A stretch of DNA of 39,713 nucleotides from a bacterium (GTDB taxonomy: Bacteria > UBP15 > UBA6099 > JAJRTR01), in contig JAJRTR010000191.1 of the NCBI GenBank assembly GCA_024278215.1, positions 1 to 39,713 on the forward strand, written 5' to 3'. Below are positions 1-39,713 of the stretch, one piece after another. The position numbers and the translations under genes are program-made. The notes under the pieces are model-generated. The model saw only the letters and a list, made by a program, of their open reading frames with translations. It did not search any database and was not told where the DNA came from. The stretch's first letter is position 1, and each line of letters opens with the position of its first letter.

Positions 1-108
1 GTGAAAAAACAAATAGCAAATTATAAGCAATTCAAAAAACTTACCGGCGAATGGATCGACCTATCCGTCGAACTCGCCAAGCTTCGCAAATCAGTAAAAA
101 AGGGGTAA
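1..108 (+). CDS. C-terminal tail of a small unidentified protein (partial)
   Basis: The first 35 codons of the window are open in frame 1 and end at TAA (106-108). The first codon is GTG, but the gene probably begins upstream of the window. The visible peptide is basic and predicted helical (it ends in LAKLRKSVKKG). Its pattern of 'I.NY..FK.LT.EWI.LS.ELAKLR' recalls the C-terminal helices of small proteins of the DUF6788 type that often sit beside transposase genes. That similarity is from memory and weak. No terminal inverted repeat or transposase is visible, so it could equally be the end of an ordinary gene. Confidence 0.35.
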   Translation: MKKQIANYKQFKKLTGEWIDLSVELAKLRKSVKKG

Positions 109-162
109 AGTATTATCCAGAACTTGGTACTGTCCAGTTATTGCCTGCGGAGCAATAAAAAA

Positions 163-459
163 CTATATCGGACGCGGCTCACTGCATGTGCAGGGTGTCG
201 CGCCGCATTTCGGGCAGCCGTGTGCATATTTCTTAGCGGCCGCCTCCATATCCACGCCGCAGATGCTCGCAAGGCTCACCAGCCACGCGAAGACGTCGGA
301 GAATTCTTCGTTCATTTCCGCGCGACCGCCGCGCCGCACGGCTCGCGACAGTTCGCCCACTTCCTCCACAAACCACATGAACGTCCCTTCCACTCCCCTG
401 CCGTTGTCTTTCTCGAAATATATTTTCTCGATCTTCCGCTGGAATTCTCTTACCGTCAT
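163..459 (-). CDS. MazG-like nucleotide pyrophosphohydrolase with C-terminal Cys cluster
   Basis: This 98-residue protein matches the small all-alpha MazG-like NTP pyrophosphohydrolases, which hydrolyse (d)NTPs or related nucleotides to the monophosphate plus PPi using Mg2+. The metal-binding helices are visible: E32-E33-x-x-E36 and, after a short turn, E52-x-x-D55. The length is typical of a single-domain MazG homologue. Oddly, it ends with C82-x2-C85-x4-C90-x-C92, a compact cluster that could hold one zinc ion; I do not know this as a standard part of the domain. An AAGGA ribosome-binding site lies about 8 nt before the ATG. The gene stands alone between the window edge and a lipoprotein gene on the same strand, so context gives no clue to substrate. 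The family call is firm; the substrate is unknown. Confidence 0.82.
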   Translation of the reverse strand: MTVREFQRKIEKIYFEKDNGRGVEGTFMWFVEEVGELSRAVRRGGRAEMNEEFSDVFAWLVSLASICGVDMEAAAKKYAHGCPKCGATPCTCSEPRPI

Positions 460-546
460 CTCCTGGTCCTTTCGTGATGAAACTCATTGATTCCCGCAGC
501 TCGGACTTCTCACGATTCCGGCCCGCACTGGTGAAAATATGCTGCT

Positions 547-1851
547 TCAGTTTACTTTCAATGTCCCGGTCGCCGCAAACGAACCCCGCTCCGTTTGTTT
601 CGCCATGCTTTTCAAATCGATATTTTCAAACCCGGAAAGTTTTGCAATGTCGATAATAAGAGACGACTCGAGTTTTTCATCGAAACCGCTGTCCGCGAGC
701 GCCCTGTTGTATCGACTGAATAATCGGCGTACGTTTTCCATCGCGCTCACACTTCTATTGTATTGCGTTTTGCGTTTGGCTTCCGTGACAAGATATTGCA
801 GGAGCCGCCCACTGTCGTAGTCGAGGTTCTTCATTTCTCTTCCGGCGAAATGCGCGTCCACAGTTTTTTCGGGCAGTGCGGCGTCTGCTTCGGGATCGCC
901 CCGCAGCGCGGTGGCAAGCACTTTATCGCCATCACCTGAAACCTGTTCGATAAGTGTCAGGAACAGCTTTTCGGTGTTTCGAGTTCTTCTTTTTTCGTTG
1001 GTTCCTGCAACAGCCGCTTCAGCGGCGATAGTATACACAAGGTCGGAGAAGGCGATAAATAAAGGCCGCCGCCAGATGCTCATGTCGCTGAACTCTTCAT
1101 CGTCAAGCAGCATAAGCAATACGAGGCATTTGCGCATATCTTCACGCTCGCGCGAGGGCTCGGCGGCGAATCCGAGCGCGGCCCATTCCACCGCCGGCTC
1201 AATATCCCGCACATTTAACTTCGACCATATTTCGAGCATTCGCCGGAAAGTCCGGGCGCGTTCCCGCAGCAGATCGTGATCTTGCGGCACTATCAATGAT
1301 GAGATGTCCACATCGTTGAAATTCCTGAAAAAGAAACCGAGCGGTTGCGCCGGAGTTTTCTTTTCTTTTAGAACTTCCGTCACATTGTCGGCGATAAAAG
1401 TGGTTGCTTCATCGAGTTTGCCTGTGTTGTTGAACCTGTCGCCGATATTCCAGACGAGTTTCCTCCGCAGCGTCACGTCACGGAACTCGACGATAAAACC
1501 TTTCTTTTTCAAAACGTAGAAGTTGATATTGTCACACAGAAAAAAGCCGTTTTTGAAATCGGTCGTCGTCGCGAGCGGCTGCGACAACATGCCTGTCTTT
1601 TCGATCACCCTGACCGCCGCGACCGACCCGGGTGTTACGAGCTTTTTGTCGACAACACCGGCGACGGAAACCGTTTGACGGCGGAATTCGTCTTTCGCAG
1701 GCGCTGTTTTGCCGCTTCCACTGCCGCCGCCGCAGCCGGAAACTACCACGAACGCGGCAATCATGATCGTGGCCACTGTGTAACACAGCATCGTCCGCGC
1801 ATGGGAAAAAACAGTGCGGTCGCGCCGTGCTTTCGTCATTGTGTTCCTCAT
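547..1851 (-). CDS. Lipoprotein of unknown function coupled to the GH31 gene
   Basis: I do not recognise a named domain. With the ATG at 1849-1851 the product is 434 residues. GGGAGAA lies about 10 nt upstream of this ATG. A further in-frame GTG at 1891-1893 overlaps the stop of the upstream glycosidase gene (GTGA), so the pair may be translationally coupled even if the ATG is used. The N-terminus has a basic stretch, a hydrophobic helix and a lipobox (VVSGC) followed by a Gly/Ser-rich tether, so the protein should be lipid-anchored in the envelope. The first ~100 mature residues look beta-rich, as in carboxypeptidase-regulatory or Ig-like folds; the rest looks helical and charged. It may assist the GH31 enzyme, but that rests only on adjacency. 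Confidence 0.7.
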   Translation of the reverse strand: MRNTMTKARRDRTVFSHARTMLCYTVATIMIAAFVVVSGCGGGSGSGKTAPAKDEFRRQTVSVAGVVDKKLVTPGSVAAVRVIEKTGMLSQPLATTTDFKNGFFLCDNINFYVLKKKGFIVEFRDVTLRRKLVWNIGDRFNNTGKLDEATTFIADNVTEVLKEKKTPAQPLGFFFRNFNDVDISSLIVPQDHDLLRERARTFRRMLEIWSKLNVRDIEPAVEWAALGFAAEPSREREDMRKCLVLLMLLDDEEFSDMSIWRRPLFIAFSDLVYTIAAEAAVAGTNEKRRTRNTEKLFLTLIEQVSGDGDKVLATALRGDPEADAALPEKTVDAHFAGREMKNLDYDSGRLLQYLVTEAKRKTQYNRSVSAMENVRRLFSRYNRALADSGFDEKLESSLIIDIAKLSGFENIDLKSMAKQTERGSFAATGTLKVN

Positions 1852-1889
1852 AAAAACTCGCTTCTCCCGCTGATCGCGATACGGCGGTA

Positions 1890-4800
1890 TCACTTTCTGC
1901 CGTAAGATTGCTTGACCGGGTACAGTGTGCCGATGCCGAGTTTGTACGACCAGTCATAGTTGAACTGCGATATTTTCAGCATGATGATATTGGCACCGCT
2001 TTTCAATCTTCCGGTGAACTCGTCGGGCTCCGCGTTGAGCGATCTCGAACCGTTCGCCGTGAATATCTTTTCGCCGTTGACCCATACTTCCGCGCCATCG
2101 TCACTGTTGAGTTTGAACCCGGCGGGCTGGTCCTTTTGGGAAAGAACGAATGTAACGGCATAGGCGACCGAGTTGTCGCGCCCGATATAGAAATGTTTTT
2201 GAAGATCAACAAGGCCCGCTTCGCCCGCGGAGGCGCGGCGCCAGTGTACCTTCTCTCCGGATTTACCATCATACACCGCGCCGAGGTCGAGTTTATCCTT
2301 TTCCGGTCCATAATTCTGAACTTCGATCTTTTTCACGCGGCTGAAGTCGAACGGACCGATGATGTTCCATTTTGTAAGATAGTTCTGACGGCTGTCGATC
2401 TCTTTTTCGATCGAGAATTTGTGACCGCCGACGGAGAAATCGACTATAAGCACTCTTGACGTGCGCACTCCGTAGCCGCCACTTTTCTTCAGCGGCGGCA
2501 ACGCCGGTATCGCGAGCGGCCCGGCGGCCTCCACAAACATCTCGCCTGCGGCAGCCGCCTGCGTCTCAGTGCCGTACCTGTCTTCGATTCGATAGCTGAA
2601 AGTGTCGCCGTCGACACTACCCGGGCGGCAGTAGAAGTAGGCTTGCCGCCGACCATTTTTATACAGATACAACCTTTCATCCTTCACGAATATACCTGTA
2701 CCTGCTACAGCGAGCAGCATGTCCATTTCCTTTTCGTCAATATCATCCGTCTCGGCGTATGCGGCGATCCGGCCCGCGACCGGAGCCACCGCCGCGGAAC
2801 CGCCCAGGATACCGCCTGCGCGCCGTCGCGCCGCTACGCCGACTATGGCCGCCTGTTCCGTCTCCGCCGCCTTGATCTCGACCTCGATCCTCTCTGTAAT
2901 CGGCATGACGCCGGTTCTGATGATATTCATGTTCCGGTCGGCGTCATATTCAACATCGGCGGCTTTGCCGTTTACAGTTGCGACCGACGCTATATCGGTA
3001 TTGGCGAACTGAAAGGCGTAAGCGCGTTCTTTCAATTGCCCGTCATACACCCCATCGACCGGGCTCACCGCGAGTTTCATCCTGTCGCCGTCACGAAAAT
3101 AGGAGAGCCCTGTTTCGGCGAATTCGCCGCGCATATACGCATTCGTAACACCGTCATCCTCATAAAGAGTGTAGCTGCCGCCCGTGCCGTCCGCGCCGGG
3201 ATAAACGCGGACGACAAGTTCGGCGAGTGGGGTGGTCGACATGCGCTGCGTGTAGGGCTGCATCGGGACAGGAGTGCCACCGCGCGCGTATAGCGGGAAC
3301 TCGTTGATGTCCGCCGCGACAAGCGCTTCCGCGTCGCCTTCGAACCGTTCGCCGGTGAACCAGTTGTACCACACGCCTTCCGGGAACCACACGACCTGGG
3401 CGGCCACCTTCCCTTTACCGACGCCCGCCGACACGATGGGTGCCGCGAGGAATGCGTCGCCGAAAAAGTACTGCTGCGGGTTTTTATATGAGCGTTCATC
3501 TTCAGGATACAACAGGTACATCGGTCTGTTGAGGGGCATAGTAAATGTGTGACCCTGCCGGGCGGTGCTGTAGATGTAGGGAAACAATTCCGAGCGCAGG
3601 TGGAAAGAGACGCGCATGGAGTTTTCCGCGTATTTCGGATACTTCCAGGGGCGGCGGTCCTGTTCGGGCGAGCGGGTCGAGTGTGAGCGGAGGGCGGCGG
3701 TCGTCGCGCCGAACTGGCACCAGCGCGTGTATGTCTCGGGCATGCGCGGTCCCATGTGTCCGCCGATGTCGTGCGACCAGAAGAACGCGCCCATATTGCC
3801 GGCGGTCGACGTGAACGGCACGATGAAGGCGAGCATCGGCCAGCCTGTGTGCGAGTCGCCGGAGAAGTGGATCGGGTAGCGATGGTCGCCCCATCCCGCC
3901 CAGCGGCTGAACGAAAGTCCGCGTTTACCTCCCTGGCCCGTGTGCTGATAGAAATAGTAATTGAGCAAGCGCAGATTCGTCAGTTCGGGGATGCTGCGTG
4001 TGTAGGGATACTGTTGCCAGTCGAGCCACCAGAAGTCCACACCCTCTTTCTCCAGCGGCGAGATCACATCCTTAAAAAGAGTGTCGAGATACTTTTTGTT
4101 TCCGGCGTCGAACTTTACCCACTCCTTCTTTGCCGGATCACGGTCGAGGTCACGCATGAAGTCGGCGTACATGTCCTCGTGCGGGCCCACGCCGTCCGCG
4201 GGATGGAGGTTCAGCGTGACGAACAGGTCCTTTTCGTGGAACCACTTCAGGAGCCGCTCCGCGTCCGGTAGCAGTTTTCGGTTCCACGACCAGCCGGTCC
4301 AGCCGTCCTTGTGCCAGTCCATGTCCAGCACCATCACGTCGAGCGGGAAATCGTGTTTCGCATATTCTTTGACGATCTTCCGGTAGTCGTCCTGCGAGTA
4401 AGGCCAGTAGCGCGAGTACCACGCGCCTAGCGCGTACCTGCGCGGCAGCGGCACAGCGCCGCCGACAGCGGTGAGCGCGCGCAGAGCGCCTATGTAGTCG
4501 TTGCCGTAGCCGAAAAGAAACCAGTCGGTACCCGAGTCCGCCGGTCTTGCGGCTACCCAGTCGTCGGTGAAAATGTGGCGGCGCGAATCGTCGATGAGGT
4601 ACCAGCCGTCGCGGCTGAGGATGCCTTCACCCAGGTCCACAGGGCCGATGACACCGTCGACCGTGCGGATAGTGCCGCCGAGGTTTCCTCTGTTGGCCAT
4701 GCCGGGCCGCCATTCGACAGTGCCGTCGCCTTTGCGTATTTCCGCCCGCAGGTTCGACCTGCTGAACGGCTTTCCGTCTGGTGTGTAAAACAACTTTATG

Positions 4801-5102
4801 CGGCCCGTGTCGATTATCGTCGTGCCGCCGTCTTCGCTTATCGTGAAGCCACGGTAATCGTAGTCGCGATTGACTGCGAACATCGAAGGCGCGTCGACGA
4901 ACTCGCCCGCAGCCGAGTATTCCAGCCTGACGCACTCGGCTCCGGCCACCGAAAACCGCGCGGTATCTCCCACAATAATTACCGGGTTGTCGGCTTCCCG
5001 ACGTGCACACGCCGGCTTCTGCGCGGCAACAGTAACGACGCACAGCAGTAAAGCGCATATTGCAATCCTGAAGTAATTGCTGTCGAGCAATAATATATTC
5101 AT
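1890..5102 (-). CDS. Secreted glycoside hydrolase family 31 (alpha-glucosidase/alpha-xylosidase type)
   Basis: A 1070-residue secreted GH31 enzyme, which hydrolyses terminal alpha-glycosidic bonds with retention. I start at the ATG at 5100-5102 because GAGG lies 9 nt before it and a signal peptide follows; the frame extends upstream only to a TTG. The order is signal peptide (about 1-30), N-terminal beta-sandwich, (beta/alpha)8 barrel from about residue 220, C-terminal beta domains of DUF5110 type, and a final ~250 residues ending in a jelly-roll-like segment (DDGAEVWVNG, then NIIMLKIS) typical of carbohydrate-binding modules. The expected nucleophile is D361 in WWLDWQQ and the acid/base is D416 in HFSGDS. 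SHDIGGHMG fits the conserved substrate-site loop. Specificity cannot be read from sequence. It lies upstream of, and overlaps, the lipoprotein gene. Confidence 0.93.
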   Translation of the reverse strand: MNILLLDSNYFRIAICALLLCVVTVAAQKPACARREADNPVIIVGDTARFSVAGAECVRLEYSAAGEFVDAPSMFAVNRDYDYRGFTISEDGGTTIIDTGRIKLFYTPDGKPFSRSNLRAEIRKGDGTVEWRPGMANRGNLGGTIRTVDGVIGPVDLGEGILSRDGWYLIDDSRRHIFTDDWVAARPADSGTDWFLFGYGNDYIGALRALTAVGGAVPLPRRYALGAWYSRYWPYSQDDYRKIVKEYAKHDFPLDVMVLDMDWHKDGWTGWSWNRKLLPDAERLLKWFHEKDLFVTLNLHPADGVGPHEDMYADFMRDLDRDPAKKEWVKFDAGNKKYLDTLFKDVISPLEKEGVDFWWLDWQQYPYTRSIPELTNLRLLNYYFYQHTGQGGKRGLSFSRWAGWGDHRYPIHFSGDSHTGWPMLAFIVPFTSTAGNMGAFFWSHDIGGHMGPRMPETYTRWCQFGATTAALRSHSTRSPEQDRRPWKYPKYAENSMRVSFHLRSELFPYIYSTARQGHTFTMPLNRPMYLLYPEDERSYKNPQQYFFGDAFLAAPIVSAGVGKGKVAAQVVWFPEGVWYNWFTGERFEGDAEALVAADINEFPLYARGGTPVPMQPYTQRMSTTPLAELVVRVYPGADGTGGSYTLYEDDGVTNAYMRGEFAETGLSYFRDGDRMKLAVSPVDGVYDGQLKERAYAFQFANTDIASVATVNGKAADVEYDADRNMNIIRTGVMPITERIEVEIKAAETEQAAIVGVAARRRAGGILGGSAAVAPVAGRIAAYAETDDIDEKEMDMLLAVAGTGIFVKDERLYLYKNGRRQAYFYCRPGSVDGDTFSYRIEDRYGTETQAAAAGEMFVEAAGPLAIPALPPLKKSGGYGVRTSRVLIVDFSVGGHKFSIEKEIDSRQNYLTKWNIIGPFDFSRVKKIEVQNYGPEKDKLDLGAVYDGKSGEKVHWRRASAGEAGLVDLQKHFYIGRDNSVAYAVTFVLSQKDQPAGFKLNSDDGAEVWVNGEKIFTANGSRSLNAEPDEFTGRLKSGANIIMLKISQFNYDWSYKLGIGTLYPVKQSYGRK

Positions 5103-5125
5103 TTCAAGTTTCCTCTCTGTGTTTG

Positions 5126-5270
5126 TTTTAACACTACAACGCAATTTTCGATTGTCACAGGCGAGACGCCTGTGCTACATTACATAAAAACATCTTTTCA
5201 GCAACACAGCCATTTCGCATGTGCAGCTCTCTGTCCGTTGTCACTAAAATCTTGCGTTGTAGCACTAAAA
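5126..5270. repeat. Inverted-repeat element between the GNAT and GH31 genes
   Basis: Two arms, 5126-5148 and 5246-5270, are inverted copies of each other. They share a perfect 11-bp core (CTACAACGCAA at 5134-5144, its complement at 5252-5262) and outer TTTTA/TAAAA ends, with three mismatches and a 2-nt indel. They enclose about 97 bp that contains the palindrome at 5156-5174. The right arm overlaps the stop codon of the acetyltransferase gene. No coding potential is seen inside. It resembles a small non-autonomous (MITE-like) element, but no target-site duplication is clear and there is only one copy in the window. Confidence 0.45.
5156..5174. repeat. REP-like palindrome, family 1, copy 1
   Basis: A perfect hairpin: CACAGGCG, loop AGA, CGCCTGTG. 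The same core occurs at 26007-26026 (complementary orientation, one nucleotide deleted) and, with altered flanks, at 25956-25980. Both strands fold. No T-run follows on either strand, so it is not a standard terminator. Confidence 0.6.
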
Positions 5271-5693
5271 ATCGTCGGTGTCTGCTTTTCTGAGGTATGC
5301 GATTCTGGTAGTGCATGAAAATCCATTTTGCCGGAACAGATTTATCGAGGCGTCGTTGTCGGAATATATAGTAGCGGCGAAGACTTTTCTGCCGCGCGCG
5401 CGCAGGGCTTCTTCGAGTTTATGAAGCAATGCCGCCGCGATTCCTTTCCGCCGCTGACGCGGGGCGACAGCCAGCCGGTTTATCCAGCCTTTGCGGCCGT
5501 CGTCGCTTCCGATTGCCGCTCCCACAAGCGTGTCGCCTGCAAAAGCCCCCAGGCAGATATCCGCGTTGCCGGCGAAATACTCTTTCAGGTTTTCGACACT
5601 GTCGCGGCCGACGGGCCTGTACTCGAGCCCGGCGCTTTCCCACAGTTCGATCACCGCGCCGACTTCTTCTGTTCCAATTGGTCGGATATCCAT
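5265..5693 (-). CDS. GNAT-family N-acetyltransferase
   Basis: A 142-residue single-domain acetyltransferase of the GNAT fold, which transfers an acyl group from acetyl-CoA to an amine. The acetyl-CoA pyrophosphate loop is visible as RQRRKGIA after strand 4 (WINRLAVAP), followed by the usual helix. The late motif NLFRQNGF before the last strand is typical of RimI-like and related members. The length is standard. The substrate cannot be predicted and neighbours give no hint. No strong ribosome-binding site is visible upstream of the ATG. The stop codon lies within the right arm of the inverted-repeat element at 5126-5270. Confidence 0.88.
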   Translation of the reverse strand: MDIRPIGTEEVGAVIELWESAGLEYRPVGRDSVENLKEYFAGNADICLGAFAGDTLVGAAIGSDDGRKGWINRLAVAPRQRRKGIAAALLHKLEEALRARGRKVFAATIYSDNDASINLFRQNGFSCTTRIAYLRKADTDDF

Positions 5694-5778
5694 GTTTACT
5701 CAATACACCGATTGGTTTCCATAATTACATAAATGCCTGTAATTGAGTCGAAACACCGCACTGAAACGCATAAGCATG

Positions 5779-6276
5779 TTATTTTTTCAGATGTTCCCGT
5801 ATCTTAGCAGCCCAGTTGCGGGTGTTTTCTTCAGAACGCGAGACGGCGATAAAAGATGTGAGAATCATGTCCCGATATTGCCAGTTTATATGGAGCATGG
5901 GCAACCTGCCGGTTTTCGCCCTGCCCGACGGCCCCACATCAATGCCTGTTATGTATCGATATGGAATATATAGCGGGTCTGTCGTCGCGTATCGCAGGAA
6001 GTACAGCCCCGAAGCGCCCATATAGAAAACACCGTTTCCTCGCACCATAAAACCCCATCCGAGAAACCGGCGCCTGTTGGGAAAGTCTGTTTCGAGATAA
6101 TAGCTGTTCGGCACCTTTTCGAGCGCTGTTTCCGGAGTTTCACTCCCGCTGAGTTCGGCGGGTCGGTCGCCGTAGCGCCTGGCGGCGTATTTCAATATAG
6201 TCAGCACGAGGCCCCAGATAGTAAGATTAAGAGCGACGATCAGCCCGACAAGTTGTAAAGGACTCACATTATACAT
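5779..6276 (-). CDS. Small membrane-anchored protein with PH-like domain (hypothetical)
   Basis: A 165-residue protein with one N-terminal transmembrane helix (about residues 8-30, LVGLIVALNLTIWGLVLTIL) and a soluble remainder. Residues about 75-150 show alternating strands: VRGNGVFYMGASGLYFLRY, then YIPYRYITGIDVG, then a terminal helix with NTRNWAAKIREHL. This resembles bacterial PH-like domains, in which a stretch with 'IPY..I' precedes a final helix. I do not recognise a characterised homologue. The ribosome-binding site is weak. It probably faces the cytoplasm or periplasm from the inner membrane; nearby genes do not suggest a role. Confidence 0.6.
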   Translation of the reverse strand: MYNVSPLQLVGLIVALNLTIWGLVLTILKYAARRYGDRPAELSGSETPETALEKVPNSYYLETDFPNRRRFLGWGFMVRGNGVFYMGASGLYFLRYATTDPLYIPYRYITGIDVGPSGRAKTGRLPMLHINWQYRDMILTSFIAVSRSEENTRNWAAKIREHLKK

Positions 6277-6348
6277 AGCAAATTATTTTTTAAATAACGG
6301 CAATACTGCGATCAACAGACCGGGATCACCGGCTGCACGGCGAACCTG

Positions 6349-7173
6349 TCAGCACCAGGTGATGCGCGCATCTTTTCGCGGCGGTATGCGTCTGTATTTC
6401 ATATTGTTCCAGCCCATGAGCATAGCGCCGAAACTCTGGTGTCCGTCGGGAAGAGCAATTGCCTGCTGCATCGGCGGGAAAACCGCGGTGGCGGCATGGA
6501 CGAACCCGCCCCATGTCGCGCCCACGCCCAGCGAACAGGCCGCCAGTTCGAGATGCGCGAGCGCGATGGTGCATGCACCCTGCGCCGTCATATTCGTCCT
6601 GTCGCCGTGCGCTATCACAATATGCTGCGCGCCGCGCAGAATCTTGTCGACACCACGGTCCCATTCCTTGACGACGAGTTCCAGGTGCATCATCTCCGCC
6701 ATTGCGGGCATCGACTCGATTACCATGCGCATCCAGTCCGCCACGATACCAGCGAGGCGTTTCGCTTCATCCGTGTCGTGGATCACGAGCCAGTGTACCG
6801 GCTGAAAATTGTGTCCGGAAGGCGCATAACGCGCAATGTCGATGCACTTTTCTATCAATTCTTTCGGCACCGGTTCGCTCTTGAAATCACGCACAGAGCG
6901 GCGAGTCTTCATGAAGTGGGCTATCTGTTCTCCAGTCGGCAACAGGTCTTTTTTCACAGGTTCGCAGTCTTCGGGGGCAAGCCCTTTGAGAGTAATCGCG
7001 TCGTGCGGACACACCGCGATGCAGTGGCCGCAATCTATACAAAGTTCTTCCGCCCGCGAAACCAGCCTGGGAAACGATTCCCTGTCAGGCATCGCTATTA
7101 TTTTCATCGGGCACTCCCTGACGCAAAACCCGTCTCGTTTGCATCTTTCTTCATTGAATTCGATGAAACTCAT
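6349..7173 (-). CDS. Ferredoxin-nitroreductase fusion protein
   Basis: A 274-residue cytoplasmic redox enzyme with an N-terminal two-cluster ferredoxin domain (residues 1-60) and a C-terminal FMN-binding nitroreductase domain (about 85-265). The second cluster motif is complete (CIDCGHCIAVCP). The first reads C11-K-R-D14-G-F-C17-x3-C21-P: the usual second Cys is Asp, a variant I associate with this fusion family. The nitroreductase part shows the FMN-phosphate motif RRSVRDF and later APSGHNFQP. Members reduce flavin, nitro or quinone substrates with electrons from iron-sulfur clusters; the physiological substrate is unknown. GGGAGAG lies about 7 nt before the ATG. The 176 bp upstream, before the OppF gene, hold no other gene. 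Confidence 0.88.
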   Translation of the reverse strand: MSFIEFNEERCKRDGFCVRECPMKIIAMPDRESFPRLVSRAEELCIDCGHCIAVCPHDAITLKGLAPEDCEPVKKDLLPTGEQIAHFMKTRRSVRDFKSEPVPKELIEKCIDIARYAPSGHNFQPVHWLVIHDTDEAKRLAGIVADWMRMVIESMPAMAEMMHLELVVKEWDRGVDKILRGAQHIVIAHGDRTNMTAQGACTIALAHLELAACSLGVGATWGGFVHAATAVFPPMQQAIALPDGHQSFGAMLMGWNNMKYRRIPPRKDARITWC

Positions 7174-7350
7174 CTGGTGTCTCTCCCGTTCGATTCGTTT
7201 TTGTCGTTTTTTTCACACAGTCCGAATGCCACATTACGGTGCAACCGCAAGTTGATTAAAAAGTATACATATTTTTTTGCGATATAAAAGAAGGAATGTG
7301 CATAAAGAACATTCAGCAGAGGTAATCCTGATCGGTCGCGCCGGTGCCGG

Positions 7351-8370
7351 TCAGGCGAAATGACATGCGGCGAAATGGTTCGAAACGACCTCCCTGAGAG
7401 GTGGATCATCTGTTTCGCAACGGCGCTCTCTTCTCGGACATCTGGATGCGAAGTTGCACCCTGCGATCTCGGTATCCGGGCTCGGCAGGTCGCCGCTGAG
7501 CAGGATGCGGCGGCGTTTTTCCTCGACATTCGGATCGGGTATCGGCACTGCGGAGAGCAGCGCCCCGGTGTATGGATGCAGCGGAGTCGAGTAGAGTTCT
7601 CCAGCTTCCGCGAGTTCTACGATTTTCCCCAGGTACATAACTGCAACACGGTCGCTGATGTGAATGACAACACTCAGGTCGTGGGCGATAAAAAGGTATG
7701 AAAACCCGAACTTGGACTGGAGTTCCTCCAGCAGGTTGATGATCTGCGACCTGATGGAAACGTCGAGAGCGCTCACGGGTTCGTCGGCAATGATCAGCGA
7801 GGGGTTCACAGAGAGTGCTCGAGCGATGCCGATGCGCTGGCGTTGTCCGCCGCTGAACTCGTGAGGATAGCGGTTTTTGTAGCGTGGATCGAGTCCGACT
7901 GTTTCCAGCAGTTCTTCCACCCGTTTCTGCCGTCTGCTTCCCGTCAGGAGCCTGAAACTGTTTATCGGCTCGGCTATGATGTCGCCGACAGTCATGCGCG
8001 GGTCCAGCGAGGCATACGGGTCCTGGTAGATAATCTGAAGTTCCCGGTATACCGCGCGAAGATCGTTGCCTTTGAGTTCGGCAAGGTCGCGCCCCTCGAA
8101 GATCACGCTGCCGGAGGTCGGCCGGTATAATTGCAGGATTGCCCGCGCCGTAGTGCTCTTTCCGCATCCGCTTTCACCGACAAGGCCCAGCGTTTCGCCG
8201 CGTCCGATGTCGAATGTCACTCCGTTTACGGCGCGTATGTTGCCTATTGTTTTTCGTACGACAAAACCACTTGTGATCGGAAAATAAACTTTGAGGTCGC
8301 GCACTTCAAGCAGTTTCCCGTCTTCGGCGGCAGTGCCGCCTTCCGGTCTTTCTTTCATTTCCGTCTGCAT
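7351..8370 (-). CDS. Oligopeptide/dipeptide ABC transporter ATP-binding protein (OppF/DppF type), orphan
   Basis: A 339-residue ABC ATPase that would energise peptide (or nickel/sugar) import through a Dpp/Opp permease. Walker A (GESGCGKST), signature (FSGGQRQR), Walker B (LIIADEPVSALD) and the switch His (IAHDLS) are all present. The C-terminal oligo_HPY extension carries the Cys set CNFASRCP...C...C typical of OppF/DppF. I choose the ATG at 8368-8370 because AGGTG lies 7 nt upstream; the open frame runs further to 8502 without family similarity. No permease, OppD-like ATPase or binding protein is in the window, so partners must be elsewhere. A possible own promoter lies at 8448-8477, which makes it less likely to be part of the chelatase operon. 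Confidence 0.92.
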   Translation of the reverse strand: MQTEMKERPEGGTAAEDGKLLEVRDLKVYFPITSGFVVRKTIGNIRAVNGVTFDIGRGETLGLVGESGCGKSTTARAILQLYRPTSGSVIFEGRDLAELKGNDLRAVYRELQIIYQDPYASLDPRMTVGDIIAEPINSFRLLTGSRRQKRVEELLETVGLDPRYKNRYPHEFSGGQRQRIGIARALSVNPSLIIADEPVSALDVSIRSQIINLLEELQSKFGFSYLFIAHDLSVVIHISDRVAVMYLGKIVELAEAGELYSTPLHPYTGALLSAVPIPDPNVEEKRRRILLSGDLPSPDTEIAGCNFASRCPRRERRCETDDPPLREVVSNHFAACHFA

Positions 8371-8447
8371 ATACACCTGTCTGTTGCGTTGTGTCCCGGC
8401 GTCCCTGGTTGCGGTGCAACCATTGTTGTGAACTATTGTCATCTTAC

Positions 8448-8477
8448 AGTATAGTATCCACAGGGAGCGTACTGCAA
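8448..8477 (-). promoter_or_regulatory. Possible promoter for the orphan OppF gene
   Basis: On the minus strand a TATACT -10 (8453-8448) lies 18 bp downstream of a TTGCAG -35 (8477-8472). The -10 matches five of six consensus bases, the -35 only three. It sits about 78 bp before the OppF ATG. Confidence 0.3.
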
Positions 8478-8524
8478 TTACATTCTTCGGGAAACTACGC
8501 AATAAACATATTTTGCAATTGGCT

Positions 8525-9565
8525 CTACGGTTTGCTGTTTTTTCCGGCCCTGACGATGCCGGTGGAGATATCCTGGAACGGCTGGCGACGGACTCTGTGC
8601 GGCAGGGCCAGTTCAGCGGCCAGGTCTATGTCTTCACTTTCCACGGCGCTTCGCCCTTCATACGCGGCGATGGTTTTTGCTGTTTTCAGTGTGATGATGT
8701 CGCCCCTGTGTCCATCCACGCCTACTTCGATACAATAATTAGCTATTTCCAGCATCAGTTTTCTATCGACAGCAACCTCCGGGAACAGCGCGATCGCCTT
8801 TTTGATCTTTCCGACGACAGCTTCCGATTCTTCTTTCCAACGTTCTATGAAGTCCCGCGGATTATCGTCGAAAGAGGCCCGCCGCTCCATGACCCGGACG
8901 CGCTTTTCGGGGTCGAGAATACCTTCTATGTTCACGCAGAGGCCGAAACGGTCGAGCAACTGGGGCCTTAGTTCGCCCTCCTCGGGATTCATGGTGCCGA
9001 CCAGCGTGAAGCGCGCAGGGTGCGTGAAGGAGACACCTTCACGCTCGACAGTGTTGACCCCCATGGCGGCGGAATCGAGAAGCACGTCGACGACATGATC
9101 GTCCAGCAGATTCACTTCATCGACATAGAGGATGCCCCTGTGCGCGGCGGCGAGGATGCCGGGTTCGATGCGCTTTTCACCTTTTTTCAGGGCGTGCTCG
9201 ATGTCCATGGTTCCCACGACGCGGTCTTCGGTTGCGCCCACGGGCAGTTCCACGACACGCACTTTCCGCCGCTCGACGGGCGGCGCCTGTTTCTGTTCGA
9301 CAGCGGCCCGGCAGTCCGGGTTCACACACTCGGCGCAGATGTCTCCGCCGTGCGGTTTTCGCAATTGATAGGGACAGTTTTTCACGACGTCGATCTGCGG
9401 CAGGATGTCCGCCAGAGCGCGCACCGCCGTGGATTTCGCGGTTCCCTTTTCGCCACGGATGAGAACACCGGATATGGTTGGGTTGATGATGTTGAGGACA
9501 AGCGCGAGTTTCATTTTTTCCTGGCCGACGATGGCCGCGAACGGATAAATATGTTTTGTCTGCAT
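8525..9565 (-). CDS. AAA+ ATPase subunit of a class I metal chelatase (ChlI/BchI-like)
   Basis: A 346-residue AAA+ protein of the Mg-chelatase I-subunit family, which forms hexameric rings that drive metal insertion into tetrapyrroles with the D and H (here CobN-like) subunits. Walker A is GEKGTAKST (38-46); Walker B is [13 protein letters not shown]; the family motif [18 protein letters not shown] carries the sensor and Arg-finger region. A Cys cluster (NCPYQL, then CAECVNPDC) inserted after the first strand-helix unit could bind zinc. It is the last gene of the cluster; its ATG overlaps the stop of the D-subunit gene (TAATG), which implies coupled translation. No chlorophyll genes are present, so magnesium protoporphyrin is an unlikely substrate; a cobN partner 12 kb upstream in the same run of genes suggests cobalt or another metal. 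Confidence 0.9.
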
Positions 9566-11577
9566 TATGTAACGCTCATTACGATGTCAATGAGTTCTCT
9601 GGTTTTAAGTTCTTCGATTTTGAAGTAGTCGGCGCCCAGCGCCGCGGCGAGGCGGGCGGCGAGTCCGAAATGAGTGAACGACGATGTTTCTGTGTCTACG
9701 ACAATATATTTAATGCGCGGCTCGAGGAGCATATTTCCGGCGATGCGCATGATTTCGTCCTGTGGTTTGCCGTCGCCGAGCGCCACGTTGGATTTACCGT
9801 CCGTTATTATGATACAGATGGGCCCGGCAGCAGGCTCCTTGAGCAAGTGCACTTTCATGAGCCGGAATGCTTTCTGAAGCCCGCTGGAAAGCGGTGTGCG
9901 GCCCCCCACGGGAAGCTCGCGCAGCATCTTCGCGGCCAGTTCGATAGAACTTGTTGGTTGCAGCACCACCTCCGCCTCCTGTTTCCGGAAGACCACCATA
10001 GCCACGCGATCCCGCTTCTGATATGCGTCCATAAGCAATGAGAGGATAGCGCCTTTGCTTGCCACCATGCGCGAGCGCGCACCCATCGAGCCGCTGCCGT
10101 CCACGAGAAACACCAGGAAGTTGCCGACACGTTTTTCCCGGATTTTGCCCCTTATGTCCGCTTCGTGGATGACTACGGACATGCCGTTGGCCTCGCGGTA
10201 TTTCTGGAACGGAGCGGCGGCGCGCAGCGTGGCGTCCAGCGCGATATCTCCCGACGGATTCTTCAGGCTGCTCTTAACATAACGGCCCTGTTTCCGGCTT
10301 GTGCGGGTGCGCGACCTGCGTCCCGACCCGCGCCGCACCCTGCGGTCTTTCTCATGACTGAACGGCTTGACTTTGAACGTATCACCGACATCGAAAACTT
10401 TTTCCGATGCGCAGTCCGGCGGCGCGGGCGTTTGCGTATCGCCGGATTCAGCTTCTCCGGGTTCCGGCTGCCGTGTTCCCTGTTCTTCCGGGCTGGGATC
10501 CGGAGCATTCTGTTCCCCGGGGTCGGTTTGTTGCCGTTCGTCGTGTTCATGCTCATCGTGTTCATGCTTATGCTCGTGTTCATGGTCGGGAGGCGGTGGC
10601 GGCGGAGGCGCTTCCCTGCGCCTGTGCAGAAGCGCCATGGGGGCAATTTCGAGAATATCTTCCGTGGCAACATCCGAACGTCCGTTATACGCGGCCAGTG
10701 CGCACGCGGCGCGTTCCATCACAACGTCGGCGCGATGACCGGCCACATTGTTTGCCAGGCAGATTTCCGCAATAAACTTACGGGCGGTTTCGGAAAGTGC
10801 GACACTGCCGATAAGATTGCGGGCTGCCTCGATCCTGTCGATGATTTTTTTATCCTCATCGGCAAACAGGTTCCTGAACCGTTCCGGGTCGATGTCGAAC
10901 CGTTCACGCAGTTCCATAAGCTTCACGCGGTCCCGGGGGTTCTCTTCTCCGACAACAGGAACGGCCAGTCCGAAGCGGTCCAGCAACTGCGGCCTTAGTT
11001 CGCCTTCTTCGGGATTCATGGTTCCAACGAGGATGAATTGCGACGGGTGGCGCACGGAAATGCCTTCCCGCTCGACCACAATTACCCCGTTCGACGCCGC
11101 GTCGAGGATTATGTCCACGATATGATCATCGAGCAGGTTGACCTCATCCACATAGACGATGCCGCGATGCGCCCGTGCAAGCAGGCCGGGGCGGAAGCGG
11201 CGCACACCGCTTGTTACGGCAAGGCTGAAATCCATGCTGCCGAGCACCATGTCTTCCGTGGCGTTCAGCGGCAGGTCCACCACCGCCACTTTTCTTTTCG
11301 AGGTGGGCGGAGACCCGGTGTTTTCCCCGCATAATTCACACAAACCGGCCTCGTTGCCTGGTTCGCAGGAAAAAGCACAACCCCGGACGATGTCGATCTC
11401 CGGAAGCAGGGAAGCGAGCGCGCGGACTGTCGTGGACTTGGCGGTCCCCTTTTCGCCGCGCACCAGCACGCCTCCGATGTGTGGATCGACGGCGTTAAGA
11501 ACGAGCGCCAGCTTCATGGCTTCCTGGCCGACGACGGCGCTGAATGGATAATTGATCCGACCTGCTCTCTTTAACAT
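9565..11577 (-). CDS. AAA-VWA subunit of a class I metal chelatase (ChlD/BchD-like) with His-rich linker
   Basis: A 670-residue protein with three parts: an AAA+ domain (1-320), an acidic Pro/His linker (about 324-400) and a von Willebrand A domain (about 485-670). Unlike many D subunits, its AAA domain keeps an intact Walker A (GEKGTAKST, 41-49) and Walker B ([13 protein letters not shown]), so it may hydrolyse ATP. A Cys group (C67, C71, C80, C83) parallels that of the I subunit. The linker has seven Pro then seven His among Asp/Glu (residues 331-348), a likely metal-holding tract. The VWA MIDAS is complete: DGSGS (493-497), T561 and D593. By family the D subunit bridges the I ring and the large tetrapyrrole-binding subunit. 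It begins 9 nt after the EcfT gene. Confidence 0.9.
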
Positions 11578-11586
11578 AAAGGAACC

Positions 11587-12474
11587 TCATAGATAATTCT
11601 TCGCGAAACTGTACAGCGGACGTAATGAAGACGAATAATACAGCCCGTGAAAATATAAGAGATAGATCACTTTGGCGGAAACCACGGAAACGATGATTAA
11701 AACCATGATCAGAGCCGCCGCCGTCTCCGGCATATTCAGCGATTTCGGCTTTTGAACGACGCGGGAGACCGAAGGAGAGAAACCGCGGCATTCCACGGAC
11801 AGTGCCAGGAAGCCGGATTTCCTCACAAGGTTCGCAAGGAGCGGATTCATGATGTACACGGCTGTGCGGACAGGATGGATAATACCGTATTTCAGGGCCC
11901 GGAATCCTTTTATCCGCATAGCGATGAGAATGGAGTTGACCTCTTCGAGCAGGATAGGAATGAACCGGAAAGACGTAATCAGCATAAAGGCCTGGGCATA
12001 AGGAACTCTCAAGCGGAGCATGCCCGCAAGCATGTCCCGGGGTTCGGTGGTCCACACGACAAGCATGCCGAGAGTTGTCATAACGAGAAAACGCAATCCC
12101 TGGACGATTCCATATATGAAACCCTCTTTAAAGATAAACACGCCGCCGGTCAACCGACCGGGCACGTCGGTAGCGGATGGAATGATAGTAAGAATTGCCG
12201 TTCTGGGGGTTCCGGCATAGAAGACAGCCTGGCTGAACACTGTGCCCCAGAGCGCGACGGAGAGAAGGATAAAAAGCACTTTCAGCTTCCGGGTTTCGGT
12301 TCTCGCGGCGGCGTGCAGAAGCAGCGCCAGAACGGAAAATGATCCGAGAGTAACCGGCGAGTCGATGATAACAACGAGAATGGATACACAGAACAGGCCC
12401 AGCAATTTCACACGCGCGTCGAGCCGTTTCACCGGCGACGGCGCTGTGTTGACACCAAGCAATGATTTATTCAT
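11587..12474 (-). CDS. ECF transporter transmembrane component EcfT (CbiQ family)
   Basis: A 295-residue polytopic membrane protein of the EcfT/CbiQ family, the coupling subunit that joins the paired ATPases to a substrate-binding S component. I choose the ATG at 12472-12474: it forms an ATGA overlap with the ATPase stop codon, has GGAG 6 nt upstream, and is followed by the usual DARVKLL start. Five or so hydrophobic helices are visible. Two coupling-helix motifs of the family appear as AMRIKGF and, near the C-terminus, SVECRGFS, equivalent to the Ala-Arg-Gly motifs that contact the ATPases. Co-location with the fused ATPase and an S-like protein indicates a dedicated (group I) ECF module rather than a shared one. 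Confidence 0.9.
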   Translation of the reverse strand: MNKSLLGVNTAPSPVKRLDARVKLLGLFCVSILVVIIDSPVTLGSFSVLALLLHAAARTETRKLKVLFILLSVALWGTVFSQAVFYAGTPRTAILTIIPSATDVPGRLTGGVFIFKEGFIYGIVQGLRFLVMTTLGMLVVWTTEPRDMLAGMLRLRVPYAQAFMLITSFRFIPILLEEVNSILIAMRIKGFRALKYGIIHPVRTAVYIMNPLLANLVRKSGFLALSVECRGFSPSVSRVVQKPKSLNMPETAAALIMVLIIVSVVSAKVIYLLYFHGLYYSSSLRPLYSFAKNYL

Positions 12475-14171
12475 GCGCCGCTCCATATCGAAATAAAATC
12501 ATTCACCGTGGCTACAGGCGCGTCCACCCCCATGTTCCAGGCGATTTTCATCACGTCGCAGGGAACCAGGGCGCATTCGGGGGTGAACAACGATGGAGTG
12601 AAATAGTTTTTCGGGGTGCCGTCATAATGAATACATCCTTTTTTCATAACCAGTAGCCGCGTGGCGTGGCAGACGGCGGTGGCGAGATCGTGCGTGGAAA
12701 ACAAGAGCGTTTTCCCCATGCGCTCGAAGTGGTCCATCATCTCGCTGATATTATTCCGGTCCTGCCCCATAGTGGGTTCATCCAGGAGAATGATGTCCGG
12801 GTCCGGAGTGAGAAGAGAGGCCACAGCCGTGCGCAAGCGCTGCCCCCGGCTCAGGGCGAAGCAATAGTCGTTTTTAAGAGGTTCGATCATCATGACATCC
12901 AGAGAGGACCGGACCATGACGTCCATTTTTTCCCGGGGAACACGGCTGTTGCGCAGCGGGAATCTCAGTTCCTCGATCACCGTTTCGCGGATCAACATCA
13001 GGTCTGGATTCTGGAGCAGGAATCCCGCCCGGCTTCCGAGAACGGCACCGGGTTTCGGGACGACGCCGTCATACAGCACCCGGCCGCGCCGCGGCTTCAG
13101 AAGCCCCGCGACAAGCAGCAGCAATGTGGTCTTGCCGCAGCCGTTCGCCCCCATGACGGCAACCCGTTCGCCGGGAAAGATGTCGAGACTCAGGTTTTCA
13201 AACAGTGGTTCCGTTTTGTTATAATAAAATGTAATATTCTCGATTCCGATTTTGGGTTTGTCGCGCGAGCCATGGCCGGTTGAATTGCCCGCGCACGGCT
13301 CTTTGTCCGCCGGAGGCGGCTTTATGTTTTTTACCCGCCCGTTCTCTCTGAGCAGCGGCAGGGCGTCCGAAACGTCGAGGGGTCTCTCCTTAAAACCCAT
13401 GCGGGCGAACAGTTCCGCGCTCTGAGGCACGTTGAGGCCGAGTCGATTATAAACGGACAGATCGTCGAACGCGCGGGCCGCGTCCATATCCAGAATGATC
13501 TCACCGTTTTCCATGATCACGACACGGTCCGCAAACCCGGCGACTTCGTGGACGCGGTGCTCCACCAGGATAATCGTCTTATTGTGGTCCCTCGCGAGCA
13601 GCCCGAGGGCGTCGCGCAACGCCGCCGCACCCCGTGGGTCCATCTGCGAGAAAGGCTCGTCCATGCACAGGATGTCGTGGCCCACAGCGAGCTGGCCCGC
13701 AATGACCACGCGCTGTTTCTGACCGCCGGACAACTCGTCCGTGCGCCTGTCCAGGGCTTCCGCAAGGCCCACGCTTGCAAGCGCTTCGGCGATCAGGGAT
13801 TCTGTCACGGACTCGGGCAAGCCCCTGTTTTCCGGCCCGAACGCGACTTCGTCGCGCACTATGGACGTAAATATTTGTTCGTCGGGGTTCTGAAACACGA
13901 GCCCCACTTTTTCGGTAATACTATGAATGTCCGCACGTCTTGTATCCTTCAGGTGCCCTATCTGAACACGCCCCGTCATCACGCCTCCGGATTCATGCGG
14001 GATGATCCCGCTGAGGCATTTCATGAGCGTGCTCTTTCCGCAACCTGTGGGGCCGGTAATGAGCATAACACTGCCGTCGGGCACATCCAGACTGACGTTT
14101 TTCAACGTGGGTTCCGAACGCCCGGGGTAGGTGTACGAAAGGTTTTCTATTTTCACAAAATGATGGCTCAC
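12471..14171 (-). CDS. Fused double ECF ATPase (EcfA1-EcfA2 / CbiO-CbiO)
   Basis: One 566-residue chain carries two ABC ATPase domains. Domain 1: Walker A GPTGCGKST (40-48), Q-loop FQNPDEQ, signature LSGGQ (147-151), Walker B ILCMDEP (D171-E172). Domain 2: Walker A GANGCGKTT (341-349), Q-loop LLQNPD, a slightly degenerate signature LSRGQ (440-444), Walker B IILLDEP (D464-E465) and switch His in STHD. About 60 residues (to 566) follow the second core. The two domains are joined by a charged, Pro-containing linker (about 270-305). The start codon is GTG, overlapping the stop of the upstream membrane protein by 4 nt (GTGA). FQNPDEQ is typical of ECF ATPases. Confidence 0.93.
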   Translation of the reverse strand: MSHHFVKIENLSYTYPGRSEPTLKNVSLDVPDGSVMLITGPTGCGKSTLMKCLSGIIPHESGGVMTGRVQIGHLKDTRRADIHSITEKVGLVFQNPDEQIFTSIVRDEVAFGPENRGLPESVTESLIAEALASVGLAEALDRRTDELSGGQKQRVVIAGQLAVGHDILCMDEPFSQMDPRGAAALRDALGLLARDHNKTIILVEHRVHEVAGFADRVVIMENGEIILDMDAARAFDDLSVYNRLGLNVPQSAELFARMGFKERPLDVSDALPLLRENGRVKNIKPPPADKEPCAGNSTGHGSRDKPKIGIENITFYYNKTEPLFENLSLDIFPGERVAVMGANGCGKTTLLLLVAGLLKPRRGRVLYDGVVPKPGAVLGSRAGFLLQNPDLMLIRETVIEELRFPLRNSRVPREKMDVMVRSSLDVMMIEPLKNDYCFALSRGQRLRTAVASLLTPDPDIILLDEPTMGQDRNNISEMMDHFERMGKTLLFSTHDLATAVCHATRLLVMKKGCIHYDGTPKNYFTPSLFTPECALVPCDVMKIAWNMGVDAPVATVNDFISIWSGA

Positions 14172-16030
14172 TCGACCACCATCCTCAGACGTTTTCCCAT
14201 GCTAAGCCCCAGAGCCGTGCCGATAACCGTGTAGAACACACCTCCGACGAGTATATTCAAAGCGATATACCAGTCCGCATAATACAGCCGGTAGAGGAAG
14301 ACCACGGACTCCATGTTGAAGAACGTAGCCACGGACTCGGACAGGGCGAACGCCACGAACAGTCCGGCGGCACCGACACCCCGCTCCGGCCCACTGCGTG
14401 TCGCACCCGCGCCCCACAACGCCGCTTCCGCCGTCAGTGCGTGCACGGCCATCCACAATATCGATACGAGCGATAGGTTCCCAAGCAGAACCCAGGACAG
14501 CAACAGCCTCACGGCCATGACGAGAGACATGGTTCCCGGTCGCGGCACGAGCATAATCAGTGAGGTCCACAATACATACTGCACCACGCCGAAAAACAGG
14601 CCCGAGGCAAGGAAACTGAACGGCCCCAGCAGAGCCCGGAACACGTCCATAAACAGTGTGCCCGGTACATTCACAAGCACGAAGCCCACGGCGCCGTACA
14701 ATGAGATCAATACAATCCAGCGGACTTTGAAACCGCTCATTATGCTCCTGAAGCGGATAAAGAAAACGAACAGAAAAGCGCCGGCGAGTACGGCCCCGGC
14801 CACGGTTGCGACAAACGGTACAATGGGATGCTTCTCCACGCGGAAATCATGTTCACAGGTGGAGAACGGCCTATCCGCTCCCATCTGCGTCAGGGACAGC
14901 AACAGCCTGTAATCCCCCTCGCGCACGGACACGGGTTCCACGTAGACCGGAAGAACGACCTTCGTCGACGCCTCCCTTTTCACGATCACTGTCGCAAAGA
15001 CTTCCCCGAGCGGATTCACGTGCGGGTCGGGAGTAAACGCTTCGACCCGCTCCCCGCTCTCCGCGTCGACGATACATGCCTTCAGCAGAACGACGGCATC
15101 TTCGCCGAGCGTGTTTTTCACAGTGACCTGGAAAAAACCGAATGGAAGTTGTCTGAAGTTCGTTTCCCGGTATTTCTCCCCGGTAAGAATGGCCCGCAGG
15201 CGTGTCACAGTCGACAGATGCAGCGTGTTTTTTGTCAGCCTTTCGTCCGGTTCTCCTTTATCGTTCGTGGGAAACGCGACTCGTGAGACACGGATGCTCT
15301 TTCCGAGAAATTCGGAGTTCACGACCCTGATCTGAATGTTGTCCGTGTGCAAAACAGCTCCGTTCTCTGAAACCGTCATACTTATATTACGGTATTCACG
15401 TGTCGGGTTCGCCGGACTTTTCACAGTCAGTGGAATGATCCTGGAGTCATACCGGTTCGCCAGGCGCAGAGCGAATGTGCATTCCACCCGCGCGCCGGCG
15501 TTCATCAGGCAACGCCCGTCTTTCCCATCGACTGGCGAAAAACCCGCCGGGAACATTATCCGGACTGATATATCTCTTGGACTGTCCATGCTGTTCGCCA
15601 CACGAACGCTCCCCGTTATTTCCGTATCGACCGGCACGGCCACCCGCTTTGTTTCCATGCCGAACGGGAATTGAAACGCATAATAATTCTCTTTCCCGTA
15701 AACAGGAGAAACGGTGTTGTACAGGATATTCCTTTCATCCGTGTGGAGGCTGATGTGATATTCAGTTTTTTCGTTCCATTCACAGTTCACTGTTATGTGG
15801 TCATTCCTGTAATCGTGCGGAAACACAGCTCTGCCCCGGCGGTTGCCCTGTTCGTCGATGATGTCGACAGACGATATGCGGGCGGCGCGGTTCAAAACGA
15901 TGTGGACCGCGCCGCGCGAAAACGACACTGACTCGATATCAGCCGTTTTTTTCGCGCACGACCCGAAACCGGCAACGATAAATGCCATAAGGAGAATAAA
16001 TGGTTTCGCCTTCCTACCCACCGGCAACAA
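14168..16030 (-). CDS. S-component-like membrane protein with large extracytoplasmic lipoprotein-type domain
   Basis: An unusual 620-residue protein. Residues 1-25 form a signal peptide ending in a plausible, non-ideal lipobox (FGSC25). Residues about 30-395 look like two or three beta-sandwich (Ig-like) modules. Residues about 400-615 contain six or seven hydrophobic helices (from VPFVATVAGAVLAGAFLF to LSMGKRLRMVVE), the size of an ECF S component. It sits directly before the ECF ATPases (4-nt overlap) and overlaps the propeller gene by 17 nt, which is where an S component would be expected. It lacks the N-terminal Met-His-Ile-Pro-Asp-Gly signature of CbiM/NikM. Both the TTG start and the exact first residue are uncertain. 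I infer that it recognises the imported ligand, with the ectodomain receiving it in the periplasm; no family I know matches the whole protein. Confidence 0.6.
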   Translation of the reverse strand: MLPVGRKAKPFILLMAFIVAGFGSCAKKTADIESVSFSRGAVHIVLNRAARISSVDIIDEQGNRRGRAVFPHDYRNDHITVNCEWNEKTEYHISLHTDERNILYNTVSPVYGKENYYAFQFPFGMETKRVAVPVDTEITGSVRVANSMDSPRDISVRIMFPAGFSPVDGKDGRCLMNAGARVECTFALRLANRYDSRIIPLTVKSPANPTREYRNISMTVSENGAVLHTDNIQIRVVNSEFLGKSIRVSRVAFPTNDKGEPDERLTKNTLHLSTVTRLRAILTGEKYRETNFRQLPFGFFQVTVKNTLGEDAVVLLKACIVDAESGERVEAFTPDPHVNPLGEVFATVIVKREASTKVVLPVYVEPVSVREGDYRLLLSLTQMGADRPFSTCEHDFRVEKHPIVPFVATVAGAVLAGAFLFVFFIRFRSIMSGFKVRWIVLISLYGAVGFVLVNVPGTLFMDVFRALLGPFSFLASGLFFGVVQYVLWTSLIMLVPRPGTMSLVMAVRLLLSWVLLGNLSLVSILWMAVHALTAEAALWGAGATRSGPERGVGAAGLFVAFALSESVATFFNMESVVFLYRLYYADWYIALNILVGGVFYTVIGTALGLSMGKRLRMVVE

Positions 16031-17534
16031 ACTTCACAGGTATGATGTGCAGGTTATGCACGCCGGTGACGGTATCGTTTTCCAGCCTGATCGGCACCTC
16101 GATACCCGCGAAATAGGCTCCTTTCGGTGAGAAACGGCCCGTGACCGATATGCCCCTCAACTGGAAGTCGCCCAGCCGCGCAACCGGCTCCGTGTTTCCA
16201 GGCTGATACTTCAGGAAATAGAAACCGGACGCCTCGAGCGTATTCTCGATGTAATTGTGATTGACGAGAATTGCAGTCAGGCCCGATCCGGGAAGCGGCG
16301 ACAACCCATCGATAGCGCCGGGCGCTTTCCATTTCCAGAGTATGTCGCCGTTGCTGTTGAAGAGGAACGCCGAATTGCTGTCCGGGTGTTCCGTGGGTGG
16401 TTCCTGCGCCGCGTCGGCCACAGTTCTTTTCGCGTATGTATTCCCGGAAACCACAAACACGGCCCCATCGTCGAACACGGTACTGTATTTGCCGCCGGCG
16501 TAGATAGGGATGCCGCTTACAGTCATCAGGGTGGTTATGTCCCTGCGCCAGAGCAGCCGCAGCGCCGGGCCTTCATCGACTGCGAAAAGGTGAAGCCGCC
16601 CGTCATTTGTGGCCGCGGCCACGAACTTGCCGTTAGGAGACACGGACAGCCCGTACCACATACTCGTGTAATCCATTATCGTCGGTTCGATACGATAAGC
16701 GTCGCTCTGTTCTCCCGTGGCGGCATTAATAAGCCGGACGGTCCCGTTTTCATATTTCTCCACGGGCGCTCCTTTCCTGCGCCAGCTCGTGTTCGCCCCG
16801 ATGATGTGTTTCAGGGGCTTGGAATAGAGAGGAAACGGCATACGGGTGTCCATGGTTTCCGTTTCGGGGAATCGCCATAGTATCTTTCCGTTGCGCGGCT
16901 CAAAGGCGTAAAGCAGTGTTTTCGTCGGATAATGAACGATCCTGCCGCCATCCGGGAGTTCGAGCATGACCCGGTTCGAATGCGTGCCGACCGCGAACAG
17001 GGTGTCTTTAGACGCTGTCAGAGAATAGACGCACGCCTGGTGTGTCCAGCGGGCAGTCTCGATATTTTCCGGGCGGCCTACATCGTCGCCCACGGCATAG
17101 ACCCATTTCAGTTTCCCGGTATTCAAATCGATGGCGTAAATGTTGCCGTCCATGCTGCATTCACCGGCGTATACTGTTCTGGAGTCCGGGGATATGGCCA
17201 CGCTGCGCCCGTAACTTTCAGGAATGTTGAAAGTCCATCTCCGCTCACCGACGGCGCTGAAAAGTTTGATCGTTTCATCGAATCCGGCCACGGCAATCCA
17301 CTTCTCATCCGCAGATACGGCAAGCGCTTCGTAGTCTTTCTTGTTCCAGTCGGTGACCGAGGGAATATCCTTCAGGGCTCCCAGTCTCACTTCGATAGGC
17401 CTGTCGGGCAGCGCCGCATTTGTTTTTTGGGATGCAGCCCCCTCGCAGCCTGTGAGCACCAGCGTCGGCGCGGCTGTCAGGGCGATCAGCAACGCGGATA
17501 GAAGGAAACGCCTTGTTTTTTTATCTGTCGTCAT
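16014..17534 (-). CDS. Beta-propeller (PQQ/WD40-like) lipoprotein
   Basis: A 506-residue envelope lipoprotein. I choose the ATG at 17532-17534, because GGGAG lies 11 nt upstream and a textbook lipobox (LVLTGC30) follows. The mature chain is made of repeated four-strand blades with motifs such as WIAVAGFDETIKLFS, TVYAGECSMDGNIYAIDLN, LLYAFEPRNGKILWRF and FVAAATNDGRLHLFAV, most like PQQ-binding-like or WD40 propellers, with roughly seven or eight blades. No catalytic residues can be named. It begins 8 nt after the ABC-2 permease gene and overlaps the S-like gene, so it belongs to this operon. A role as ligand-holding or scaffolding partner of the transporter is inference only. Confidence 0.8.
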   Translation of the reverse strand: MTTDKKTRRFLLSALLIALTAAPTLVLTGCEGAASQKTNAALPDRPIEVRLGALKDIPSVTDWNKKDYEALAVSADEKWIAVAGFDETIKLFSAVGERRWTFNIPESYGRSVAISPDSRTVYAGECSMDGNIYAIDLNTGKLKWVYAVGDDVGRPENIETARWTHQACVYSLTASKDTLFAVGTHSNRVMLELPDGGRIVHYPTKTLLYAFEPRNGKILWRFPETETMDTRMPFPLYSKPLKHIIGANTSWRRKGAPVEKYENGTVRLINAATGEQSDAYRIEPTIMDYTSMWYGLSVSPNGKFVAAATNDGRLHLFAVDEGPALRLLWRRDITTLMTVSGIPIYAGGKYSTVFDDGAVFVVSGNTYAKRTVADAAQEPPTEHPDSNSAFLFNSNGDILWKWKAPGAIDGLSPLPGSGLTAILVNHNYIENTLEASGFYFLKYQPGNTEPVARLGDFQLRGISVTGRFSPKGAYFAGIEVPIRLENDTVTGVHNLHIIPVKFVAGG

Positions 17535-17542
17535 ATTTGGAA

Positions 17543-18280
17543 TTACTCCCTTGCCCGCATGATGGACCTGACCGCGAACGGGAAAAGCACGGCGGCAAGG
17601 CCGAAAAGCAGCAGCAGTCGCCACATATCGAAAGGCTGCCCCAGAGCGGATGAACGAATTACAGCGGCGGCGTGCGTCAGGGGTATAACCGTCAGCATTT
17701 TCTGTACGATCCACGGCATCTTTTCCAGCGGAAAGAATGTACCGCTCAGGAACGCCATAGGAGTTATGATAAAACTGGTAAGCATACTCTGATCCGCATG
17801 AGACGAGATGGACATGGAAACCATGATCGCAATGCAGCAGAAAACCAGGGCGTTGCCGATAATCCCCAGCCAGAAAAACAACCCGGCATTCAAATATATC
17901 CCGAATGCAGCGCCGATGCCCAGGGTGATCAACACTCCGATGAGCGAACGGGTCAGTCCGTACATTATTTCGCCGATGGTGTAATTGAGCGCCGTGACCG
18001 GTGAACAGAGTATTTCGTCGAACACGCGCCAGTAGAACCGTGAAATATTTATATCCGCAGCGATGGCGTATGCGTATGTCATGCTGTTCATGGCCACGAT
18101 GCCGGGGATCAGGAACCGGATATAAGGCACTCCGTCCACTGTCATGGAACCGCCCACGCCGAACCCGAACGTGATCACATACAGGAGCGGCGACACGGAC
18201 ATAGTCAGCATCTGCTTGAACCAGCGATGTTTGAGGATGCGCATTTCACGCAAATAGACGGCAATTATCTGTTGCGACAT
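17543..18280 (-). CDS. ABC-2 type exporter permease
   Basis: A 245-residue integral membrane protein of the ABC-2 family (NodJ/DrrB-like), with six predicted helices after a short cytoplasmic amphipathic start (VYLREMRILKHRWFKQML). The conserved ABC-2 stretch is visible near helix 5: FIITPMAFLSGTFFPLEKMPWIVQKM, of which SGTFFPLEKMP is diagnostic. Together with the ATPase encoded just upstream (1-nt TGATG overlap) it should form an exporter or lipid/complex-molecule flippase. Its presence in an uptake/chelatase cluster is unusual; it may export a demetallated product or a carrier, but nothing in the sequence shows this. Confidence 0.92.
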   Translation of the reverse strand: MSQQIIAVYLREMRILKHRWFKQMLTMSVSPLLYVITFGFGVGGSMTVDGVPYIRFLIPGIVAMNSMTYAYAIAADINISRFYWRVFDEILCSPVTALNYTIGEIMYGLTRSLIGVLITLGIGAAFGIYLNAGLFFWLGIIGNALVFCCIAIMVSMSISSHADQSMLTSFIITPMAFLSGTFFPLEKMPWIVQKMLTVIPLTHAAAVIRSSALGQPFDMWRLLLLFGLAAVLFPFAVRSIMRARE

Positions 18281-19203
18281 CAGTGCCCGTGTCCCCCCCT
18301 CTTTCTGCCGAGAGATCCGCGCGCGCGACGCTCGTGCGCCGCAGTGTCCTTCGCGCCCCGGTCGCGTTTCACTATGCCGTGGCCCGTCAGGTCGAGAAAT
18401 ACATCCTCGAGGTTTACCCGTCTCCTCGTCAGCGGACTGGGATGGGAGACGATGTGGCGGTCCGCCTCTTTCCGGGTCTTGAAAAACCGGCTTTTTATGG
18501 AGCCGTCCTCGAGATCATCGACCGCCCATTCTCCGAGAGTCGCCTTGAAGTTGTCCGGCGTATCTATACGGACGATCCTCCCTTTATCAATGAACGCCAC
18601 CCGCTCGCAAAGGAACTCGGCTTCCTCGATGTAATGCGTTGTGAGAAAAAGCGTTGTGCCGTGCGACTGGGCCGTTTTAATAAGACTCCAGACGCGGCGG
18701 CGGATAGCCGGATCGAGCCCTACCGTCGGTTCGTCGAGGAAAAGGAGTTCCGGCTCGTGGAGCAGCGCGCGACCGATCATGAGCCTACGCTTCATACCGC
18801 CGGAGTAATTCTTGATCTGCTCGTGAGCGCGGTCCGTGAGTTCGGCAAACTCGAGCATTTCGCCGATGCGACGCAGCCGCCTGTTTTTTCCCATACCGTA
18901 GAACCGCCCGTGGTTGTCAAGGTTTTCCCACGCCGTGAGATCGTTGTCCAGGTTGACATGCTGGTGCACTACGCCTATGCGGCGGCGCGTGGCCACGTCC
19001 CGGCGCAGCAGGTCGATTTCGTCGAGCTGCGCCCTGCCGCCGTCAGGAACAGCGAGCCCCGTTAGAACCTTGATGGCTGTGGTTTTTCCTGCGCCGTTGG
19101 GACCGAGAAAACCGAAAAGTTCCCCCTTGTCCACTTCGAGGCTCACGCCGTTGAGCGCCTGCGTTTTGCCGTAGGTTTTTGTCAGTCCCTCGATGCGCAG
19201 CAT
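18280..19203 (-). CDS. ABC-2 exporter ATP-binding protein (DrrA/NodI-like)
   Basis: A 307-residue ABC ATPase. Walker A (GPNGAGKTT), signature (YSGGMKRRL), Walker B (LLFLDEPTVGLDP) and switch His (TTHY) identify the DrrA/CcmA-like exporter class. The final ~80 residues form the usual small C-terminal domain plus a basic tail (ERRARGSLGRKRGGHGH). I choose the ATG at 19201-19203 because AGGTGG lies 6 nt upstream; the frame extends to a TTG at 19227 with no better signal. It overlaps the permease start codon by one nucleotide. A strong hairpin at 19232-19263 separates it from the receptor gene. Confidence 0.92.
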   Translation of the reverse strand: MLRIEGLTKTYGKTQALNGVSLEVDKGELFGFLGPNGAGKTTAIKVLTGLAVPDGGRAQLDEIDLLRRDVATRRRIGVVHQHVNLDNDLTAWENLDNHGRFYGMGKNRRLRRIGEMLEFAELTDRAHEQIKNYSGGMKRRLMIGRALLHEPELLFLDEPTVGLDPAIRRRVWSLIKTAQSHGTTLFLTTHYIEEAEFLCERVAFIDKGRIVRIDTPDNFKATLGEWAVDDLEDGSIKSRFFKTRKEADRHIVSHPSPLTRRRVNLEDVFLDLTGHGIVKRDRGAKDTAAHERRARGSLGRKRGGHGH

Positions 19204-19231
19204 CAGTATCCACCTGCTCCTTTTCAATATT

Positions 19232-19263
19232 GGAACCCGGACTCCTGAAGTGGTCCGGGCTCC
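19232..19263 (-). promoter_or_regulatory. Intercistronic hairpin between receptor and exporter genes
   Basis: GGAACCCGGAC (19232-19242) pairs with GTCCGGGCTCC (19253-19263) around a 10-nt loop: 11 pairs including one G-U in the minus-strand transcript. It lies 13 nt after the receptor stop codon. No U-run follows in the direction of transcription, so I read it as an attenuating or mRNA-stabilising hairpin rather than a full terminator. Confidence 0.55.
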
Positions 19264-19276
19264 ATGCGCGTATATA

Positions 19277-21607
19277 TCAGAATTCCAATTTCATGCCCGC
19301 GGTGAATGTGCGGCCCGGGGCAAGGTAATACTCATAGTAATCCTCGTCGAACAGGTTATCGACGTTGATGAAAAACTCTTTATCCGAATGTAGTTTGTAT
19401 ACAAACGACACGTCCACGAGATCATATTCGTCGTACTCGCCGTACACGTGGCTGTGGTTGTCCGAGTTGTCTTCGTAAGTGTGGACTTTGTCACGATGAT
19501 TCCAGTTTATGCCGAGCGAGAAGCTGTCACCGCCCCGCAACGGCAATCCGTAATCGAACCCGAGGTTATACATGAGATTCGGGTTCTGCTCCATCTCGAG
19601 GCCGACGATAGCCGGGTCGGGCGCGCTTTTCACTTTCGACATCTGACTGGTCATGTTGAAATTCGCCGTGAGCCTGTTATTGAACTTGTAGTCCGTTTCC
19701 AGCTCGATGCCGCGAATCACGACCTTGCCGAAATTCTCCTTCTGCTTCACGGTCGGTCCCGTCGAAATCGTGATATTGGAAATCATGTCCTGAAGTGAGT
19801 TCCGGAAATATGTGGCACGCATGGAAAACTTCCTGTTGCCGGGGATGAAATCGAAACCGAGGTCCCACGCGGTGTTGACTTCCGGCTTCAGCGCAGGGTT
19901 GGAGCGGTACACGGTCCCCGACGACGTTGTCCAGGTGCCGAAGAGGTCATAAGTGCCCGGGGGATTGAACGCCTGGCCGAAATTGAAGCGCCAGTTCACG
20001 TCGCCGCCCGGCTTGAACAGGAGCCCTATCTTTGGGCTGACCCGCGATTTAGTGCGTGAAGGCATGGGATAGTTCGCCGGGTCCGCCGGCACCAGCGACG
20101 TGCCCGAAGCCGTGAGCGATTCGCCGTCATATACTTTCCAGTTGTCGTATCGCAAACCCGGCGTAATTATCCAGGAACCGCCGGACGTTATTTCATCCTG
20201 CAGAAATATCGAGCGGAACCGCACCTTGCCCGCCTGCAACCTGGTCCGCTGTCCTGACCGGTTCTCATCTTTCCAGAATGCCACCTTCCACGACCCGTTA
20301 TCCAGTTCGTTTTGCCGCCATTCGAGCCCGCCGGTGAGGATGTGGGCATCCAGGTAATAATTCCCTTCGGCACGGAAATCGAGATTATCTTCTTCCCTGT
20401 AATTATGGGTTGCGGACCCGCTTGTGGGCGTGGCCGACGATGGAATACCACTGTTGTACCAGCGTTTGATCGTGCGCGTATCGAGCGAGAATCTCAAATC
20501 CGTGTTCGAGCCCGTCCGCGTGTTGTAATAGAAAGAGTAGTCGTCCCGCGCCTCGCCGCCGGGTCCTTTGATCCAGTTGCCTGTTTTGTCCGCCGATGTG
20601 ATCTTATATACATTCGTATCGCCGGGGAAACTCACATATACCGTGCCGCTCGCGCTCGGATTGCCGTTCAGGTCCGTCAGCCAACTGTGGCCCGTTTCAT
20701 ACTCGTATTCCGAATCAGAGTAGTTGTAGCGCATACCCATCTCAGTTCCGGGTTTGAATTCGTAGCTCAGGTCCAGCCGTATGTTGTCGTCTTCATTATG
20801 TCGTGCGCCAACTTCCCCGATAAGCGCGCGCTCATAATTCCCTATGGGGTTGTAAACCGCGCCCGCCGTATCCGCCGGATTGGACGTGTCCACACTGATG
20901 GTTCTGTATTTGAACTGGCTGACATACCCGTCGGTTTCCAAGCGGTTGTAGCCCAGACGCAACCCCATGCCGGAATGGAATTTTTCCGAATAGGACAGAT
21001 TGTAATTGTTCGTATTATATGTACCGAAATCAGTGTCGAGAGAAATCTTCTGTTTGCCGGGCTTTTTCGTGATGATGTTGATCACGCCGCCCATGGCGTT
21101 CGCGCCGTAAATGGCGGAATTAGGACCGCGAATCACCTCGATTCGGTCCACATCATCCAGCGGCACATTGTCAAGGATCATGCCGCCGCTGTAACCGTCG
21201 TTGAGACGCACGCCGTCGAGTAGAATCAGCGTGTGCCCCTGGTTGTCGCCGAGACCGCGCAGCCCTAGCTTGGCCGTGGTGTCGCCGGGGAACGATTTCT
21301 TGATGTACACGCCCGCCAGCCTGTCCATCACATCCTGTAAACCCTGATTCCCGGACAATGTCGTTTCGTCCATGTTCACAACCGACGAATAAAAGGATAC
21401 GTCTTCGAGCATGCGCTCCGATTTTGTGCCGGTTACTATAATCTGACCAAGATCGAAAGGCTTGTCCCGGCCGTCTTCCTCAACCGGCTGTGCGACAACT
21501 ACTTCATTCTCGTCCCCGGCAATATCCTGCGCCGCCGCGCGCGTGCAACATGCGATGCCCCAGATAAACAGAAACAGAACCATCACCACCGTATTTCCGA
21601 ATTTCAT
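19277..21607 (-). CDS. TonB-dependent outer-membrane receptor (BtuB/siderophore-receptor-like)
   Basis: A 776-residue receptor. It starts with a signal peptide (MKFGNTVVMVLFLFIWG, cut near AAAQ), then a TonB box (IIVTGTK), the plug domain (about 55-165) with the typical LGLRGLGDNQ, LLDGVRLND and IEVIRGPNSAIYGANAMGGVINI motifs, and a 22-strand barrel ending in Phe (TFTAGMKLEF), as needed for BAM-mediated insertion. Substrates of the family include cobalamin, haem, siderophores and other metal complexes; the specific ligand cannot be read. No obvious haem-receptor FRAP/NPNL pair was seen. GGAGG lies 7 nt before the ATG. It follows the cobN-like gene by 85 nt, which links outer-membrane uptake to the chelatase. 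Confidence 0.93.
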   Translation of the reverse strand: MKFGNTVVMVLFLFIWGIACCTRAAAQDIAGDENEVVVAQPVEEDGRDKPFDLGQIIVTGTKSERMLEDVSFYSSVVNMDETTLSGNQGLQDVMDRLAGVYIKKSFPGDTTAKLGLRGLGDNQGHTLILLDGVRLNDGYSGGMILDNVPLDDVDRIEVIRGPNSAIYGANAMGGVINIITKKPGKQKISLDTDFGTYNTNNYNLSYSEKFHSGMGLRLGYNRLETDGYVSQFKYRTISVDTSNPADTAGAVYNPIGNYERALIGEVGARHNEDDNIRLDLSYEFKPGTEMGMRYNYSDSEYEYETGHSWLTDLNGNPSASGTVYVSFPGDTNVYKITSADKTGNWIKGPGGEARDDYSFYYNTRTGSNTDLRFSLDTRTIKRWYNSGIPSSATPTSGSATHNYREEDNLDFRAEGNYYLDAHILTGGLEWRQNELDNGSWKVAFWKDENRSGQRTRLQAGKVRFRSIFLQDEITSGGSWIITPGLRYDNWKVYDGESLTASGTSLVPADPANYPMPSRTKSRVSPKIGLLFKPGGDVNWRFNFGQAFNPPGTYDLFGTWTTSSGTVYRSNPALKPEVNTAWDLGFDFIPGNRKFSMRATYFRNSLQDMISNITISTGPTVKQKENFGKVVIRGIELETDYKFNNRLTANFNMTSQMSKVKSAPDPAIVGLEMEQNPNLMYNLGFDYGLPLRGGDSFSLGINWNHRDKVHTYEDNSDNHSHVYGEYDEYDLVDVSFVYKLHSDKEFFINVDNLFDEDYYEYYLAPGRTFTAGMKLEF

Positions 21608-21671
21608 TTCACAACCTCCATATCTTTCCGAATTTTCCTCCCTGGAGTCGCCGGCCCCGTTATCTGAAACC

Positions 21672-21686
21672 CGCCGCGAAACGGCG
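21672..21686 (-). other. Small hairpin between cobN-like and receptor genes
   Basis: CGCCG (21672-21676), loop CGAAA, CGGCG (21682-21686). It begins just after the cobN stop codon, in the 85-nt gap before the receptor gene. It has no U-run and could mark an RNA-processing or stability point. Confidence 0.3.
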
Positions 21687-21692
21687 AGTCAT

Positions 21693-24600
21693 TCAAAGAT
21701 TGAGTTTCCCAAGTATCGAGTCCATTTTCCCTTTCCAGGCCTCCACGTCATCCGCCGTCATCACGTCTACCGAACCGCCCTGAAACTCACCGGCCACATC
21801 GCCGATGCGGTCTTCCATCCACGCCTCGACCTCAAGATAAGCGTCCTTGAGTTTTTCGAGCATTTCCGGGTCGGGCTTCCAGATACCCCGCCCGGCGGCT
21901 TCGAGCAATCGCCTGCCGATCTCCTCCAGCGCCCACGGGTTCACTTCCTCGAACCACTTTTTCATTTCCTCGTCCAGCACAAATGTTTCGGCTACCCTGT
22001 CGTAAATCCAGTTGTCCACCTTGCCCGTGGTAGCGCCGAATCCGTACACGCGCCCGATGCGTTTGTTTAAATCGCCCGCACCCTTGTAGCCATGCTTTTT
22101 CATGCCTTCAATGTATTTCGGGTTCAGTAGTTTGGCACGCACCACACGGCGCATTTCATCCGTGAAATCCGTGACGCGGATGTTCGCCGGGTCGCGTGTG
22201 TCGCCGTAGTAGGTTTTGGGTGCCCTGCCGGAAATGGTTTTCGCCGCCACCGTCATGCCGCCGTAGTTGCTGTAGAACCCGCAACAGTTGAGAAAATCGG
22301 ACTCGTCGGAGATGTGCTTGTCGAATGTGACTTCCACGCGGCGCAGGTTGTCCACAAGTTCCTGGTGGGCTTCCACTCCATAGTTGCTTTCGCCGCCATA
22401 GGCGTAACCGTTCCAGAATACGTACACGTCGGCCAGGTCTTTTTCCGTTTTCCATGCCGAGGCGTACACCGCGAGATTCACACCCGCCCGGTAGGTGCCG
22501 GGCCTGGCACAGAATATGCGGTAACTCAGCCGCCGCAGGCTTTCCCTGTCATCCAGGGGCAGGCCGCGCTCCGCCGCCTGGTTCACGATGTGTTTGCGCA
22601 CGAAATTCCGCTCGGGCGGCTCGGCAAGCATGGCCGCCGCCTGGATAGCGCGGTCCATGTACATAATGGAATCCGGGAAGCAATCGCGAGCGATGCCGGA
22701 CACGCGGATGTTCAGGTCGATACGGGGGCGTCCGAGCTCTTCAAGCGGGATCACGTCGAACTCATCAACCTGGCCGTTCGCTTTCCAGCGTGGCCGCAGA
22801 CCCAGCAGATGCAGCATCTGCGCTATCTGCTCGCCATCGGCGCGCATGATGTCCGACGCCAGCCACACCAGCCCAACGGTCTCCGGGAAACGCCCTTCCT
22901 CATCCATATATCTTTTAAGTAACGCTTCGGCCAGGCGGATGCCCACCCGGTGCGCCGCCCTGGTGGGTATGCGCGTTGGGTCCACGTTATAGAAGTTGCG
23001 GCCCGTGGGCAGAACGTCATACCGGCCCCGCGTGATAAGGCCGGAAGGCCCCGCTGGTATATATCCGCTGCCGAGACCGTTGAGAAGCGATTCTGTTTCA
23101 AGGGAATCATCGAGACGCATGCCGATGTCTTTTACAAGCGCGGCAAACGACGCGAACCGCCCGGCCTCACCGTTTGCGGGTGCGCGTTCGAAACACTGCT
23201 CGAACACCGCGGCGTTGTCGCCGCCTTCCAGTAATGCCGATATTATTTCAATAGCTTTTTCATCCGCGTCGAAAAGAATCTCGCCGTATGTTTTTCCGCA
23301 ATTGCCCCGTGCGCCCGGCTCCCTGAGAGCACGAAGAATGTCTTCGCCCCATATATCGAAAACCAGCCGCCGCGTGCTCAGAGGGTCGTTCGAATCGAAA
23401 CGCAGGATTGAGTTCACATATTCAGCGCGCTCATCGCCTTGCGGGCGGTCACCGAATACATGCATACCGTATCGCATCTGGCTGTTGCGCACCTCGGACA
23501 GCAGTTCATGGCACCGCGTGGCCACCTCGTCGAACGATTTCGTATTCGCGTCATTTATTTCGTCCCTGAAATTGCACTTGTCGATCTGCTCCTGCACCTG
23601 GTGTTCGATCTGGTGCGCCCGCGCCGGGTCCGTGTGTTTCGCTCGCTCGTAATCGTTGAGCAGGTCTTCGAGGTCTTTGAGATCGTCGTAAGTTCCCGAT
23701 GTGGTAATCACTGTCTGCATGTGGTCCACGAGGGTAGCGTAACTGCGCCGCTTGGCGATCACACCCTCGGCGGGGTTGTCCGAGTTGTAGATGTAAAGGT
23801 GCGGCAGATTGCCGATGCTGATATCCGGCCAGCACGATGCGCTCAGACCCGCGCCCTTCCCGGGCAGAAACTCGATGTTCCCATGCGTGCCGACATGTAT
23901 CACAACATCCGCGCCGAACACGCGCTCCATCCACATATACGTGGCGATGTACTGGTGCGGCGGGGGGATGTCGGGGTCGTGGAGAATCTTGCACACCGTG
24001 CCGTCGCAGCGTGGCCCCGCGCATCCGCGCTTTGGCTGCATCATTACCAGCACAGTCCCGAAATCCAGACCGGTTATAACGAGTTTGCCGTCGTGCACCA
24101 TGCTCGGCGGCACTCCGTTCATCTCGCACCCCGGGGGGGCGCCCCAGCTTTCCACCATGCGCACGCGCGCCTTCGGGGGCAGCTCTGCAAACCACTTCTC
24201 ATATATTTCGTTATCAAGCAGCGCCAGGTGCCCTTTCTTTGAAATGATTTCCTCGACCGTGGTCCAGCGGAATTCGGCAATGGCCTTCCGCTCCAGTATC
24301 TTCCGCATCAGGGCCTCGCCAGACTCCGGGATGGCCCGCACGCCATATCCCTCGTCGCCGAGACGGCGCATCAGGCGCACCACGCTCTCTCCCGAATCCA
24401 GACCGGCGGCCCCGCCAACGTTCGCCTCCAGACCCGCACACTCGTTCTTGTGAAATACAAACACCACTTTCCGTTCGCTCACTGGTTTGCGGCTCAAAAC
24501 AATCCACTTGTGTATGCGGTCGACAACGTGTTCCAGGCGCTCGGCTATAATGTCGCGCAACTCATAAACGGTACCTGTCTTTTCATCTTCATGCTTTTCG

Positions 24601-25577
24601 CTGCACGCTGCGATAATGGGTTCGATGCTGCCCTCGAACTCGGGCATTGCGACGCAGAAACTGATTTCCGTGGTCAGGCCCTGCTCATCCTCGTCCCATT
24701 CAGATACGGACTTGCTGTATGAAACCACAGGCTTGAACACCGGCACATTCAGTTGTTTGAAAAATTCGACTGTCTGCCCGGCGGCCGTAGTGTCGGACCT
24801 GTCGGCGCGTGCCTCCCGGCCGAGAAAGAAAAAATGCAGATTGATCAGCGCATGTATGCGCGGTTCGCCCGCGGCATTCAGGAAATACTTCTTCGCGGCG
24901 CCCAGCGCGCCCAGGGAGCCGGACTCCGCATCGGACGTACCGTGACTGAAAACAGGCAGCACGCCCAGCCCTCTGCGCTCCAGCGATTCAACGAACGCCT
25001 CCTCGAGCTGCATACTCTGGTTCACGTAATCATGACGGGAAAACAGCAGCCCCACGGTCAGACCGCTCTTTAATGGATAGCCGTTCATATATTCCCGGAC
25101 AGATTCGAACACCTCGCCGCCCGGAATACGCATCACGCCCTGCCACGGCATGGGCTCGGGGTCTTCAACGGGAATGGACGGATCGAACCGGGCCGCCAGG
25201 AAATCCAGCAGCCGCCTGTAATTGTCCAGACCGCCTTCGGACAGGTACGTATATGCCGCGGCGCATATCGCTGGTTCAACCGTGGCGCTCATCCCCCACA
25301 TCGCCGGATCGAAAGATGTGGAAACAACTGTCTTGTCCGCCGCCGACAGGAGATAATCGTCAACTTCATCCCAGAACGGATCATTGGTTCTGTAAAAAAA
25401 TAAAACGTCGGAAGTCTCCGCCACCTTCTTAAAATCTTCCAGAAGATTTTCATCCGATATGATCTCTTTGTGAGAAAACACGCTCAATTCAACGTGGCTG
25501 CATTCAGACACAGCCTTCACCATCAGCGGAACATAAGAAGACCAGACAATCGCGGCTATACGAACCTTTCTATCCAT
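21693..25577 (-). CDS. cobN: CobN/BchH-family large chelatase subunit
   Basis: A 1294-residue cytoplasmic protein of the CobN/ChlH family, the tetrapyrrole-binding subunit of class I metal chelatases. I choose the ATG at 25575-25577 because GGAG lies 6 nt upstream; the frame extends upstream without similarity. Family motifs are clear: HVGTHGNIEFLPGKGAGLS (about residue 561-579), IGNLPHLYIYNSDNPAEG, NFYNVDPTRIPTRAA, FCARPGTYRAGVN and YGGESNYG. Before the HDPDIPPPHQY motif it carries a C519-x4-C524-x4-C529 insertion, which I associate with a CobN subgroup of anaerobes rather than aerobic CobN or ChlH. Bacteroidetes HmuS, tied to haem use, is also in this family, so metal removal is as possible as insertion. 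No cobalamin biosynthesis genes adjoin. It is first in the ten-gene run. Confidence 0.9.
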   Translation of the reverse strand: MDRKVRIAAIVWSSYVPLMVKAVSECSHVELSVFSHKEIISDENLLEDFKKVAETSDVLFFYRTNDPFWDEVDDYLLSAADKTVVSTSFDPAMWGMSATVEPAICAAAYTYLSEGGLDNYRRLLDFLAARFDPSIPVEDPEPMPWQGVMRIPGGEVFESVREYMNGYPLKSGLTVGLLFSRHDYVNQSMQLEEAFVESLERRGLGVLPVFSHGTSDAESGSLGALGAAKKYFLNAAGEPRIHALINLHFFFLGREARADRSDTTAAGQTVEFFKQLNVPVFKPVVSYSKSVSEWDEDEQGLTTEISFCVAMPEFEGSIEPIIAACSEKHEDEKTGTVYELRDIIAERLEHVVDRIHKWIVLSRKPVSERKVVFVFHKNECAGLEANVGGAAGLDSGESVVRLMRRLGDEGYGVRAIPESGEALMRKILERKAIAEFRWTTVEEIISKKGHLALLDNEIYEKWFAELPPKARVRMVESWGAPPGCEMNGVPPSMVHDGKLVITGLDFGTVLVMMQPKRGCAGPRCDGTVCKILHDPDIPPPHQYIATYMWMERVFGADVVIHVGTHGNIEFLPGKGAGLSASCWPDISIGNLPHLYIYNSDNPAEGVIAKRRSYATLVDHMQTVITTSGTYDDLKDLEDLLNDYERAKHTDPARAHQIEHQVQEQIDKCNFRDEINDANTKSFDEVATRCHELLSEVRNSQMRYGMHVFGDRPQGDERAEYVNSILRFDSNDPLSTRRLVFDIWGEDILRALREPGARGNCGKTYGEILFDADEKAIEIISALLEGGDNAAVFEQCFERAPANGEAGRFASFAALVKDIGMRLDDSLETESLLNGLGSGYIPAGPSGLITRGRYDVLPTGRNFYNVDPTRIPTRAAHRVGIRLAEALLKRYMDEEGRFPETVGLVWLASDIMRADGEQIAQMLHLLGLRPRWKANGQVDEFDVIPLEELGRPRIDLNIRVSGIARDCFPDSIMYMDRAIQAAAMLAEPPERNFVRKHIVNQAAERGLPLDDRESLRRLSYRIFCARPGTYRAGVNLAVYASAWKTEKDLADVYVFWNGYAYGGESNYGVEAHQELVDNLRRVEVTFDKHISDESDFLNCCGFYSNYGGMTVAAKTISGRAPKTYYGDTRDPANIRVTDFTDEMRRVVRAKLLNPKYIEGMKKHGYKGAGDLNKRIGRVYGFGATTGKVDNWIYDRVAETFVLDEEMKKWFEEVNPWALEEIGRRLLEAAGRGIWKPDPEMLEKLKDAYLEVEAWMEDRIGDVAGEFQGGSVDVMTADDVEAWKGKMDSILGKLNL

Positions 25578-25809
25578 GAGAAACTCCAGAGAAATGGAAT
25601 AACTTTGCCGGTAAAGGAAGAGCCGGAGAGAATCCGAGCGAACGGCCTCTCCCCGACTCCAGGAAGGCATTTGCAGCAAAGTGTGAAATATCGGCGAGGG
25701 TTACGTTTTTGATATTCGTGTTACCGGCAAAACAAAAAAAATTGGTATAATAAAAGGGCTTCATCGAGAGTGTCGTTAAATTCTCAATCAGTTCATCCGG
25801 AGTTCCCAT
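25570..25809 (-). CDS. Possible small leader ORF overlapping the cobN start
   Basis: A 79-codon frame starts at an ATG (25809) with AGG 6 nt upstream. It stops at a TAG inside the first codons of the cobN-like gene (ATGGATAG, 8-nt overlap), so translation of the two could be coupled. The middle reads NVTLADISHFAANAF, which faintly recalls the C-terminal helices of M16 peptidases, so it could be a gene remnant. The same DNA also folds into the long-range structure at 25604-25731, so the open frame may be chance. I cannot decide between leader peptide, remnant and noise. Confidence 0.3.
   Translation of the reverse strand: MGTPDELIENLTTLSMKPFYYTNFFCFAGNTNIKNVTLADISHFAANAFLESGRGRSLGFSPALPLPAKLFHFSGVSHG
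25604..25731 (-). promoter_or_regulatory. Structured leader of the chelatase/uptake operon
   Basis: TTTGCCGGTAA (25604-25614) and TTACCGGCAAA (25721-25731) form a perfect 11-bp long-range stem in the leader RNA, about 20 nt before the cobN ribosome-binding site. Inside it GAGCCGGAGAG (25620-25630) pairs along 11 positions, with two G-U wobbles, with CTCCCCGACTC (25649-25659). A stem closing a multi-part fold just before a start codon is the layout of a riboswitch or protein-binding leader. No cobalamin B12 box or other consensus core that I know is present. A MITE-like element is the alternative. Confidence 0.4.
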
Positions 25810-25904
25810 TAAACCTGTTAAACCCCTTGCGCATCTCTAAAATAGTATTACTCCCGCCCGCCGTAGTGCTACGTTTATGATAATAGTAACACACCGTCAC
25901 AGAT

Positions 25905-25933
25905 AACATAAGAAAAAAAATCTAAAAAGTCAA
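25905..25933 (-). promoter_or_regulatory. Candidate promoter of the cobN-like operon
   Basis: On the minus strand TTGACT (25933-25928) is followed after 17 bp by TATGTT (25910-25905). The -35 is five of six, the -10 four of six. It would give a leader of about 320 nt before cobN, containing the small ORF and the folded region. The spacer is a T-rich run. Confidence 0.35.
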
Positions 25934-25955
25934 TGGATTCAGCAAAGAAAGCTTT

Positions 25956-26026
25956 TACGACAGGCGATACGCCTGTCGTACTGCCGTGATACTATGAGAT
26001 ACGGTGGCACGGCGTCTCGCCTGTGC
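25956..26026. repeat. REP-like palindrome pair, family 1, copies 2 and 3
   Basis: Copy 2 (25956-25980) is a perfect hairpin with 11-bp arms: TACGACAGGCG, loop ATA, CGCCTGTCGTA. Copy 3 (26007-26026) is GCACGGCG, loop TCT, CGCCTGTGC, with one bulge; its complement matches the copy at 5156 in 19 of 20 positions. The two lie 26 bp apart in a paired, BIME-like arrangement between the end of the RND operon and the cobN promoter. They may insulate the two operons, but no U-run follows. Confidence 0.6.
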
Positions 26027-26145
26027 TTAAGTTGTACGCAGCAGCCGTCGAGCATTGCGAGCTCTGCGAGTTCGGCGCGCGCGTCTTTGTCGATCGCTAT
26101 GTGTATCCGTCGCTCGGCGGCAGGCGGCTCACATGAATCACTGTA
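26027..26145. other. Short gap with coding-like composition but no gene
   Basis: Between the repeat pair and the RND gene stop there are about 120 bp, open in one frame on each strand but lacking a start codon with a ribosome-binding site. On the minus strand it could read a fragment such as ERRIHIAIDKDARAEL. It may be the remnant of a lost gene; nothing more can be said. Confidence 0.25.
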
Positions 26146-29100
26146 TCACAAGATATATACCTTGAGGTAAACGGCGACAGCGACAAGCACTATCAGTCCG
26201 ACGAGCCACGAGGGGATTATCCCTTTTATAAAATTGCCCTCAGGCAGTGCGTTGCGTTCGATGACGGTCGGTGAATAGAGTTTCCCGGTAGCCGCGACAT
26301 ACCATAACCGTTTCAAGTCGGTGAGGATCAGGAATGTGGCGGGCAGCCAGACCTGTGTAAAGAACGTGGCAACGAGCAGTCCGAAAGCTATCGAGCAGGC
26401 CATGGGAATCAGGAATTGAGCCTGTAGACTCTGCTCGAGCACAAGTGGCATGAGGCCGATACTCGTCGTGAAAGTGGTCAGCACGATAGGCCGGAACCTG
26501 CTGACAGCGCCCTGATACACAGCCCTGTCCAGAGTCATATTTCCCTTGCCGAGATTCCTCTTTATGGCATGTACCATCACAATCGAGTCGTTGATCACGA
26601 TGCCCGCGAGCGTAACAATGCCCGCTATGCTCAGGAATGTCAGGTCCATCCTGTCTATGCGCGCATTCATGTATGGAACCAGGAGGTGGCCCGCCAGCGC
26701 GCCGACAAACCCCAGTGGTATCAGCAACATGATCATGAACGAGTGCAGGTAGTTGCGGAATGTAAGAGCGATGATGATGAAGATGGCGACCAGCGCCACG
26801 AGGTACCATTTCCCCAGGCTCTTCATCATCTGCATCTGCGACCTGTTCTGCCCTTCGAAACTGTATGTGACGCCATGAACCCGCAAAAGCATCCCCGGCA
26901 TGGCCTTCCTCAATTCGGACTTTAGTTCCGCCGGAGTGATCGTGACACCGTCCGTCTTGCACTTGACGGTTATCTCCCTTTTTCGGTCGAATCTCGATAT
27001 CGAGCGCAGTTGTCTCGATGTGCTGAACCGGGCCACTTCGGGCAGCGGCACTTCAAACCCTTCGCGGGTGCGGATTTTTATCGCCTCGAAATCAGCGATG
27101 CTGTTGCGCTCACTTTCCGGGTATCGCACCCAGACTTTTATTTCCTCGCGGCCGCGCTGAACCCGGTGTATCTCCTGCCCGTAGAACCCGGACCTCACCT
27201 GTGAGATGAGGTCGGCCAGCGTTAGTCCGAGAGCCTTGCCGCGGTCCTTGAGTTCCATATTTATCTCGCGTTTGCCGAAATTGAGGTTGTCCTGCACTTC
27301 ATGGACGCCCGGATACTCGCGCATCTTCTTCTTCACCAGTGATGCCGCGCGCATAATCTCATTCATATCGTCGCCCCTGAGCTGCACTTCCACGTCCGAA
27401 ACACCCGGCGGCCCCATATTCGAGTTTATGTCCATCCTTAAAACGCCCGGCACTTCGCCGATAAGCTCACGCCAGCGCGCGGCGATCTTTTTCGAGCTGA
27501 TGCCCCTTGCTTCCCCGTCTATCATCTCGATATAGACCTGTCCTATCGACGAATTCGCGCCGCCTTTCGTCGTGCCGCCTTTTATAGTGACTTCATCCTT
27601 TATAATCGGCTGGTCGGCACCGACAGCGCCGTACATCTTCATGCCCCTGCGCGTTTTCATAAGTTCGCGGCGCTGCTGCGTGAATTCTTTATTCAACTGG
27701 TCGAGCGCCCCGGTGATCTGTGCGGCGACCGCGTCCTGCACCTTCATCGAACTGCCTGGCTCCAGCGTATAGACTATTGATATGTTGTCGCCGTCGACTT
27801 CCGGGAAAAACACGAATTTTATTATTCCTGATCTCACAACGCCTATGGAAATGATGAACATCGCGATGCCGAACGCGAATACGCCCCAGCGGAACCGTAT
27901 CGCCATCTTAATTACAGGATTGTATGTGCGCCTGATGACAGACTGGATTACATTATCGGTGCCGCGCCTGAGCGCGGCGAAAAGACCGCGCGCGTTTTTC
28001 TGTTCCTCTATCGGGCGCAGGCTGTGCGCAAGGTGGGCGGGCAATATGAAGAAACATTCGAACATCGAGACGAGTAATCCGAAAATACTGATCACCGGGA
28101 TCGGGAACAGGAACTTGCCCCACACGCCTTCGATAAAGAGAAACGGCGCAAAAGCCGCCATTGTAGTCAGCACCGAGGCCACTACCGCGGGCATCACCTC
28201 GACCGTGCCCTCGATTGCCGCCTCCACGGGATCGAGTCCCTTTTCGATATACTGCATTACATTCTCGGATACGACTATCGCGTCGTCGACCAGTATGCCC
28301 AGCACTGTAATAAAGGCGAACAGGCTTATCATATTGATCGTGACGTCCTGGGTCCGCATCAGGAGTATCGTGCCCATTACCGAGACCGGCAGGCCCGCCG
28401 CGACCCAGAAAGAAAGCTTGAAACTGAGAAAAACCATAAGAATAATGAAAATAAGGGCGATACCGTATTTTGCGTTTTTTACGAGGAGGCTTATGCGCTG
28501 ATTCAGGATTTTACTTAAGTCGCCCCAGTATTCAATCGTTATGCCGTCGGCCAGTTCAGGTTGTTTTTCCTTAACATATTTCTTTACCTGTTCGGCAATC
28601 CTGATAGCGTCGTCCTGCTCGGTCTTCATGACCATCAGTGCCGCGGCCGGCTTCCCGTTGTAGTCGAATTCGTAGTTTACATCCTCGAAGACCTCTTTCA
28701 CTTCCGCGACATCTCTGAGGTACACCTTCGTGCCGTCGGGAAGTGCGCGCAGGACGATTTCGGCAAGGTCTTCGGGCCGGTAGTTTTTGCCGTTCGCCCG
28801 CAGGTTGAGTTCTTCGACGTCCGTTTTGATCGTCCCGCCGCTCACATCTAAATCGTAACTCCTTACAGCTCGTGTCACTTCATCGAATGTTATACCATAG
28901 CGCTGCATGTTCTCTTCGGATAATTCAATGACCATCTCGCGGGGCAGCATCCCGTATTCCTCGACCTTGGATACGTCCGGCAGAAGCAGGAGTTCCTCCC
29001 GGACATCATCTGCAAGGGTCTTGAGCGCAAGCCGGTCCACATCCCCGTAAATCGCCACCGCCACTACTGAACTGGTGTGTTCCATAAGCTGGATATTCGG

Positions 29101-29481
29101 TTCTTCGGCATCGTCCGGGAACGTGAATATCTGATCTATTTTATCCTTGATGTCCTGAAAGACTTTCCGCGGGTCTCCGACATTCGTCTTCATATAGGCG
29201 GTTACCGAGCAGCCGCCTTCTCTCGAATTGCTGGTGATATAGTCGATGCCGGTAACGCTCTGGATGGCTTCCTCGATTTTTATCGTTACACCTTCTTCGA
29301 CTTCCTCCGCCGCCGCGCCGGGAAACACGACCGAGATATTCACGATGTCCAGCACCATGGTAGGGAATATCTCCCTGCGCGTTTGCATCGTAACCATCGC
29401 GCCCGCGATGATTATTCCGACGAAGATAATATTGACGACCATCGGGTTCCTGATCGAAGCTGATATCAGATTTCGCACCAT
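26146..29481 (-). CDS. RND-family efflux pump inner-membrane subunit (AcrB/HAE-like)
   Basis: An 1111-residue RND transporter, the proton-driven inner-membrane pump of a tripartite efflux system. It has the classic 12-helix layout with two large periplasmic loops. TM4 carries the paired acids of the proton relay in GILVDDAIVVSENVM. The matching TM10 stretch reads GIVINDSIVMVHAIK. Length is slightly above AcrB. The sequence resembles the broad HAE1-like or 'MMPL-RND acriflavin' branch rather than heavy-metal CusA (no Met cluster noticed). The gene begins 6 nt after the membrane-fusion gene stop, in an operon with TolC-like and TetR genes. Substrates are unknown, most likely hydrophobic or amphipathic compounds. 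Confidence 0.95.
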   Translation of the reverse strand: MVRNLISASIRNPMVVNIIFVGIIIAGAMVTMQTRREIFPTMVLDIVNISVVFPGAAAEEVEEGVTIKIEEAIQSVTGIDYITSNSREGGCSVTAYMKTNVGDPRKVFQDIKDKIDQIFTFPDDAEEPNIQLMEHTSSVVAVAIYGDVDRLALKTLADDVREELLLLPDVSKVEEYGMLPREMVIELSEENMQRYGITFDEVTRAVRSYDLDVSGGTIKTDVEELNLRANGKNYRPEDLAEIVLRALPDGTKVYLRDVAEVKEVFEDVNYEFDYNGKPAAALMVMKTEQDDAIRIAEQVKKYVKEKQPELADGITIEYWGDLSKILNQRISLLVKNAKYGIALIFIILMVFLSFKLSFWVAAGLPVSVMGTILLMRTQDVTINMISLFAFITVLGILVDDAIVVSENVMQYIEKGLDPVEAAIEGTVEVMPAVVASVLTTMAAFAPFLFIEGVWGKFLFPIPVISIFGLLVSMFECFFILPAHLAHSLRPIEEQKNARGLFAALRRGTDNVIQSVIRRTYNPVIKMAIRFRWGVFAFGIAMFIISIGVVRSGIIKFVFFPEVDGDNISIVYTLEPGSSMKVQDAVAAQITGALDQLNKEFTQQRRELMKTRRGMKMYGAVGADQPIIKDEVTIKGGTTKGGANSSIGQVYIEMIDGEARGISSKKIAARWRELIGEVPGVLRMDINSNMGPPGVSDVEVQLRGDDMNEIMRAASLVKKKMREYPGVHEVQDNLNFGKREINMELKDRGKALGLTLADLISQVRSGFYGQEIHRVQRGREEIKVWVRYPESERNSIADFEAIKIRTREGFEVPLPEVARFSTSRQLRSISRFDRKREITVKCKTDGVTITPAELKSELRKAMPGMLLRVHGVTYSFEGQNRSQMQMMKSLGKWYLVALVAIFIIIALTFRNYLHSFMIMLLIPLGFVGALAGHLLVPYMNARIDRMDLTFLSIAGIVTLAGIVINDSIVMVHAIKRNLGKGNMTLDRAVYQGAVSRFRPIVLTTFTTSIGLMPLVLEQSLQAQFLIPMACSIAFGLLVATFFTQVWLPATFLILTDLKRLWYVAATGKLYSPTVIERNALPEGNFIKGIIPSWLVGLIVLVAVAVYLKVYIL

Positions 29482-29487
29482 AACTTT

Positions 29488-30912
29488 TCAATAACCTTTC
29501 GGTGTTGCGCCGTTTTCGATGGCAGGATGGGCATCTTCCGCCCGCGGCTCGCCGGACACTTTCTTTCCGTTCCTGCTTATCACGGCCACAGCCATACCCG
29601 GCACGGCTTCCTCCACCACTGAAGTAATCACCTGGTCGCCTGCTTCGAGCCCGCCCTTTATAACGACACGCTCGCCGCTTCTGCGCCACACATCGACATT
29701 TTTTATCTCGAGTTTGTTGTCCGGCCCGGCCAGGTAGACAGTGTCGTTCTCGCGCAGAGCCCTTCTCGGCACAGTCGTCACCCCCTCGAGCGTCTGACCC
29801 TTGAAAGTTACTTCGCAGAACATTCCAGGGCGCAGGAGCCGGTCGCCGTCGTCACGTACCTCCACCACAAGGTCCGCCATCCGCGTCTTCCGGTTAAGCG
29901 TCGAACTCATCCTCACAACTTTGCCCGGCCACACATAAGGCCGCCCCGCGTCGTTTTTCCATACAACCTCGACCGGCATCGGCGATGTCTCCAGGTCGCG
30001 CGAACCGATCCCCGGCGCCAGCGCGTGCCAGTCCGACAGCGACAGCGGCACAGGTATCTCATACACGGAAACATCCTGCACTCTGCACAGCGGCTGCCCC
30101 GCACCCACAAACTGTCCTTCTGTGATCCCACCGCACGACACGCGGCCTGTGAACGGCATCTTATATTCTGTTCTCGATAAACTCAGGTCCGCTTTCGCAA
30201 GCTGTGCGCGGGCGGACTCCAGTTGCGCCTCTATCCTTACGATGCCCGGATCAATCAGCTCGATATTGCTTTTGTATTGCTCTACAACCTGCTTCGCGCT
30301 CTGCTCGGACAGCAGCGTCCTGTTGAGTTCGGCTTCCGAGGCGGCCTTCTTCTCATAAAGCCTGCGGAGACGCTCGGATTCCTGGTTGCTTATCTCCCAC
30401 GTTTTTTTCGCCAGTGCGAGTTCCTTCCCCAGAGATGCTTTTCTATCTTTCTGGTAAGCGATCTCCGCTTCGGACGCCGCTATGCCCGCGAGAATCTGAT
30501 TCCTCGCTTCCACATAATCCGACTGCTCAATCCTGAACAGCACTTCGCCCCTGTCGACAAAGCCGCCTTCCCGGAATTCCGGATTCACATAAGTGAGCTT
30601 CCCGGAGACCTCCGGTATGATGTTGATTTCATTCTTCGCCGCCACGGTTCCATTACCTGTCACCGTCACCCGGTATTCGCCGACTGTGATGTCGGCCACC
30701 TGCACCTTGAGCATGCGCGGCACGACCGGCTTCCGCGGCGGCGGTTTTTTCATAGCCTCGAGCTTTATCATTATCACCACCCCGGTGACAATAATGACTG
30801 CCACAAGCACCACATTAAGTATTATCTGCAAAGCTTTCGCGCCACCGTCCTCGGTCGCCTTCCCGTCTTCCGCTTCCACGACTGTTGCAGTTTCTTTCGT
30901 ATCTTCACTCAT
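29488..30912 (-). CDS. RND efflux periplasmic adaptor (membrane-fusion protein)
   Basis: A 474-residue HlyD/AcrA-type adaptor that bridges pump and outer-membrane channel. After an acidic cytoplasmic start (about 1-28) it has one transmembrane anchor (ILNVVLVAVIIVTGVVIMIKL) rather than a lipobox, then the lipoyl half-motif (GTVAAKNEINIIPEVSGKL), an alpha-hairpin (about 130-230), the second lipoyl half (MPFTGRVSCGGITEGQFV), beta-barrel and membrane-proximal domains (VPRRALRENDTVYL). The start codon overlaps the TolC-like stop (TGATG). It is the middle gene of the efflux operon. Confidence 0.93.
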   Translation of the reverse strand: MSEDTKETATVVEAEDGKATEDGGAKALQIILNVVLVAVIIVTGVVIMIKLEAMKKPPPRKPVVPRMLKVQVADITVGEYRVTVTGNGTVAAKNEINIIPEVSGKLTYVNPEFREGGFVDRGEVLFRIEQSDYVEARNQILAGIAASEAEIAYQKDRKASLGKELALAKKTWEISNQESERLRRLYEKKAASEAELNRTLLSEQSAKQVVEQYKSNIELIDPGIVRIEAQLESARAQLAKADLSLSRTEYKMPFTGRVSCGGITEGQFVGAGQPLCRVQDVSVYEIPVPLSLSDWHALAPGIGSRDLETSPMPVEVVWKNDAGRPYVWPGKVVRMSSTLNRKTRMADLVVEVRDDGDRLLRPGMFCEVTFKGQTLEGVTTVPRRALRENDTVYLAGPDNKLEIKNVDVWRRSGERVVIKGGLEAGDQVITSVVEEAVPGMAVAVISRNGKKVSGEPRAEDAHPAIENGATPKGY

Positions 30913-32192
30913 CAGTCCAGTTTGCCTCCAATCGCGAGTTCAAGTGCGTTTCTGTCAACGGCAAGGTCCGCTCGCGCTTTTATGAGATTGTGCCGCGCGC
31001 GGTTGAGACTGATCTCGGCATCCCGCACAGTGGTCACGATTATAAGTCCTTCTTTGTACCTTTCCGTCAAAATATCAAGGTTTCGTTCAGCGTCCGACAC
31101 GGTTTTCGCAAGTATCTCCATGCGTGTCGCGGCATTGCGAAGCTGGAAAAACGACGACCTGATATCCGAGCGCACCTGCCACTTGAAAACCTCGAATTTC
31201 GCCTCGGCGCCCAACTCCTGCGCTTCCGCCTGTGCTATCTTATGATTGCGCGCGCCGCCGTCCGACAGGCGCCAGTTCATCTGCCCTGTGAGAAGGCCGA
31301 TGTCCTTGTTGTGGTCGATATTCTTTATCGAACTTTCCTCGAGCCGGTACGTGTAACCGACTTGCAACGACGGCTTCTTAGAGCCCCTGGCCGCATCTGC
31401 GGATGCCCCCAGCGCTTCGACACGCACCCGCGATGCCAGCACATCGCGGCGCAGCGCCAGCGCCCGTTCATAGAGAGCGTCCAGGTCGACCTGCCCGATA
31501 TCCGCCGGGATATCCGGCATGTCGAGTTCCACGGTTTCGCCGACAGGCCTGTGCATAAGCCCTTCAAGCGCAAGCAGCGCTATGTCGAGCTGGAGCCTGT
31601 AGCCGGCTTTCGATATTCGCGCGCCGTCATAGGCATTTGCAAATGTGAGATAGTCGCTCTCCGGGATCAGGCCTTCCTCATACCTGACGCGGGCATCGCG
31701 CTTTAGTTGCGCGTAGTACTCCAGCGATGAAGTTTCCACTTCGAGAGCATTGCCCGCCACAAACGCCTGCAGAAAAGCCCTGTAGACCTGGTGGGCGAGA
31801 CTGCGACGGTAACGCGCAAGCTCGAACCTGCTCGCCTCCATATGCTTTCTCGACGCGTCGATCGAGGGTTGTCTCGCTGCATCGTAAAGACTGTAACTCA
31901 GGTTAAGTGTTTCCGTGAATTTGCTCGTAGCCGTACCCGGAATCAGCTTCTCGTCCAGATAGCGCGTGAGAGTAAGCTGGTTGTCGAGTGTGGGCATCCG
32001 GGCCGATTTCGCCTGTCCCAGAACCCGCTCGCTTTCCTGGATCGACGCCTGCAATTGCGCTATCGTCGGATTCTCCCGCAGCGCGGTATCCACCGCCTCA
32101 TCCAGAGTCAGCGAACTCCCCGGGGCCGCCCGCACCACAGACGATGCAAATACTAAAAAAAATATGGCCGCCGGCAAAAATTTCCTTTCCAT
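30912..32192 (-). CDS. TolC-family outer-membrane efflux channel
   Basis: A 426-residue outer-membrane factor. I prefer the ATG at 32190-32192, preceded by a G-rich ribosome-binding site and followed by a clean signal peptide (MERKFLPAAIFFLVFASSVVRA, cut at RAA); an in-frame ATG lies 18 nt further upstream. The mature chain starts LTLDEAVDTALRENPTIAQL, the hallmark of the family, and shows the internal duplication of long helices plus short strands (second repeat near LALRRDVLASRVRVEALGA). It provides the exit duct for the RND pump encoded downstream. Confidence 0.93.
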   Translation of the reverse strand: MERKFLPAAIFFLVFASSVVRAAPGSSLTLDEAVDTALRENPTIAQLQASIQESERVLGQAKSARMPTLDNQLTLTRYLDEKLIPGTATSKFTETLNLSYSLYDAARQPSIDASRKHMEASRFELARYRRSLAHQVYRAFLQAFVAGNALEVETSSLEYYAQLKRDARVRYEEGLIPESDYLTFANAYDGARISKAGYRLQLDIALLALEGLMHRPVGETVELDMPDIPADIGQVDLDALYERALALRRDVLASRVRVEALGASADAARGSKKPSLQVGYTYRLEESSIKNIDHNKDIGLLTGQMNWRLSDGGARNHKIAQAEAQELGAEAKFEVFKWQVRSDIRSSFFQLRNAATRMEILAKTVSDAERNLDILTERYKEGLIIVTTVRDAEISLNRARHNLIKARADLAVDRNALELAIGGKLD

Positions 32193-32285
32193 TGTTCCCC
32201 CCCGCCTCATCTTCAAGTATTAGGCCCGTCCGTAACTTTGTTTCATTTGAGCCGATTGCAAAATTCCGGTTCCGCCGCCGCCGGC

Positions 32286-32903
32286 TTATTCCGTTTTCTT
32301 TCCGCGGATTCCGCCGCAAATAAATTTCCACGTGGATTTCCAGTTCTGCTTCCAGTCGAAATCAAGTTGCTCGAACGTGATAACCATCGAGGCTTTCTTC
32401 AGAGCCAGAAGCACGGCCGCAAGCTCCTGCGAATCGACATCGGCGCGGAATGCACCTTCCCGCTTGCCGGATTCGATCACTCCGACATACTTCGCCGTTA
32501 TCAGGGGAAAAACAGTCCGGAAGAACTTATCTCTTGTTTTTCGTGAAGACTCATTCTCCAGCAAAACAGGATGACTGCCCTTGAAAACATGATTCGTTCG
32601 CTCAAGGGTCGACTCGACATAGGAACAGAACATTTTATCAATCTTCTCCGGCGCGGGAATGTCCGAAGCGGCGATTTCATCCCATATCGCAATCCGTTCC
32701 CGCACATGGCGCAGCATCGCCTCCAGCAGAATCTCCTCTTTCGACTTGAAATGAAGATAAACCGCGCCCTTGGAAATCTCGGCATCCTCGGCAATCTCAT
32801 CTACTGTGGTTTTCTTGTAACCGAAGTACTCGAAGCGTTTAATCGCTGCTTCGAGAATCCGCTCCTTCTGGTCCCTGTGTTCATTATCCGCCAATGAATT
32901 CAC
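32286..32903 (-). CDS. TetR-family repressor of the RND operon
   Basis: A 205-residue regulator with the TetR N-terminal helix-turn-helix: RILEAAIKRFEYFGYKKTTV, then DEIAEDAEISKGAVYLHF, followed by KSKEEILLEAML. The variable C-terminal domain would bind an inducer. The upstream-most codon is GTG (32901-32903); a TTG at 32894 has a better-spaced AGGAAG, so the true start may be nine bases shorter. It is the first gene of the efflux operon, 93 nt before the TolC-like gene. Palindromes overlapping the -10 element and the start of the transcript argue for autorepression. Confidence 0.9.
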   Translation of the reverse strand: MNSLADNEHRDQKERILEAAIKRFEYFGYKKTTVDEIAEDAEISKGAVYLHFKSKEEILLEAMLRHVRERIAIWDEIAASDIPAPEKIDKMFCSYVESTLERTNHVFKGSHPVLLENESSRKTRDKFFRTVFPLITAKYVGVIESGKREGAFRADVDSQELAAVLLALKKASMVITFEQLDFDWKQNWKSTWKFICGGIRGKKTE

Positions 32904-32916
32904 TTCCTAACGTGCC

Positions 32917-32946
32917 TGACTATTGACCGCTTGACAAAAATAGTCA
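32917..32946 (-). promoter_or_regulatory. Second operator-like palindrome of the RND operon
   Basis: TGACTATT (32917-32924) and AATAGTCA (32939-32946) are perfect 8-bp inverted arms 14 bp apart, downstream of the predicted transcription start. The half-site AGTCATT recurs at 32942 and 32956, linking this site to the one overlapping the -10. A TetR-type dimer pair could bind here. Confidence 0.5.
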
Positions 32947-32956
32947 TTCGTAAACA

Positions 32957-32991
32957 GTCATTATTATGACGTCTCTATTCGTTCCTGTCAA
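32957..32991 (-). promoter_or_regulatory. Promoter of the TetR-RND operon with overlapping operator
   Basis: On the minus strand a consensus -35 TTGACA (32991-32986) and a CATAAT -10 (32968-32963, five of six) are exactly 17 bp apart. The palindrome GTCAT-TATT-ATGAC (32957-32970) covers the -10, so a bound repressor would block polymerase. Confidence 0.65.
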
Positions 32992-33017
32992 TACACAAGT
33001 TTGAATAAAAACGGCAC

Positions 33018-33055
33018 GCATTGGGGTCAGCATTGGGGTCACAGCATTGGGGTCA
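33018..33055. repeat. Triple GCATTGGGGTCA repeat
   Basis: The 12-mer GCATTGGGGTCA occurs at 33018-33029, 33030-33041 and 33044-33055; the last continues into GACCT. From memory, 'ATTGGGGTCAGACC' is common near REP-associated (Y1) transposase genes and in intergenic repeats of environmental bacteria. No transposase frame is found beside it, so this may be a relic. Confidence 0.6.
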
Positions 33056-33397
33056 GACCTAGAATTATGCACAGAGCGGAAGGGTAAGGGGCAGGGGCAG
33101 GACGTGAATTAAAATGCGTGCTATCAAGACTTCTTACGGGAATGGGGCGGAACAATGAACCGCAACGCACCGAGCGCGTCGGGATATTTCCGGTGCTTTT
33201 CGCGCGCCCGCATCGTCTCGTCGTTTCGTGCCCGCGCCGGTTCGTCCGGAGCGCAGGGCGTGGACGAGGTGCGGAAACTACTTTCGTACTTTCGGTCTCT
33301 GTGCTAATATATAGAGATTACAACTGTCTCAAGTTTTTGCAGCATTCATAACTCCAAATCCGAAATTTGGAAAAAGACCGGCGAGGAACTCCTACAA
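33056..33397. other. Intergenic region without a supported gene
   Basis: About 340 bp between the repeat array and the MFS gene. Several short frames are open because of high GC, including one starting with ATG at 33154, but none has a clear ribosome-binding site or recognisable product. A short dyad (CCAAAT/ATTTGG near 33352-33370) precedes the MFS ribosome-binding site (GAGGAA). TAATAT near 33305 could be a -10 for the MFS gene, without a good -35. Confidence 0.3.
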
Positions 33398-35548
33398 ATG
33401 GCGAACAAACCCAACAAAAAGATGGGCGAAAAAGTATCGCTCGGCTATGCGTGGTACGCACTGGGCGTACTGTTTTTCATTAATCTGGTCAATTATATAG
33501 ACAGACTTTCCATCGGGCCGGCGCTCGAACACATAAAACGTGATTTCCATATCTCCGACTCCCAGATAGGAATGATCGCCGGCTCGTTCATGCTCGTCTA
33601 CGCGATACTGTCGCTCCCCATGGGCTACCTTTCCGACAAGGGTAAACGCACACGTATCGTCGCTATCGGCGCTTTCGTCTGGAGCATCGCCACTACTTTG
33701 TCGGGATTCTGCCGGAGTTTCTGGGGCTTCTTTTTCGCGCGGGCGGCAGTGGGCAGCGGCGAAGGCATCTACGCGCCAAGCGGCACCGCCATTGTCGCGG
33801 ACTACTTTCCCAAACGGCTGCGCAACACCTCGATCGCCATTTTCATGTCCGCCATGATCCTGGGCGGCGCGCTGGCCTATATCGTCGCAGGCGTTATCCT
33901 CACAAAAACCGAAAGATTCAACATGCCGCGCGTCGCGCAGGTGCTTCTCGATGAGAATCAAACTGCCATCGACGGCTGGAAATTCATCGGCGACAGTGAA
34001 ACGGAAGACAGGTTCGCCCGATTTGATTTCGAAAACGAAGGCGGCGTGAAAGTGGCCGTTGTATTCAGCAGATTCAAGGAACCCAAAGAAGGCGAAAAAG
34101 ATACTGTCGAGTTTCGCAGTAAACTCTTCAACATCGACTATATCGTAAACGGAACCGACGATTTCGCGCAGGCGCCGGAAGCGGCGAAGGCGTTCGCACA
34201 GGCTCTGAACGCCCGGATACTCGAACGCGAGCCGCGCGGCCTTGAAAGAAGCGACGCCCCGCTTGCTGAGCTGCTGCACGCTTTCAGGCTCGGCAAAGAA
34301 GTCGGCGGCGAAAACGAATACGGGCGACCGGAATACCTGCTTGCCATGTCCGGCAAAACATCAAAGGCGAAAAAGGGGTCTTCCGCACGCCGGATGTGGA
34401 AAAACTTCATGGTGCTTCTTGGAAACAAGAAAAAAACTGTAAACAGCGCCGAAATGAACTCTGCGATTCTGGAAGAACAGAAAGCGATTCTCGCGCAATA
34501 TGGCGACAGACTGAGATATTATGAACATGAAGTCAAAGAGAACAAATCTAATTGGTTCACAAACTTCTTCCTGCATGGCGGGGACACGAAGGGGACGCTC
34601 GTCTTCTACGGCATCATGACTCACAAAGACAAACTAGCACTCGAGAAACTCACAGACAGCGAGCAGTTCTCCAAGAGTGTCGGTATTCTTGCCGCCGACT
34701 CGAAGTATTTCCATGTCAGGTCCGACAACTGGCGCTGGATATTCTGGATTCTGGGGCCTCCGGGGCTGTTGTTTGCGCTGTTTGCGTGGTTCCTCAAGGA
34801 GCCTCTCAAGGGAGGCAGCGAAGATTTCCTTTCGGAAGAAGAAGCCAAACGGGTCGAAGAAGCCGGAACGGTAAATTACTCGGTTCTGCTGAAAACCCCG
34901 TCCATAGTCTTCATGATATTATCCAACATACTCGCGACCTTCTGCGTCGGTGGTCTGAACACCTGGCTGTTTCCCTTCATCGAGCGCTACAAGGGGATAG
35001 ATTCCGCCGTGGCGGCGATGAAATTCGGCTGGATAGTCGTGATATTCGCCGTGCTCGGAGTCATATTCAGCGGCATCGCGGCCGATAAACTTCAGAAGAT
35101 AACGCCGCGCGGCAATAATATTATCATCGTCGCCGGGATACTTTTAAGCATAATCCCGATGTATGTGTTTCTCGATGCTGAAAATTACATTGTAATGGTC
35201 GGTGCTATATCGCTGACGATATTCTTCCTCACATGGATCAACGGCCCGATGAACGCGCTGCTGATGTCTCTTGTCGAGCCGCGCCTGCGTGCCATGCTCA
35301 ATGGCATCCACATCCTTCTTATTCACCTGCTGGGTGATGCGATTTCTCCGTTCATCATCGGCTACAACTCGGACAAAGTCAACCTGAAATACGCGCTCGC
35401 CATGCTACCGCTTTTCCTTGTGGTCGGCGCAGTCGGGTTCGCCATAGCCGCGATTTTTGTTCCAAAGGACTTGAAAGCCGTCGAAAAACGCATGAAGAAC
35501 ATCGCAGGCACCGGCGCAGGCTACATTACAACGCCCGCGGGACAATAG
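33398..35548 (+). CDS. MFS transporter (Spinster-like) with ~270-residue inserted periplasmic domain
   Basis: A 716-residue major facilitator superfamily protein, whereas relatives are about 420-450. The core is Spinster-like: NYIDRLSIGPALEHI in TM1, MGYLSDKGKRTRIV as motif A between TM2 and TM3, and GEGIYAPSGTAIVADYFPKRLRNTS around TM4. TM5 ends near residue 168 (GGALAYIVAGVIL). The expected TM6 start, DNWRWIFWILGPPGLLFAL, comes only at about 442. The intervening ~270 residues (33905-34720) are hydrophilic, with no transmembrane helix, and lie in the loop that is periplasmic in standard topology. The six helices of the second half follow. It reads away from the RND operon on the opposite strand. 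Substrate unknown. Confidence 0.9.
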   Translation: MANKPNKKMGEKVSLGYAWYALGVLFFINLVNYIDRLSIGPALEHIKRDFHISDSQIGMIAGSFMLVYAILSLPMGYLSDKGKRTRIVAIGAFVWSIATTLSGFCRSFWGFFFARAAVGSGEGIYAPSGTAIVADYFPKRLRNTSIAIFMSAMILGGALAYIVAGVILTKTERFNMPRVAQVLLDENQTAIDGWKFIGDSETEDRFARFDFENEGGVKVAVVFSRFKEPKEGEKDTVEFRSKLFNIDYIVNGTDDFAQAPEAAKAFAQALNARILEREPRGLERSDAPLAELLHAFRLGKEVGGENEYGRPEYLLAMSGKTSKAKKGSSARRMWKNFMVLLGNKKKTVNSAEMNSAILEEQKAILAQYGDRLRYYEHEVKENKSNWFTNFFLHGGDTKGTLVFYGIMTHKDKLALEKLTDSEQFSKSVGILAADSKYFHVRSDNWRWIFWILGPPGLLFALFAWFLKEPLKGGSEDFLSEEEAKRVEEAGTVNYSVLLKTPSIVFMILSNILATFCVGGLNTWLFPFIERYKGIDSAVAAMKFGWIVVIFAVLGVIFSGIAADKLQKITPRGNNIIIVAGILLSIIPMYVFLDAENYIVMVGAISLTIFFLTWINGPMNALLMSLVEPRLRAMLNGIHILLIHLLGDAISPFIIGYNSDKVNLKYALAMLPLFLVVGAVGFAIAAIFVPKDLKAVEKRMKNIAGTGAGYITTPAGQ

Positions 35549-35666
35549 GCCCTTACGACTGAAATGCTACACAGGATGGTAAAGAAATGCTGAAAATAGA
35601 TCGGTGAAAGCTGGATCTTCCAGTTACAGGCGTTTCCAAGGTAGACCTTTGTAACGATGAAACTCT

Positions 35667-35708
35667 GTGTGCCGTGCTCAAACTATAGACCGTGTGCCGT
35701 GCTCAAAC
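35667..35708 (+). repeat. 17-bp direct repeat upstream of the methyltransferase gene
   Basis: GTGTGCCGTGCTCAAAC occurs at 35667-35683 and 35692-35708, 25 bp apart. It may be two operator half-sites for a regulator or a slippage duplication. Confidence 0.5.
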
Positions 35709-35760
35709 CGCATTTGTTTGGGTACGAAAATGCGGCCTGTTTGGTTCCGGCTTTGCCGGA
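35708..35760 (+). promoter_or_regulatory. Two hairpins in the methyltransferase leader
   Basis: CCGCATTT (35708-35715) pairs with AAATGCGG (35728-35735). A second hairpin, TCCGGC-TTT-GCCGGA (35746-35760), ends 5 nt before the GGAG ribosome-binding site. They could influence translation. No SAM or SAH riboswitch core was recognised. Confidence 0.35.
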
Positions 35761-35775
35761 TTAATGGAGAAAACC

Positions 35776-36654
35776 ATGCATCTCACAAAACTGCTCGAAT
35801 CAGAAGGCAAGGTATTATTCGACGGCGGCACCGGCACTCTGCTCGAAGAAATGGGCGCGCCCGCCGGGGGCGCCGCCTGCGTTGAAGCTCCCGATGCTGT
35901 CGAAAAAGTCGGGCGCATGTACGCCGATGCGGGCAGCAAGTGCATTGTCACCAACACGTTCTGCATGAACAGAATCTATATGGATAAACACTGCGCCGAA
36001 CTCGATGTAAAAGAAGTAAACACAAGAGGTGTTGAAATCGTGCGCAAGGCGGCCGGGGACAGGGCGGCGGTTCTGGGCGATATCGGTCCGACAGGTGAAA
36101 TGCTCAGTCCGCTCGGCACGGGCACCGAGGAGAGCTTCTACGCCGCGTTCCTCGAACAGGCCGCGACGCTCGCGGCGGCCGGCATCGATGGTTTCATCAT
36201 TGAAACGATGATCGATCTGAACGAAGCGCTGACGGCGGTGCGCGCATGCAGAGAGAATTTCGATCTGCCCGTTATCGCCACAATGACTTATGCGACCGAA
36301 ACAAAAGGCGGTCGCACCCAGATGGGTGATCGCGCGGCAGACTGCGCCGCCGCACTCGAAGCAGCGGGTTGCGCGGCAGTGGGCATGAACTGCGGTGACC
36401 TTACACCCGAGCAGATGGCTGTTGTCGTGGCCGAATATAAAGCGGCTTGCAGTATACCGATACTGGCCCAACCCAACGCCGGTATGCCCAGGCTCGACGG
36501 TGACAATACTGTTTTCGACATGTCGCCCGTCGACTTCGCGGCGGGAACGATCAAATGCGCCACTGCCGGCGCAAAGCTGCTCGGCGGCTGCTGCGGCACC
36601 ACTCCCGATCACATAAAAGCGCTGGGAGATGCTTTGCGAAGCTTGCAAAGCTGA
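35776..36654 (+). CDS. Homocysteine S-methyltransferase family protein
   Basis: A 292-residue zinc-dependent methyltransferase of the homocysteine S-methyltransferase (MetH N-terminal module/BHMT) family, which makes methionine from homocysteine with a methyl donor. I choose the ATG at 35776 because GGAG lies 7 nt upstream; an in-frame ATG at 35764 is an alternative. The zinc ligands are present: C206 in GMNCGD and C272-C273 in LLGGCCGTTPDHI. The TNTF motif near residue 60 and DGGTGTLLEEMG at the N-terminus are typical. There is no folate, cobalamin or reactivation domain as in full MetH, so the donor could be betaine, S-methylmethionine or a separate methyl-corrinoid protein. Confidence 0.9.
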   Translation: MHLTKLLESEGKVLFDGGTGTLLEEMGAPAGGAACVEAPDAVEKVGRMYADAGSKCIVTNTFCMNRIYMDKHCAELDVKEVNTRGVEIVRKAAGDRAAVLGDIGPTGEMLSPLGTGTEESFYAAFLEQAATLAAAGIDGFIIETMIDLNEALTAVRACRENFDLPVIATMTYATETKGGRTQMGDRAADCAAALEAAGCAAVGMNCGDLTPEQMAVVVAEYKAACSIPILAQPNAGMPRLDGDNTVFDMSPVDFAAGTIKCATAGAKLLGGCCGTTPDHIKALGDALRSLQS

Positions 36655-36732
36655 ACCCGAACACAACGAGTCCCGACCCGCCGGTCCGCCGCCTTGTTGC
36701 AAATTATTGAAAAGTTAATTACGATAATTGTT

Positions 36733-37260
36733 ATGAAAAAACTTACATTTGTTCTATCAATTCTTTTTGTTGTAATAGTTGCCGGATGCACCGGCGCACG
36801 CAGACCAAGTGTGCCTCCGGGCACCGTGCGGACTGCCCCGGATGAAGTGGCGCAGCCCCCGGTGAAGGTCGCCGAATCACCCGCGGCGGCGGGCATAATC
36901 AAAGGCACTCTCCTCTTCGACGACTTCGCACGTGGCGGCGGCAATGTTTTCATCTATATCATCGACGAGATGAAAATGCCGCAGGAAATAAGTGTTATCG
37001 CTTCGACGATGATGCCGATGGAAGACATTAAAGCTAAAAATGTGCCGTTCACTCTCATGAATGTCCCGCCGGGCACATGGTCGGTAATCGCGATCTGGGA
37101 CATATCCCCCCCCTTCTGTATCGTGACGGAGGCATACTGCGAAGCCAGCGCGCGCGACGGCATAGGGCTTTCGGACCTTGTGAAAGTCGGTGCCGGCGAA
37201 ACTGTCGAACAGTATTCGATAGACGGTAGTAATCGACCTATCGTCATCCCCATATATTGA
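36733..37260 (+). CDS. Small lipoprotein of unknown function
   Basis: I do not recognise a family. From the ATG at 36733 the product is 175 residues with a standard lipoprotein signal: MKKLTFVLSILFVVIVAGC19. A Pro-rich tether of about 30 residues (to roughly 52) precedes a compact beta domain beginning GIIKGTLLFDDF and containing VPFTLMNVPPGTWSVIAIWD. The pattern 'G.L.F.......VFIYI......F.L.NVPPGTWSV' resembles carboxypeptidase-regulatory (CNA-B-like) beta-sandwiches. The upstream ribosome-binding site is poor, and an in-frame ATG lies 39 nt earlier without a better one. It follows the methyltransferase gene by 78 nt. Confidence 0.65.
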   Translation: MKKLTFVLSILFVVIVAGCTGARRPSVPPGTVRTAPDEVAQPPVKVAESPAAAGIIKGTLLFDDFARGGGNVFIYIIDEMKMPQEISVIASTMMPMEDIKAKNVPFTLMNVPPGTWSVIAIWDISPPFCIVTEAYCEASARDGIGLSDLVKVGAGETVEQYSIDGSNRPIVIPIY

Positions 37261-37349
37261 AATTTTGCAACCATTCAAAGAAGGTCGAACAGGCAAAAAC
37301 AGCTTCAGTAACCTGTAGTTTTCTGCTTCTGTAGCATTTATTATTTTGC

Positions 37350-37374
37350 CCGGATTTCGCACAGAGAAATCCGG
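37350..37374. other. Hairpin after the lipoprotein gene
   Basis: CCGGATTT (37350-37357) and AAATCCGG (37367-37374) form a perfect 8-bp stem with a 9-nt loop. It lies between convergent genes (37260 plus, 37526 minus), where a bidirectional terminator would be expected, but no T-run follows on either strand. The rest of 37261-37525 shows no gene. Confidence 0.4.
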
Positions 37375-37525
37375 AAAATCGGGAGAAAACCCAAGGGCGA
37401 ATATCAAGGGGGAGTTCAGGTTTGACAGACCTGTAATCTATACACGAATATCTCTATGATTTTACAAGGAGATCATATAACAGCAGGAGATTTTCAGGCG
37501 GTGTAGACTTGTTTCGGCTTTCGCT

Positions 37526-37726
37526 TCACAGTTCTTCCGGTTCCGCACTTTCATCTTCGACCGGCGCTATCGGGTTTCCTTCATCGTCATATTCCACGAA
37601 ATCGGCATCCTCTTCGTTTCGATTTTTCTTGTCGAAGCGCCGCTGTCGTTTTTCTTCCTGTTTTCTTCTTCGTTTCTCTTCTTTCCTTCGTTTTTCGAAG
37701 GATTGTCTGTTCTTTTTACTTGCCAA
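37526..37726 (-). CDS. Small highly charged protein
   Basis: A 66-residue protein with an extremely basic first half (KKNRQSFEKRRKEEKRRRK, repeated Lys/Arg/Glu coiled-coil pattern to about residue 38) and an acidic second half (EEDADFVEYDDEGNPIAP). The start codon is TTG (37724-37726), supported by AGGAG 8 nt upstream. Similar tiny charged proteins beginning 'M..K.RQ.FEKR.RE..RR' occur in many bacterial phyla and are thought to bind RNA or ribosomes, but I know no proven function. It stands alone on the minus strand between plus-strand genes. Confidence 0.7.
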   Translation of the reverse strand: MASKKNRQSFEKRRKEEKRRRKQEEKRQRRFDKKNRNEEDADFVEYDDEGNPIAPVEDESAEPEEL

Positions 37727-37978
37727 TAGTTTAACTCCTGCTACTTTTTTTATTGCTGCATCCTTTTACAATGGTCATTAACAAAATGTATCCGTATAAA
37801 ATGTACACGTAATATCATCTTATCAACAACCATTCCCTGAACTATATCACTCATAATGAGCCAATACAATAAAACTGCACAATTCATCGGTAGAATCCGG
37901 CGACACTGCGATACGGACTGTTTTTCGCGTATTTGTTATACGACTGGTGTCATGTCATGCCTGTAATATCGCAAGAAG

Positions 37979-38000
37979 GGCGCGGTCACCGTCCCGCGCC
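37979..38000. repeat. REP-like palindrome, family 2, copy 1
   Basis: GGCGCGG, loop TCACCGTC, CCGCGCC. It shares AAGGGCG at the left and the loop TCACCGT with the palindrome at 39601-39618, on the other side of the aminotransferase gene. Confidence 0.5.
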
Positions 38001-38119
38001 TGAGCATATTTCTCGCGAAAACGGTTTTGACAGGCACAAGTTGAGGCGGGCCGCGGTGCTCCCGAGGAGGAAGAAGCAGGTTTTATGTCGACAATAGACA
38101 CAGCCGGGGCCGAATCTGG

Positions 38120-38125
38120 TATAAT
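38120..38125 (+). promoter_or_regulatory. Consensus -10 element of the aminotransferase gene
   Basis: TATAAT lies 26 bp before the ATG, giving a short leader with GGAG 9 nt before the start. A TAGACA 19 bp upstream (38095-38100) is a possible -35. Confidence 0.5.
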
Positions 38126-38151
38126 TCAGACAAAAATCAGGGAGTTCCATC

Positions 38152-39540
38152 ATGGCGAAAATAACATTGGGAAAAGTGCAGGAGTTGCTTGACAGCGAAA
38201 ATAAAAAGTTCGAGGAGATGCGACCGGAATCAAAGAAACTGTATGAATCTACCAGGGCGCATTTCGTGGGCGGTGTGCCCATGTCATGGATGCGGATATG
38301 GGCGGGCGGGTTCCCGATATTCGTCAGGAGCGTGAGTGGCACGAGAATCACGGATGTCGACGGGAACGAATATGTCGACTTCTGCCTCGGCGACACAGGC
38401 GCGCTGACGGGACACGGCCAGCCGGATATCGTTGCGGCTCTGTCGAAACAGATGAAAAACGGGTTTACTCACATGCTGCCCACCGAAGATTGTGTCTGGG
38501 TGGGCGAAGAGCTTGAACGCCGTTTCGGACTGCCGTTCTGGCAGGTGCTCATGACAGCGTCCGACGCGAACAGGATGGCGCTGAAAATCGCGCGCGAGGT
38601 GACCGGCAGGAGAAAGATTCTCGCCTTCAATTTCTGCTATCACGGGAGTGTTGACGAAACACTTTGTGTGGACCTGATGGGCAATATGATGCACGTACCC
38701 GGCCTGCCCGGCCCGATTGTGGACGATCCGTCGCAGACGACAAGGATGGTCGAGTTCAACGATGTACCCGCCCTCGAGAAAGCCCTCGAAAGCAAAGACA
38801 TCGCCTGTGTGATCACAGAGCCGGTGATGACCAACGTCGGTATCATTTACCCTGACCCCGGCTTCCTCGACACTCTGAGAAAACTGACGCGCGACACGGG
38901 TACACTGTTGCTGATCGACGAAACGCACTGTATATGTGGCGGCCCGGCGGGCATGACCGGCGAGTGGGGACTCGAACCCGACATTCTCGTGCTCGGCAAG
39001 CCTATCGCCGGTGGATACCCGGCGGCTGTGATGGGTTTCACAAACGACATCGCGGAAAAACTCGAAAAACGCGTGCCGTGGCACCTCTTCTTCGGCATCG
39101 GCGGCACTCTGTCGGGGAATGCGGCGGCTGTCGCCGGTATGAAAGCCGCGCTTTCGTATGTGCTCACACGCGAAAACTTCGACCGCATGATACCACTGGC
39201 CGAAAGAATGGAAAAGGGAATCGCTTCGCTAATCGCAGATTTTGATCTCGCCTGGTATGTCGCGCGAATCGGCTGCCGCGTGGAATTCCGCTTTATGCCC
39301 CGACCGCCGCGCAATGGGCTCGAGACACTGGCGGATGTTCCCTACAACGAAACAGATATTTTCAACGACGGCCTCACCGGTCCCATGGAGGCGCTGATCC
39401 ACGTTTATTGCGCTAACAGAGGTGTGATGCTTACGCCTGTGCATGAAATGGCGATCGTCGGCCCTACTACCACCGAAGAAGACATCAATCTTTACATCAA
39501 TGTCCTGCGGCAGCTTATTAAAGAACTGACAGCAGAGTAG
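38152..39540 (+). CDS. Class III PLP-dependent aminotransferase (glutamate-1-semialdehyde aminomutase-like)
   Basis: A 462-residue PLP enzyme of the class III aminotransferase fold. The catalytic lysine is K283 in VLGKPIAGGYPAAVMG. The Asp that contacts the pyridine nitrogen is D256 in LLIDETHCICGG. YVDFCLGDTGALTGH near residue 75 and NFCYHGS near 160 also fit. The sequence groups by eye with glutamate-1-semialdehyde aminomutase-like proteins, but the DETH stretch (true GSAM has DEVMTGFR) points to a different member, often annotated as an 'aspartate aminotransferase family' or beta-amino-acid transaminase. The N-terminus is about 40 residues longer than in GSAM. It is a single gene with its own promoter. 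Confidence 0.88.
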   Translation: MAKITLGKVQELLDSENKKFEEMRPESKKLYESTRAHFVGGVPMSWMRIWAGGFPIFVRSVSGTRITDVDGNEYVDFCLGDTGALTGHGQPDIVAALSKQMKNGFTHMLPTEDCVWVGEELERRFGLPFWQVLMTASDANRMALKIAREVTGRRKILAFNFCYHGSVDETLCVDLMGNMMHVPGLPGPIVDDPSQTTRMVEFNDVPALEKALESKDIACVITEPVMTNVGIIYPDPGFLDTLRKLTRDTGTLLLIDETHCICGGPAGMTGEWGLEPDILVLGKPIAGGYPAAVMGFTNDIAEKLEKRVPWHLFFGIGGTLSGNAAAVAGMKAALSYVLTRENFDRMIPLAERMEKGIASLIADFDLAWYVARIGCRVEFRFMPRPPRNGLETLADVPYNETDIFNDGLTGPMEALIHVYCANRGVMLTPVHEMAIVGPTTTEEDINLYINVLRQLIKELTAE

Positions 39541-39600
39541 TGTCGTATCAACGATGAAAAGACGTAAGAAAATAATGTTGTAGAAGAAACAGACAAAGGG

Positions 39601-39618
39601 CGGGATCACCGTATCCCG
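39601..39618. repeat. REP-like palindrome, family 2, copy 2
   Basis: CGGGAT, loop CACCGT, ATCCCG, preceded by AAAGGG. It lies 60 bp after the aminotransferase stop and might help end transcription, though no T-run follows. The remainder to 39713 shows no gene. Confidence 0.5.
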
Positions 39619-39713
39619 ACTAAACCTATCTGTATTATAACAGGCAGTGTGCTGTTCGATATTGGGCAGTGCGATACAAAACTTCCGGAAACTGACCTCA
39701 ATCATTATTCTTA

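Follow-up and report, generated by a model that had tools for sequence, protein, structure and literature searches.

An S-like subunit with a large Ig-like ectodomain in a conserved ECF importer cassette, probably for a corrinoid or other tetrapyrrole

Knowledge of ECF importers comes mainly from single-membrane bacteria; the S subunits of these importers are small and need no binding protein. What could be the role of an S-like membrane domain that carries a large extracytoplasmic domain and is encoded in an operon with a TonB-dependent receptor? This question is raised by a gene in a 39,713-nucleotide stretch of bacterial DNA (the window), which a preliminary description had read as an S-like domain fused to a lipoprotein-type ectodomain, serving as a built-in substrate receiver and representing a new architecture for ECF importers. 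We found the open reading frame on the minus strand where that description had placed it (Table 1). Scans of its product with Pfam and NCBIfam models returned no match, even with the threshold relaxed to E = 1. The reading frame is not a chance one, since 48 genomes of another class encode diverged homologs and an alignment of 30 members contains conserved columns in both parts of the protein, ectodomain and membrane domain. We treat the TTG start as provisional because no clear ribosome-binding site lies before it.

The surrounding genes are transcribed from the minus strand in the order CobN, TonB receptor, ABC-2 ATPase, ABC-2 permease, beta-propeller lipoprotein, target, EcfAA, EcfT, ChlD and ChlI. 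As had been noted, ECF ATPases and EcfT directly follow the target, the ATPases being fused into one protein. The target shares 17 bases with the 3' end of the propeller gene and 4 bases with the start of EcfAA, and EcfAA and EcfT overlap by 16 bases; these overlaps of 4-17 bases suggest a single transcript from the propeller through EcfT. The ABC-2 ATPase and permease pair (window 17543-19227) recurs in or near the cassette at six other loci (L040, L041, L048, L050, L103, L104). Elsewhere, the window genome encodes two cobalamin riboswitches and one strong FecCD-type ABC system. It also contains a lone BioY-like gene (L093 6786-7400, G000:C182) and, beside thiamine genes, a second EcfT-EcfA pair that no S gene was seen to adjoin (L092, G000:C206).

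Table 1. Features of the target gene and its operon (positions in the window), and FolT-like S genes of other neighbourhoods (positions in the loci named).
Feature	Position	Strand	Basis or remark
CobN-type chelatase large subunit	21693..25679	-	NF004646 1565 bits, cut-off 1468
TonB-dependent receptor	19277..21607	-	PF00593, PF07715
ABC-2 ATPase	18280..19227	-	PF00005
ABC-2 permease	17543..18280	-	PF01061
Beta-propeller lipoprotein (WD40/PQQ-like)	16014..17714	-	homologs adjoin most cassettes
Target gene: S-like subunit with ectodomain	14168..16030	-	620 codons/aa, TTG start tentative
Signal sequence with lipobox-like FGSC25	15930..16030	-	hydrophobic N-terminus, read from sequence
Ectodomain, about residues 34-400, predicted tandem Ig-like beta domains	14829..15929	-	AF2, Foldseek, alignment
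Linking transmembrane helix, residues 403-432	14735..14822	-	AF2 model; hydropathy peak 407
Six-helix S-like domain, residues 436-619	14174..14725	-	AF2 TM-only model, Foldseek to 5edl
Small-xxx-small motif S443..A447, helix 1	14690..14704	-	both positions small in 30/30 members
YRLYYADWY motif, residues 580-588, candidate substrate site	14267..14293	-	outer loop 5 by inferred topology
EcfA-EcfA fused ATPase (EcfAA)	12471..14171	-	TIGR04520 371.9 bits, cut-off 315
EcfT (CbiQ family)	11587..12486	-	PF02361 93.3 bits
ChlD-like chelatase subunit	9565..11577	-	TIGR02442 789.9, cut-off 779
ChlI-like chelatase subunit	8525..9565	-	TIGR02030 442 bits, below cut-off 467
FolT-like S genes	L038 7668-8201 (about 0.9 kb upstream of target); L037 8083-8688; L048 522-1097		own EcfA/EcfT none seen

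In its membrane part, the target has a linking helix followed by a domain of six helices, which fixes the earlier count of six or seven helices at seven. Modelled alone, the membrane domain (AF2, pLDDT 80.9, pTM 0.79) found its best PDB match by Foldseek in YkoE, a thiamine S component (5edl; TM-scores 0.66/0.65, probability 1.00), with an E-value of 2e-3 that is moderate, not overwhelming, and comes with AF2 input alignments of 4-5 sequences. CbiM ranked second, and RibU, ThiT and PanT lay lower, with E above 1. The top matches are thus S components, and the S-like domain that had been proposed holds up against the concern that its fold might be unrelated to them. Two further traits of S components are present: the gene is encoded together with EcfT and EcfA, and helix 1 contains the small-xxx-small motif that in S components faces EcfT (Table 1), although this motif is not strongly conserved in YkoE itself (PMC5037267). 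In Pfam scans, PF09819 (YkoE family / ABC_cobalt) matched the membrane domains of two relatives below its cut-off of 25.2 bits (22.1 and 20.8 bits; E 6e-4 and 1e-3) and did not match the window protein, and PF01891 (CbiM family) gave no match. When the membrane domain was compared at profile level with one PF09819-like relative, no signal emerged. Sequence and HMM/profile searches of the PDB returned nothing significant and no S component; matches to IrtA and integrin were taken as chance or generic fold.

The orientation of this domain can be read from Anaerospora, where the membrane domain is fused to ATPases, which places its C-terminus in the cytoplasm. With the C-terminus inside, the N-terminus secreted and a single linking helix ahead of the six others, the S domain would start inside, and the loop with the YRLYYADWY motif would face outside. 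S components bind their substrate on the outside face and usually have an N-in, C-in orientation, which the linking helix would preserve here. Within the motif, R581, A585 and W587 are invariant and Y580, Y584 and Y588 nearly so among the 30 aligned members. Residue 465, predicted to lie in outer loop 1, is His in 27 of these members and Arg in the window, and may serve as an axial ligand or make a charge contact.

The other half of the protein begins with a hydrophobic N-terminus that contains the lipobox-like FGSC25, followed by beta-rich sequence up to about residue 401, in agreement with the signal peptide, Cys25 and beta-rich region reported before. Lipidation is a different matter: a lipobox-like Cys is seen in the window and, more weakly, in one relative (L009), that is in 2/30 members or 1/29 aligned relatives, and we rejected the lipoprotein as a family trait; for the window protein, this reading rests on Cys25. 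In the full-length AF2 model (pLDDT 66) the ectodomain scores mostly 50-85. Its Foldseek matches, with low TM-scores, are the tandem Ig-like folds of integrin, RbmA and WxLIP, and it looks like a tandem Ig-like structure, a claim that extends to the general fold class only. Ig-like folds often act as spacers, and the ectodomain is the less conserved half of the protein (mean column identity 30% vs 57% in the membrane domain). Both points would suit a structural or sensory attachment, for example one that tethers the envelope and takes no part in substrate handling. We consider this rather unlikely: the ectodomain was found in all members inspected, and Anaerospora retains it as a gene of its own (320 aa) that adjoins, under the same riboswitch, an 813-aa gene for the membrane domain and two ATPases. 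The modules are thus separable and re-fused in nature.

A scan of named genomes yielded three relatives, all from Negativicutes (Anaerospora hongkongensis, Candidatus Avacidaminococcus and a Sporomusaceae genome), and within this class homologs occur in 48 of 381 genomes. Six further genomes from the same small phylum as the window contained no relative, and neither did viral contigs or plasmids. The family has two forms. The short form (about 540-600 aa) is encoded in the order target-EcfAA-EcfT-propeller. The long form (about 620-636 aa), to which the window protein belongs, has an additional N-terminal beta domain (about residues 30-110) that is restricted to it, and usually stands with CobN, ChlD and receptor genes. 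In the tree, the window groups with the long-type members (95/90), on a very long branch (2.77) that makes its placing unsure.

The fusion of a large extracytoplasmic domain with an S-like domain recurs, and it does so in a conserved cassette. We mapped the genes around 31 copies, in the window and 28 further neighbourhoods; 30 of these copies have their own EcfAA and EcfT beside them. The remaining copy shares a G302 operon (L040, G302:C1:58100-78000) with another target, and this operon reads TARGET(636)-EcfAA-EcfT-ChlD-ChlI-ABC2-ABC2-TARGET(628)-PROP-CobN and gives the second target no ECF module of its own. A beta-propeller gene was detected by script at 28/31 copies; one locus stops at a contig end, and one has no propeller by direct search. 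Within about 10 kb of the target, a TonB receptor gene is present at 21 and CobN at 11 of the 31 copies. A separate S gene, which would have spoken against the earlier reading, does not occur inside the cassette; small FolT-like S genes of one type lie outside it, near a TonB receptor, in 3 of about 28 neighbourhoods (Table 1) and could share the cassette's ECF module. In G307, a YkoE-like small S gene (L095 4827-5396) adjoins a TonB receptor gene (2570-4660) far from the cassette.

Regulation offers a lead to the substrate. A cobalamin riboswitch precedes 14 of the 20 assessable short-type copies, a count that leaves out three copies near a contig end and one unscanned. At four of these cassettes the riboswitch lies 137-320 bases before; at nine more, a script placed it upstream in the same direction, with no intervening opposing gene of at least 200 aa, and the distant ones are weaker evidence because these genomes often have many cobalamin riboswitches. 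In G073, tandem cobalamin riboswitches stand before the gene series CobN-radical SAM-ChlI-ChlD-receptor-target. None of the seven long-type copies, including the window, has a cobalamin riboswitch, so that their substrate may differ. Upstream of the window operon no riboswitch was found, apart from a chance InvR match, and TPP riboswitches were absent from the window and the other scanned neighbourhoods.

The outer-membrane receptor in the operon, together with B12-sensing switches in relatives, points to a B12-like or related ring compound, and the substrate is probably a corrinoid or other tetrapyrrole. For the short forms, a corrinoid, a precursor of it or cobalt is most likely. Cobalt transporters are among the known targets of B12 riboswitches, and import of free or chelated cobalt for the chelatases CbiK and CobN, with the ectodomain in the role of CbiN or NikK, would also accommodate CbiM as second fold match, the nearby CbiK, CobN and ChlI/ChlD genes, and one cassette (L102, G041:C135) that adjoins genes read from their sequence as cbiD, cbiL, cbiF and cbiG. 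Cobalt import is nonetheless quite improbable as the function of the system. The target shows no evident counterpart of the N-terminal metal-binding helix of NikM/CbiM, and CbiM/NikM occur in 25 of 48 genomes with the target vs 103 of 333 without it; in view of this lack of mutual exclusion, we rejected the target as a CbiM replacement.

The window form would import a related but possibly different tetrapyrrole. Heme, or another non-corrinoid tetrapyrrole from which CobN/ChlID would remove or exchange the metal, would agree with the lack of riboswitches at all seven long-type copies. An ECF heme importer, LhaSTA, exists (PMC7299338), and the CobN-like HmuS of Bacteroides removes iron from heme (PMC12583661). 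HmuS needs no ATP (PMC12583661), however, while the window operon encodes ATPase-type ChlI and ChlD, and G073 has the same CobN-ChlI-ChlD set under its cobalamin riboswitches. The window's TonB receptor scores best with heme receptor models (221.7 bits, below cut-off, vs 142.3 bits for the B12 receptor), but such family scores are a weak guide to the ligand. We regard import of heme or another non-corrinoid tetrapyrrole by the long-type system as doubtful.

Four things are computational observations: that the membrane domain has an S-like fold, that the cassette is conserved, that its modules can be separate or re-fused, and that short-type copies are linked to cobalamin riboswitches. As their interpretation we favour, with moderate confidence, a dedicated group I ECF importer of the YkoEDC-like kind, in which the target serves as the S subunit and is extended by an Ig-like arm together with a linking helix. 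In such a system, the TonB receptor would deliver the ligand, a corrinoid or related tetrapyrrole, to the periplasm, where the beta-propeller and the Ig-like arm might hold it or hand it over to the S domain. The latter could bind it at its outer face, around the YRLYYADWY loop, and EcfT and the fused ATPases would power import by the toppling of S that is usual in this family. In the window operon, CobN with ChlI/ChlD may then insert or exchange the metal. More tentatively, as a possibility that we would not yet call probable, these steps could add up to a TonB-dependent tetrapyrrole import that uses ECF rather than the BtuFCD type, with an S subunit that receives its ligand through an Ig-like arm and a propeller, and with metal insertion or exchange on arrival where CobN/ChlID share the operon. 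The preliminary description is thus borne out in its S-like domain with an ectodomain in an ECF cassette, and not in lipidation as a family trait or in its strong claim of novelty.

If true, this conserved family of S subunits with an arm, associated with an outer-membrane receptor, would show how ECF import can be built into a two-membrane cell. Many Negativicutes would gain a candidate importer of corrinoids, tetrapyrroles or cobalt that is outside Pfam and NCBIfam coverage. In Anaerospora, nature has already split off the arm and fused the remaining S domain to the ATPases, so that the part played by the arm can be tested directly.

The closest known system is YkoEDC, the group I thiamine ECF importer of Bacillus (PMC5037267), which resembles the cassette in its single operon of S, fused double ATPase and EcfT, in its S fold and in riboswitch control, here seen in the short-type relatives. 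It differs in its thiamine riboswitch and in having neither TonB receptor nor propeller, and neither the thiamine riboswitch nor the thiamine substrate has a counterpart in our data. YkoE itself lacks the ectodomain and the linking helix, and its sequence similarity to the target family is below the family cut-off. This shared E-D-C order, together with the helper parts CbiN and NikK/NikL already present in metal ECF systems (PMC2667541), rules out a new architecture in the strong sense. CbiMNQO, NikMNQO and NikKMLQO likewise combine an ECF module with extra parts and are linked to B12 or nickel genes, but CbiN is a small, separate two-helix subunit (PMC2667541), whereas the target joins a large Ig-like domain to an S domain that is nearer to YkoE. 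LhaSTA is comparable as an ECF importer of a tetrapyrrole; unlike the cassette, it has a Gram-positive host, an ordinary small S subunit (24 kDa) without ectodomain, and Fur control (PMC7299338). In BtuB-BtuG of Bacteroides, a TonB receptor and a beta-propeller lipoprotein work together for B12, with BtuG on the cell surface (PMC10404256, PMC6143338); the cassette likewise has a propeller and often a TonB receptor, but its inner-membrane step is an ECF importer. A literature search of incomplete coverage found no description of this cassette with a large arm borne by S. The parts are of known kinds; what may be new is that a single conserved cassette unites them and that its S subunit bears a large arm.
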